A stretch of DNA of 64,000 bases from Isoetes taiwanensis (taxonomy: Eukaryota; Streptophyta; Lycopodiopsida; Isoetales; Isoetaceae). Below are positions 1-64,000 of the stretch, in pieces. Positions within the stretch are counted from its first letter, which is position 1, and each line of letters begins with the position of its first letter. The stretch covers positions 3,804,567 through 3,868,566 of the forward strand of contig JAJEKV010000028.1 of the NCBI GenBank assembly GCA_021234155.1, read 5' to 3'. The notes under the pieces were generated by a model. The model was not told the DNA's origin and did no database searches. It was given only the letters and a program-made list of their open reading frames with translations. Made by a program: the position numbers and the translations under genes.

Positions 1-400
1 GCAATGGTCCTATTCCCCATAAACAATTACATCTCAAATTCTTAATGGTCTAAATTATACCAAGATGTAGGAACGGTTTAATGGTGTTCCACTAACGATA
101 TCCAAAATGGGGGAATAATGTTAGGATATTGCATGGTCTTGCCATTTTAATGCTTGGGGATTTGTTGCAATGGTCCTATCCTCCATAAAGAAATACATCT
201 CACAATTCTTAATGGTTTGTTATGCAAAAATGTAGGCGTGGTTTAATGGTCTTTCTCTAACAATATCCAAATTAATGTTAGGATATTGTTAGGATTTTGC
301 GTGGTCCTATGACATTAATGCTTAGGGATTTGTTGCAGCGGTCCTGCACTCCCTCAAGGAATACAAATCAAATTCTTGATGGTTTTGTTATGCAAAAATA
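1..400. repeat. Tandem repeat, period about 168 bp
   Basis: The phrase GCAATGGTCCTAT starts at 1 and 168 and recurs in altered form (GCAGCGGTCCTGC) near 336. Each time it is followed by similar text about CCATAAA...ATACATCTCA and TTCTTAATGGTTT. About 2.4 diverged units are visible and the array probably continues to the left of the window. No coding potential was seen. Confidence 0.75.
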
Positions 401-479
401 GGTGTTAAGTAATTGAAGTAGTTGAAGTAACTTGTCTTACATGGAATACTAGTATAAGGACATGTGATCGTGCACGTGC

Positions 480-960
480 ATCACATGTAGCAAATGAAGT
501 ACTCATGGCCCTACCACTATAAAGACCCGTGATATGGAAGGATAGGACATGCAGAGAATCAAGTATTCTTTCCTACTTCTATAAAGACATGTGACAATAG
601 AAGTATTACACATGTCGTAATTCATGTATTCTTTGTTCCTACAATGCCTTAGCAAATAAAGTACTCTGTCCTACTACTATAAAGACATGTGACATGGAAG
701 CATACGACATGTAGAGAATCAAGTATTCTTTCCTACTTCTATAAAGACATGTGACAATAGAAGTATTACACATGTCGTAATTCATGTATTCTTTCCTACA
801 ATGCCTTAGCAAATAAAGTACTCTGTCCTACTACTATAAAGACATGTGAATGGAAGTATAGGACATGTAGAGAATCAAATATTCTTTCCTACATCTATAA
901 AGACATGTGACAATAGAATTATTAGACATGTAGAAATTCAAGTACTCTTTCCTACAGTGG
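480..960. repeat. Tandem repeat, period about 160 bp with half-units
   Basis: The core TATAAAGACATGTGACA recurs about every 80 bp (near 525, 580, 677, 740, 835 and 895), alternating between a 'CTACTACTATAAAG' and a 'CTACTTCTATAAAG' lead. The true period is therefore about 160 bp with two related halves. Some units are nearly identical over more than 100 bp (from about 673 against about 515), which points to recent amplification. From 961 to 1257 nothing further can be recognised. Confidence 0.75.
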
Positions 961-1257
961 ATTGTATTATAAAATGACATGTCACAATAGAAGAAACTAC
1001 AAAACAACAGTGGATGTTTTAGTCCACTGAAAAAAGAACACCATTATCGAACAAAACTATACCTCCACAAATCCACATGTAGGATTCTTTGAAAACAGGA
1101 CATGTAGACCTACCAAAACTGATGTTTTCAACAGTGGACCAAAAACCGGGGTGAGTGTGCCTCGGGGAGCTGAAAGATCGCCTAACAGGTCAAGAGCAAA
1201 CTTGTAGGGTGCTAAGTGAGAAATGGAGACCTATTTATAGAGAAGGGAAAAAAAAAA

Positions 1258-1579
1258 GGGTGAAAGCATGCTAGGGTGTACCATCTAAAGTACTTTTTAG
1301 GGAGTGCAAAACTACCCAGAAAAGTACCCAGCACTGGGTACTGGCAACTTGCATAAATGTCGCAATAAATAATAAGTTTCAGAGTTAATTCATTTATTTT
1401 AGTCTCTAATAGTATTGTTATCCTATAGTACTATAGATTGACATGTTATTGACCTTCAATTCAAAAACTTTCGATTGATTTTAATGGAAAGAAAAACCAG
1501 AAAGTATCAGTTTTAAAAGTACCCAGTGTGGGTACTTTTGAGGGTTCCAAAAGTGGTACACCGTAGCATGCTTTTACCC
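1258..1579. mobile_element. MITE, copy 1
   Basis: This 322-bp non-coding element has imperfect terminal inverted repeats of about 26 bp (GGGTGAAAGCATGCTA at the left, TAGCATGCTTTTACCC at the right). It is AT-rich and lies between runs of A, so the target duplication may be AAAA. A nearly identical copy of the same length lies at 59286-59607 inside a methyltransferase-gene intron. It is non-autonomous, with no coding frame. The superfamily cannot be assigned from sequence alone. Confidence 0.85.
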
Positions 1580-1761
1580 AAAACCTAATTTTTGGATGAC
1601 CTAGAAATTTATTGGGGTTGGGCAATTCTGACCTATTAGGAGGTCTAAATGAGGATTTGAAGGCTACTTTTGGAGTTTGAGCATGTTAAGATCAGCTAAT
1701 GAACCTATTGCAACAAATTGGAGGTCATTTGGATATGGCATGGTGGAGAAATTGCTGAGAG

Positions 1762-1828
1762 GTCTCACACGTTACGCCCAGACCAATAATGAACTTTTCA
1801 TTTTCGGTCCTGGCGCGACGTGTGAGAC
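1762..1828. repeat. 67-bp imperfect hairpin, copy 1
   Basis: Arms GTCTCACACGTTACGCC and GGCGCGACGTGTGAGAC pair almost completely. The inner arms (AGACCAATAATGAA against TTCATTTTCGGTCCT) extend the stem, so nearly the whole 67 nt folds back. It lies downstream of the H3-like frame on the minus strand. Confidence 0.85.
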
Positions 1829-1960
1829 ATTGCCTCTAATTGGGTTAAACTTGTCCAATTTGGGTGATGTAAGGGTCTAATTCTGCTAGACTCGTCGAGT
1901 TAGGCAGAATTGACCCTTATTTGGTCGATTTGGAGCAGTTTTGGGCACTTTTGGGGCATG

Positions 1961-2027
1961 GTCTCACACGTTGCGCCCAGACCAATAATGAACTTTTCAT
2001 TTTCGGTCCTAGCGCGACGTGTGAGAC
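1961..2027. repeat. 67-bp imperfect hairpin, copy 2
   Basis: Same hairpin as at 1762, with GTCTCACACGTTGCGCC at the left. It starts 199 bp after the previous copy and about 145 bp from the end of the H3-like frame. Confidence 0.85.
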
Positions 2028-2172
2028 ATCCTCTCAATTTAGCTTAAAGTGTCCATTTTAACTAAAACAAAAGCCAGAATTCAATAACTTAACTTAATTA
2101 AGCAAGATTACACATATTACTTCCTCCAAAACTCTTTACATTAACAAAATTTTTCTATTATGTAGAAAATCT

Positions 2173-3424
2173 TTATGGTCTCTCTCCCTTGATGTAACTA
2201 GCAAGATGCATGTCCTGCTTCATAAGTGTCACTCTCTTCGCATGAACTGTGCAGGCTGTCGAATCTTCAAAATGCTGCACCAGTTTCTGTTCTGTTGCCT
2301 CTTGCAGGGCCAGCAACATCTCGTCCGTCACCTTCATATCCGTGTTGTACTCTTGGATCACCTCTCGAACTAGGCGGGCGAACGGTGCACGGGGAATCAA
2401 AAAGCCGAAGCTTCTACGAAAATGCGATCTCTCCGGGAGGCTTTCCTCTCGCTCTCCTTCCTGCCGGTTCTCTTCTTGCCTGGTGGTCTAGGAGGCTTGG
2501 GATTCTCTGGTGGCGGCTTCAGTATCTGGCTCTTCGTCGGATGTCCACCTTCTATGGTTCTAACCCTGTTCTGCTGGTAATATGTGTTGTACGCCTCCCA
2601 CTTTGCCATGAAGGTGTTGTGCTCCCTTAGTTTCTTCTGATAGACCTTGACGGGGTCTATCACATACGCCTCTCGAGCTGGCCGCGGTGCTTTGTTTCGG
2701 TCCCACGTCGGGTATGGTGGGGTCTTTACTGCTTTCGGCCGCCTGGTCGGGTATTGCTGCTCATCGGTGGGGTTTAGAAGAGCTTCCACCTTCGGTGTTG
2801 GGGATGAAGTCTTCATCTTCAGAGTCGTCGGAGGAGGGCGAGGGCTGGTCAGCTGATCATTCGGTGATGACGACCTTGGGGTTGGGGGTCTTTATTCGTT
2901 TAACCTTCACGAGTTTTCTTTTGCCCACCATCACGAACTTCCCCTTCTTCTTCTTCAGCTCCTCGGCTGCTTTGGCCTCCTCCTCTTCGTCCCTCTTTCT
3001 TTTCTTTTCCGCCTTCTTCTCCCGACGGCGTTCTTTCGCTTCGTGCTTCTTTATCCACGCCGCTAATTCCTCCTCTTCGGCTGGATCAAGAGTCGGCTCT
3101 CTGCTCCTCTTGCTCCTCGGCCCGATCCTGTTCTTCTTTCTTCTTCCTTTCCTCCTCCTCCACTTCTTCAAGAATTTGCATGACGTCCGGTACCTCATTG
3201 CCGAGGACCTCTGTTCCCGCATCGGAGTGTGCATCCTCCTCCACCTCTGTCTCACCCCCTTCTTGGTCGTTGTTGTTGCTGGGGTGCTCCTCGGACTCTG
3301 CTCCCTCGCTGTTTGAAGGTTGACCTCCTTGCTGAAAGAGGCGCTCTCGAAGCATCTCTTGGAGTAGGGCGCTGGGAGTTGTGACACCTGGAGGAACTCT
3401 AGCAGTCTGTTTCGTCCTGGCCAT
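2173..3424 (-). pseudogene. Retroelement-borne long histone H3-like protein, copy 1 (frameshifted)
   Basis: The protein begins MARTKQTAR, the exact start of histone H3, and then VPPGV in place of KSTGG. It ends at 2173 with an H3 fold: residues such as PFARLVREVIQEY, LALQEATE, FED and HAKRVTLMKQDMHLA match the alphaN/alpha1, alpha2, L2 and alpha3 parts of H3, about half identical by eye. Between lie an acidic Glu-rich stretch (about 3110-3300), a Lys/Arg/Glu coiled-coil-like stretch (about 2870-3100), and a Pro-rich part with PPYPTW and EGGHPTK. The whole spans about 417 codons, against 136 for H3. At least three frame changes (near 3110, 2770 and 2430) and a TGA at 2857 break it. Comparison with the copy at 30395-31456 places a one-base loss near 2440. 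H3 packs DNA in nucleosomes; whether this protein does so is inference. Mature position 9 is Val rather than Lys. Confidence 0.85.
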
Positions 3425-3638
3425 GTTTGACTGTTCTTTAATCCGAAGTCGGGCGCCCAAAAAATGGCCTTGGCAAGGGGGAGCGATTTTCTAAGGAAGA
3501 ACGTAGAAATTTGGGGGGGGGTCCTAGGTCTATTTATAGATGGCCAATTTTAGGTCAAATTTCAAACTACCCTTTTGGGTCACTTAAAACACTTATTATC
3601 TTACTACATGGCTAAATTTAAACATTTCTAACCTCATG

Positions 3639-3705
3639 GTCTCACACTTTGCGCCCAGACCAATAATGAAAGTTTCATTTTTGCTCCTGGCGCGACGTGC
3701 GAGAC
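3639..3705. repeat. 67-bp imperfect hairpin, copy 3
   Basis: Same family as the hairpins at 1762 and 1961. It lies in the leader, about 215 bp upstream of the H3-like start codon on the minus strand. Confidence 0.85.
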
Positions 3706-3852
3706 ATGGTGGATTTTGATGCTAAATTTTATACTTTCTGAGCATGTTTTTAGGAATGTAACATACTAATCTAGCTAATGCTTAGCTTAAAATTCGAATT
3801 ACCATGTTACTTTTCTGAAATTCATCACTTTTCAAGGTGTTTTTGGCTCAAT

Positions 3853-3919
3853 GTCTCACATGTTGCGCCCAGCCCAAAAATGAGATTTTCATTATTGGTT
3901 CTGGCGCGACGTGTGAGAC
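3853..3919. repeat. 67-bp imperfect hairpin, copy 4
   Basis: Arms GTCTCACATGTTGCGCC and GGCGCGACGTGTGAGAC. It starts 214 bp from copy 3, so hairpins come in pairs spaced about 200 bp both upstream and downstream of the H3-like frame. Confidence 0.85.
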
Positions 3920-4111
3920 CATCCTACTTTTGAAGGTTTTGGCTCACTAATTTTAGTCTTTTTATGTCCTAATTCACTTAACTGTTGCTAGCTTAGCATA
4001 TACTACCAAAAATGAGAAAAAATTTTCCCATTTTTCGAGGTTTAAGGATCCTATCAAGTTAGTACTACTGGGAGCATGGTCAGTGCTTTGCTCTTGGTCT
4101 CCAAGAACATT

Positions 4112-4123
4112 GCTCTGATACCA
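4112..4123 (-). other. Primer binding site (initiator Met tRNA type)
   Basis: On the minus strand this reads TGGTATCAGAGC, the common plant retrotransposon primer binding site complementary to the 3' end of initiator tRNA-Met. It sits one base from the LTR end at 4125 and so fixes the direction of the element to its left. Confidence 0.9.
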
Positions 4124-4124
4124 C

Positions 4125-5700
4125 TGTGACGTCCCCTACTCATATCCGGTGCACTCACCATATACAAACATGAGTTCATCCCCCATACCAGCTCCATGCT
4201 GATACATGGCCCTCCACATATCACTGCACCCGTAACGAGTCCCAGTGGGAAGAGTGAAGGGGTCATTTTACCCCGTCTCCCTCAGGGTCTACCTAGCTGC
4301 GGAAGCGTAAGCATACAATGTCAGTACATAACATCATCACATATCCACTTCCACCTCGAAGGGTGGTACATCAACATCTGCATAGACAAAGATCAGCACG
4401 ATACATATGGGTTCCTACCCAAGGCTCAGACTCCAGGGGATGACTGACGGCTTGGGTCTCCAGAGTTCATTGCAGACAGAATCATGACAATGGATTTGGC
4501 TGGCATGAGAACATGGCATAGGGTTGTCCACTCCATCCGCCCCTCCTGTGCACACTTTGCAGAGTAGGCTGAAAAGTGTTGGGACCTGACTGTAGCCCGC
4601 CGGATGCATAGCCAAAGGGGCTATTCACGGGTTGCATCTCCCGATTCGATGGGGCGGTAGAGATCTCCCCAGATCTACATGCGACTCAAGGAGACTAGAG
4701 AGGGCCACTGCCCTTATTCGACTTGAACCCACCGGAGAGTGACGCATCACTCCACGGGTGTCGAGCCCATGCCTTGCCCTGCGCGGTGGCAAGCCATTAG
4801 ACCTAGTCCACAATGATCCACACCGGAGGGATCGTTCAAGAGTCGAACACGAAGCTCTTTATAAGCGGTCGGCCCCTTCACCCACAAACAGGTGTGGCTC
4901 TCGCGTGCACATGCGAATCTACGATTGTGCTAGAGAGGCTAATCTAGGAGCATCAACTACTAAGCTTTAGGGTCTCTACCCCCCTTCCCAATACAAGGAG
5001 TTCACAGAGATACATCATCCATATACATCACAGAAGAACTAAAGAACTAAATCTAATCTACATCATAGAGTTAGGTTCTTTAGTTAGTGTCTGGTATCGG
5101 GGAATCTAAATGGCTGCTATGGGCGATTTAATATGCTAAACCTACTGATACAATGACTGGAAGACGGTTTAGGCTATTAAATCGACTAAATACCTGATCC
5201 TTGGCTCGCTCCTGCTGCCTTGAATTCGACCATCCTGCTGAACTGCTTGAAGATGGAGCCAACAAGGAAAACTAATGGTGCAATTCGCTCAGACAGAGTC
5301 TGGGAGGCGGTTTTGACTCCTGGAGCAAGCAAAACAGAGCTCTAAAACCCTGTGGACGAAAATGGCAAGTTAGGGTTTCTCCTACCTAAATAGACAAGGG
5401 GATAGGGCGAGGGTTAGGGTTTCCAATTATCCCTTTAAGCATGTGGGATAATTGGGTATGGCCCACTTGCCTTTAATGGCTATAGGTGGCATAAAGGTAT
5501 CCACATGGAAAAATGTGCACCTTGATAAATGTGCACATTGGTAAATGTGCACATTAATAAATGCACATACCTTGCAAGTTGCCCCCTAGGGCTACCCGCT
5601 TGGCTACACGTCGGCGTACACGTCAGTCGAGGTGGCGTGTATGCGTGACGAGGCAGTACAGTATACGTCCTGGGACCGTATACTGTGCTGGAACGTCACA
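4125..5700 (-). repeat. Complete LTR of the Element A family (1576 bp)
   Basis: Bounded by TGTGACGTCC and GGAACGTCACA, an inverted terminal repeat with TG...CA ends. It serves as the 3' LTR of the gag-pol relic at its right and, by the adjoining primer binding site, as the 5' LTR of the block at its left. This LTR-internal-LTR-internal arrangement suggests unequal recombination. Related LTR sequence recurs at 9904-22751 (interrupted) and, more diverged, at 32179-32776. Confidence 0.88.
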
Positions 5701-7196
5701 GTGTGTGTCATGGAGTATTTGATTCCTAACTCCGGATGACTCTGATACACACAATTTATTCTTATGGTACAATAGGTTGTCTTCCTTCTTAAAATGCTTG
5801 AAGGTTTTCGTCTCTTTGTCTGTTTTTGCCTCCTTAGAAAGGCTTCCCCATGCTTCCTTGAAGTCTCGGTCCGTTGACAACATTTCTTCTATCTTCTTGC
5901 CAAACTTACTGTTGAGTGTTGATATGGTATTGCAATGGACTCTCGTCGTCAATGGATGCCTTGAGAGCGCATCCACAACCACGTTGAGCTTGCCTGGCTT
6001 GTACATGATGACAAAATCGTACTCTTTGAGGAACTCCATCCATCTCCTTTGTCTCAAGTTGAGATATAGTTGGGTGGCGACAAACTATAGATTTTGATGG
6101 TCCGTCCAATAGATAATACCTCCATATTCCCAATGCTCTCACTACTGCTAGCAACTCCTGGTCATGGGTTGGGTTGCGCGTTTCGGCATCATTCATCTTC
6201 CTTGAATCATATGCTACCACCCTCTCCTCCTGCATTAAGACCCCTCCTGTTGTAATCTTGCTAGCATCTGTTGCCACCAATTTATCTTTTTATGGGTCGG
6301 CAATACTAAGACTGGGGCAGTCGTTAAAGTTTCCTTCAGCGTCTCAAACGATGCATGGGCCTTTCTTTGCCGATGACTCGCTCAATCTTTTATCTTCCCC
6401 GCTTTGGTGAGGTCCGTTAGCAGTGTTGCTACCTTTCCGAAGTTCCTGATGAGCTTTCTGTAATATCCTGCTAAGCCGAGGAAGCTCCTTACTTCATGGA
6501 TATTTTTTGGTGCCGGCCAATCAATTACCGCTTCAATCTTCGCAGAGTTGGTGGAAATCCCTTCCGCTGTGATCACATACCCCAAGTACTCTATTCTTTC
6601 TGTCGTGAAGTGACACTTGGGTAGCTTCGCATAAAGCTGATGCCTTCTCAATTTTTCAAGTACGTTCCTCAAGTGTTGGGCATGCTCCTCCAAAGATTTA
6701 TGTAGACTAGAATGTCATCAAAGAAAACTATGATGAATGTGTCTAGAAACTCACGGAAAACGTCGTTCATGAGCCTCATGAAAGTTGTGGGAGCGTTGGA
6801 CTATCCAAATGGCATCATTGTGAACTCATAATGGACATATCTTGTCCTGAATGTAGTCTTATGGATGTCTCCTTTTTTTATTCTGATCTGTTGATACCCT
6901 GACTTCAAGTCTATCTTGGAGAAAACCTTCGCTCCCTGCAGTTGATCCATCAAATCATCTGATCAAGGTAGCGCATACTTGTTCTTGATGGTGTGCTTGT
7001 TCAATTGACAACACATTCTGAGACTTCCATCTTTCTTCTTGACAAAAAGGATTGGCGCTCCAAAAGGAGAGACGTTAGGTTTTATAAACCCTAGGTCTAG
7101 CAACTCCTGCAATTGCTTCTTCAATTCCATCAACTCCTGAGGTGACATTCTATAGGGCTTTTCCCTTGTCCTGATAGTACTGTTGCTTCTGTCCAC
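5701..7196 (-). pseudogene. Element A pol relic: reverse transcriptase, RNase H, start of integrase
   Basis: Ty3/gypsy-type reverse transcriptase begins near 7160 with YRMSPQEL...LLDLGFIKP and [13 protein letters not shown]. The catalytic region around 6700-6720 reads FFDDILV in a frame with stops. RT thumb motifs (YLGYVITAEGI, VRSFLGLAGYYRK) lie at 6382-6693. RNase H follows (VATDAS...GGVL, DQELLAVVRAL, YKPGKLNVVVDALSRHP) at about 5900-6280. The integrase zinc region starts (LLYHKNKLCV ... HDTH) but is cut off at the LTR, so the integrase core is absent. Several frame changes and stops make it non-functional as read. Confidence 0.85.
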
Positions 7197-7404
7197 TACC
7201 TTGGGGACCTATTCCTTGTAGGCTTACTGCCTTAGACTCTGCTTCTGACGTTGTTCTGGGGTTTATAGCTCTCACAAGCTTCCTGATCTCGTCATTCAAG
7301 CCTTTGATGTACCCCTCTACTGCGTGTCTTTCGCTCAACTTTGGCACATGGAACCTCAGCCTCACTGTCTTATTGCCCTGCTCTAACCTGTAGAATTGTT
7401 GCAT
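7150..7404 (-). pseudogene. Element A gag, C-terminal part
   Basis: Continues the gag interrupted at 27769. It contains the helix-rich retrotransposon gag pattern 'QQFYRLEQGNKTVRLRFHVP', then LSERHAVEGYIKGLN. It then runs straight into the reverse transcriptase N-terminus in another frame, so the zinc knuckle and protease that normally follow are missing. The first bases here, ATGCA on the minus strand, are the target duplication of Element B. Confidence 0.75.
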
Positions 7405-8200
7405 TGTTTACAAACTCTCACTTTGCTAACACTAAGCAAACAAGAAGCAAACTAGTAAATACTCACCCAAGTACTTGCAAAAATGCTTGCCCATTCCAAC
7501 TCAGATCGTGATCCATAATCCACTATAACCTCAGAAGATGGATCTAGTAAACCCATTAACATTGTTAAAAGAGAGCCTTCAGAAAGATGTATCATCAGCA
7601 AGATTCTAAGTAAGCTTTACCTGAAGGCTCAAGCGTCGTCATTGCAAAAAACTTGGAGCACATAAGCTGAGAGCAAACCGTTGGGAGCCAAATGCGTTTC
7701 TATGGAAACTATTTCAACGGCACATAATTTTACTTTCTTGGTGTGGCTACTTTTAGGTTCTTTGCATATTCAATATTTAAGATTTGCTTGTTATTATGAT
7801 TTGTTAAGACACGAAGCCAAATGAAACATTCTGCAGGAGACAAACATATATTTAACACGAACTTTCTATTCCAATCTCTCCTTAATAGTTACAACGTCAT
7901 TGGACCTTTACCAATGACTTATTTCCTATTAACATTAACTCCTACTAACGTTTAAGTACTACAACTTCATAAAATAACATTATGCTAACATATCAAAGAA
8001 AATAATAATAACTCAACAACAATGTCTTCTCCTCAAACGTCCTGAAACCTGCGTGTCATTTCATTTGCACCTGCACCTAATGTATAGTGTGTCTTCGTGA
8101 CCGTTTGAAATTCCTATCATCTTCTTCCTGCTCATTGCCTTCATCTAGATTCGCAAGTGCATCTAGAACCGTATCAGCTATGTCTGGATTTTCCTTATCA
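7405..8200 (-). repeat. Element B 3' LTR
   Basis: Begins TGTTTACAAAC and ends CCTTATCA on the plus strand. It matches 26933-27768 over most of its length, including TAACACTAAGCAAACAAGAA and ACGTCATTGG. It is about 40 bp shorter, missing a stretch present near 27440-27480. Confidence 0.88.
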
Positions 8201-9898
8201 TCTTCATTCCCCCCTTTTGTGGAGAGCACTCGCTCTCCATCTTCACGTACCAGGTGAATGTGTTTGTAATTATGGTAGAAGTTATAAATCTCTTTTCGCC
8301 GTTTTCCTTGAGCAGCGACCTTAGCATCATAATAAGCTGGAGAAGCCTTGATTAAAAAACCTATTTGAGCCATTTTTTCAAACATGGCAATGTGAACTGT
8401 TGGTAAATGATTGGCTTTGATGAAAAGTGCGCTATCCATTTTTGTATTCCTGTATGACAGATTCGGGTTAATATTGAGAAGAGTATCTTTAGCACTGACA
8501 TGCGGGTGGATGATGATCTCTAAGAGCTTAGAAAACTTGGCATGTTCATAAATAAGTGGGTCAGGACTGACTTGAGCTTTGCTCACAAAGCTATGGAGAT
8601 TATTCAAAATATTTCGTGTGTTTGACCAATCATCTCCAGGAATTATAGCCCAATTAGTGGTTTCTAGCTTGGTCCCAAGGTAATCTACGCCGAAATCGAG
8701 GATCAAAGTTTGGACTACTTTGCAGTGAAAGAGGAGCACTATAAAAATAGTTTGTTATTTCAGCGTCATTGAGGAAAACTTTCCGCTATTCTGGAGTGGT
8801 GGCGGGCTTGTAAGGTGGTAAACCCAAGTGATCTTCAAGAAAGGAAGCATTTTGCATTACAGGCTGCAATTCAGGAAGCTGGTCATGTAGTTTAGAGTTC
8901 TCAGAATGTAAATCTGCAAGGTTTTGTAAAAGCTTTTGAGATTTCTCTCGAAAACTAGCTTTCTGCTTATTAAGCAGTTGGATTTGAGAATTTGATTTGT
9001 GTTTGTGCATTGGCTATGGATAGTCTGGAAACTATGTTTTTCAGTTTGAATCTGTTGTTCCAAGCCATGAATCCTTTGATTTAATTTCTGATTTTCTTTG
9101 CGACATCGAATTTTTTGATTCTTCTCAGTGATGTCATGCAATATCTTCTGCTGCAAACTAAAAATTCAAGAGTCTTTGGAGAGACTTCTTCCTCTTGCGG
9201 TTTAGGAACTTCACCGGTTTGATAGACTTCTTCAATACTTGCATCCTTGGAGTCAAGAATATCCTCCCTTGGTTGTTGGTCCTGCTCAAAATGTAAATAA
9301 TAAAAAATGAGTTGTAAGTGACTTTTACATAAGTGAACACATGGACCATATGCAGATCTATTACTCAATGCATATATAAGTTGAGAATGTACTAATGTAG
9401 CCCAAGGAATTTGCAGACCCTGTAAAGCTTGAAAAATATAAGCAAACCATCTTTTGGCAGATTTTGTAGTTAAGGATGTCAATTTTCCATGCAAATGAGC
9501 AAGCAAACTTTGATATTTTGGCACTACACATTTGATGTTGTAACCTTGATTCTCTTCTATAATTCCATACTTTTGAAAAGCCACATGGTGGTGAACTAGA
9601 ATGACTGGAGAATTAGGTAATTTTAAAACTTGTGCCACCAATTATGGTGTTAACTGAAATGAGCCAGTGGATGTGGTAAAACCATAATGTGTGTCTGGAT
9701 CATAGTGAACTAAGAATTCTGTAATCAATTGCTGAGATGGTGTAGGCATTTTAACTTGTATAAATGATAGCAACTCTGCTGTCTCAAACAGTTTAAAAGT
9801 GTTATGATCTAAGTTAGGCAATTTACAGCAACGTAGATGTGGCATTTTCCATACAGGTTTAGGCTTGAGTGGTGTGATAAACTGATGTCTCCAAGCTT
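8077..9898 (-). pseudogene. Element B post-integrase ORF, distal part (array copy A)
   Basis: A low-stop region after pol, continuing the frame cut at 22757. Pieces in order: MPHLRCCKLPNLDHNTFKLF (9642-9845), a segment with HHHVAFQKYGIIEE and KSAKRWFAYIFQALQ (9081-9641), a Gln/Lys/Glu coiled-coil part (LQQKILHDI, RIHGLEQQIQTEK), a second coiled-coil part (8786-9010), and a C-terminal part (8077-8739) ending in a basic RRHTIH. The 'KSAKRWFAYIF' region faintly recalls the 'putative plant transposon protein' domain, but this is weak. It is not recognisably envelope: no signal peptide or membrane helix is evident. The last part overlaps the LTR, so the C-terminus is encoded inside it. Function unknown. 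Confidence 0.6.
8209..8218 (-). other. Polypurine tract of Element B
   Basis: Minus strand reads AAAAGGGGGG, eight bases from the 3' LTR, in the right place to prime second-strand synthesis. Confidence 0.7.
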
Positions 9899-10689
9899 GT
9901 TGTTGTGACGTCCCCTACTCATATACGGTGCACTCACCGTATATAAACATGAGTTCATCCCCCATACCAGCTCCATGCTGATACAAGGTCCTCCACGTAT
10001 CCTTTGCAACCTTGATGAGTTCGATTGGGAAGAATGAAGGGGTTATTTTTACCTGTCTCCCTCGGGGGCCTACCTAGCTACGAGGCGTAAATATACATGT
10101 CGGTATACATACATCAATATCACATGACCATCACGAAGAATGGCTCACCACATATCTGCATGGACAAAGATCAGCACATCACATATGGAGAATCTACCCA
10201 AGGCTCGGACTTCGAGAGGGATGACGGCTTGGGCCTCGAAGTCATTGCGCATGAAATTCATGGACGATGGATTTGGTGGCAATAGAACATGGCTTGGGGT
10301 AGTCCACTCCATCCGCCCCTCTTGTGCACTTTGCGAGTAGGTTGAAAAGTGTTGGGACTTGATCAGAACCCGCGGGATGCATAGCCAAAGGGGCTATTCT
10401 GGGTTTCATCTCCCCAGTTCGATGGGGCGGTAAGGATTGCTCCCACCCAGAGGTTGGCATCTTGACTCAAGGTGACTAGAGGGCCACCGCCCATACTTTC
10501 GGCCCGAACTTCATGGAAGGTGTCCATCACCCCAAGAGTGTCGAACCCATGCAAAGCCCTCGCGTTAGTGTGAGCATTAGGTCTAGTCCACAATAGTCCC
10601 CGATAGGCTTTACTACCAGAGGGACATGATCATGAGTCAGGACATGAACCTCCTTGTAAGCCAGTCTGGCCCCTTCACCCACAACCAGG

Positions 10690-12091
10690 TTTGGTTCTTG
10701 TACACAGGCCGAATTGTTCTCGAAACAGAGGATTGTAGATGGGGCCTTCTCAATATTTACGCTTCTAATAAACCTGCAGAAAGGTCCATTTTGTGGAAAG
10801 AGATCGAAATTTGGATCGCCCGACAGGAGGTTGAAAACTGGCTAATGGGGGGAGACTTGAACATGACCGATATATGGGACCAGAAGATTGGACTTCATAG
10901 AAATCTCTCTGCAGAGGAGGATGCAGCTTGGAACTCTCTACTTGATAGTGTGGGATTTACTTTGATCCCTCCTTCAAATACCTCATTCTCCTGGTCCAAT
11001 AAGCAGAAAGGGCATGACCGTGTTTATTGTTTACTAGACAGATTCTATCTAGCTAACAGAACAGCTAGATTCTTGGATAGATGCTTTGTTGAAGGGGATT
11101 TGGCCTTCACCCAATCTGATCACGTCCCACAAAAACTCACATTTGAAGATGCTCGAAATGTGCCGTTCAAATTTAACACTTCATTGATTGGAAAGTCCTC
11201 ATTCTGTGACTCTTTTCGGGTCTTTCTTGCTAACCGACATCAAGTGGATGGGGTGCCTAGTACGAAGGCCTGGACTCAGGAGATTAAGGACATCAAGGTT
11301 TGGGTTAAAAAATGGGGGCAGGATAGGGCTCAGGGGTTTAGAAAAGCTAAAAATGATATTTATGATCAGCTTAGAATCACCAAACAAGATCTCCTAATAG
11401 ACCCCTTCAATGTTACCCTCCACTCTTTGGAAGCTGATCTTGAGGGCAGAGCAAAAGCTATTGAAGAAGAAGAAGCTAGAGGGGCTGCAGTAAGATCCAA
11501 AACTAAGTGGTATCTGACGGATCATGAAAATTCAAACACTTCTTAGGGCTTTGCGAGGAGCCGTTTGGTGAGAATAGTATCACATCTATTACTGATGACC
11601 ATGAGAATAAGTTTGATTCTATTGATGGGATTGGTTCATATATTAGGAAAGCTTTGAGGAAAATGTTCAAGGAGGACCCTCTCCCCAATGATTATGAATC
11701 GATTACTCCAAAAGCTGGTTGACAAAGATACATTGGAGGGCCAAAATCTCCGCAGTGACAACGAATTTGATGTGTGATTTAGGGGATGATGAAATCTTCA
11801 GGACTCTCTCCTCTCTTGCTTCAGGTAAGTCCCCTGGTCCTGATGGTCTCCCTCCAGAGTTCTATGTTGAATTCTGGGATCTACTTGGGCCAGCATTCAT
11901 CAAAGGCGGTAAGGGGGCATGGGAAGTCCACTATCTGCACCCTGCTCTGTCTACAGGTTTTATTTCCTTGGTTCCTAAGGTTGCTCGGCCACAGAAGCTG
12001 AATGAGTGGAGACCCATTGCCTTGACCAATGTACTTTACAAGGTTATTATGAAAATAATTGCCAACCGACTTAAGCCTATCCTCGGTAAAG
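10690..12091 (+). pseudogene. 5'-truncated LINE, array copy A (endonuclease and start of RT)
   Basis: Starts where LTR similarity ends. The endonuclease/exonuclease/phosphatase domain lacks its first part and reads WGLLNIYASNK, LMGGDLNMTDIW and SFSWSNKQKGHDRVYCLLDR. It then leads into a reverse transcriptase with SGKSPGPDGLPPEFY and RPIALTNVLYKVIMKIIANR. It stops at the tandem-duplication junction at 12091. A TAG at about 11544 and frame breaks interrupt it. Closely related to, but distinct from, the LINE at 33.9-41.7 kb. Confidence 0.85.
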
Positions 12092-13451
12092 CATGTTCAT
12101 AAATAAGTGGGTCAGGACTGACTTGAGCTTTGCTCACAAAGCTATGGAGATTATTCAAAATATTTCGTGTGTTTGACCAATCATCTCCAGGAATTATAGC
12201 CCAATTAGTGGTTTCTAGCTTGGTCCCAAGGTAATCTCTGCTTGAAATCGAGGATCAAAGTTTGGACTACTGCGGTGAAAAGAGGAGCACTATAAAAATA
12301 GTTTGTTATTTCAGCGTCATTGAGGAAAACTTTCCGCTATTGCAGGTGGTGGCGGGCTTGTAAGGTGGTAAACCAAGTGATCTTCAAGAAAGGAAGCATT
12401 TTGCATTCTGTTTGCAATTCGGGAAGGCTGGTCATGTAGTTTAGAGTTCTCGGAATGTAAATCGCAAGGTTTTGTAAAGCTTTTGAGATTTCTCTCGAAA
12501 ACTAGCTTTACGCTTATTAAGCGATTGGATTTGAAATTTGATTTGTGTTTGTGCATTGGCTATGGATAGTCTGGAAACTATATTTTTTCAGTTTGAATCT
12601 GTTGTTCCAAGCCATGAATCCTTTGATTTAATTTTCGATTTTTTTTCTTTGCACATGAAATTTTTGGTCTTCTCGAAGTGATGTCATGCAATATCTTCTG
12701 CTGCAAACTAAAAATTCAAGAGTCTTTGGAGAGACTTCTTCCTCTTGCAGTTTAGGAACTTCCGGATTTGATAGACTTCTTCAATACTTGCATCCTTGGA
12801 GTCAAGAATATCCTCCCTTGGTTGTTGGTCTGCTCAAAATGTAAATAATAAAAATGAGTTGTAAGTGACTTTTACATAAGTGAACACATGGACCATATGC
12901 AGATCTATTACTCAATGCATATATAAGTTGAGAATGTACTAATGTAGCCCAAGGAATTTGCGAGACCACGTAAAGCTTGAAAAATATAAGCAAACCATCT
13001 TTTGGCAGATTTTGTAGTTAAGGATGTCAATTTTCCATGCAAATGAGCAAGCAAACTTTGATATTTTGGCACTACACATTTGATGTTGTAACCTTGATTC
13101 TCTTCTATAATTCCATACTTTTGAAAAGCCACATGGTGGTGAACTAGAATGACTGGAGAATTAGGTAATTTTAAAACTTGTGCCACCAATGATGGTGTTA
13201 ACTGAAATGAGCGATGGATGTGGTAAAACCATAATGTATTATGCGGATCATAGTGAACTAAGAATTCTGTAATCAATTGCTGAGATGGTGTAGGCATTTT
13301 AACTTGTATAAATGATAGCAACTCTGCTGTCTCAAACAGTTTAAAAGTGTTATGATCTAAGTTAGGCAATTTACAGCAACGTAGATGTGGCATTTTCCAT
13401 ACAGGTTTAGGCTTGAGTGGTGTGATAAACTGATGTCTCCAAGCTTGTTGT
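12092..13451 (-). pseudogene. Element B post-integrase ORF, array copy B
   Basis: Second copy of the region at 8541-9903, with many small differences from copies A and C at CTG/CAG sites. The best-preserved part is 12908-13393 (MPHLRCCKLPNLDHNTFKLF ... KSAKRWFAYIFQAL). It is joined at 12091/12092 to LINE sequence by the duplication junction. Confidence 0.8.
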
Positions 13452-14240
13452 TGTGACGTCCCCTACTCATATACGGTGCACTCACCGTATATAAACATGA
13501 GTTCATCCCCCATACCAGCTCCATGCTGATACAAGGTCCTCCACGTATCACTGCAACCTTGATGAGTTCCAGTGGGAAGAATGAAGGGGTTATTTTACCC
13601 TGTCTCCCTCAGGGCCTACCTAGCTACGGAAGCGTAAACATACATGTCAGTATACATACATCAATATCACATGACCATCATGAAGGATGGCTCACCACAT
13701 ATCTGCATGGACAAAGATCAGCACATCACATATGGAGAATCTACCCAAGGCTCAGACTCGAGAGGGATGACTGACGGCTTGGGCCTCCAGAAGTCATTGC
13801 AGACAGAATTCATGACGATGGATTTGGCTGGCAATAGAACATGGCTTGGGGTAGTCCACTCCATCCGCCCCTCCTGTGCACATTTTGCAGAGTAGGTTGA
13901 AAAGTGTTGGGACTTGACTGTAACCCGCCGGATGCATAGCCAAAGGGGCTATTCCTGGGTTTCATCTCCCCAGTTCCGATGGGGCAGGTAAGGATTGCTC
14001 CCACCAGAGGTTGGCATGCTGACTCAAGGTGACTAGAGGGCCACCGCCCGTACTCGACTGAACTTCATGGAAGGTGTCCATCACCCCAAGAGTGTCGAAC
14101 CCATGCAAAGCCCTCACGCAGTGGCAGAGCATTAGGTCTAGTCCACAATAGTCCCCGATAGGCTTTACTACCAGAGGGACATGATCATGAGTCAGGACAT
14201 GAACCTCCTTGTAAGCCAGTCTGGCCCCTTCACCCACAAC
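13452..14240 (-). repeat. Left part of the solo LTR, array copy B
   Basis: LTR segment starting TGTGACGTCC and ending where the LINE begins. At CAG/CTG sites this copy agrees with the full LTR at 4125-5700, whereas the equivalents at 9904-10689 and 17040-17820 do not. It is probably the most accurate of the three. Confidence 0.85.
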
Positions 14241-15661
14241 CAGGTTTGGTTCTTGTACACAGGCCGAATTGTTCTCGAAACAGAGGATTGTAGATGGGGC
14301 CTTCTCAATATTTACGCTTCTAATAAACTGCGCGAAAGGTCCATTTTGTGGAAAGAGATCGAAATTTGGATCGAGGAGGTTGAAAACTGGCTAATGGGGG
14401 GAGACTTGAACATGACCGATATATGGGACCAGAAGATTGGACTTCATAGAAATCTCTCTGCAGAGGAGGATGCAGCTTGGAACTCTCTACTTGATAGTGT
14501 GGGATTTACTTTGATCCCTCCTTCAAATACCTCATTCTCCTGGTCCAATAAGCGAGAAAGGGCATGGCCAGGTGTTTATTGTTTACTAGGCGATTCTATC
14601 TAGCTAACTTGAACGGCTAGATTCTTGGATAGATGCTTTGTTGAAGGGATTTGGCCTTCACCCAATCTGATCCGCCCCACAAAACTCACATTTGAAGATG
14701 CTCCCTCTGTCAGGAGAACTGGAAATGTGCCGTTCAAATTTAACACTTCATTGATTGGAAAGTCCTCATTACGTGACTCTTTTGGTCTTTCTTGCTAACC
14801 AGACATCAAGTGGATGGGGTGCCTAGTATGAAGGCCTGGATTCAGGGAGATTAAGGACATCAAGGTTTGGGTTAAAAATGGGGGCGGGGATAGGGCTCGG
14901 GGGTTTAGAAAAGCCAAAAATGATATTTATGATCAGCTTAGAATCACCAAACAAGATCTCTAATAGACCCCTTCAATGTTACCCTCCACTCTTTGGGAAA
15001 GGTGATCTTGAGAGAGAGCAAAAGCTATTGAAGAAGAAGAAGCTAGAGGGGCTGTTAAGATCCAAAACTAAGTGGTATCTGAAGCGGATCATGAAAATTC
15101 CAAACACTTCTTGAGGTCTTGCGAGGGCGTTTGGTTGAGAATAGTATCACATCTATTCTTGATGACCATGAGAATAAGTTTGATTCTATTGATGGGATTG
15201 GTTCATATATTAGGGAAAGCTTTGAGAGAAAATGTTCAAGGAGGACCCTCTCCCCAATGATTATGAATCGATTACTCCAAACTGGTTGACAAAGATACAT
15301 TGGAGGGCCAAAATCTCACAGGCTGACAACACGAATTTGATGTGTGATTTAGGGGATGATGAAATCTTCAGGACTCTCTCCTCTCTTGCTTCAGGTAAGT
15401 CCCCTGGTCCTGATGGTCTCCCTCCAGAGTTCTATGTTGAATTCTGGGATCTACTTGGGCCAGCATTCATCAAGGCAGTAAGGGGGGCATGGGAAGTCCA
15501 CTATCTGCACCCTGCTCTGTCTACAGGTTTTATTTCCTTGGTTCCTAAGGTTGCTCGGCCACAGAAGCTGAATGAGTGGAGACCCATTGCCTTGACCAAT
15601 GTACTTTACAAGGTTATTATGAAAATAATTGCCAACCGACTTAAGCCTATCCTCGGTAAAG
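14241..15661 (+). pseudogene. 5'-truncated LINE, array copy B
   Basis: Same stretch as 10690-12091. The endonuclease part (14241-14603) is broken by a frameshift near 14570 that follows a CAG/CTG-site difference. The reverse transcriptase part (15232-15661) keeps SGKSPGPDGLPPEFY and ANRLKPILGK up to the junction. Confidence 0.85.
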
Positions 15662-17039
15662 CATGTTCATAAATAAGTGGGTCAGGACTGACTTGAGCTT
15701 TGCTCACAAAGCTATGGAGATTATTCAAAATATTTCGTGTGTTTGACCAATCATCTCCAGGAATTATAGCCCAATTAGTGGTTTCTAGCTTGGTCCCAAG
15801 GTAATCTACGCCGAAATCGAGGATCAAAGTTTGGACTACTTTGCAGTGAAAGAGGAGCACTATAAAAATAGTTTGTTATTTCAGCGTCATTGAGGAAAAC
15901 TTTCCGCTATTCTGGAGTGGTGGCGGGCTTGTAAGGTGGTAAACCCAAGTGATCTTCAAGAAAGGAAGCATTTTGCATTACAGGCTGCAATTCAGGAAGC
16001 TGGTCATGTAGTTTAGAGTTCTCAGAATGTAAATCTGCAAGGTTTTGTAAAAGCTTTTGAGATTTCTCTCGAAAACTAGCTTTCTGCTTATTAAGCAGTT
16101 GGATTTGAGAATTTGATTTGTGTTTGTGCATTGGCTATGGATAGTCTGGAAACTATGTTTTTCAGTTTGAATCTGTTGTTCCAAGCCATGAATCCTTTGA
16201 TTTAATTTCTGATTTTGCTGCTGCACATCAGAAATTTGCTGATTCTTCTCCGAAGTGATGTCATGCAATATCTTCTGCTGCAAACTAAGAAATTCAAGAG
16301 TCTTTGGAGAGACTTCTTCCTCTTGCAGTTTAGGAACTTCTCGGATTTGATAGACTTCTTCAATACTTGCATCCTTGGAGTCAAGAATATCCTCCCTTGG
16401 TTGTTGGTCCTGCTCAAAATGTAAATAATAAAAAATGAGTTGTAAGTGACTTTTACATAAGTGAACACATGGACCATATGCAGATCTATTACTCAATGCA
16501 TATATAAGTTGAGAATGTACTAATGTAGCCCAAGGAATTTGCAGACCCTGTAAAGCTTGAAAAATATAAGCAAACCATCTTTTGGCAGATTTTGTAGTTA
16601 AGGATGTCAATTTTCCATGCAAATGAGCAAGCAAACTTTGATATTTTGGCACTACACATTTGATGTTGTAACCTTGATTCTCTTCTATAATTCCATACTT
16701 TTGAAAAGCCACATGGTGGTGAACTAGAATGACTGGAGAATTAGGTAATTTTAAAACTTGTGCCACCAATTATGGTGTTAAGCTGAAATGAGCCGGTGGA
16801 TGTGGTAAAACCATAATAATGTAATGCGGATCATAGTGAACTAAAATTACGTAATCAATTCTTTGAGATGGTGTAGGCATTTTAACTTGTATAAATGATA
16901 GCAACTCTCTTTGTCTCAAACAAGTTTAAAAGTGTTATGATCTAAGTTAGGCAATTTCTGAGAGCGTAGATGTGGCATTTTCCATCTGAGGTTTTTAGGC
17001 TTGAGTGGTGTGATAAACCGATGTCTCCAAGCTTGTTGT
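15662..17039 (-). pseudogene. Element B post-integrase ORF, array copy C
   Basis: Third copy, nearly identical to 8541-9903 from 15662 to about 16770. It reads through the coiled-coil part without the interruption seen in copy A near 9110 (here SEKNQQISDVQQQNQKLN). From about 16780 to 17040 it becomes discordant at CTG/CAG sites. About 263 codons are open (15978-16769). Confidence 0.8.
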
Positions 17040-17820
17040 TGTGGCGTCCCCTACTCATATCGATTGCACTCACAGGTATATAAACATGAGTTCATCCCCA
17101 TACCAGCTCCATCTTGCGATACAAGGTCCTCCACGTATCAACGCAACCTTGATGAGTTCGATTGGGAAGAATGAAGGGGTCATTTTACCTGTCTCCCTCG
17201 GGGCCTACCTAGCTCTGAGGCGTAAACATACATGTCGGTATACATACATCAATATCACATGACCATCATGAAGGATGGCTCACCACATATCTGCATGGAC
17301 AAAGATCAGCACATCACATATGGAGAATCTACCCAAGGCTCGGACTTCGAGAGGGATGGTGGCGGCTTGGGCCTCGAAGTCATTGCGGCGTAATTCATGG
17401 CGATGGATTTGGCGGCAATAGAACATGGCTTGGGGTAGTCCACTCCATCGCCCCTCCATTGCACATTTTGCGAGTAGGTTGAAAAGTGTTGGGACTTGGC
17501 TGTAACCATGGGATGCATAGCCAAAGGGGCTATTCACGGGTTTCATCTCCCGGTTCGATGGGGGCGGTGGGATTGCTCCCACCCGGAGGTTGGCATGCTG
17601 ACTCAAGGTGACTAGAGGGCCACCGCCCGTACTCGGCCGAACTTCATGGAAGGTGTCCATCACCCAAGAGTGTCGAACCCATGCAAAGCCCTCACGCGAT
17701 GTAGCGAGCGTGGGTCTAGTCCACAATAGTCCCAGATAGGCTTTACTACCGGAGGGACATGATCATGAGTCGGGGACATGAACCTCCTTGTAAAGCCGTC
17801 TGGCCCCTTCACCCACAACG

Positions 17821-20800
17821 GGTTTGGTTCTTGTACCGAGGGCGAATTGTTCTCGAAGCAGAGGATTGTAGATGGGGCCTTCTCGATATTTTACGCTTCT
17901 AATAAACTGCGAGAAAGGTCCATTTTGTGGAAAGAGATCGAAATTTGGATGCCCGACGGGGAGGTTGGCCGGCTAATGGGGGGAGACTTGAACATGACCG
18001 ATATATGGGACCCGGAAGATTGGACTTCATAGAAATCTCTCTCTGCGGGGGAGGAGGATGCGACTTGGAACTCTCTACTTGATAGTGTGGGATTTACTTT
18101 GATCCCTCCTTCAAATACCTCATTCTCCTGGTCCAATAAGCGAGAAAGGGCATGGCCGTGTTTATTGTTTACTAGGCGATTCTATCTACCCTAATGAGAA
18201 CAGCTAGATTCTTGGATAGATGCTTTGTTGAAGGGGATTTGGCCTTCACCCAATCGATCCGTCCCACAAAAACTCACATTTGAAGATGCTCCCTCTGTCC
18301 GGGGAACTGGAAATGTGCCGTTCAAATTTAACACTTCATTGATCGGAAAGTCCTCATTACGTGACTCTTTTGGTCTTTCTTGCTAGCCCGACATCAAGTG
18401 GATGGGGTGCCTAGTATGAAGGCTGGATTAGGAGATTAAGGACATCAAGGTTTGGGTTAAAAATGGGGCGAGGATAGGGCTCGGGGGTTTAGAAAAGCCA
18501 AAAATGATATTTATGATCAGCTTAGAATCACCAAACAAGATCTCTAATAGACCCTTCAATGTTACCCTCCACTCTTTGGAAGCTGATCTTGAGGGCGAGC
18601 AAAAGCTATTGAAGAAGAAGAAGCTAGAGGGGCTACGGTAAGATCCAAAACTAAGTGGTATCTGAGCGGATCATGAAAATTCCAAACTTCTTAGGGCTTG
18701 CGGGAGCCGTTTTTTTGGTGAGAATAGTATCACATCTATTACTGATGACCAACAGAATAAGTTTGATTCTATTGATGGGATTGGTTCATATATTAGGGAA
18801 AGCTTTCAGAAAATGTTCAAGGAGGACCCTCTCCCCAATGATTATGAATCTGAGTACTCCAAAACTGGTTGACAAAGATACATTGGAGGGCCAAAATCTC
18901 ACAGGTGACAACAACGAATTTGATGTGTGATTTAGGGGATGATGAAATCTTGAGGACTCTCTCCTCTCTTGCTTGAGTAAGTCCCTGGTCACGATGGTCT
19001 CCCTCGAGTTCTATGTTGGGATGCGGGATCTACTTGGGCCGGCATTCATCAAAGGCGATGGGGGCATGGGAAGTCCACTATCGCACCCCTGCTCTTTCTC
19101 TGAGGTTTTATTTCCTTGGTTCCTAAGGTTGCTCGGCCCCAAAGGCTGAATGAGTGGAGACCCATTGCCTTGACCAATGTACTTTACAAGGTTATTATGA
19201 AAATAATTGCCAACCGACTTAAGCCTATCCTCGGTAAGGTTATTGGGAATGAACAAAGCGACTTTCTTACCGGGGAGACATATTACGGATAACTTCATTG
19301 CAACTAGAGAGGGCCCTGCCTTGGTGTAAGCTTTCTAAACAAAATTGTGTTTTTGTTAAGATGGATTTCAGTAAAGCTTATGATACCCTTCGTTGGGAGG
19401 GTCTTCAAGATATTATGCTCCATATGGGTTTTAGTACCTCATTTGTGGAGCTCTCTTTGGGTTTGAACAAGCTTGCGTCAGCTTCAGTTCTTATCAATGG
19501 ACAACCTTCTGGCCTGTTTGAGCTAAGAAAAGGAATTAGACAAGGTTGCCCCCTGGCTCCCTATCTTTTCTTAATCATTGCCAATTTACTTTCCAGAATG
19601 GTGGAATTTAAAGTTTCGAGGGCACCCTCTCGGGTGCAGACTTCGAGAATCCCCGGGACAAGCTCACACTTATGCAATATGCAGATGATACTTTCATCTT
19701 TCTTAGATTTGATGATTCCAATTTTGAGTCCTTCCATGAGGTGCTAGGTACATTTGGGAAGATATCGGGGATAGAGCTCAATGTATCCAAGTGTGCTGTT
19801 GTATGGCCCTTTGAGACCGACATTGATCCTAGAGTGAAAAATCTTGGCTTTCAAGTTCTGAAGGATAAGGCTATGAAGGCTGCTTGGTGCGCCCTTATTC
19901 CTCTCTAACGAAAACTTAAAAGGTATATAGACACCCATCCCGGATCATCTTAGGAAAAAATCAACCTATGGTCACCAAAGGTCTATCCATTCTTTGGAAG
20001 GATAGCGGTTGCTAAGGCTATTCTAATTTGCTTCCCATGTCTATTACTCCTCAGCTATTGTTGCTCGGAAGGGTGTCTACAATCAAATCCAAACCATTAT
20101 CGAGGGGAAATTTATATGGAAGGGAGGTATGCATAAAGTGGCACTGGGCCGAAATGTGTCTTGCCAAGAGTGATGGCGGAATGGGATGCAAAAATTTGAC
20201 AACCCAACCACGGTGTACTTTGGAAAGTTTGTCGGAGAGCATTACATGGTATCACCTCCCGCTACGCACTTTGTCATGTATTGGCTCAGCGTTGTACTCT
20301 AAAAAGGTAAGCCATCTTTACCCCGTGATGAAGTTGGTTCCTTCTTCTTTAGCTATAAAATAGCCCCAGGCACATCTCCGATTATGCTTAAAGCTACTTG
20401 AAGCTGGTTGGAAGTTCAAAAACTATTCGAGCCTATGGATGCACCCAAGGAAATTTTGGTAAAATTTGAGTATTTTTGGAATCTGAAGATATGGTCGAGA
20501 AATAGCCTACCCCTAGCTCTTATACACCCCCGTATTTTCATTAAATGGAGGCAATCAGGAGTTACTAAGGTGGGGCATCTATGGGATGGTGACAGATGGC
20601 TCTCCTGGTCCCGCTTTAAGAACAAGGTGCATAATGCGGGCGAGGGAGATAGAAAGATCTTTCGGGATATTCGGTGTACTTTAGAGGTCCTCTCAGGTAA
20701 GGATGGCCCCAATGACCGATGGAGTTGTGAGCAGAAAGAAAAATATGTTGTCAGTACTCTCTACAACCTTCTTTGTCCAGGATCCCCTGAAAAGGCTGCT

Positions 20801-21491
20801 GACAGGCTAGGAGTGGAAATTATTCAAGCTAGAAAATTACTAACCAATTCATGGACTACACTATGCTCTAAAAGGTTGCAGTTCTTCAGATGGTTAACAC
20901 TGCAAGGGGGACTCAACACTATGGATCGGCTTTCTCAAAAGGGGATCACTCGTACCAATAGGTGCCCTCTTGCTTGCAATAGTACAGAAACCCTCGCACA
21001 CTTATTCTTTTGTCCCAAAGTACAGAACTTCTGGGATTGGGTATGTCCTCTTATAGGTATTGATATGTTACAATGGCCAGGAATATTGATGGTATCAGAT
21101 GGGAAAATTATTTCGGCATCTCTTGTCAACATAGCCATGTGGGCTATATGGAAACATAGATGTGGCATTGCTTTGGGCCAGCAAGAGCTTTCCCTGAATA
21201 AGCTGAAAAACATTTTCAATATGGAGGTGGCCCTAATGGCTTTAGCCCATCATCGAAAATTTGGTCGCCACTACAATAAAGCTCTGGACAGGATTGGCAG
21301 AATTCAAGGATTTTACATATTCTTCAAGTGTCATTGGTTAGCTGAAGACGATGATAGTCGGGATTTACAAAGGCCATGATTGACAGTATTACGTCCGCAA
21401 CTATCCCCATATAGGGGTACATTGTACAAATATTTACTATATTAATTAATATATCATACTCTTACCATCAAAAAAAAAAAAAAAAAAAAAA
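17821..21491 (+). pseudogene. 5'-truncated LINE, array copy C, complete to its poly(A)
   Basis: Endonuclease remnant first, heavily frameshifted (17821-18650). The reverse transcriptase follows with VKMDFSKAYDTLRWEGL, GIRQGCPLAPYLF and QYADDTFIFL (19298-19908). A C-terminal part of 323 codons (20408-21379) contains the zf-RVT pattern (FFRWLTLQGGLNTMDRL, CPLACNSTETLAHLFFCP). It ends in a 22-base A run at 21470-21491. This is a plant L1-type LINE that inserted into the solo LTR, whose sequence resumes after the A run; about 50 bp of LTR seem to be lost at the site. Confidence 0.88.
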
Positions 21492-22751
21492 GAGAGAATT
21501 TAATAGTGCATTAAAGAGGGTTATCATACTACTAGGCTTTTAAGGCCTCTACCCCCCTTCCCAATACAATGAGTCCACAGATATCATCATCACATACATA
21601 TCATAGAAGAACTAAAGAATGAGATTTAATCTAAATCACAGAGTTAGGTTCTTTAGTTATGGCTTGGTATCTAAAGATCTAGATGGCTGCTATGGGCAAT
21701 TCAATAGGCTAAACCTACTTATTCTCTATCTGGGAGGCGGATTAGACTATTGAATTGACAAAATACCTGATCCTTGGCTTGCTCCTCCTGCTCTGAACTC
21801 GACCATGCTGCAGAACTACTTGAAGATGAAGCTAGAAAGGGAAACTGATGAGTTAGGCTACTCAGACAGACTTTGGGAGGCGAGATTGGCTCTTGGAACA
21901 AGCAAAACAGAGCTCTAGAAGGCTGTGGACGAAAATGGAAAGTTAGGGTTTCCTATACTTATATAGACTAAGGGTTAGGGCTAGGGTTTCTCATTATCCC
22001 TTTGAGCATGTGGGATAAATGGTGTGGCCCACTTGCCTTTATTAACTAAGTGGCATAAAGTGTACACATGGGTAAGTGTGTACACATGGATAAATGTGCA
22101 CATGAATAAATGTGCACATAAATAAATGTACACACCTTGCAAGTTGCCCCCTAGGGTGCTACTTGCTTGGCTACACGTCGGCGTACACGTCAATCGGGAT
22201 GGCGTGTGTCTGGCGTGGCAATGCGATAATGATATCGGGGGGCGTGATTATCTTGCCGGGGATTCACCTCTATTATAGGTATATATGCCATGTGCGTTCC
22301 TTAGGTTGCCAAAAAACCCATTGTATACGACAGTTCCATATGAAAAACCCTTTGTATACGACTACATTATTTGTAAAAGAATGCAGCCCATATCATATAA
22401 TTACTTGCCCAAAACACTTTTACTTGACAACCCCTTCCATACATATACGATATCTCTATTATTTTATATATACAAATATATATTATCATAGTCATATCAC
22501 ATTATCACAGAATCCCCAACAGTAGAAGCTCACCAAAAATGACGGACCCTTACAGTATGAATACGAATCAAACACTGGCGCCACCACACTCCCTCTGATA
22601 TCCGTACGACATTCAAACTATAAAAACCTTATATTTTTCTTATGTATACGGTACCAGAGAGGCAATAAAAAAACCCATTTGGTGCACTCACATGTTTCAT
22701 ACCCCATAATCTAGGTGAACCCCCCGGGGTATACTGTGCTGGAATGTCACA
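21492..22751 (-). repeat. Right part of the solo LTR
   Basis: Matches the right half of the LTR at 4125-5700 (for example CTCTACCCCCCTTCCCAATA and GGCTACACGTCGGCGTACAC). It ends GGAATGTCACA before the GTTGT duplication. The stretch 22250-22730, with TATACGACAGTTCC-like text, has no counterpart in the 4125-5700 LTR, so that LTR has a deletion here or this one an insertion. Confidence 0.8.
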
Positions 22752-22756
22752 GTTGT

Positions 22757-23291
22757 GGAACAATCTTCCTCTTTTCATTATTTGTACCCCGTCAACTATG
22801 CAGAACAAAATTTTATGTGGTGGCCAGAATCCGAGATGAAAAGAGACATCCATAAACTGATTTTCAGAAATTATATCGATGCCGCTATTCCATGATCGTT
22901 TAGCGTCTCTAGATAAATGAGACGTGAACAGTAGCTTTAAAATCCCATTACGATCTCGCACTCGTTGCTTCCGTTGTAAATAGGAATGATGTACAGGTCC
23001 GATTTTCCATAAAGGCACTATGAAGCACATATTTCTATGTGTTGCTTTAGATTTCTTTCTAGATTTATCAATTGGCAAAACCATATTCAAATGCTCAACT
23101 GGGTGTTCCTCATATTTTTTGAGCCTAGATCCATTTACTAAAGTTGAATAAGGTTTCCATCTAAATCCATTAGCTGGACAGAGCCATTCGGGTGTACTTT
23201 TTGAATGATGAATGGACCCAGCCATCTAATTTTAAGTTTTCCTGGGTGTTTGAAATATCTGGAATTATATAATAAAACCTTTTGTTCTTCA
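22757..23291 (-). pseudogene. Element B integrase C-terminus and start of the post-integrase ORF
   Basis: The region after the integrase core has a strand in another frame resembling the integrase C-terminal GPF/Y-like part near 23225. It continues with VNGSRLKKYEEHPVEHLN and a frame MCFIVPLWKIGPVHHSYLQR. That frame is cut by the solo LTR at 22756 and resumes at 9898. Beyond position in the element, its function is not recognised. Confidence 0.55.
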
Positions 23292-24527
23292 TTAAATGTC
23301 ATTCCTACGATCCTCCCATGCTTTGCGCCTATGTTTTTCCACCTGTTGAGACCATACAGACCTTTGACGTTCTTCGTCTAATGCTTCCAACTTGACCATT
23401 CGATTTTCTAGTGAAGGTATGTCTCCCAATCGGTGATGAATGGCCCCTCTTACTGAAGGAAGTACAAATTCAAAAGGCATCACTGCCTCTATGCCATAGG
23501 CAAGCTGAAATGGTGTATGACCTGTTATAGATTTATAGCTAGTTCGATAAGCCCACAAAACTGCTGGGAGCTTCAGTTCCCAATCCTTCCTCGTTGACTC
23601 ACAAATTTTTTTAAGAATAGTTATGAGCACTTTATTTGTGGACTCTGCCTGTCCATTAGCCCTTGGATAATATGGTGTAGACTTTCGATGGGAAATTAAA
23701 AAATCTCTGGTCAGATATTCAATGGTTTCGTTGATAAAGTGTCCACCGCGATCACTGACCAGCTACTTTGGACAACCAAAACATGTTATAACTTGTTGAT
23801 ACAAAACCTTAGCTACACTTTGTGCTTCATTATCTTTAAGAGCTCTTGCTTCAGCCCATTTTGTGTGATAATCAGTTAACACAAGTATATATCGTGCTCT
23901 AGTACGAGCTGCAGGTGGGAAAATTGGTCCTAGGAAGTCCATTCCCCACTTTTCGAATGGACCTAGAGGAAGAATAGGATTTAGTGGCATATAATCTCTT
24001 GGACCTGGTTTTCCAACCCTTTGGCATATATCACAAGTCTTTGTAAATGCATAGACATCTTTAAATAATGTTGGCCACCAAAAACCTGATTGGAGAATCT
24101 TCCTCGCAGTTAGATCAACAAAGAAATGTCCTCCACTTACTCCTTGATGAGCTTCAAGAATGATATCATGTATCTCGTGGGGCATTACACATCTACGTAG
24201 CACAAAATCTTTTCCTTTTTTATATAGTTGGCCAGAAATTAGTGTATACGGCTGAACTCTTCGTAGAAAAACACGTTTTCTAACAATATCCATTTGTTGA
24301 GGAAATTGCCCACTTGTCAGATACTCAGCAATAGCCGCATACCATGGAGGTATTGCATTGATCTGAAACAACTTTATACCTGGCAACTCGTCGTGAATTC
24401 CATTTGGTTGTTCACCATTTGGTAACTTAGAGAGGTGGTCTGGAATAGTGTGAGCAGGTCCAAGTTTTAATACTACCTTGAAATTAAATTCCGGGAGAAT
24501 TAGCCAACGAGTAATTCTCCCTGTCAC
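23292..24527 (-). pseudogene. Element B integrase
   Basis: The zinc-binding H2C2 region reads HEIHDIILEAHQGVSGGH...CDICQRVGKPG. The DDE core follows with KWGMDFLGPI, YILVLTDYHTKWAEA and, beyond a TAG near 23763, SDRGGHF, then TSYKSITGHTPFQLAYGIEA (23292-23630). It joins retroelement cDNA to host DNA. An in-frame stop separates the two core segments. The start of this frame still carries the end of RNase H (RITRWLILPEFNFKV). Confidence 0.85.
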
Positions 24528-25155
24528 ACATGGTTTTTTTTACCAAATAGAGTAAAGCTTGGTGATCCACGAAAAATGTAAAGTAATTTCCCAGAAGATA
24601 GTAATGGAATTTTTGAACTGCAAACACCATTGCAAGACCTTCACGTTCTGTTGTATTATAATTTCTTTCAGCTTTATTAAGTTGTTTGCTCGCATAATGA
24701 ATTGGACGATCTATTCGTGAATCTATTTGTTGAGCTAAGACTGCACCTACTGTTGTTTTAGATGCATCAACATGCACATGAAACTCACGATCCCAATTCG
24801 GAGTTATAAGGATAGGGGCTGATGTCATTAATGCTTTAATCTTTTCAAAAGCATCATTGCACTTTGTTGTCCATTCAAATTTTATTTTTGGACTCACCAA
24901 AACATTTGAACATGTTGCTATTTCAGCCAAATTTGGACAGAATTTCCTATAATAATTTGCTTTTCCTAGGAAACGCTTTACTTCAGTCACGTTTCTAGGA
25001 GAAGGCATGTCTCGAACAACTTGTACCTTGCTTGGATCAGTAAGTAATCCTTCCTTAGACAGAATGTGTCCCAGAAGCATCCCATGTTTGACCAAAAAGG
25101 TGCACTTTTCAGGATTAAGAGAAACTCCATACTTTCGGCATCTCTCAAAACACAA
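24484..25155 (-). pseudogene. Element B RT thumb and RNase H
   Basis: RT connection motifs (CTFLVKHGMLLGHILSKEGL, VKRFLGKANYYRKFCP) are followed by RNase H (REFHVHVDASKTTVGAVLAQ, EREGLAMVFAVQKFHYYLLG, FFVDHQALLYL). A stop and frame change separate it from the RT palm at 25156 and from the integrase at 24527. It degrades the RNA template during reverse transcription. Confidence 0.85.
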
Positions 25156-25778
25156 TTATAGTTTTGAGATGTGATCTTGGAGGCTACTAAACACTGTAAA
25201 ATCGTCTAAGAAGACTTCAATAAAATTCCCAATATACTGTTTGAACACTATAAGCATTATCCTTTGGAATAATGAAGGAGCGTTACTCAAACCAAATGGC
25301 ATCACCTTATAGGCATAAGTGCCAAACTGCGTTATAAAGGTCATTTTGAATTGGTCATCAGGATGTATTTTAATCTGATTGTATCCAGAAAAACCATCCA
25401 TGACTAGATAACATTCATGATCTGCTACTTGTTCTAACACTTGATCTGTAAACGGGAGTGGAAAATGATCTTTCTCTGTGGCGTCATTAAGCTTTTGAAA
25501 GTCCACACATACACGTAATTTTCCATTTTTCTTCTTTACACAGACTATGGGGGAAACCCAATCACTCGTTTCTACCTCGAATATAAAATCAGCATGCAGC
25601 AATTTTTTGGATCTCTTTTTTTAACACTTGAAGCAAAATTAGGATTCATTCTATAAGCTCTTTGGTAAACCGGTTTGGCAGTTGGTATTAGAGGTATTCT
25701 CATAAGGCAAACATCGGAAGAAATTCCTCTCAAATCTGTATAACTCCAAGTGAATATATCCTTATATCGTTGCTTCAC
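25156..25778 (-). pseudogene. Element B reverse transcriptase palm and fingers
   Basis: Fingers: IPLIPTAKPVYQRAYRMNP in one frame (25572-25778). Then SDWVSPIVCVKKKNGKLRVC, VDFQKLNDATEKDHFPLPF, MPFGLSNAPSLFQR and the catalytic FLDDFTVF (25156-25602). Typical Ty3/gypsy order. A frame change near 25600 and the stop near 25156 make it non-functional as read. Confidence 0.88.
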
Positions 25779-25845
25779 GAATGTATGATGGCAAATCTTT
25801 GCCCAAACATACTGTGGTTCACTTTCAGATCCTAGATTGATAGCG

Positions 25846-26652
25846 TCAACTTCTGGCTACCCAAATAGGGATCAGATTATTACCGTGCAATGTATGAGCT
25901 GGTTCATGATGTAAAACTGCAGTGCCTTGTTGTATTTCCGTAAAACCAGGAGGGTAATCCATCACTTGTTCCACCATGAAACAAGTTGCACAATCCATTT
26001 GATATTCCTCAAACACATCAACATTATAAAAATCTTCTTCTTCATAAATACCCTCTTCATCATCACTATCAGAAAAAACCACTTCTTCCTTCAAAATAGT
26101 AGTTGATCCTGACGCTAAATTAAATTTGGCTACTTTGCCCTGTTTTGATAAGGTAAGCGTGTTGGTTGACCAGTCATGTATTGCTTTAGAAGCTTGCAAC
26201 CAAGGTCTTCCTAGAAGGATCTGGTAATCTGTAGTTCTTGGTTGTGTTTCCAAAACAACAAAATCTTGTTCAAATTGCAAGTCCCCTATTGAAAATGAAA
26301 TATCCTTCAATATCCCTAATAGTTCAACTTTCCTATGATCTGCCATCTTTACATTAAAAGGAGCTTTATGCAAATCATTAAACTTTAACTTTTTGCGTAA
26401 TGAATTCGTCATAATATTTACTCCTGCACCACCATCCACAGGAGCTTTTGTAATTTCTATTCCCTTAATTGAAACTGTAACTACAGGGTTATATTTATCT
26501 GTTGGTTCAATCTTGTACGTGGCAACCGAATCTTCAGTCTGATAGAACGCTCTGGATATGCCTAAATCTGATACATACTTTCCTAGTAAAACAAGAGGAA
26601 CAGGAATCATCATTTCTTGAATTTCACTATTCAAATCTTTGATGTCTTCCAT
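25846..26652 (-). CDS. Element B aspartic protease and linker
   Basis: Open for 268 codons. The retropepsin-type active site is VDGGAGVNIMT (about residues 72-82; DGG in place of the usual DTG/DSG). It is followed by LLGRPWLQ, the second conserved protease motif, near residue 150. The C-terminal 100 residues are acidic (SDSDDEEGIYEEEDFYN) and lead toward the RT. Its task would be to mature the polyprotein. There is no gag in front, so either gag was deleted or the start shown here was internal to a longer polyprotein. Confidence 0.8.
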   Translation of the reverse strand: MEDIKDLNSEIQEMMIPVPLVLLGKYVSDLGISRAFYQTEDSVATYKIEPTDKYNPVVTVSIKGIEITKAPVDGGAGVNIMTNSLRKKLKFNDLHKAPFNVKMADHRKVELLGILKDISFSIGDLQFEQDFVVLETQPRTTDYQILLGRPWLQASKAIHDWSTNTLTLSKQGKVAKFNLASGSTTILKEEVVFSDSDDEEGIYEEEDFYNVDVFEEYQMDCATCFMVEQVMDYPPGFTEIQQGTAVLHHEPAHTLHGNNLIPIWVARS

Positions 26653-26910
26653 TAGCTCATCTTCTTAACTTCAATCGATTTTAATCCAACACATATTTAG
26701 TTACTATATATCCTCAATGGAATGTGAAGCTTTGGGTTTATCCATAATAAGTCAAGATATACTTGGATTCTATGGACGAAATTTGGCCTTATGATAGAGC
26801 ACTAGTATACCCACTTATTTACCAAGTTTCAAAAAAAAACTAAGAACCCTAGCTTAGTTAAATTATCACTGTAACAGGTCTGAAATTCAGCAAAACGAAT
26901 TTGCCAGGAG
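26653..26910 (-). other. Element B leader, no gene
   Basis: About 260 bp between primer binding site and protease frame. Only short frames with stops are present. A normal element of this type would have well over 1 kb of gag here. Confidence 0.6.
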
Positions 26911-26928
26911 GTCCCGGCAACGGAACCA
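26911..26928 (-). other. Primer binding site of Element B
   Basis: Minus strand reads TGGTTCCGTTGCCGGGAC, complementary to a tRNA 3' end of the form ...CCGGCAACGGAACCA, four bases from the 5' LTR. It differs from the Met-tRNA site of Element A. The exact tRNA is not assigned. Confidence 0.8.
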
Positions 26929-26932
26929 AAAA

Positions 26933-27768
26933 TGTTAACAAACTCTCACTTTGCTAACACTAAGCAAACAAGAAGCAAACTAGTAAATACTCACCCAAGT
27001 ACTTGCAAAAATGCTTGCCCATTCCAACTCAGATCGTGATCCATAATCCACTATAACCTCAGAAGATGGAGCTAGTAAACCAACAGTGTTAAAAGAGAGC
27101 CTCCAGAAAGGTGTTTCGTCAGCAAGATTCTAAGTAAGCTTTACCTAAAGGCTCAAGCGCCGTCATTGCAAAAAACTTGGAGCACATAAGCTGAGAGCAA
27201 ACCGTTGGGAGCCAAATGCGCTTCCATGGAAACTATTTCAACGACACATAATTTCACTTTCTTAGTGTGGCTACTTTTAGGTTCTTTGCATATTCAATAT
27301 TTAAGATTTGCTTGTTATTATGATTTGTTAAGACACGAAGCCAAATGAAACATTCCGCACATGAGGAGACAAATATATATTTAACACGAACTTTCTATTC
27401 CAATCTCTCCTTAACAGTTACAACGTCATTGGGCCTTTTATAATAATCAAGTCCCATAACTGTTTTTGGCACATGGCATCAATGACTTATTTCCTATTAA
27501 CATTAACTCCTACTTACGTTTAAGTACTACAACTTCATAAAATAACATTATGCTAACATATCAAAGAAAATAATAACAACTCAACAACAATGTTTTCTCC
27601 TCAAACGTCCTGAAACCTGCGTGTCATTTCATTTGCACCTGCACCTAATGTATAGTGTGTCTTCGTGACCGTTTGAAATTCCTATCATCTTCTTCCTGCT
27701 CACTGCCTTCATCCATGTTCGCAAGTGCATCTAGAACCATATCATCTACGTCTAGATTTTCCTTATCC
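26933..27768 (-). repeat. Element B 5' LTR
   Basis: Begins TGTTAACAAAC and ends CCTTATCC on the plus strand, next to the TGCAT duplication. It matches 7405-8200 closely apart from small indels near 27355 and 27440-27480. The low divergence shows Element B is far younger than its host, Element A. Confidence 0.88.
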
Positions 27769-28440
27769 TGCATCATATGGCACTTGTGTTCTCTTGGCAC
27801 GTAATGACGCTTAAATGCCTTGGAGAACTTCTTGAATCTGCAGCTATCTCTGCTTAACCCATGGGCTTTGGAATAGCCTTTCCACTTAATTCTGACTCTC
27901 CTTGAGGTTGGCTGCCCTTGTCCTTATTTTTGATACTATAAGCATTCCCGTACTCTCTCATTTCATCCAACCAAGCCCCGACTTCCATTCCTGACCTGTT
28001 GTCTCCTGAGAACTGTTCCAGCTTCTTGGCTTTCCATACATTGCTCAGTGCAGAGTCGACTTTATTCTGGTAGTCGACTTCAATTCTTCCCCTATCACGG
28101 TTGGAACCCTCCCGGCAGTCTTGCCCATCATTGTCCTGCTCCTCAAATTCGGAGTCGGAGTCCGAACTAGAGTTGGAGGAATCTGTGCTAGGAGATTCTT
28201 TTTCTTGTCTGTTCTGTCAGCAGGTGTTTCGGGTAGTTGGACATTCTGGTCCTGCAATTGCTGCCCTCCCTGCCAACAAGGCTCTCATCTCGTGGATATC
28301 CGATCTCGTTTGCAATATCTCCTCTTCCGGGTTGGTGCCTCGAACACTTAGAACATGTTTCTTGGTTGAAACTATCTTGCGGGTGTCTGCTCTTCCTAAG
28401 GTTGTCGATCTTGTTCTACATTCCTGGGTGCTCTAGCTGC
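27769..28440 (-). pseudogene. Element A gag, N-terminal part
   Basis: In minus-strand frames that shift, the text shows a low-complexity acidic start (SSNSSSDSDSEFEEQDND), then KKLEQFSGDNRSGMEVGAWL and FKKFSKAFKRHYVPREHK, the usual retrotransposon gag pattern (F-G...W...F...Y). It continues across the Element B insertion into 7404 with TGCAT shared. Several frame breaks are present (near 28045 and 27890). Confidence 0.7.
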
Positions 28441-28578
28441 ATACACATTAGATTGCACTCTTATGATTAGCTTTTGTTTGTTATTGCATTGGTTGTTTGA
28501 TGATATAGTTGTGGGGACAAAATATATCAAGGGAGGTACAATATTTTTACAATCAATACTAAAGAGAAAAAGTTTAAT

Positions 28579-30224
28579 CTATTCTTGCAATCTTCGGTAT
28601 GCCGGGTTGTCTTCCAAGAACTTCTTCACTTGGGCCGTGCCAACTGTTCGCTCCACGTTTCTGAGAATGTTGATGGGCGTACCACCGTGAAGTGCCGCGA
28701 CCAGGTCTTCAACCCTTCTATCCGACGTGTAGACCGCAGTGACGGCCAACCTGCCCTGTCGTCTATATGGGACTGCGAAGTCGAAGATGCTCAAAGCTAT
28801 TGACCTCTTGACCAGGATGACATGGTCGATGTTCAGAGGCATCCGAGCATGCCTAATAAATCCAGAGAGGGCAATGAGCATGAAGACTCCTTCTTCTCTC
28901 TGTCGGCTAAACTTGCAGTGTATGACCGCTATCCTTCCGTCGGTGAGGAGTGGAAGGTAAAACCTGGGGCTTTATCGTGTTCTCCCTCTATTGCCTCTTT
29001 TCTAGTTCTGATCCCAGCCCTGTGCCTTCCGGAGTACTCGTCCACCGATACCGCTATCAAGTCCTTGTAGTCTGCAAACATGGACCTGGAAGAGGTCAAG
29101 TTGATGCTGCCTCTTTCTAACCCGGCCGGCACTACTGATGAGGTACTGGGCAGGAGCGCGCTTGTTGTCTTTCCTCTAATGCCCATCCGCTCCTGGATGG
29201 CTATAAATTCCTCCTCTGAGAGCAGCTCTTGTTGCGTCATCATCTGTCGGATGCCGTGTAAGCTTCAATGTTGGATGATGACTGGCCAATGTAAGTGTGG
29301 GTCTCCCTGATGCTGATCGGGAAGTCCTGAGTCTCTCGGTCGATGAAGTCGTCGAGGTTGGCTGTTGATGTAGAAGGTGCAGGAGCTCGTCCACCCTATA
29401 GCCTCTGTCTCTGCACTCTTGGAGGTTCTTTATGTCGTGCAGCGTCAGGTACTCCTCTCCTTCGATGATGACCGGGGTTAGATTGGTGATGCCTAACCCA
29501 AATAGAGGACCCGTCCTCATTACCCTCAAACCTTCGTCGAAGCCTTGAAGGTCTTCTTTTGCTTGTTGCCTTTCTTGTATGGGGTCGACGTCTATGATGT
29601 CTTCAACGTCGTAGCCATGTCCTTCCTTTGCCTCTTCCTTCTGCTCTGACTCTTCATACTCCAGGAGCATTTGCTCTTCTGCTTCTGCTTCTATGGCCAG
29701 GGGTTCAATATCTAGAGGCTGAATGGAGGGTTCACTTATCCGGGTTTGGGCTCTATGGGACAAAAAGATGGCTACAACATCAGTATAAGAAAAATGTCTC
29801 TTCCTACTTATGGATATGGTCATGTAATCTGGCATGCGAGTAGCTCTATTTTCTAAATACTTGTCTATGTTTGGAATATCATTCAGAGCTGCACAGAGGG
29901 CTGTTCTAGGTGCAAAATAACCTATGCATGGGGGGAGTTCTACTCGGGAAGGTCCTATCTTGGCATGGAACTTAGTAATGATCTCTTGTGTGTGGCATTT
30001 ATGGTGGCATCCACATCGATCTCCTTTTGAAACACAACGAAGACCGAGTTGATGTCAGCCTCAGCCACATGAGCAGTGGCATTGTACCATCGCCTGAATG
30101 ATGAAGTGGCCATGATGTTGATGCAGATGGGGTTATCAAACAGATGTATAAGTGCCTCTGGGAGCTGGAAAATTGCCTTGGAGTGAGGAGTGATAGAGTA
30201 GGATGCAAATGAGGGTGGGGTCAT
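28579..30224 (-). pseudogene. Element A ORF of unknown function, between H3-like frame and gag
   Basis: Four open pieces in order: 29955-30224 (FRRWYNATAHVAEADINSVF), 29176-29835 (220 codons, acidic middle with YEESEQKEEAKEG and DVEDIIDVDPIQERQQAKED, then EGEEYLTLHDIKNLQECR), 28929-29243, and 28579-28881 (PLNIDHVILVKRSIALSIFD ... KKFLEDNPAYRRLQ). They are separated by stops and frame changes but read like one former protein of about 500 residues. No known domain is recognised. The copy at 1.6-4.1 kb lacks it. It could be an extra structural ORF, captured host sequence or part of a diverged gag. Confidence 0.5.
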
Positions 30225-30394
30225 ATTTATAGGTAAAACTCTTGTGAGGGATGGGGCTCAAAACGGTCACTTTTTGGCCAAATTAACTAATTTCAATTAC
30301 ATGCGATTACTACAACCTTATTTAACTACAATATTACACTTTACAACGATCAAAACACTTTTTATATTTACAAAATTTTCATAAGTACATTATT

Positions 30395-31456
30395 TTAGCA
30401 ATCTTCCTTCTTTATGAACCTAGCTAACTTCATATCTCTGGGCATACAGGTGACTCTTTTCGCATGGAGAGCACATGCTAGGGAGTCTTCAACTGGACCA
30501 ACTTCTGCTATGCTGCCTCCTGCAACGCAAGCAACATATCATCTGTTACTCGCTTGCTCTTGTCGAATTCCTGCAAGATTTCTCGGGTTAATCTCGCGAA
30601 TGCAGCCCTTGGAACCAGCAGTCCATAGCTCCACTAAAAATGTCAAATCTCCCGAGCAGCCTTTGCAAAATAGGAGTCCGACTTTCTCTTCATTGGTTTC
30701 TTGGGTGGTACGGGTCTCTCTGGGGGCAGCTTCAATGTGTTATTCTTCGTTGGCCTTCCTCCCTCCACGTACGTTACCTTATTTGCTTTATAGTACCTTG
30801 AGTATTCTTCATACATCTTCATGTACTCCTGGTACTGCTTCAATTTCTTCTTGTACTCGTGCTCATGCTGGAGTACATAAGATTCCCGTACTGGCTTGCC
30901 CTTCTTGAGGTCAAATGTTGGCTTTGGCCACTTCGGGTATGGAGGTGGTGCTGTAGTTTCTTCCTCTTCATTGTTGAGGTTTGAAGGTCCCGAGCCTTCT
31001 GCTGGGTGGGAAACTCTCGATGCCTCCTCGTCCGACTCTATCTCTGATGAACTTTGGCAGTTCTGGGTCCTTCCCTTTGGCCTCCTTCCGCCTCTTGCGC
31101 TCTTCCTTCTGTCTTTTGCGCTCCTCCTTCTCTGTAATTCTCTTTCTCTTTGCTGCTTTCTTCTTCTTGATCATTTTCTTTTGCCGACGTGCTAGCTCTT
31201 CTAGTATTGGCTGGTCCTCCTCCTCGTCGCCATTTCCCTGATCCTCTGGGTTTTCTTGATCATCAGGGTCCTGAGTTGTTCTTGCTGGTCTTGATGCTGC
31301 TCGTCATCCCTCCTCAACATCTTGGTTGGGGTTAGGGTTTTCTTCTTGTCTAGCTCGCTCCCAAGCCTCCCTGGCCTTCTGTTCTGCTGCAAGAACTTGG
31401 ACACTGGTAGAACCGTCTGGCATAACCACTCGAGCAGTTTGTTTAGTGCGGGCCAT
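30395..31456 (-). pseudogene. Retroelement-borne long histone H3-like protein, copy 2 (stops and frameshifts)
   Basis: Begins MARTKQTARVVMPDG, so again the exact H3 tail with Val where Lys9 should be. It continues with a charged linker, a basic stretch (KKKKAAKRKRITEKEERKRQ, 30968-31174, same frame as the start after one TGA), and PPYPKW plus EGGRPTKNN, which match PPYPTW and EGGHPTKSQ of copy 1. At the C-terminus comes the H3 fold: LLVPRAAFARLTREILQEF, LALQEAA and, after a frame change, HAKRVTCMPRDMKLARF, ending near 30395. It spans about 354 codons. Breaks: TGA near 31307, a frame change near 30970, stops near 30640 and in alpha2, and a frame change just after. The loop HAKRVT is intact in both copies. 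It probably could be incorporated as an H3 variant if an intact copy exists, but this copy as read is dead. Confidence 0.85.
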
Positions 31457-31671
31457 GTTTTGAAATATGTCAATCGCCTTCCAAGCGCCTAAAAATCGCC
31501 TTCTTGGCTGAAGAGCAGCTAGCTAGAGAAGAAAGGTGAAAATGAAGAACCCTAAGGGTCTATATAGGTCTGGGAGTTTTAGGGTTTGGACCTGCAATTT
31601 CATGTTATACTATTATGTAAAGCATTAGTGTTTGCTAGATTAATATATTAGGTTCTTTCCGGCAAAAAGTA

Positions 31672-31744
31672 CTCTACCACTAACACAGTGCGCGAGAAGC
31701 ACTTTCAAAACTTTTGAAAAGGCCCTGGGTGCACTCTATGAGGG
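31672..31744. repeat. Leader hairpin, copy 1 of Element A 5' region
   Basis: Imperfect arms ACACAGTGCGCG and GGGTGCACTCTATGAGG around a second small stem (CTTTCAAAACTTTTGAAAA). It is in the same position relative to the H3-like start as the hairpin at 3639, though the sequence has diverged. Confidence 0.6.
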
Positions 31745-31892
31745 ATCACTCCTTTTTGGCTCTAACTTTAGTTTTCTAAACAATTTCGTAGTATTAGAAC
31801 ATACTTTCCTAACTTAAATCCAAATTTTAAGCTACCCCAAGCTATGAGATTACTCTAGTTATGCATCTATCTAGGTCAAAATTGGTCAAACA

Positions 31893-31955
31893 CTCACATA
31901 GTGCGCGAGACCCTTGTTCAAAATTTTTGAAACTGCCTTGGGCGCACTCTGTGAG
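31893..31955. repeat. Leader hairpin, copy 2 of Element A 5' region
   Basis: Arms CTCACATAGTGCGC and GCGCACTCTGTGAG pair at 13 of 14 positions. It starts about 210 bp from the previous hairpin, the same spacing as the pair at 3639/3853. Confidence 0.75.
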
Positions 31956-32165
31956 GGGTTATTCCCTACTTGCCAGAATTTTTCAGGGTTTCTACTATTT
32001 CTTCCTATCTTAACATTATCCTACCTTACTGTTCTAAGGATTGGAAGAATTTTTTTTCCCAATTTTCGAGGTTCATGCTTGGGTGGTTATTCCCAAGGCT
32101 GAAGGTCTACTGTTAGTCCTAACAGGGAAATGGTCAGTGCTCGATCTTGGTCTACCAAGATCATG

Positions 32166-32177
32166 GCTCTGATACCA
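32166..32177 (-). other. Primer binding site of Element A
   Basis: Minus strand TGGTATCAGAGC, identical to the site at 4112-4123 and one base from the LTR end at 32179. Confidence 0.9.
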
Positions 32178-32178
32178 C

Positions 32179-32776
32179 TGTGACGTCCCCTACTTCTTCT
32201 ACGATGCTCCCATTGTATTGGAAGGCAGAGTTCATCCCCCTGGTAGCCACGCTAGAGGCCATCTACCTAGCACCAATCCTTTAACAATGGATCGACGACG
32301 AAGAATGGATGGGTCATTTGTCCCGTCTTCCCTCTGGACTGACCTAGCTGTGGAAGCGTGAATAAACGTAAGCACATGACATCAAATGCAAACAAAGTCA
32401 CCTCGAAGTGTGACTGTACCATAACATACATGTATAAACACATCAACAAGATCATCATCACATGGGAGATCCTACCCAAGGCTCAAACTCCAGGGTATGG
32501 ACTGACGGCTTGGGTCTCCAGAAGTCATTGCAGACAGAATTCATAAGGGTAGATTGGGCTGGCATAGGAACAAGGCTATTGGGTAGACTGCTCCATCCGC
32601 CCCTCCCAGTGTACACTTTGTAGAGTAGGTTGAAGAGTCTAGGGACTGGACCATAGCCCGCCAGGTACGTAGCCAAAGGGCCTACTATTGGGTTTCATCT
32701 CCCCAGCCCCGATGAGGCAGGAGGAGGATCACCCCCTCCAGAGGCATGCATGCCCATCACAGGCAGCTAGAGGGCA
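32179..32776 (-). repeat. Element A 5' LTR, partial
   Basis: Starts TGTGACGTCCCCTACT and follows the 4125-5700 LTR in order (GAGTTCATCCCC, CCTAGCTG.GGAAGCGT, ACCCAAGGCTCA, CATTGCAGACAGAATTC, TAGCCCGCC). It stops after about 600 of 1576 bp, where a different repeat begins. Divergence from the 3' LTR is large by eye, so Element A is old or its LTRs come from different copies. Confidence 0.8.
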
Positions 32777-32779
32777 GGG

Positions 32780-33600
32780 AATAAATTACTAATCGCATAT
32801 TTCTTATTAGCCAGAATGACTTTAGCTAACCTTGCTCGATATTAATCCCAAAACTTTCTGTGGTTTAGCTAAACTCTACACATTTTTCCTCTCGGGTCTA
32901 CGCACAAAACTGGGGGGCAATTTCGCGTCCGTCAAGCATAGCACCAGCACCCCACTTACATATCTTTGTTTATTTTTATCCCTTTTTTTTTATAAGTCTG
33001 TTTGGTCTGAAATTTTATATTCTAAGGCGAAACATGAATGCGTGTTAGAGAAAAATATTAAAAAAAAAATTTGAATTTTGTTTTTCAAAATACAAAGAAA
33101 ATGGTTTTTAAAGCACCTCACAAGCACCCAGTGTCGCAGACCAAAAAGTGTCCCCCAATATCGTCTAGCTAAACTAACCCAAACATCAACCTAAAACTTT
33201 CTATGGTATGGCCAACAAAAAATATTAAGCCAAATTACTATACTTTTTTTAAATCATTTCCACTTATTTTAGTCATTTTCTTTGTCAAAACATTCTAAAA
33301 TAATGCTAACTAGCAAAGTCTATGACTCAAATTAATTCATAATGCTAGAAACTAAACTACTAATCATATATTTCTTATAAACTAGAATGATGTTAGCTAA
33401 ACTAGGCTGAAGGTCATTCTAAAAGTTTCTATGGTTTAGCTAAACAATACAAAATTTCACTCTCTTACTTTCTAGTGTTTGGCTAAAGAACTCCAGGGTT
33501 GGTGCAGCCCGGAAAAAAGTTAAGCCAAAATTATTATTTTTTTTCCAATTTTTTCCATTTACCTTAGCCAATGTTTCTGTAGACAAACCCAGAAGAAACC
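32780..33600 (+). repeat. Diverged repeat family, left copy
   Basis: Matches 43137-43700 in the same orientation, with shared phrases TTACTAATCGCATATTTCTT, CCCAAAACTTT.TGTGGTTTA and GGTTTAGCTAAACAATACAA. Inside each copy the motif 'CTAAT(C)ATATTTCTTAT...TAGCTAAAC' occurs twice, so the family is itself built of about 300-bp sub-repeats. No coding frame was seen. It ends around 33600; 33601-33906 holds nothing recognisable. Confidence 0.65.
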
Positions 33601-34739
33601 TATTGTACATGGATGAGCTTTCCTTCATGTTAATCTGGTTTGACGAATCAAACAGAATGACTCCACAACATTTGCAAAACAGCATAGGAGTAGTCTGTTA
33701 TCAAGCACGATTCATGCCCTGCCCTGCCCGTTACCCGGTTGCAATATCCTCCATCCAGAACGCACGAGACCACCAATTTACAGGGAGGAAGGGGTTTTTA
33801 GCAGTCAGCAGCATATCCTAGGTATATTCTAGCATATACCTAAGATATTCTACAAACCCACATAAACAAGGGTTTGCCCTCCTAGGGGCAACCCAAAAAC
33901 GCTTAATTTTTTTTTTTTTTTTTGAAAGTAAGAGTTGGTTTTGTCATTAATTATAAAATCTTAGAGATACAATGTAATAGCATGCCTTTATAAATAGGCA
34001 TACCAAAATGTGTCTCAGAATCAGCCAATAACAGTAAAAACTTATAAGAGTTTGTATCCAGTCAAAAAGATGAGTCAAAGTGATGAGCAGCTACAATTAA
34101 GAAGATCCGATAGTATTCCCGTTCTTGGAGAATAGAAAAATTTTGTAACTTCCACAATGCAGTGTAGAATTTGTGAACCTTGAGAAAAAACTGATAACCT
34201 GCCAAAATTGAATCCACCAAAAAGGTAAGCCAGCACTAAATTAAATAAGAGCAAAAGCGTGTTTCCTGGAGGATGGGCCAACAACAAGGACATATCAGGT
34301 TTGAGATGAGAAGACAGAATTGAAGTATGCATTGAATCCATCTGTAGATCCAAAAAGATAATGATTGGGTGCCCAATTATTGTGGTAGAATAGACGGAAC
34401 ATGTCTCTTCCTTCCAAAAGTAAAAGAAGTGAACCATAGAGATCTGCCAATAATTTGTGATTATAGTACATGGATCTGTACCTAGTCAGCTGAGCCTCAT
34501 TAAGAAGGAAGTTGTTGATTGACAGAAACATCCAAAGGCAATGGAGTTGCACAACCTCTCTGCAAAAAATGCTTGCCCACAAATCTTCACTTTCTTTCAG
34601 GTGTCTCATATGCCCTTTTTTCATGAGAAATGATTCCATAGAGGAGGCAATGTCATTCTTCATAATGTGGTCATTTGAAGTCTGACTGAAAGGAGACTGG
34701 CTGCTGTCGAATTTATTGCTCCCCTCTCCACGCAGGAAT

Positions 34740-37703
34740 TCAAGGTACTCTAGGATCATCAGAGAGAAACAAGTTAGAATCCACAACATTAAGGTTTGAA
34801 GCAAATAAACTATAGTGTCCCCTAAACTGCCCAAAGACCTCCCATTTCCTGTCAAAGTTAGCACCAAATTTCTTTTTATGAGCAGTTGCAATAGTCTCAA
34901 AGTCAAACTGAAAATGCATCTTAATCCAGAAGATAGAAGGATTCTTATGACCATATAACACCCGATTTCTTGCTTTCCAAATATTCCACAGAGCAATGTA
35001 AATGATTGAATTTGTAAACATATCATTATGTTGAATAAGGGAGAGAAGATCTCCATTATTCACAATACCAAATCTAGCAGCAATCCAGGTCCAAAAATCA
35101 TCCAACTTGCAGCAAAAGAAAATATGAGAAATATCCTCAAGATTATTACAATTTAAGGGGCAATTTGCTGAGATGTTAGGATTTCTTTTGGAAACAAAGA
35201 CCAGATTATTCAGACTGCCATTAGCTAGGAGCCAGATAAAATAGGAAATTTTTGGTGGACAATAAGAATTCCAGATATTATGAAAAAGACTCTTAAGCTG
35301 ATCATAAGAAATAGACCATTTGAGCATAGCTTTGCAATTATCCATGTTAGAGGACATAGCATTATATACATCCTTCACTTTGTAGACTCCTTTTCCCTTT
35401 ATGGTCCAATCAGTTCTATCAGGATTGGGGGATAAGTTTGTGAGAAAAGGTTTGATAAGAGCATAGATTTTTTTATCAGATGATGTACCTCTAATCATAC
35501 CCTTCAATCTAGTCCAAGAGATAACTCTCCCATCAATAATCAAGTCTTTAAGGTAAAGGAATCCAGCCTCAGACCACTTCTTATAAATTCTAGGATGCTT
35601 AATGGCAAGAACAGGAGAATTCTGCTCAACTAAAATTGGATTCCAGAAAATTGTAGTATCTGCATGAAGCTTGTCCCTAGCAATAAAATGGAAGTTAGAA
35701 GAGATAGCATTCCAAGCCTTGATAAGATTACACATAAGAGGGGAAATATTAGTGGCTGGTCTCAGCTGATTGAAAGCAGAATGAGGGAGCAAGTGCTGAA
35801 TAGAGGGATGGCCATAAGGATGACTCAGAGAGATCCAATATCTGATGAATGTATAGGCAGGAGAAGGATTTCCATGAATGGATTTCCATATAAACTTCCC
35901 AGCAAGAGCTTGTGCTTGTCTGAAAAGATTTTTGCATCCTAAACCACCAGAAGATTTCGGCTTGCAGATAGAATTCCAGTTGACCAAGTGACTACCTTTC
36001 CAAATAAAGTTCCTAAGAATTTTCTCAAGCTCCAAATAGACACATTTTGGAGCCACCAAGGCTGTTGAGAAGTATACATGAGAGCTAGCAAGAACAGCAT
36101 TGGCAATAATAGTTCTGCCTGCAAGAGAAAGATAGTTCCTGTAATTGTTCAGTTTCTTTTTTATTCTCAAGAGGATAGGGTCCCAAAGGCCTTTGATAGT
36201 ATGATCCATAGCAAGAGGCATACCTAAAAGTTTGGTTGCCTGATTGGAGGGGAGAACATTTATCCCAGCTAAAGTTGGAGTATTGATATCTCCAATAATC
36301 ATACTTTTGTTCAAGTTCAAATGAATACCAGATGCAGCAGAGAATTGACCTAAAATCTTGAGGAAAAGATTGATGTTCTGAATATCAGCATCAAGAAAGG
36401 AGAAAGTGTCATCAGCATATTGGAGAATGGTAATACTATCACTGGAATTTGGAAGTTTTAAACCTTTTAATTGAGTAGAATTCTGATAATGCATGATGAC
36501 CTTAGTAAGAAGCTCAGCAGCCACTAAGAATAAGTAAGGAGCAAGAGGACATCCTTGCCTCACTCCACAAGAAAGAGGAAAGAAACCAGTGGGGACACCA
36601 TTGATAAGAACAGCTGAGTTTGATCTAGCATTCAGACCATAAATAAGACTAATAATCTTAGAAGGGAAACCAATTTTGGACATAGCAAAATCTAAGAAAT
36701 CCCATCTAACAGAATCAAACGCTCTCTTGAAATCTAATTTAAGGAGAATGCAATTTTGATTAGAGATTTTATTCCAATGCAGACCCTCCATAGCAGCCAC
36801 ATAATTATCCAAAATAAATCTATTTGGAAGAAAAACAGATTGATTTGGGATAATATTTCTTTGGATAAAGCTTTTGATTCTGAGAGCAATGATCTTGGCA
36901 CAAAGTTTATATGTAGTGTTTGTGAGAGAGATTGGTCTCCAGTCTTGAAACTTTGAAGGATGATCAACCTTAGGAACCAAAGTGATCAGGCCACTGGAAA
37001 TAGAAGGATGAAGATGATTAGAATTCCAGAAGGCAGTAACTAGAGAGATCAAGTCATTTCTGAGAATATCCCAGAATTTGATATAAAATTCAGCTGGGAA
37101 ACCATCAGGACCAGGAGATTTACCATTACTAAAGGACTTGAGAGTGTCAAAAATCTCATTATGAGAAGGAATGGCAGCCAGAGACTCGTCCATGGTTTTT
37201 AGAGGATCAGGTAAAATATTATTGACTATGGAGTAAAAGTCATTTGCATCCGAGATCTCATTGGGAGGAATTGGTTTGCCTTTAAAAAGGTCCATGTATC
37301 TGCTCTTGAAGAAATTTGCAATGTCAGAGTGAGAATTATATTTAATATCCTGATCATCAATAGTCTCAGTAATAGAGTTTCTAAGAACCCTACTTTTAGC
37401 TACCCTGAAAAAGAATCCTGAGGAGCCAGAGTCCATATCATTAGTATATTTGATCTTGCATCTAATAGCAGAGCCTTTAGCTTCAATCTCCTCAATATTT
37501 TTAATTTTTCTCTCAAGAATTTCTTCCCCTACTTGAAGGTTAGAGCTGGAGGGATCATTTTGAAGTAAGGATCTAATTTCCCTCATATACATGAGAAGCT
37601 GGTTTTTTTCTTTGCTGCACTGATCCTTAATAAGCTTTGACCAGTTCTTAATCCATCTTTTGACTTCCTTGATTTTAGAATAGAAAAGCTTCATAGGAGG
37701 CAT
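34740..37703 (-). CDS. LINE ORF2, reverse transcriptase and C-terminal zinc domain
   Basis: 987 codons open. RT motifs: SNGKSPGPDGFPAEFYIKFW (about 190-215), WRPISLTNTTYKLCAKIIA, LKLDFKRAFDSVRWDFLD, CGVRQGCPLAPYLF and the catalytic ILQYADDTFSF. The C-terminal part (about 780-880) has the zf-RVT pattern SYFIWLLANGSLNNLVF and CPLNCNNLEDISHIFFC. It copies LINE RNA at the nick made by the endonuclease. The endonuclease half is in another frame: one frame change near 37700-37780 separates them, either a recent mutation or a base-calling error. Frames on the opposite strand here are shadows. Confidence 0.92.
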   Translation of the reverse strand: MPPMKLFYSKIKEVKRWIKNWSKLIKDQCSKEKNQLLMYMREIRSLLQNDPSSSNLQVGEEILERKIKNIEEIEAKGSAIRCKIKYTNDMDSGSSGFFFRVAKSRVLRNSITETIDDQDIKYNSHSDIANFFKSRYMDLFKGKPIPPNEISDANDFYSIVNNILPDPLKTMDESLAAIPSHNEIFDTLKSFSNGKSPGPDGFPAEFYIKFWDILRNDLISLVTAFWNSNHLHPSISSGLITLVPKVDHPSKFQDWRPISLTNTTYKLCAKIIALRIKSFIQRNIIPNQSVFLPNRFILDNYVAAMEGLHWNKISNQNCILLKLDFKRAFDSVRWDFLDFAMSKIGFPSKIISLIYGLNARSNSAVLINGVPTGFFPLSCGVRQGCPLAPYLFLVAAELLTKVIMHYQNSTQLKGLKLPNSSDSITILQYADDTFSFLDADIQNINLFLKILGQFSAASGIHLNLNKSMIIGDINTPTLAGINVLPSNQATKLLGMPLAMDHTIKGLWDPILLRIKKKLNNYRNYLSLAGRTIIANAVLASSHVYFSTALVAPKCVYLELEKILRNFIWKGSHLVNWNSICKPKSSGGLGCKNLFRQAQALAGKFIWKSIHGNPSPAYTFIRYWISLSHPYGHPSIQHLLPHSAFNQLRPATNISPLMCNLIKAWNAISSNFHFIARDKLHADTTIFWNPILVEQNSPVLAIKHPRIYKKWSEAGFLYLKDLIIDGRVISWTRLKGMIRGTSSDKKIYALIKPFLTNLSPNPDRTDWTIKGKGVYKVKDVYNAMSSNMDNCKAMLKWSISYDQLKSLFHNIWNSYCPPKISYFIWLLANGSLNNLVFVSKRNPNISANCPLNCNNLEDISHIFFCCKLDDFWTWIAARFGIVNNGDLLSLIQHNDMFTNSIIYIALWNIWKARNRVLYGHKNPSIFWIKMHFQFDFETIATAHKKKFGANFDRKWEVFGQFRGHYSLFASNLNVVDSNLFLSDDPRVP

Positions 37704-38545
37704 AGAGTTGCCAGCAAACCTATTAGTAAGCTCATCATAGAAAGTTTTGAATTGGGAGCAGAAATTTTCATTTCGAGAAGAGAAGAATTAAATTTATAAG
37801 GAGTGCTCCCTTCTCTTTGAATCCTGATGACATGGGAGGTATGAAGGAATTGAGGCTGATGATCAGAAATAGAGGTTCCTTCATCACTTGTTACATAACT
37901 ATTGTCCCAAAAGGCTGTAGATGGATTGGAAACATAAAATCTGTCAAGAGTACAGTAAACCCTTGCTCTATCTTTTTGCTTATTAGACCAAGTGTAGGTG
38001 GCCGTAGAAGAGAGAATATGAATCAAATTGTTATCAGAGATAAGCAAATCCCAGTTCTCTTTTTCAGTTGAGGACATATTTATTTTATTTCCCAGCTTAA
38101 AATCCCAAGAGGGGGTATTATTGAAATCTCCAGCAACAATCCAGTTGTCTATAGTTTGAGATTCCAACCAGCTATTAATTTCACTCCATATAGGTTCCCT
38201 ATCTTTTGGAGAGGTAGGAGCATATATATTGATGATTCCAAAGTTGGAATTCGAAACAGAGCAAATCATAGCCTGCCAAGCTTTAGAAGGGCTGTTATAA
38301 AAGGAGGAATGCTTGATGTCTTTTTTCCAAACAATGGCTAAACCACCACTAGCTCCAGAGGAGTTAATCCAAATTGAAGATGAAGAAGGGTATATCCAAT
38401 CTCCCAAATTGCTACATTCAAAAGAGGGAAGTTTAAGCTCTTGTAGAAGGATTATATCAGCATTATACATCCTGATTTGAGCAATAGCCTTTCTTCTTTT
38501 TAAAGGACCTTTTATGCCTCTAAGGTTCCAAGAAAGAATCTTCAT
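37691..38545 (-). CDS. LINE ORF2, N-terminal endonuclease
   Basis: An apurinic-type endonuclease/exonuclease/phosphatase domain starting MKILSWNLRGIKGPLKRRKA, with LLQELKL, INIYAPT, VAGDFNNTPSW, YTWSNKQKDRARVYCTLDRF and SISDHQP, that is the catalytic E, N, D and H positions. The Met at 38545 starts just after the ORF1 stop at 38574, as is usual for coupled LINE ORFs. The last residues before 37691 are out of the true frame. Nicks target DNA to start retrotransposition. Confidence 0.9.
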   Translation of the reverse strand: MKILSWNLRGIKGPLKRRKAIAQIRMYNADIILLQELKLPSFECSNLGDWIYPSSSSIWINSSGASGGLAIVWKKDIKHSSFYNSPSKAWQAMICSVSNSNFGIINIYAPTSPKDREPIWSEINSWLESQTIDNWIVAGDFNNTPSWDFKLGNKINMSSTEKENWDLLISDNNLIHILSSTATYTWSNKQKDRARVYCTLDRFYVSNPSTAFWDNSYVTSDEGTSISDHQPQFLHTSHVIRIQREGSTPYKFNSSLLEMKISAPNSKLSMMSLLIGLLATLCLL

Positions 38546-38573
38546 TACAAGGAGGAAGATAGAAAAAGACAAT

Positions 38574-41036
38574 TTATAATCTAGTCTTTCTTGATTTTCT
38601 CTTACTTCTGGTATTTTGAGCAGGAGTTTTATTTAGACCAGACAAGATCAATCCCAATTTATCTCCATCCCTTTTAGATGGTTTTTTCACAGAGTGACTC
38701 TTCTCAGACTTAGGATCAATACTAAGATTTTCATTTAAATATTCTTCTTTATCCCAATTCTCTTTATCACTCCCAAAACCATCATTATCACTATAATCAG
38801 AACATCCTCCAGGAAAGAATTGAAACATAGGATTAATATTAATAGGGCTTACATTAATATTTGAAGGAGCAGAAGTAAGAACTTGCCTGGTACTTCCTTT
38901 TTCTTGAAGCTCCACAATTTGAGTGTCTTCAGGGGTATCAGGAACAAAATCAGGAACAGTCAGAGGAGCAGGTACAGAATCATTTCCCATCTCATTTATT
39001 GCAGATCCCTTCAGAAGTGAAGTTTGTGGGGTGAGATTTTGCAGAGAGGCCATCTGCTCAGCAAACTTATCTGATATCTTGGAAGGTCTTATAGAGTAAT
39101 CCACCACTGGAGAGTCGAGGTCAATTAGGGAAGGCAACTCTTCAATGTTTGTACCAGCAGATTGAGTATGGAGATGAGAAGTGGCTAAGGGATGAATAGC
39201 TGAGGGACAAGTCTGGGAAACACATTTTTTGCTTTTATTTAATTCAGAATCTAGATTACCATTAAGGTCAGATAATACCTGGAAAGGATTAGAGCAGTTG
39301 ACTTTGAAGTTGATTTGCTGCTGTGCTGACTCTTGAGTCAAATCTGCAGTACTTTGATCAGGGATATTGGACAAATGAGTGTCCATTTTAGTCTCATCTG
39401 ACTTTTTGTCTTGCTGATTCAAATTAGCTGACACTGGTATTTTAACATGTGAATTCACCTGAGAGGAATTCAGCTGAAACTTAGATTTGTCCCGAGATTT
39501 TGTAGTTAATGACCCACTCTTACTTTTGTTCTTGACAGGATAATCCATAAGACTATTGGAACATTGATCTTTTTCTTGATTTTTGGCCTCTTTGGCCTCT
39601 TTGATTATTTCACTCAGAGTGAAATTTAACTTATCAGTTGCCTGAGAAGCTTTTCCAGTCATAATACCTTTGACTAGAAGTTTTGGCTCACCAATTGTTA
39701 GGGCTCGAGCTTTTGCAGGAATTGAGAACTCATCTTCACAAATTTTGTCTTTGCCTCTCATTTCATCACGTGCAGCCTTGTTTTTCTGGATTCTCTTGTA
39801 GCTTCCATTTACTTTTATCCATTTGAATCTATCATTTTGTGGCAGCCTTTGAAACTGGGGATCACTGTTTTCACTGTTTTCATTTATGGCAGTGCTTTTA
39901 CCAGACTGATCCATTTGATTGTCCCATAAAGCATGCTGATTGGAATCCTTATCTGGAACCTGAGCAGCTTGATGAAGTCTGTTGACTTGAGGATTCTCTG
40001 TTAACAATTTACATTCCGAGTACCAGAAATGCCTATGAGTGCATTTCTGACATTGTGAGGGCAATCCAGACCATCTAAGACTTAATAAAGATTCATGGCC
40101 AAAAGCATTTGTAAAAGGAATAGACAGGGGTATATCTTTGGAGAGATCAAGCTGAACAAAGCTTCTGGGAGGTTTGGCAGGGGAGTATTCAGTGGAAATA
40201 TAAGTTCCAATAGAGTTAAAAAGGAGTTTAAAGCAATCTTCATCCCAATAGAGGATTCAGGCCAAATAAAGATGTGGAAGCAATACATAAATTATTCATT
40301 TGATCAATATCAAGCTTTGGGTGCCATTTAAGGAAGGTCAATTGAGAGGTCTCATAGGTTAAGGGGCCAAAATTCAGAAAGAAATTGGCTGATTTAGAAT
40401 TCCCACATTCAAGCATAATGTAGGAAAATTAAACCAATATATAACCTGAATAAGGATACCTTTATGAAGGCTGAGAAGAAAGGCCCACAATTTATCTAAT
40501 TTCATGCCACATTTTTGAACCTTAATAATCACAGCAGAGTTTGATAAAGCATCAATTTTTGAATGGACAATCGGAAGATTTAAAGAAATACCATGATAGA
40601 TGTTCATCTTCCGGTCGTTGAGATGAGGAATTGTGGTGCGCTTGAGTCTTTCATCCAAATCTTCGTTTGAACGGATCTCCTGATGGCCTCTAGCAACTCC
40701 GTAAGGAACAGGGGCTTGAGTAACAGGATTTATGGGATGAAGGATACCCCTGTGGTCAGGATCAGCAGAAACATTGTCCCAATGTGGAACACGATGAGAA
40801 ATTGGATCCATTGAAGAAGAGGAAGGAAGCAAATTGTCAAAGTTCCCAAAAAGGATTGTGTCTGAAGGTTGATCCTGAAAGGAAATCAGATTTTGAAGCA
40901 CTGAGGATCGATCAGAGGTGGAAAGGTTCGCGAATGCGTGCAGAAGAGCCAAATGTTTAGGGTTTTTAGGTAAATTGGAGACCATTGCGAAAAATTCAGG
41001 TGGGAACAACAAAAGATCATGCAAGATTTTTAACAA
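38574..41036 (-). pseudogene. LINE ORF1, nucleic-acid-binding protein
   Basis: The C-terminal 496 codons (38574-40064) start at the zinc-knuckle-like CQKCTHRHFWYSEC (C-X2-C-X3-H-X5-C). They continue with a long Ser/Lys/Asn-rich tail ending in basic NTRSKRKSRKTR. Upstream, in another frame, lies a DUF4283-like stretch (QLDLSKDIPLSIPFTNAFG), and at 40374-41036 the N-terminal part (FFAMVSNLPKNPKHLALLHA). Two frame changes near 40100-40370 break it. It would bind LINE RNA. Confidence 0.75.
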
Positions 41037-41078
41037 TTGGAAAGGGGGAAAAAGTTAACAGGAAACAGAGGACAGAAA

Positions 41079-41477
41079 CTAAAAGCATGAAGCAAAATTA
41101 ACCCAAAGAGATCTGGATGCCATACAATGCAATAATTGAATGCCGAAGAGACATGGGGAAATTCCGTCGAATTGAGCAGGATCTTGAGGAGAATAAACTT
41201 CAACAGAGATCATGTAGTCCAACCATTCACAATGAACCCGAAATTTTCCTGCTGGGCCGAATGCACTTGAACCCAGAAATTCCTCCAGCCACGAATTTGT
41301 GATTTGAGCTTCAAATTCAACTGTGCTTGGCACAAAGGAGTACTCAGAACTGAACAAATTATCCGGAAAGAACTGATGGATGATTAAGGAATTCCAAAGA
41401 TCAGAAGTCGAGCCCTTCAAAAAACCACACGAAATTCTAGATTTCTCCCTTATAATTGTGAAAACTGAGGTTTCCAT
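41079..41477 (-). other. LINE 5' region with an open frame
   Basis: 132 codons open (ETSVFTIIREKSRISCGFLK) upstream of ORF1. It may be the real N-terminal extension of ORF1 in another frame or 5' UTR. No domain recognised. Confidence 0.35.
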
Positions 41478-41733
41478 GAATCAAACGAAAGAAAAGGTGA
41501 TGTTGCTGCATAAGTATAGTAAAAAGGTAGTCAATTTGAAGAACAGATTGTGAGGAATCCAACTGTAGCTACCCTTCTACAAGGGCAGCAGATTGATCCA
41601 CAAAAATTCTGCCTCAAATCTCAGAAATTTCAAAATTTCCCATATTTTGAACCAAGAAAGAGTTTGTAACAGAAAATATGGGAAAAAGACAAAAAAGGCA
41701 AGAAAATAGGCGCACGTCCATTTTTCCAACATA

Positions 41734-43136
41734 AAAAACGCTAATATAAAGTACTAATGTTTGAAAATAAAAATGCTTGAAAAACCCACTCTCACCATGC
41801 ACAAGAGAGGATGTTTAGCCTAACTGGCTCATGGGCCGTTTCGCATCAACCCATGGCAGTTAACTCTTTTTTTCCTCTATTTTTTTGTGGGCAGGGTACT
41901 GCCTTTGGACCCTTTTTCCCTTCTTTCTTCTCTTCCTTGAGCAGGACATGGCAAAGCACGAAGGATGGTCTTATTTGCAGCCAAATCCAGTCCAATTTTT
42001 AAGGTTTCCAGATCGTAACTCTATTTTGGTATTGTGGGCAAGATTTGTGCCGACCCTGAAGCCATTTTTTGCAAGGATTTGAAAGAGTAGATTTGTAAGC
42101 TTCAGGGCTTCGTGTTACAAAGGCGCGGAAACAAGGCTATAGCAATCTTGAGCAACAATCGGGTGCCAAAGCTTAGAAACAGGGAAGAATCAACATAGAA
42201 ATAAAATTTAGGGGGGAAATTTAAGCTCTGAATCATGGGAAAATATGGACTTAGACTCTGAGCAGTAATAAAATGGGTTGAAACAGGGTATTCAAGCTCT
42301 GAATCAGAGCAAAATGGGCAATAAACTGAGGATTTAAGGTCTGAAATAAATAAAGCTTACAAGGAAAAAAAACTTTATAGAGCCAAAACAGAGCACAAAG
42401 CATCTAATTTGGATATGCCTTGAACAAAGCCGAAACTGAAGGGGCTTGAAGTGAACTCTCATGAAATCAAAATCTATTCTCTGAGTAATTTTTCTGAAAG
42501 GAAAGAAAAATTTGAACAAAGCTCCTGAAAAACGCACTGGCCTAGGTCAGTTTTTGAAGAATCAAAGCAGCCACAAGTTTTGAAGAATCAACAGCCACAA
42601 CAGCCATAGAACCAAGTTCAAGCCCGATTCAAGAAAGATCTAGAAGTCTGCCATAAGCATAGCCTGTTTGCAATAGCCATAGCCTGCCCGCCCAGATCCG
42701 CCAATAAAAAATCCTAACAAAGGGGGGTTAAAGCTTGAGAGATAATTATCTCGAAATGGGGGGGGGGGGGGGGGGAGGGGGAGGGGGAGGGAGGGAGGGA
42801 GAAAGGGATGCATTGGCCACATGCATGGCGAGGTATAAAACGAGAGATGGGGAGAGATGGGAGATGGCAAGAAATAAGGGGAGAGACTTGGACCCTCCCC
42901 CTGAGAGACAATTTGCCCCTAACGGTTGTTAGGGGCACTTCCATATACTTTTTGACAGTTTAGCATAACTGTCGGTTAAATGTTTTGGGACGTCCAAAAA
43001 CTTTGGCCCCAATTTCGACCCCCCTATTCTTTGTGTGCACTCCTAATGTGAGGAGCGCTTGATCCATTCCGTTTCTCTTCAATCCTCTTTAACCCGTCTT
43101 TCTTCCGCACAAATCCACTCCCCAATCCAGGGAATA
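41734..43136. other. No gene; poly(G) and G/A-rich tract
   Basis: Only short random frames. A G run of about 18 at 42758-42775 passes into GGGGGA repeats up to about 42815, a likely G-quadruplex former and a difficult spot for sequencing. No promoter or gene could be supported. Confidence 0.6.
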
Positions 43137-43700
43137 CATTACTAATCGCATATTTCTTTTTAGCCATAATGGCTTTAGCTAAACTTGCCTGAGATTAATC
43201 CCAAAACTTTATGTGGTTTAGCTAAACTCTACACATTTTCCCTCTCATACTTTCTAGCGTTTAGCTGAACTAACTCAAAATTCATCCCAAAATATCTGTG
43301 GTTTGGCCAATGGAAACACTAAGCTAATATTACTATACTTTTCTTCAATTATTTCCATTTACTTTCGTCATTTTCTTTGTGGAATCATTCTAAACAATGC
43401 CAGCTACATAAGTCTAGGCCTCAACTTATTCCATAGACAATAAATTACTAATCATATATTTCTTATAAACTAGAACGATGTTAGCTAAACTAGCCCAAAA
43501 TTCATTCCAAAGTTTCTATGGTTTAGCTAAACAATACAAAATCTCACTTCCTTACTTTCTAGCATTTCGCTAAAGAGATCGAAGGTTGATGCGGGCACGA
43601 AAAAGTTAAGCTAAAATTATTATTATTTTTTCTCATTTTCATTTACTTTAGCCAATTTTGTTTTGAAAATATGCTAAAAATCGCCAAATAGCTAAGTTTA
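43137..43700 (+). repeat. Diverged repeat family, right copy
   Basis: Partner of 32780-33600, same orientation, about 10.35 kb away. It is shorter because the spacing between its internal sub-repeats is about 305 instead of about 570 bp. The LINE at 33.9-41.7 kb lies between the two copies. Confidence 0.65.
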
Positions 43701-45030
43701 GCCCTTAAATTATTCAACCCGAATCCATCCAACAAGCTGGAGCTTATCCTAATCCCTTGGCATAATGCTTCAACCAAAGCTTCCTGGCCTATGTATCATC
43801 TAAAACGGCCACTGCAGCTTCTACAGGTGCCATAGCTGCTGAATCTGTAAAATCCAACCTAGTTGAAGCTTCTTCGGAAAAGAACATTTTAAGATTTGGC
43901 CCTCCTCCTTTGGCCGAAAATAAAAAATATGATGCTCTGTTTTTTGAGAAAATTCCATGGAAACTAAATGATTTAGCAGTGCCATACCATAGCCCGATCT
44001 CATTTGTTGAGTACTCTGTATTTGGGTAGTCTTTAGTTTTTACTTAGAGGAGCTGCAAATAGGTATAATCTAGCTGTCATTATTGCAACATGGCTTCTAG
44101 TCAAGCTTCTACCAGCTTCTAATCTGCCATAGCCATGCTAGACCCCATAGCTAGAACCAAAAAATCGAAGACAAACCTAAGGAATAGAGTAGCACAATAA
44201 AAACAGACAGAAAATCTAAGATTCAAGGTCACATGCTTGTTAATGCTTGAGCGTAGGCGGCTACAATAAGAAAGGGATAAAAAAAAAGGATTTAGCTAGG
44301 AAAACCCGGCATTACATTTTTAATTTGGTCTTGGGGGGTAAAAACCATTGGAAATTCTTATGATCTAAAACTAGATATGTGCCTTTTGGTGTGCATTCTT
44401 CTCCATGATTGCATAGCTAACCAATGGCTCAATAGATAACCGAAAAGCAACGATTATGCCCCTCTAATGCTTTGATTCTAAACACATGTATTGTGATAAG
44501 AGTTTTGTTAGCAAGATCTTTTGGAAGCTCATGCTTTAGGTCTTCGGTTTTGACAAAAGCTTAGATGACTTTATAGCCTAGGCTTTAGAAAAGAGGCTTT
44601 CAAACAAGCTAGAGCCAAAGTCTAAAAAATGTGTCGAATAACATTGGATGTCTCTGTCAGAGGTGGTAGCATAAGACACAATGACTAGATTGATTATTTT
44701 TATTCCATGGCGATCTTCTTACATCCATCCATTGTCCGAGTTGAGTTATATGGAAGATTCATTGTTTTGAATGAGACACGACGACAAGGAGCTAGCGTTC
44801 GAGACCACAGGTTAAGCCCTCAACTCAAACAGAATGACAAACATGCAATGAGACATGGGACCGAATTTGCTTGTCCTACTCAAACCCAACTCACCCCAGA
44901 AATTCTCCGATTCACTAAGAGTTCATGGTATGGTCCTAAAGTTGAGAGTTCATGGTATACATTTTCCTATTACTAAGCTGCACGTGTATGGCTCAATTTT
45001 GTAAGGGGTGATTTACAGATACGGTCACCA
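43701..45030. other. No recognisable feature
   Basis: AT-rich, with short scattered frames only and no domain, repeat or motif that can be supported. Confidence 0.5.
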
Positions 45031-45035
45031 TCGCG

Positions 45036-45205
45036 GTAAATGTCGGACGTGGGCATGTTATAGCCAGCCTTAAATGGCAAAAAATCCGCTAAGTCCACAA
45101 AAACGCCGTGTAAGTTTTTTTGGGCGTGGCTATAACATGTCAAAGACACGGATATACCACGGATATGCCCGTGGCTATAACATGTCAACGTCCGATATAT
45201 ACGGC
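45036..45205. repeat. Fold-back repeat of about 170 bp
   Basis: The left arm (CGGACGTGGGCATGTTATAG, from about 45043) and right arm (TGGCTATAACATGTCAACGT, from about 45170) are inverted repeats of about 29 nt with few mismatches. A third, internal copy of TGGCTATAACATGTCAA starts near 45126. It could be a small MITE. No target duplication is clear. Confidence 0.6.
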
Positions 45206-45389
45206 GCTCCAGTCATAGAGTCATCGCCATCACCATCGTGCAAAATGGCTAGTCATTTTACTCGACTGTCACAAACACAGGTTAGGGCGAAACAAAGCAC
45301 GTCGTGACAATGACTCTACATGTAAAGCGCCCCTAAAAGGACCTCCACTCTGGTGGTGATGCAGTTCCAAAAGTGGTGCACACTCTTGG

Positions 45390-45600
45390 GGGTCGGTCCA
45401 CGTGCCAAGTGGTCCATGTGGCCGGTGCAAATAAATTATCTCCACGTGTCAACAAGATAACACATCACATGACCATGCACCACCCGTGCATGGACCCATG
45501 CATGTCACCATGGTATGTACAACATGATCCCATGACGTGGCATTACACGTCCGCAACCGCCTTGCTATTCCGGCAGTTGGAGAAAATTAGGGTTCGTGCG
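45390..45600 (+). promoter_or_regulatory. Possible plant promoter (G-boxes and a telo-box-like motif)
   Basis: CACGTG at 45399-45404 and 45443-45448, GACGTGG near 45535, and TTAGGGTT at 45587-45594 lie close together, a combination seen upstream of plant housekeeping genes. No convincing coding sequence follows: 45.6-46.4 kb has only short frames, possibly a non-coding or split first exon. Weak. Confidence 0.2.
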
Positions 45601-48150
45601 GATTCACGAGGTCGTCCTGTTCCGGTGGATTTATCCGAAGATTTACACTGCAAGACAACGAGCGCATTCATGAATCCTTATCCATTTCCCTTTTTCTTGT
45701 TTTATACATGAAGCTTCGGTTAAAATTTCTTCTTCTTCTCCCTTCTTGCTTCTAGGTTACGGCTCCTCTTGCCGGAGCATGAGCTCAGCTTTTACTATTT
45801 TTGTTTATCATACATATCCCCTGTCGCATTTGTCTGTTTTAGGGCGGCTGCGGTTTTACTATGCGTGCTTCTCCAGGAGTGACGCTGTCGTCTCTTTTCT
45901 TTTATAAGGATGATGATATTCGTAGAATTTCTGTCAATGCAGTAAAATTAGATGCATAAGATTCAGGATTTGTCTGTAAAAATTCAGCACTTTTTGGGGG
46001 AACCCACCTGTAAGTTTAGGGTATTCTTGAGTAAAGTAAAGGAATTGGCAGAGTTATGATCTTGTTTGTGAGTGCACCATGACAGAGATGTAGAGGAAAT
46101 GCTGCTTTCGTCTATTGGCCGCTGAAAAGGGAGCATCTGATGAGGCCCCACAGGGCGCCTGGACCACGAGCAGACTACGGTGCGTTTGTCTTTGTATTCC
46201 TCTTCACCCCCTTTTTTTTTTTGGTGAAGCTCTGAAAAGGGGAGAAGAGTCTCAATCTGCAGGGGCCACTTGACTTGGCCGCTTCTTCGTCCATTCGTTT
46301 CGCCTTAAAAGCCGAGATTGAATGCTCCTTGACCCCATCTGTGATCATTTCAGAAATTGGAAGAATCCAGCCCCCCCTTTGCCTGTCAGGAGTTGAAAAC
46401 AAATGCAGAGGCACTGTTCTGCAGGCAAAGAATTCACGTGGGGAGTTTACTTAAATATGTTCCCCCTCTAGTAGCTCCTGTTTGAGTCTACAGATAATGC
46501 TGCTTTACCTATCTAGCAATTAAAACAATGGTACGATGTGGATTATGCACCATGTTAAGCATGATGTCATATAGATTATGCAGCTTTATCTCACAATTTG
46601 AAACATGCAGTCAACATTGTTTGCTTAAGACCCTGTTGAGTTTAGGATCTAAGCACATGTTTAAGGTATGAGGTGTCAAGTTTGTGCATAACTTGAAAGG
46701 TAAAATTTAGTCTAAAAAATCCATCTTACGTACAGCCTAAGTGAATTTTTGGAGGCAAAACTTAAAATTCCAGAAGAAATGGATAACTGCCTTCTGACTT
46801 TGGGATATTGAATGAGAGCTTAGAATGAATTTTTTTGGCTAGCTAGCCTCGCAGACCAAGATGCTTTCAGATAATGACCCACATGGCTGACAGTGCAGGT
46901 TTAAAAATAATATGTTGAATCTGCAAGTGGGGGAGGATGCAAGTCCACAGAACTGTAACCATGACTATTCTCTATGCAGACAAAACCTATATATGAAGTA
47001 CATTGGCCTTTCCTGCAGGTGCTATCACAGGGGCAGAAACATCAGCACATAGTTACAGACTACAGAGTAGAAAGGTGGAGTTTTTTTTGGACAAAGCGTG
47101 TGAGTGAGCAGCTCTACCAGAATTAAACATTCAACTATCATCATTCTTAAACCAGATCAAGCAGCCCGACAGATACTACAGGTGGAATATGTCCAAACAA
47201 ATGTGTCTTGATCATTTACCCCCCACGTGCTCTGCTACTACCATAGTAAAAGGACTGCTACAAGCAGGCTGCAGACCTTGTCCATAGCCATGGCTAGCCT
47301 TTCTTCCTACAGGCAAACAGGTCCTGTCGAATGTTCTTTTTGCCAATATCTTGAATTCCCTTTTTGGGTTTAGGGGTTTTCTAAGATTAGATTAATCTAT
47401 TTTCTAACAGCATTGTTATTCTACATGAAACATTGATTTTGTTTTTGTTTCAAGCTGGATAAACAGGAATATTCATGCTCCATTCCCAAGACAATGTTGC
47501 TTTTATTGTGTTGCTGAATAAGATATATCTAAGTAAATTACTGTTTATGATTTTGTCCTTTGTCTAGATGCAAGTGTATTTTACTGTCTTAGCATTTCGG
47601 ATAGACGCAAAGACCTTGTGTTACTTGTCTCAATCATTTATGGCAACTAGCCAAGTGTGGGCAATATCTTAGTATTCATAGGTTCTTAAATAGGTGTTCA
47701 CACTTTCTTTTGATGATATTTCACATTCCCAGCTTTAAGTTTATGTACATGGTAAAGGAACGAACCACCCTATAATACATTCTGATCATTTAAAAACTTA
47801 AGAATATGACTCAAATAAATTGTGTCTAGAAGCAACTATAATGATATGTAATATATTGTCAAAAAATATACGTAATATATGCAATTTAACTATGAATTGG
47901 CATGTCGTATCATTAGTCTTGTACATTTGTCCATAGGACCAATAGCCTTACGCAAGATTGCATCGGCATATCCTCGAACAAGCATATGTGGATTAATGAC
48001 TAGAAGAGAGCAAACATATGTGGGTTAATGACTAGGGCAAATGGGCACATGTGCGTAACAAATAACTAAAAAGTCAATTAAATGATTAATTATTACAAAT
48101 AGCAAGACAGTTGATGTGCATTTGTAGCTTGTTTGTTGGTCATGTGGTCT
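45601..48150. other. No gene supported
   Basis: Short frames only. The 45.7-46.4 kb part is less AT-rich and contains pyrimidine tracts, but no exon with a recognisable protein. The remainder is AT-rich filler with no repeat family visible. Confidence 0.5.
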
Positions 48151-48153
48151 CTT

Positions 48154-48154
<1 letters not shown>

Positions 48155-48242
<88 letters not shown>
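48155..48242. repeat. (GATA)n microsatellite
   Basis: About 22 uninterrupted units of GATA. Frames here encode Tyr-Leu-Ser-Ile runs and are meaningless. Confidence 0.97.
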
Positions 48243-48956
48243 TTTTAAGTTTGAATTTGTGCCAAACAAACCTCAGCTTCAACGCTTCACATCAGAAACT
48301 AATCTACTTGCTTTGCCCTCAACATGGCATTCCCGTATTACCAAATATCCTCATTGCTGCTGAAAATGGGCTATGGACCTTTTTAAACTAATGCTCAGCT
48401 TGTGTCTGATCTTTTAAGGAGCTCATGACTTGGGAGCCTAATGGTTCAATAGGCATCCAAACTAGGATCATACTACACAAATGCATCTTCTAATGCCTTG
48501 GTCAGGGATTTATCTACTATAGAATTTAGAATTTAAATAAACGTAACTGAAATAGTACATCAAATAAGAGTACACTTTCCGAATTCAAAATGACAGCAGA
48601 TCCAAACCCTAGACTACTACCTACTACTTTCACCAAATGGAACCGTACCTGTTGAAGTACATGGCTGTTGATCACAGGTAGATTGAATAGAGGAATGGAG
48701 GAGCAAAGATGCTAGTCGATCAAGACAAAATCATGGCAAATCCTAAAATGGGCTTTTATGGGTAGGTTAGCATTAGGTGTATAAAGTGCGGGTATGTTCA
48801 AATATGCCATACAAAGGTGAAAAGTACATACTTATGAAAGTGACTAACATTGAATATGTAGCAAAATAACAGGGGGTTCCAGGGGGATTTGATATGGATG
48901 TAAAAAATAACAATTCCTGAAACCATAGACCATATATCCGTAAAACAATTAAACAG

Positions 48957-48998
<42 letters not shown>

Positions 48999-49098
48999 AT
49001 AGATTCAAGATAAAAAATAATCACATTAACTCACTGGGTATATTGGTTAAAGTAGTCTTATTAGGACATTGAGTTATTTTGGTAGAGATTCAAGCCTC
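48243..49098. other. No gene; poly(A) run at about 48961-48997
   Basis: A run of about 37 A at 48961-48997 might be the tail of an unrecognised retrotransposed sequence to its left. No LINE or processed gene could be identified before it. Confidence 0.5.
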
Positions 49099-49505
49099 CG
49101 TATTTCATATTCTAAAATCTTAGGCAAAGCCGTATAGAGGTTCGATATTCCCTCAAACCTCGTATTTCATATTTCAAATCATAGGCGCCTCTAATCATAA
49201 ATGACTGTAAGCGAAACGAGAGGTGCTCATAGGCCCCAACATACGATCTGGGTCGTAGGATCAATGAATCCGATGACTGTGGTAGTCCAGGATGCCCCCG
49301 TATTTCATATTCTAAAATCTTAGGCAAAGCCGTAAAGAAGTTCGATATTCCCTCAAAACCTTAGGCGAAATCGTATTTCATATTTCAAAATCATAGGCGT
49401 CTCCAATCATAAATGACTATAAGCGAAACGAGAGGTGCTCATAGGCCCCAACATATGATCTGGGTCGTAGGATCGATGAATCCGACGATTGTGGTAGTCC
49501 AGGGT
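49099..49505. repeat. Tandem duplication of 200 bp
   Basis: CGTATTTCATATTCTAAAAT starts at 49099 and 49299. The two units stay alike through AAGCGAAACGAGAGGTGCTC and GATCTGGGTCGTAGGATC. Both units show several C/T and G/A differences at CG sites. No coding sense. Confidence 0.9.
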
Positions 49506-49869
49506 GCACCTCGTTTAGAAGTCCATGGGCTGGAAGTAGTAACATTAGCATCCCTTGCTTTACGTATAATATATGTAGAAGCGCGGGGATTGTTACACTC
49601 TCCCACCCTTAAAGAAGGTGAATGTCATCCTCGGCATTGTTGCCATTAATCTAACAATATTCTAGCTCCCAAGTACCCTCCTCTTCGCTTGCAAACTCCC
49701 ACTTTATCAAGTGCTTCTTGCATGCAGTCCTCATTGTTATCGTCGTATCCTTTGATTGAGGTACCCTTTCAAGTTAGGCAAAAGGTGGAAGGCGAAAGTT
49801 AGGCACCCTGTTTTTGTATTCGAAAATTAAGTTTCAAAACATATGGCAGGAACTAACACTAGACATAAA

Positions 49870-50620
49870 TAGAAGAATTTGTCACTGATCAGTCGGAAGG
49901 GGAATTCATCTAGACCTTGGGCATGGAAGTTGTTGATGCACAAAATATCTGCCTTGGATACGGTTCTGGTAAAAGTTAATGAAATCCATGAATAAGTTAA
50001 ACATGTCAGAACACTGTTAGATCGGGTGGCTACGCTACAGTCCCAGGTTGAAGACTTAGAAGGAAGAATAGAGTTATTAGAACATAGCACCCAGTAGCAA
50101 CAAATTGAAACTCCTCCCCATTTGAAGACTGAAGTCCAGGCTGTACTAGCTGCGGAAAGGGATCAACATAAGAGAGCCCGCAGGATACGAATCATTGGAG
50201 TGCCTGAAACTGTAGACGAAACAACTAAGGATATGGTTGCCCAATTTTGCAAAGAACAATTGAAGATGGCTGACCCAGATATCACAGATGCATGGCAAAC
50301 TGGATGAAAAATAGAAGATAAAATTTGGCATATTCTAGTTAAGTGCAGAGATGAAACATCCAGAATTGAAGCAAGGACCATTATTGAAAGGCAGCACTTA
50401 CTAAGTATGTGAGAATTTAATATGGCAACAAATATAGCACTCCGACAAGTGAAATGGGCAGGTAATTATTAAAGATCGAAAAGAATAGGGATTTTTGGCC
50501 AGGCCTATACATAGTCTGCCGTAGTCTCAATAGGATGTTGGAATATCAAAGGTCTAAAAGGCCTGTGTAGCAGTTTGGATTTATTAGAGACTAAAAATCT
50601 AGACATTTTATTACTGTTAG
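49870..50620 (+). pseudogene. LINE ORF1 and start of endonuclease, relic of a second LINE lineage
   Basis: Coiled coil (LLDRVATLQSQVEDLEGRIE near 50010-50080) followed by an RRM-like part (RRIRIIGVPETVDETTKDMV, DITDAWQTG near 50175-50305). Further pieces follow in frame after stops (KIWHILVKCRDETSRIEART). From about 50525 the endonuclease start is visible: VGCWNIKGLKG...SLDLLETKNLDILLL. This is the L1/Tx1-like ORF1 layout, unlike the zinc-knuckle ORF1 at 38.6-41.0 kb. It is truncated at about 50620 by LTR-like sequence. Several stops. Confidence 0.65.
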
Positions 50621-50623
50621 AAA

Positions 50624-51111
50624 TGTTAGTCCTGTACGTTCTGGTACAGGACTATTTATGCACACCTCGGACCAGACCAAGAACAAGGCGCCAAATCCAG
50701 GTCAAGGTCAGTCGTCAAGACCCCCGCCGAAGACCACGCAGAAGGCCATGCCCAAGACTCAGCCAAAGAAGAAGTCGAGAATAGACAAATGACGGGCCGT
50801 CAGCGTCAGCATGATTCCATGCACTTCAAGAGGCACCGCCAGCATTCCTGCAAATCAGGCCTCCTTCAGAGTCGGCACCGAGATCTGTCAGAATATCTAT
50901 ATTGGGCCCAAGGCTATTGTACTATATATATGAGTAGAGCTAGCATTCGAAGGCTAGATGAGTTTTTGTTCTTGTCTCCAGTCATTTTCTCTCTCCATTG
51001 CGAGAGCTCATGTATTCTGATTGATATCAAAGAAGTCTCCTTCACTTCATTGTCTTTTTCTTATTTTTCTTCTCTCTTCTCTTGCTCTTTTGCAAATCCC
51101 GCGTGACACAG
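50624..51111 (+). repeat. LTR-like segment, possibly a solo LTR
   Basis: Starts TGTTAGTCCTGTACG and ends at GCGTGACACA, with a TATA-like TATATATATGAG near 50926 and a Thr/Ser-poor pyrimidine-rich stretch before the end. It interrupts the LINE relic at 50620. No clear target duplication was found, so the boundaries are uncertain. Confidence 0.4.
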
Positions 51112-52936
51112 CTCCCGGATTCTCCTGCTTGATCCAAGGGTCCTCACAGAGGGCTGTCTTGCAGGAGTTCCCGAATCCAGACCCTAAACACATGAATCAA
51201 ACTATTATGATGTGATACCAAATGTTACACACTCCCTCAAAAATCCAAAGGTTGGATCATTAATCTTTCTAAGGTGCTATTCCATCTATTGATTTGTATT
51301 AGATAGGGTCTTTCTAAAATACCAAATGATACACACTCTCTCCCCCATAGTGATAACAAGAAACCCAAAGGGGGATGATTGATCTCTACAAGGTTTTACT
51401 CCATCTTTTGTTTCATATCAGATATGGTCTTTTAAAAATTCCAAATCTCCTAAAGGTCTACAAGGACAAAGAAAATGATTATACATGCTCTAGGTTCCAA
51501 AAAGATGCCTTAGAACTAGCCAGAATAGTGCCTATTATGAATATACTACTAATGCGTTCCATTAATCTTTTAGCCAGGGAGAGTTCATTCTATTCGTTGG
51601 TGATATGCACCGACAACATAATACATCAGAGATGGTACCATTCAAATATGAAAAATATCTATATATATACAACAAGAATAGTTCGAGGCCTATAGTTAAA
51701 GAATGCCAAAAATTTGAGCTAAGAATGCTTCTAAACAGAGTATGCAAACGTCATGTTTGAATCCGGGAGACTAGTTGGTTTTATACTAATCTCACTAGAC
51801 ATTTTGGTGGTCTAAGTGACATTAAAGTCTTTTACATCTACTATCTATATATCTATTTTAAGAATAGGCTTATTTTTTGAGATCTGAACTAATGACTAAC
51901 CATGCTAAGTAACCATGGACAATTTATCTTGAACTCTTAGTTTTTGTTGTAACTAGAAATATAACGATAGAGAACATTACTAAGGAGAAAGGTGCGGGAT
52001 GGTGGAATGTTAGAGACCTATATATAGTACCTATCTCGAAGAGGAAGATGGTAAGGTATTTATTTTGATAGAATAGAAAAGAATTGATTGATTTAATTGT
52101 CCACGGAACCAATCGGTCTATAGGACCCAAAGAAGGAGCGCAGCAGACGTATTATTGTCCGAAATAAAAAACCCCTGCCCCAAAGGATTTTTTAGGGAAA
52201 AACCATGGCAATAACAAGAATGCTGATAAATTGTACAAATATATATTTAAACATCATGAGATATTGTGGGATATGTCAAGACAGTGTTCGAGGGCATAGC
52301 TAAGCTCGCATATCCATCATCTCTTGACGGTTCTTAGTTGGAAGCACTGACAAAGTCTATCTTGGCGCAGTTCCCCAATCCATCTGTTTGTCTCAATTTT
52401 GAGGCAATGTGCACCTGTGCAGATTGAGGCAATGAGCTTATGCTTTTTCATGGGCAAATTGTTGCGCAGGTAGCATTGCTCCATTCTAGTGTGGGGTTTA
52501 TGTGGTGCTGGTAATGTGTTATCTTGATCTGATCAAGGGCACTAACATTCTAAAGCTTGCTGAGGAAGCAAATGTCAGCCTCAAGCTATGGCGATCTTCT
52601 TCTGTTCACACCTTGTATACATCTGTGCTCCTCAAAATTCCATCTTCCTAGCTATTAAGCCCTATTTTCATTCTAGTAGGCCTTGAAGCACTGCGACCCC
52701 ATTACCCTGATGTATGCTAAGTTGAGGGAGGAGTTATGAAAAATGAGAGAGGCACGGATCCAAAAGAAGTGAGCAGTTTATCATGGAGGTACATCAATTA
52801 TTCTAGACCACTGCCATCCAACCATTGGTTTGGCTATTTTAGATAACGTGAGCCATATATTATTTCATAGAATCTAAAGTCTAATTTGATTGACTGGCCC
52901 AAGGGCCAAGTTATAGTTTCGTATGGGCTTTTTCCG
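51112..52936. other. No gene supported; partial repeats
   Basis: A phrase of about 105 bp with ATACCAAATG.TACACACTC occurs twice (near 51215 and 51318) as a diverged tandem repeat. The stretch 51950-52200 is AT-rich with a purine-rich leader-like look, but no organellar or nuclear gene can be named. Confidence 0.45.
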
Positions 52937-52940
52937 AAGC

Positions 52941-52965
52941 AACAAGATTGCGTATTAAACGGGAG
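52941..52965 (+). repeat. Left terminal inverted repeat
   Basis: Outer end AACAAGATTGC, inner end ATTAAACGGGAG. It pairs with 60630-60654 at 22 of 25 positions. Confidence 0.75.
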
Positions 52966-53273
52966 CAAATCATCGAAACGAGAGCAAAAGGAATATTCCT
53001 TAAAGATTCCCTTTTTTTACAAAAAAGGGGGTAAAATGAGGTAAAAAAAAGTTGCATGAAATTCTATTTTGACCCCTCCCCCCCAAATGACTAGTTTTTT
53101 TGTGGAACGAAAGAATTGACTTTTTTAAAGTGACACTTTTCTTAGCAAATAGAATGTTCTTTGAAGTATGAGTTTAGAGAGAAACTCTAATTTCAAGGGA
53201 TAAAATATTTAACAAAAAATTGAAGTAAAGTCTGTAACTGATACTGTAGTATTCTCAAGTTTTTTTCTAAGAC

Positions 53274-54960
53274 TCACTTATGTGCAAAAGTGTGAGGAGT
53301 GATGAAGGAGGGATCCAGGACATCATCATGTTCATTTATGCCATCCTCATCTCCTTCACTTTTTTCACTGTCACTCGAGGAAGTGCTTGAGTTGTCTTCC
53401 TCATCACTGTCAACAGATGGTGAAGCATTGCCACCACCACTCCCTTCTTCATCCTCTTCCTCGTAATTACATTAAGCACATTGATAGTTCTCTGGCGCAG
53501 ATGATTGTCAGATTTCAATTTAAAATCGTAGCATAATATAGTCACATCACTTAAGTTCAGCTCATCTCTACAACCCACTTTCTTAGACTTCCTCCCTTTT
53601 CCTTGACTTCTCATTTCTAACTCATACCTACCTTCAAAAGCATTTTCTGAACGTGTCACCAGCCAGTGAATCTTGAGTTTAGTTACGAAGCCTTCCTTCT
53701 TGACTGTATCAAGAACTTTTGCTATCCAAAAAGGTCGACCTTTGTCATCTTTCTCAGTTGGAAGAGCAATCAGCATACCTTTAGCAATTTCTGTGATATT
53801 GCCTTGAGGCTCATTCCTACGTCTTGGTCCGAGGTACATGACTCGCTCCTCGTCTTCCTCTACTGTAGGTGCTAATGTAGCATTACTTGGACCTGCCTGG
53901 GGGTTGATGGAAGGTATCAGGCACGGTTCTTGCAACTGTCTTAGAGCTAGATTTTCCAAGACATCCTTCTGGTTAAGAAAGAAATTTCTCCACCACATCT
54001 GATCTTCTTCTGAGAAGTACTTGAAGCCCGAGGAAATGCCATTTTCAATGGCTTTTAAGGATGTCAATGGGGTACTTTTCTTCTGTTTGGACTCCTTAGA
54101 ATTTTTTAGAGGAAGTTGCTCAGCACGCTCTATGAAGCAATGGTCTGGAACAAATTTAAGGAAGTGCAATCCCTCTGGTGGACTCCAATCCTTAGTTGTG
54201 GTGTACTTCTTCCCCTGTAAGAAGCTTTGTCCATCCTTCAAGTAGAACTTGATGTGATGTTGAAAGGTAAGATCATTCAACTTGTTCACAGCTAGTTCTC
54301 TATCTGAACGTTGAGGAAAAACAAACTCTCTAAAGTCAGCAGTCTCTTTAAGAAGCTCGACCACTGGAATAGGAGTGTAAGAATCTTCAATGATTCGAAC
54401 TAAAGTAGGAAGACAAAAAACTTTCTTCCTTCTAAGGTGCACAGAAAATCTGCTGAACATCTGGTCAATCTGATCATAGGTGTGCACTACAAGTAAAAAT
54501 CCGAGCTTTACTTTTCTGAAGATCCTTAGCTCCACTAGCATATCACAATAAGCAAAGAGTGATTCTTGTTCTCTCTTGTAATGTTGTCAAGTTGCAGGTA
54601 GAGCACTGGTGGTAGTTGCTCTTGCTCGCACACGACCTTGTTAAGAATTGTAATTGTTAAGTTTGGGTCACCATGCAAGTTTGGATACGTCAAAAATGCT
54701 TTGCACTTTAGACTTCCTTTGAAGACCATGGCTCCTACAAGGTGGACTTTAACAAAACATTCCTCTGGCACATCTTTTGGAATATTTAGGAAATGGGGTA
54801 GTTGTCTTTTTTTGATCCATTCTATCAATTACAATAGATTGCAATGGACGTTCGAGAGCTTTTTTTCTGTGCTTGGCGAGCTTTCTTCTCTCTGCTGCTT
54901 GTTGTTCACGATGTCTGGCAAGATTCTGTTGCACAATATCTGTAAAAGAAATCAGGTTAA
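53274..54960 (-). pseudogene. Transposase-like protein (DUF7869-type motifs) with a chromatin-reader-like C-terminal domain
   Basis: After an acceptor site TTTTACAG near 54935 the exon reads LQSIVIDRMDQKKT, then HFLNIPKDVPEECFVKVHLV, YLQLDNITRENKNHS and HTYDQIDQMFSRFSVHLRRK. This D...DQ / LDN..RENKN / H...IDQ.FSRF pattern recalls uncharacterised eukaryotic proteins annotated with DUF7869, likely RNase-H-fold transposases; this comes from memory and is moderately sure. Further on, ITEIAKGMLIALPTEKDDKG ... PFWIAKVLD ... KLKIHWLVTR ... YELEM (about 53520-53800) resembles a BAH/Tudor-like barrel. An acidic Ser-rich tail follows in another frame to 53274. Frame changes near 54800, 54545 and 53465 break the reading. 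Confidence 0.6.
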
Positions 54961-55141
54961 AATATTTTGTTTAGTTAAAATATTTTGTTTAAACAACCAC
55001 CTTGAATTTCTTTAAAGATTGGCTGTAGAACATGTAATCTCGTTGTTCCTCGTTGGTGTCTTCATCTTCTAATGAAACTTCTACTCTTGGGGTGACTTCC
55101 TCTGTCCTGAACGGTGTGTTTGTAGAGGAAAACAGACCACG

Positions 55142-55786
55142 TCAAGTTGTTCCCGGAAAAGGCGGTAGCACAGTGTTAAAGGATGGTGATGGCCCATAAG
55201 AGGTTGTGGCAGCAACTGTTCTTGTACCATCCTGAAAAGGAGTTCTTGCAAACATCTCCTTTATAGCGGACTGGAATTCTGCAAATCCATGTGTCACAAC
55301 CGTTGTATGAAGAGGAGTACATGCTGCAGCATCATCCTCATTTGTAGTGAAGTCCTGGGGAGAGAAATTGTAGTGAATCTCACAGTCTTGTGTGTTTTCT
55401 GTGTTCCTTGTATATTTGCACGAAGGGGGCGAAACTACAAATGGCGGGGGTAGCTTGTTCTTGAGCACCCGTTGTGGTGGAGCCTCCGTAGGTCCGGGGG
55501 ATGGAACGAAGGGTGGTGGCAGCATGCTCCGAACTGGTGGTGATGCTTTGGAAAGAGATGCCAGTGTATTGTCTACTGGACTTGGTGACGGTTCGAAGGG
55601 TGGTGGAAGTCTGTTATGTGCTGGACTCGGAGTGTCTTCGAGAAGCAACACCGATGTTGTAGAGGTAGGAGTCGGAGAATACTGGTCTTCAGAATAAACG
55701 ACGTTGTTCCCAAGCGTTTCCTCAGAACTAGACGAGCTTGAGACAACAAAAGGTGCTGGAAGTTTGTTCACGTAGCGGTTCGTCAT
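55142..55786 (-). CDS. Pro-rich N-terminal exon of the transposase-like gene
   Basis: 214 codons, starting MTNRYVNKLPAPFVV. It has five spaced copies of a short motif: KLPAPFVV, RLPPPFEPSPSP, MLPPPFVPSPGP, KLPPPFVVSPP and VLPPFPG, separated by Ser/Thr-rich spacers. A stop at 55142 is reached unless a donor site lies upstream. Sequence to 54960 reads on with acidic text (about 55010-55090) in another frame. Probably disordered; the repeated motif looks like a docking peptide. It starts toward the shared central promoter. Its link to the downstream domain is inferred from strand and spacing. Confidence 0.5.
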   Translation of the reverse strand: MTNRYVNKLPAPFVVSSSSSSEETLGNNVVYSEDQYSPTPTSTTSVLLLEDTPSPAHNRLPPPFEPSPSPVDNTLASLSKASPPVRSMLPPPFVPSPGPTEAPPQRVLKNKLPPPFVVSPPSCKYTRNTENTQDCEIHYNFSPQDFTTNEDDAAACTPLHTTVVTHGFAEFQSAIKEMFARTPFQDGTRTVAATTSYGPSPSFNTVLPPFPGTT

Positions 55787-56540
55787 CTTAACAACTGCAA
55801 AATAGTGTAGAGATTTGAGAAACTTTCTTTAATGCAGAGCTTTTCTTATTCCCGAATACAAGCCCACGTAGTACAAGTAGAAGTTCCTGTAACAATTAAG
55901 TAAAAGGCAAACTAAAAGCTATTCCAGAATACACTGGAGTGGGACAGTAAGGCTAAACGTATTCCACTTCACATAGAATACGAGCAAGACAAAGGGGATA
56001 CCTTTAAAAGGAAATTTTGGCGCCCTCACTTGCATATTCCAGTCTCTGAGCTCAAGTCGCCAGCGCCAGCGCCTCGAATATTATATTCAGAGACTGTATT
56101 CCGATTTGCATAGAGAAGACATGGACAGGTGAGTAAAAAAGTACAACGTACAATCATTTCCAAGTCTGTTGCTTATTCCAGAATAAGTTTTGGCTTACAC
56201 ACGAAAGCCAAAGTGTATTCCGGAATACACCTTGGCGTCAGTGTGTAAGCCAAAGTGTATTCCGGAATAAACTTTGGCTTACACACGAAAGCCCAAGTGT
56301 AAAGTGTATTCCGGAATATACTTTCGGAGTTTTTTTGTAAAAAGGTTGCAAATTTAAGAAAAATATGCCTGTTTTCCAACATATTTTAGACGATAAAAAA
56401 CCTTAAAAGGCATTATAATTGACGTCGAAAGGTCTTAAATTTGTCCTGTTTTAGAAAAAAAATGCTTAGTTGTTATTCCAGAATACGTTTTAGTGTTGGT
56501 TTCGTCTTCTGATTTTGGTTTTAACTAAAATATTTTACAG
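55787..56540. promoter_or_regulatory. Divergent central region with palindromes
   Basis: Lies between the two head-to-head genes. It contains copies or half-copies of TATTCC.GAATA near 55850, 55922, 56170, 56216, 56256, 56307 and 56475. The last part before TATTTTACAG (56531-56540) is probably an intron of the plus-strand gene, so the first plus-strand exon is not located. No TATA box is certain. Confidence 0.5.
56206..56335. repeat. Palindrome cluster 1 (TATTCCGGAATA)
   Basis: Three copies of AAGTGTATTCCGGAATA(C/A)AC-type palindromes separated by ACACACGAAAGCC-like spacers. They translate as repeated IPEYTL by chance and are not coding. Confidence 0.9.
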
Positions 56541-57703
56541 GCAAGAAGGTAGCAAGAAATCTTCCCGCAAGACAATAAAACTAAAATCGAAGCCACACCC
56601 ATAGGCAAGGGTACAGGAGACGGAAGAACCTGCTGTGTATGAGAATTTCCAGACACAGTGGTTTATAACTAGGGGAACAGGAGGAAAGTACAGCACACTA
56701 ACTTTCCTCCACGTCTGTGGAAGTCCGGGAGGAAAGCGCTATGATGACTCCGAATTTAAATGCATGGGAGTCATTAGAGAACTTTCTGAAGTAGCGGGAC
56801 AATCTGGACAACAGGGAAGGCTTTCTTTTAAGACCTCCCAAGGATATATTATTGTGGACCAGGCATATTTCAGGCTTTGTACAAGTATATGACGCATTAC
56901 ATAAACAAGCTGAGGTTGTCAGAAATTATACAAAGAGTCCAATCCACTCAAATCGAGGATTTCGAGTGCAGCGAATCCGAAGATGAAATAGTGGAGGAGG
57001 AGAGGCAAGATGTTGGCTCCAGTCAGGAAAAATGGGACGAAAGTTCCAGTACATCAGAAGAGCATCAGAGAATGAGCCGGCCAAGAGGCACTGTTGCGGC
57101 AAAGGAACCTAAAAAACGCAAAGTGCAGGAGATTATAGTGCAGGACATTCCAGAGGAACAACCAAAGAAGAAGAAGGGAAAGGGCAAGGCACCAGGGGTG
57201 GCCATTAAGGAAAAGAAGGTGGACAAGACCTCGGAGAGGATGGAAGAAATAAACCAGAACAAATATGTGCAAGGAGTGATTTACTTGCCAGTAACTTCCA
57301 TGAGGTTGCCACCGAAAAATGAAGCTGGTGACCGCCTCCTTCAGGTTCGCAAAATCTATGTTGACCACTTAAGGAACCTGAAGGATAGAATAAGGAGCAA
57401 CCCCAATGCCCACGTTGCTCCAATTGTCATTCTTGTTGACAAATCCCAATGCATGGACCCCAAGGACTACGACAGGGAAAGTGCAGACACTTACATGCAC
57501 TATGTCCTTGGGGGAAACCACAGTTTCAAAGCAAGGAGGCAGTTGTACAAGGAGAAAAAAACCTGAGATGTCTCTCTGTGCTCTGTGCTGTTTACTGTGG
57601 CCTGACAGACGAAAAAAGCGAAGATCATTGTCAACACGCACAATGCTGACAATGAATATAAGCTTAAAATGAACTTCGTGGACAAGATCAGGTTCATGCA
57701 CAG
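56541..57703 (+). pseudogene. ParB-like domain protein, N-terminal half of the ParB-methyltransferase gene
   Basis: Exon begins after TATTTTACAG. First part: NFQTQWFITRGTGGKYSTLT ... GYIIVDQAYF (unknown). After a frame change near 56870 comes an acidic and lysine-rich part (EDFECSESEDEIVEEE, EEQPKKKKGKGKA; a likely nuclear localisation signal). From about 57270 a ParB/sulfiredoxin-like fold: VTSMRLPPKN, LQVRKIYVDHLRNLKDRIRS, APIVILVD and LGGNHSFKARRQLYKE, the last being the ParB box II shape (GG.H...A). After another one-base frame change near 57612 it continues as IIVNTHNADNEYKLKMNFVD and RFMH up to a GT donor at 57704. ParB-like domains bind DNA or act as nuclease/CTPase. In phages they often accompany DNA methylases. 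Confidence 0.65.
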
Positions 57704-57764
57704 GTAGTTTGTTATATTTAACGAAAAATATGGAGAAGATTTAAAAAAACCAACAAATCTTTAG

Positions 57765-58653
57765 AACTGAAGGAAGCGTGTGCTGTGGAGTGCTGCCTCA
57801 AGTTTGACGAGGCTAATAAACGACAGTCTCTCATAGCACATGACAACTGGTTTCAACTAGCCTTCAGAGATAGCAGAGTAAGTTTCTTTTGTATTCCGGA
57901 ATAACCCTACAGCCCTCTCACTAACCTCGTTTATTTCTGTGCAGATTTGGGACCTATAAAACGAAATTTTTACCATGTTCGAGCGTGGTGAATTGAAAAG
58001 CAAAGGACAGGTCGCCGAAAAGAAAAAAGGTTCCGACGTCCCTAAGAAGGAAATGACAATAACTGTCTGGAGAGAAATGCAGGGCTTCACAGACATAGAT
58101 TTACTCGAAAGGCTACAGCAGAAGGTTGTTGACAAAGAATTTACACTCGAAGAAATGTCCAAGGAGCTGCACAAGTAAGAATGACAGAACATTCTTTGGA
58201 TTTTTTCTCTGGTAGGACGAAGTGTATTCTAGAATACACTTTGTCTTTCGTGTGTGGGCCAAAGTGTATTCCGGAATACACTTTGGCACTTGTGATAAGC
58301 CAAAAGTGTATTCCGGAATACACTTTGGCTTACCCGCCGAAGCCAAAGTGTATTCCGGAATACACTTTGGCTGCAAAAAATAAGAAGCGTATTTCAGAAT
58401 ACCTTACTGCCTGTTGTAAAATGATCCCGTGTGTTAAAATGTTTCTTTCTTTTTGTTTTCCTTCTTAGTTTTCTTCCTTCTAATGTTGTTGTTATTTTAC
58501 AGCCAAAAAAACGTCATCACATGTCAAACATGCTTGATGGAACAGTTAAATGTTGACAGCTGGGAAAGATGTAAAGAACTTTACCCTATCGCAACCTCAG
58601 ATGAAAGGATTATCCAATATGCGCCAAATTCCCGGCCAAATTTTGAAGGCTGG
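57765..58653 (+). pseudogene. Middle exons of the ParB-methyltransferase gene
   Basis: Three exons fit GT-AG rules. 57765-57877 reads LKEACAVECCLKFDEANKRQ...HDNWFQLAFRDSR. 57945-58174 reads IWDL, a TAA at about 57957, then FERGELKSKGQVAEKKKGSD and DLLERLQQKVVDKEFTLEEM. 58503-58653 reads QKNVITCQTCLMEQLNVDSW and SRPNFEGW. The join 58174/58503 keeps frame (phase 2). Introns 57878-57944 and 58175-58502 both hold TATTCCGGAATA palindromes. No domain is recognised. The TAA may be a true lesion or a base error. Confidence 0.6.
58213..58376. repeat. Palindrome cluster 2 (TATTCCGGAATA)
   Basis: Four tandem-like palindromes, each about 26-28 bp (AAAGTGTATTCCGGAATACA and its mirror; one with TCTAGA at the centre), lie in an intron at about 40-45 bp spacing. 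They are the strongest local hairpins in the element. Confidence 0.9.
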
Positions 58654-58714
58654 GTATGTTGAATAGTTTTCCACGTTTTCGTTTTTCTTGTTACAAAGAC
58701 GTTCTTTTTTGCAG

Positions 58715-60188
58715 AGCAAAAAGAAAAACAATCATGCATCTGGGCAAGACAGCGCAGGAGGAGAGGACGCTGGCGGACAGGCGTGTTTTGGATAATGAGC
58801 CCTCCGAGTACGAACATTTTACAATGTTCGATCAAAACAACCTGTTCTATATAGTACACGGTGACTGCACCAAATTGGCGGAATCAATAAAGCCCCAAGA
58901 TTTTACCTTGGTAATAGCTGACCTTCCTTATGGTTTTAAGCTTAAAGACAGCCGCTACGACGACCAGCCATTTAAAAACTCTGAGTTTAACGCTTTCGTC
59001 GACGGCATTAAGCAAATTACCATGGCAAAGCATTGGAGGCTGGTTGTATTTCACTCAAGCATGCAATCCGAACTTGTGGAAGCCAGTTTCAAGAATCATT
59101 TTGGTTCCCCTACGCAAGCTGGATATGAAAATCTGGTTTGGTAAGCACTTATTCTGGAATACATATGTCCTTTTGTTTTCTTTACGTACTTTTACTTGTA
59201 GTTACAACTGCTAACATTTTTATATTCTTGTTAGGAGTTTCTATTCCGGAGTACGTTTCTTTTGGGCCAACTTAAATCCTCTTTTGGGTGAAAGCATGCT
59301 AGGGTGTACCATTTAAAGTACTTTTTAGGGAGTGCGAAACTACCCAGAAAAGTACCCAGCACTGGGTACTGGGAACTTGCATAAATGCTGCAATAAATAA
59401 TAAGTTTGAGAGTTAATTCATTTATATTAGTCTCTAATAGTATTGTTATCCTCTAACACTATAGATTGACATGTTATTGGCCTTCAATTCAAAAATTTTC
59501 AATTGATTTTAATGGAAAGAAAAAACAGAAAGTACCAGTTTTAAAAGTACCCAGTGTAGGTACTTTTGAGGGTTCCAAAAGTGGTACACCGTAGCATACT
59601 TTTACCCTTTTGTTTTTTTTGTTCCTTAGGTACAAAACAAATATAAATTACCATGGCGGAGGGCCTAGACTGCTGAGTAAGGTCGAATATCTCCATGTCG
59701 CTTACTGGAGTTCCGACGGGAAACGTACAATGGAACATTTTAACACAGTAGCGTGCCAGAACTTCTCAAACGTGTTGGAGTTTCCAGCGGTATTGCAGAA
59801 GCTGTAGGACCCTAGTGCACAAGGGAGAATAGTGAATCATTATCAGAAGCCACAGAAGTTGATTAGCCATCTTTTGGACATGTTCTCACGTCCAGGAGAT
59901 TGGGTGCTCGACGCATTTTCCGGCTCTGGTACAACTATTGCTTGTGCACTTAAGAAGGGCCGTAACTATATAGCCGTTGATATTGATAAGGAGGCTGTAA
60001 ACTTCATCAAGATGAGACTGTCTGCCTTACCAACTCTACCGGACGAGAATCAAGAGTTGGGGGCAAAGTCTAATTCTGATTTTGCTAAGATGACATCTTC
60101 GGAGATACAGCCTCCATTTACAAGCTCCTTGGATGACGAAGCTACTTTTGCAGAGATGAAAGAAGTAGCTCTAGCTGCAATACCGTAA
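58715..60188 (+). pseudogene. Beta-class DNA amino-methyltransferase (N4-cytosine / N6-adenine type)
   Basis: Two exons. 58715-59140: FYIVHGDCTKLAESI, then motif IV in LVIADLPYGFKL (DLPY where most have DPPY), then HWRLVVFHSSMQSELVEA. 59630-60188 completes a Trp codon and reads YKTNINYHGGGPRLL, VEYLHVAYWSSDGKR, a TAG at about 59805, then NHYQKPQKLISHLLDMFSRP, motif I VLDAFSGSGTTIACALKKGR and YIAVDIDKEAV. Motif IV before motif I is the beta-class (circularly permuted) order of N6_N4_Mtase enzymes, which methylate the amino group of A or C using AdoMet. Frame is uncertain at the 58653/58715 join. The intron between the two exons holds a MITE. An acidic tail may continue to about 60298. Confidence 0.75.
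59286..59607. mobile_element. MITE, copy 2, inside a methyltransferase-gene intron
   Basis: 322 bp, nearly identical to 1258-1579, including TIRs GGGTGAAAGCATGCTA and TAGCATACTTTTACCC. It sits in the intron 59141-59629 and leaves the GTAAGC donor and TTCCTTAG acceptor intact. Flanked by T runs (TTTT). Confidence 0.9.
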
Positions 60189-60629
60189 GCAACTACCAAC
60201 ACAGAGAAGCCTAAGTCACCAGAAAAAGGTGAAAAAATAGAATCTGGCCAAGCTGAGACCAGCAAGAAAAATGAAGAAGACTATGTTTTAGATCTTTGAC
60301 AGATCTTATGCTGTGGCTACTGATTGACATTCATTATTGATTGCCATTATTGATGTAACACAAAAACAGTAAAGAAATTATTATTATTATTTTTACTAAA
60401 TTTGTGTTTTTTCTACATCCACCTACATAAAATTACGTACTCATGTCTGAATTTTGCTATTTTCACGTGCTTCACTCCAAAAAACCAAAGTCATGTCCAA
60501 AAAAGACCCCAGAAATAGGCCAAAAAAAAAGCTGATACTCCTGAAATTTTAAACCTCTCCTAAAAAAGCCCAATTTTTAAAGAGACGTGTTTTTTCTAAA
60601 GGAATCTTTGAAACGGGAGTGCTGCAACA

Positions 60630-60654
60630 CTCCCGTTTAATTTGCAACCTTGTT
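60630..60654 (-). repeat. Right terminal inverted repeat
   Basis: Reads CTCCCGTTTAAT...CCTTGTT. It pairs with 52941-52965. Just inside, AAACGGGAGTG (60611-60621) and CACTCCCGTTT form a further hairpin. Confidence 0.75.
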
Positions 60655-60762
60655 AAGCTTTATAATGTTTTCATTATGTTTGTGATGTTCTGGGTATTCT
60701 AGCCCATTGTATGGGTCCCATGACCTATTGGTCTTCGTGGATGTTAAAAAATCTATTGTATT

Positions 60763-60794
60763 CTATTCTGTTCTATTCTATTCTATTCTATTCT
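60763..60794. repeat. (TTCTA)n microsatellite
   Basis: About six units of TATTC with one TGTTC variant. 60659-61080 otherwise holds nothing recognisable. Confidence 0.85.
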
Positions 60795-61079
60795 TGAAGT
60801 ACTGACACAATGTCATAAGGATCGGTTAAAAATATAGAATATTCTACATATAAACTAGATCTCCTATGATTTACCCTTTGAACAGTCCAAAAGGGACGAT
60901 GAAATATGAATAACCTAATTGGCATGTTAGTTATACGATGATTAATTTAGTGGGTATTCATAGCTTGACGTGCTAACATATATCCTTGTGGGCCACGAAC
61001 TAGTGTAGGATTAATCCATGTATTCAAGTATCATGTCTTAACCATCTCAAAAGCACTAGCATCCCAAATCTTACTGAGA

Positions 61080-62070
61080 AAGCTTGCATCCAAGTACTGC
61101 TTCAAGTGACCCAAATTTGCATCATTGTTCACTTGTACACATGTCTACTATTGCACATTCCATCTGGAAAGCCACCATGCACATTTATCTCCAACGGTAT
61201 GGCCATTATGTGTGCAAGGTTTGGAAGCCACATGTCCCACGTTCCCATCACCTTTTGACAATAAAGTATATGGCATTCCATTATACCACATTCCAGGGGA
61301 AGAAATCCCGTCTCTTGTAGGAGAATAGGATATGGGATTGTGGACTTGGACTTAACTCCAAGAGCTTGAGTCACGAAGGGTTTCTAAACACACTCCAAAT
61401 CCTTCCATGTACTAAATGATATCGCATGACCCCATACTTATACTATAGAGATGATAGATAGATAGATCTATCTAAGAAGATCTATACCAAAGAGAACAAC
61501 TGGCTCATCGACACCTGAAACAAGCATGCCTGATAGGGTCAATCATAGAACTGTGCTTGGCGGCAATTATTCTTCATAGCATACAAAGCCTTCCAGCCTG
61601 TAGTTACCATTTTGGATATCCCAATACAATGGTTATAAAATCTAACCAAGAAACTTGTATGTTGTACAACCTCCACTATATGACTTTGATGTGAAATGAG
61701 GTGCTCATGGCTACCTAGAAGAGGAAACGACCAAAACCTTAGTTTTGGATAAGTTGACCCGCATGCCAGTAATTCAGCAAAAACTGCCAAGGGCATCCAG
61801 ATGTTGTTGATACTGGCACGGGATATGTGCTAAAAAGGGCACAGTATCTGCATACATCAACTGCCTAATGATATGGTGAGCAAGTCTTGTCCCTGCACCT
61901 CCATGATGGGCAATTCAATCCTTAAGCTAGTCAATGTATAGGCCAAACAATATTGGAGAGAGAGGACAACCCTGGCGTACACCCACGCTGTTGTTAAAAG
62001 ATTGGCTTGATGTTGGCATTTGAGATGACATTTCTTCATACAACCTATAAACAGGGCACCTAATTGTACC
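61080..62070 (-). pseudogene. LINE reverse transcriptase relic, third lineage
   Basis: Minus strand near 61930-61990 reads SVGVRQGCPLSPILFGLYID, the RT motif before the active site. Near 61850 it reads QLMYADTV, with Thr replacing the second Asp of YADD. Further down, WKALYAMKNNCRQAQF (about 61550-61600) and WLPNLAHIMAIPLEI (about 61190-61240) match the C-terminal part of such LINEs. Many stops and frame changes; long dead. Confidence 0.7.
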
Positions 62071-62248
62071 ACTGAAGCATAATATTTTTGTTTATGATGG
62101 TACCAACAATAGAAACATCCCTCACTAAAAATTCACGAGTATGCAACATGAGTCAAGTTTTACAGACACAAGTATATATTGACCTATATCTTGCCTCTGG
62201 ATGTCCGAGTATAACAACAATAACCCTCTCCCTCCCTGAAGAATTGCC

Positions 62249-62608
62249 CTTAGAGTCCGGTCACATGATGTCGTCAACAGGGTTCGTATGTCGTCAATGA
62301 TAGAAATCGAAGAGGTCACATGCTAAATTTACGGCGGGGAAGAAACCTGGCGATAGCAATCCATTGGTGGGCTCACGACGGTTGGAAGCATTGCCATCAA
62401 CAGGGATTTCAGAGATGAGGACAGGTGGATGATTTTATAGCACTTGGCAGCAATCCTCTGCCCGATCACAAACAGGGTTCTTGCTTCCATTATTTCTTTG
62501 AAACGTGGAACCCTGAGTCTGATAGAATCATGTGACCCGAGAAAAAAAAAACGTTAGTGGCAACAGGGAAAAATCCCTGTTGACAGCATCATGTGACCGG
62601 ACCCTTAA
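62249..62608. mobile_element. MITE-like element of about 360 bp
   Basis: Inverted ends GTCCGGTCACATGATGTCGT and its partner GCATCATGTGACCGGACC form about 30-bp terminal repeats with few mismatches, both leading to CAACAGGG/CCCTGTTG inside. The phrase AGAATTGCCC occurs outside both ends, adjoining on the left and about 15 bp away on the right. No coding frame. Confidence 0.7.
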
Positions 62609-62745
62609 CTAAATAATAAAAATTAAAGAATTGCCCCCCCTAAAAGATTAATGTATTAACGAATTACCACTTAAATGAACAAAATTGGGTTTTTATCCTA
62701 GTTTTGTGATGACCGTCCCATGGCTTTTAGTGGTCTCAGTGGACG

Positions 62746-62869
<124 letters not shown>

Positions 62870-64000
62870 TTAATGAAGGAAAGAAAGAAGAAAGAAAAAG
62901 TTGGTGTAGTTATAAATATAAATTTAATTCTACTTAATCACCCCGATGGTAATGTTAACTCAGAATTGAATTGGATTGATTTTTATCGATCACAAAGGCC
63001 AAGAATCCTATGGGACCCAATACCCTACACAATACAAGAAACAGGCGGTAAGGGATGCGTCCTGTTGAAAAAGCCTAAGACAACAATCTACGAGATACTT
63101 AGGAACTATTTTCGCATATCGTAACGTGTTTGCTTGAGTGAAGACAATATTATTGAATAAAAAGATCAATTTTAGTTCTACAACCAAAAGGTTGGAATAA
63201 AGCGTTCGGTGGAGGGGTTCAATACAATTCTATTTCCATAATAGGTGGCTATATGGTTGCAAACTGAGCGAGTGTGTATTTGTTATGTTCCAAGCACTTT
63301 CATGGTCACCTAGAGTTAACAAATGACTCAACAAAAGTGACAAATTGCCGACCACATCCACTTGCCAAGTGTGTGCCTTGTGGCGATTATGGTGGTCACT
63401 TCATAATCTATAGCAAGAAAATGGGCCAAGGTTGCCATATGGCACAAATTGAGTGAGTGCAAATTTGTCATGGGGAGAAATGTTCATGAGCATAAGATAT
63501 TGTCTTGAAATTCTAGATGAGTGCCGCCACTGTGAGCCATAGCGTATTAGGCAAAACTTTCATGGACTTTCCCAACGAAAGTCTGTCTTTAATGAATTGA
63601 ACATCAATATACTGTTTTACTTCTAAGATTACTACAAAACGACAGATTTGGCTATTTTTTTTGTTCCGTTCCTAACAATTTCACATTATGTGGAAGGAAC
63701 TCTGGGACAGTGTGGGACAAATCAGGGAACTTTATAGCATCCTACCTGTTAAATCGAGAATTTCCGACATTAATTTTTTTCCAGGAAGTTTGTCAGTCAA
63801 AATCTATGGGGTTCTTTTTAACTCTTTTGACTGAAATCTAGGTCTTCATAGACCCATTCTGGCTAGCTTAAAACATAGAAGAAATATGCTTGTTAGGTTT
63901 ACAAAGTTTGTCCCACTCTACTTTGAGATGGCGTTGTGGTGGCCTGTTCAGCGGGGAGCTCGTAAGGAGTGACTGGATGAGGTGGGGAGCTCGGATACCC
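62870..64000. other. No gene supported
   Basis: An open frame of 83 codons at 62873-63124 has an ordinary composition (NSELNWIDFYRSQRPRILWD), but no family is recognised. The rest has only short frames. Confidence 0.4.

Follow-up and report, generated by a model that had tools for sequence, protein, structure and literature searches.

The two histone-like frames of the window (the whole 64-kb stretch of DNA analysed here, positions 3804567-3868566 of its contig) are dead copies, A and B, of a gene that comes first in the elements of a large group of Ty3-type LTR retrotransposons. The order of features in these elements is 5' LTR - tRNA-Met-type PBS - H3 ORF - ORF2 - gag - PR - RT - RH - INT with chromodomain - 3' LTR, the chromodomain having been checked in two elements, one each of families I and II (see below). 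Since the H3 ORF has an LTR, TSD and integrase context and its fold is under purifying selection, we conclude that chromodomain-bearing Ty3-type elements encode their own histone H3.

The first-pass annotation had both window frames starting with MARTKQTAR and ending in an H3-like fold, and this part of the description stands. A search of the whole window with a 26-base degenerate pattern of the H3 tail, with at most three mismatches allowed, yields two minus-strand sites, 3424-3399 and 31456-31431, the mean in 100 shuffled windows being 0.00. The 72-aa piece of the C-terminal frame of copy A (2487-2176, minus strand) matches Pfam Histone with 6e-18 (65.7 bits, cut-off 26.4) and H3 chains from PDB with about 2e-19; H3 is its best match in both, and no non-histone family fits the C-terminus of this copy better. 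A 33-aa piece of copy B scores 7e-4 with Pfam Histone (20.3 bits, under the family cut-off of 26.4). The landmarks FARL.RE, LALQEA and HAKRVT are present in both copies, in B split over two frames. What did not hold is the reading of each copy as one open frame: both lie on the minus strand, with frameshifts, and are divided into several frames with internal stops; the plus strand also has several stops across both intervals.

Read through these interruptions, A and B are 40% identical overall and 63% identical in the fold (49 of 78 residues). In four stretches covering 157 codons they differ at 53, 42 and 94 sites in codon positions 1, 2 and 3, respectively, and over 147 of these codons (the tail left out) their amino acid identity is 0.55, while simulations keeping the same base changes average 0.31 and never exceed 0.40 (n=5000). 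Hence the ancestors of A and B were under selection at the protein level.

The exact 12-mer TGGTATCAGAGC, which we take to be a primer site of the tRNA-Met type (tRNA-iMet type), occurs at two sites in the 64-kb window, each upstream of an H3 copy, and an LTR end ...GACGTCACA followed by TGGTATCAGAGC is located about 700 bp 5' of each H3 start (Table 1). Halves of LTR A recur elsewhere in the window. Near 21495 a LINE interrupts the 3' LTR of element B; the LTR segment 22224-21523 shows 81% identity to LTR A, and the first about 0.5 kb of this LTR does not align. A and B share 73% identity in their LTR halves, while 94 of 157 third codon positions differ between their H3 ORFs, and an exchange of LTRs between the two lineages is possible, judging from these sequences. 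Both leaders have paired hairpins; double changes are observed at 10 of 27 hairpin pairs across six related hairpins, several other pairs being broken in B, where the second hairpin does not differ significantly from shuffles (z -1.57). Pfam scans of the pieces of B ORF2 and of intact ORF2s, as well as of the gag remnant of B (its own 120-aa piece), gave no match.

Table 1. Features of the two H3-element copies and of their surroundings in the window
Feature	Position	Strand	Remarks
5' LTR of copy A (TGTGACGT...ACGTCACA, about 1.58 kb)	4125..5700	-	terminal motifs at 5700 and 4132
PBS TGGTATCAGAGC of copy A	4112..4123	-	exact 12-mer
Leader of A, two ~70-nt hairpins	3639..3919	-	z -5.3 and -6.9 vs shuffles
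TATAAAT box of copy A	3532..3538	-	114 bp upstream of H3 ATG
H3 ORF copy A (family I)	2173..3424	-	interrupted by stops and frameshifts; fold within open frame 2487-2176
Two further hairpins of leader kind, downstream of H3 copy A	1762..2027	-	
3' half of element B 5' LTR	32179..32735	-	73% identity to LTR A; ends ACGTCACA
PBS of element B	32166..32177	-	exact 12-mer TGGTATCAGAGC
Leader of B, two diverged hairpins at matching places	31672..31962	-	z -4.0 and -1.57
H3 ORF copy B (family I-like)	30395..31456	-	broken
ORF2 of H3 element B, broken	28968..30113	-	tblastn 1e-78 with L032 ORF2
Gag remnant of element B	27768..28330	-	tblastn 7e-41 with L031 gag
PR-RT-RH-INT of a different Ty3-type element inside element B	23141..26652	-	Pfam; RT 37% identical
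Element B 3' LTR, 5' part	21495..22752	-	start motif TGTGACATTCCAGCAC at 22752 by eye

The pol region at 26652-23141 was considered as a part of the H3 element and rejected: its RT is only 37% identical to that of an H3 element, and its PR-RT-INT is of another type, presumably Athila-like, which places it in a different element. At 26933-27767 and 7405-8199, beside RT remnants, lie two copies of a 0.8-kb segment that agree to about 90%, the gag of B ending nearby. Positions 8540-19237 hold three tandem copies (about 93% alike) of a 3.57-kb unit in which half an LTR is combined with an ORF and the 5' portion of a LINE. Another LINE is located at 34740-40064 (minus strand), with an open frame of 987 aa that matches RVT_1 and zf-RVT, one of 293 aa for an endonuclease and one of 496 aa; a 401-aa ORF with DUF7869 (6e-22) lies at 53336-54541 (minus strand), and a long CTAT microsatellite at 62746-62870.

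The genome searched was the window's own assembly (1,658,258,908 bases, 1110 contigs). With the C-terminal frame of copy A as the query, 150 places, copy A itself included, were scored of 8,685 candidates, and all of them are 77-100% identical over the matched stretch; 18 of the 150 have open frames of at least 400 aa without a stop inside the match (hand count). The listed copies are spread over many different contigs. The search with Pfam Histone gave 8705 first-look candidates, of which 150 were scored; by our own count, 15 of these resemble the canonical host H3 (model positions 2-122), and the remaining 135 start at model positions 4-25, in frames of 108-494 aa, and may include some host genes. 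The totals of candidates in both searches are not copy counts. Fifteen matches, mostly in long frames, which biases the set towards intact copies, were chosen, and 10 kb was fetched around each; for five of these stretches the downstream 10 kb was fetched as well.

The chosen copies fall into at least four H3-bearing families. Intact copies of family I (L029-L034) have one ORF of 416-467 aa with a MARTKQTAR-type tail, a charged linker and a complete H3 fold, the fold helix reading ALKEIRHFQRS or a close variant; L033 has HAKRVA where other copies of the family have HAKRVT, and in L035 there is only a 335-aa ORF that begins at an inner Met. The first-pass annotation had suggested looking for intact copies in the same genome, where the frames might have proved to be unrelated fragments; such copies were found, and in them the tail, the linker and the fold share a single ORF. 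The linker, previously put at 210-280 residues, is longer, since 319-370 aa precede the last 97 residues in the five family I ORFs measured. Families II (L036, L037, L039, L041, L043; ORFs of 425-459 aa), III (L038, L042; 450-451 aa) and IV (L040; 411 aa) have a different, conserved N-terminal domain (IPYPIFHFNERFL...) joined to a nearly canonical H3 fold, identical to that of host H3 in 61-66 of 75 positions and scoring 142-150 bits with Pfam Histone in one ORF of each family. No Pfam match was obtained for this N-terminal domain in the three ORFs scanned, and hhalign of the linkers of family I, families II-IV and protein P0017 (see below) aligned the fold region only. MPRFKLT and MANTKSA resemble MARTKQTA on visual inspection only, and the likeness was set aside.

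The claim that the H3 is borne by a family of LTR retroelements is supported by two TSD-bounded elements with paired LTRs, in which the H3 ORF lies between the PBS and ORF2/gag. In the family I element (adjacent stretches L031/L048) the LTR pair is 96.4% identical over 1531 bp and flanked on both sides by the TSD ATTAA; it encloses the PBS, a 451-aa H3 ORF, Retrotrans_gag (1.3e-17), RNase H, the integrase zinc domain and the chromodomain PF00385 (1.4e-10), RT being seen as an ORF only, with a purine tract ahead of the 3' LTR. In the family II element (adjacent stretches L036/L045) the LTRs are 91.8% identical over 1607 columns, the TSD is CCATT, and RT, RNase H, integrase and chromodomain PF00385 (2.2e-8) are present, though its gag was not identified. 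Both contain the H3 ORF and ORF2, and paired LTRs with TG..CA ends and a 5-bp TSD are observed in both of the two elements with both ends in hand. A clean LTR pair is missing in three of the five copies fetched on both sides: L029/L044 and L038/L046 have no LTR pair, and L032/L047 shows only inverted or partial matches. For family IV, a 1.5-kb probe revealed no integrase ORF.

The same context recurs in the chosen set. An exact PBS is found in 11 of the 15 stretches, 613-1002 bp 5' of the H3 start (measured to the inner Met in L035), and at none of eight host H3 loci with 1.5-kb flanks. By tblastn, ORF2 is detected in 14 of the 15 (not in L034), three self-matching query loci included, and gag in 10 of the 15, two self-matching query loci included; a 10-kb stretch may end before gag. 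Intact examples of ORF2 (L041:2872-4128, L042:2821-4218, L032:2599-3774 (-)) encode 391-465 aa after the H3 ORF.

The N-terminus of family I is exactly or nearly exactly ARTKQTAR. Among the 25 distinct family I loci in hand (L023 and L029 are the same place, as are L027 and L034), 16 tails are readable by pattern, one of them from copy A of the window; the residue in position 9 is Val in 10, Lys in five and Ile in one. Host H3 has two ARKS motifs (K9 and K27), while ARKS is absent from 14 of the 15 element ORFs, that is, from all seven of family I and from seven of eight in families II-IV; the single ARKS is in the internal tail of the family IV ORF (L040). Since five family I tails keep K9 and L040 has one ARKS, the loss of silencing sites is not universal, and a reading in which K9 is missing throughout was rejected, as intact copies with K9 exist. 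Family II retains the GGK and KPHR pieces. As the tail is internal in families II-IV, the chemistry of a free H3 N-terminus is inapplicable to them. Each of the six family I loci inspected, L029-L034, carries TATAAAT upstream of the H3 start (-109 to -117), as does copy A (-114), and copy B carries TATATA at -110; within 180 bp of the H3 start, none of eight loci of families II-IV has the TATAAAT motif. The conserved TATA box suggests that the family I H3 gene may have its own promoter.

The H3 fold is under purifying selection. Within families, its dN/dS is below 0.15 in 19 of 22 finite pairs (range 0.00-0.38), the three higher values (0.18, 0.28, 0.38) coming from close pairs with few changes, and the four pairs saturated in dS all involve L035. 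For the whole ORF, dN/dS is 0.09-0.29 where finite, being infinite in two pairs. Among 28 H3 positions that we take to be contacts, families II-IV differ only at 64, 87, 89, 105 and 133, position 64 being Arg in family II and position 133 Asp in two loci. Family I keeps R69, R72, R83, C110, H113, K115, R116, T118, D123, L126, I130 and E133, and alters positions 63, 64, 84, 87, 89, 109, 122, 129 and 131 (L032 also 94), some of which presumably touch DNA or H3'.

A tree of 28 rows groups families II-IV (94/87) and joins them to canonical H3 (88/84), with support under the tool's threshold in each case, while family I and P0017 are on long branches. We infer that the gene was captured from an H3 gene; a single capture for all families is likely, though not proven, since family I sits on a long branch. 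Compared with canonical and replacement H3, the element proteins share the tail start (family I), the histone fold and the contact residues, but they have about 310-370 residues before the fold helices (intact ORFs measured), have lost the K27 ARKS context and are TE-borne. With chromoviruses the elements share the LTR, the Met-type PBS, gag, the RT-RH-INT order and the PF00385 chromodomain, and differ in two ORFs added before gag, of which H3 is the first.

Three protein searches (8000 candidates scored, 26 matches; 168 scored, six matches; 7999 scored, the best 120 of 4149 matches) gave no named plant protein with the architecture of the H3 element among the matches listed; most of those viewed among the best 120 of 4149 contain at least two H3 copies. 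Proteins P0017, P0035 and P0021 (335-394 aa) resemble the element proteins in having the H3 fold at the C-terminus after a long linker, and P0017 and P0035 also in the MARTKQTARKS start and the long charged linker of family I, but the alignment with H3 elements is confined to the fold. P0017 is probably from another species, as its best-scoring match in the genome has 44% identity over residues 166-384 and the top identity, 52%, is limited to the fold (105 scored out of 12,745 candidates). P0006, P0009 and P0013 are related proteins of 419-459 aa that have a repetitive linker, end in the H3 fold and may represent another mobile family. PADLOC on one protein and Rfam at the gathering threshold gave no match.

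No described retrotransposon encoding an H3 had been known to the first-pass annotation, and text searches of the literature, with most subscription journals outside their scope, found none. The closest published case found is the Phalaenopsis Gypsy elements with an AlkB/2-ODD ORF (PMC9289625), where, as here, a host-derived domain forms a separate extra ORF, though the orchid domain acts on RNA. The screen described there, of 121 angiosperm genomes, revealed 15 unusual domains, with no histone among those named in its section 12. The word 'histone' is absent from the main text of the Isoetes taiwanensis genome paper (PMC8566536).

We hold it moderately probable that the conserved H3 encoded by these Ty3-type elements pairs with host H4 into element-specified chromatin lacking the usual silencing sites. 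The element H3 would fold with host H4 via the conserved H3 interfaces and be incorporated, on element DNA, into nucleosomes or tetramers. More speculatively, chromatin with element H3 might resist heterochromatin formation and/or offer the chromodomain integrase of the same element a place to land; the resistance would be expected because the K9/K27 ARKS contexts are missing in 14 of the 15 element ORFs. The stronger form of this idea, in which chromodomain retrotransposons make their own nucleosomes and an H3 mostly without K9/K27 sites replaces host H3 to block heterochromatin or to self-target the integrase, is tentative, and we would sooner doubt than expect it.

An origin of the pattern from host H3-variant genes that merely lie near LTRs or from repeated passive capture of host H3 as junk is the least credible of the explanations considered. 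The folds of families II-IV are indeed close to host H3 (61-66 of 75 positions), and plant LTR elements are known to acquire domains (PMC9289625), but the H3 ORF lies inside TSD-bounded elements with the PBS, ORF2 and gag recurring around it, is under selection within families, and differs from the eight host H3 loci, none of which has a PBS nearby. It is also very improbable that the elements' H3 acts as a CENH3 (centromeric H3) in centromere targeting. This would explain why LIPRAPFARLVRE and LLALQEA of family I resemble the plant CENH3-like proteins P0004 and P0008, copy A being identical to P0004 in 41 of 81 positions, but the alignment shows neither a loop-1 insertion nor an RWT motif, families II-IV group with canonical H3 (at 88/84, under the tool's threshold), and the listed copies are on many different contigs.

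Two functional explanations place the protein elsewhere than in element chromatin. The element H3 may be an integration or nuclear-import adaptor, whose fold docks on H4 or chaperones (ASF1, CAF-1, HIRA) while the linker or the N-domain brings the pre-integration complex to newly assembled chromatin. The chromodomain integrase in both elements checked, the long charged linker, and the conservation of the fold between family I and families II-IV, whose N-terminal parts do not align, are consistent with such a role; still, no motif linking the H3 protein to gag or integrase was found, and the H3 is a separate ORF, in family I with its own TATA box, and we regard an adaptor as rather unlikely. 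A decoy, that is, a free H3-like protein that stays outside chromatin and either ties up the host's H3 readers, writers or chaperones or compacts element cDNA within the particle, appears unlikely. The exact or nearly exact ARTKQTAR of family I and K9 kept in five of 16 tails suit it, but families II-IV lack that N-terminus and yet conserve the whole fold, which a tail decoy does not need.

If element-specified chromatin built with the element H3 is indeed formed, these retrotransposons would be genomic parasites writing chromatin of their own. As the silencing of TEs acts largely via H3 marks, a conserved element H3 with altered sites would move the conflict inside the nucleosome. The families would also provide a natural set of diverged H3 variants for asking which residues silencing needs, and a concrete route to asking why chromoviruses have a chromodomain. 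For annotation they are a warning, as many 'histone H3' matches in such a genome are genes of elements.
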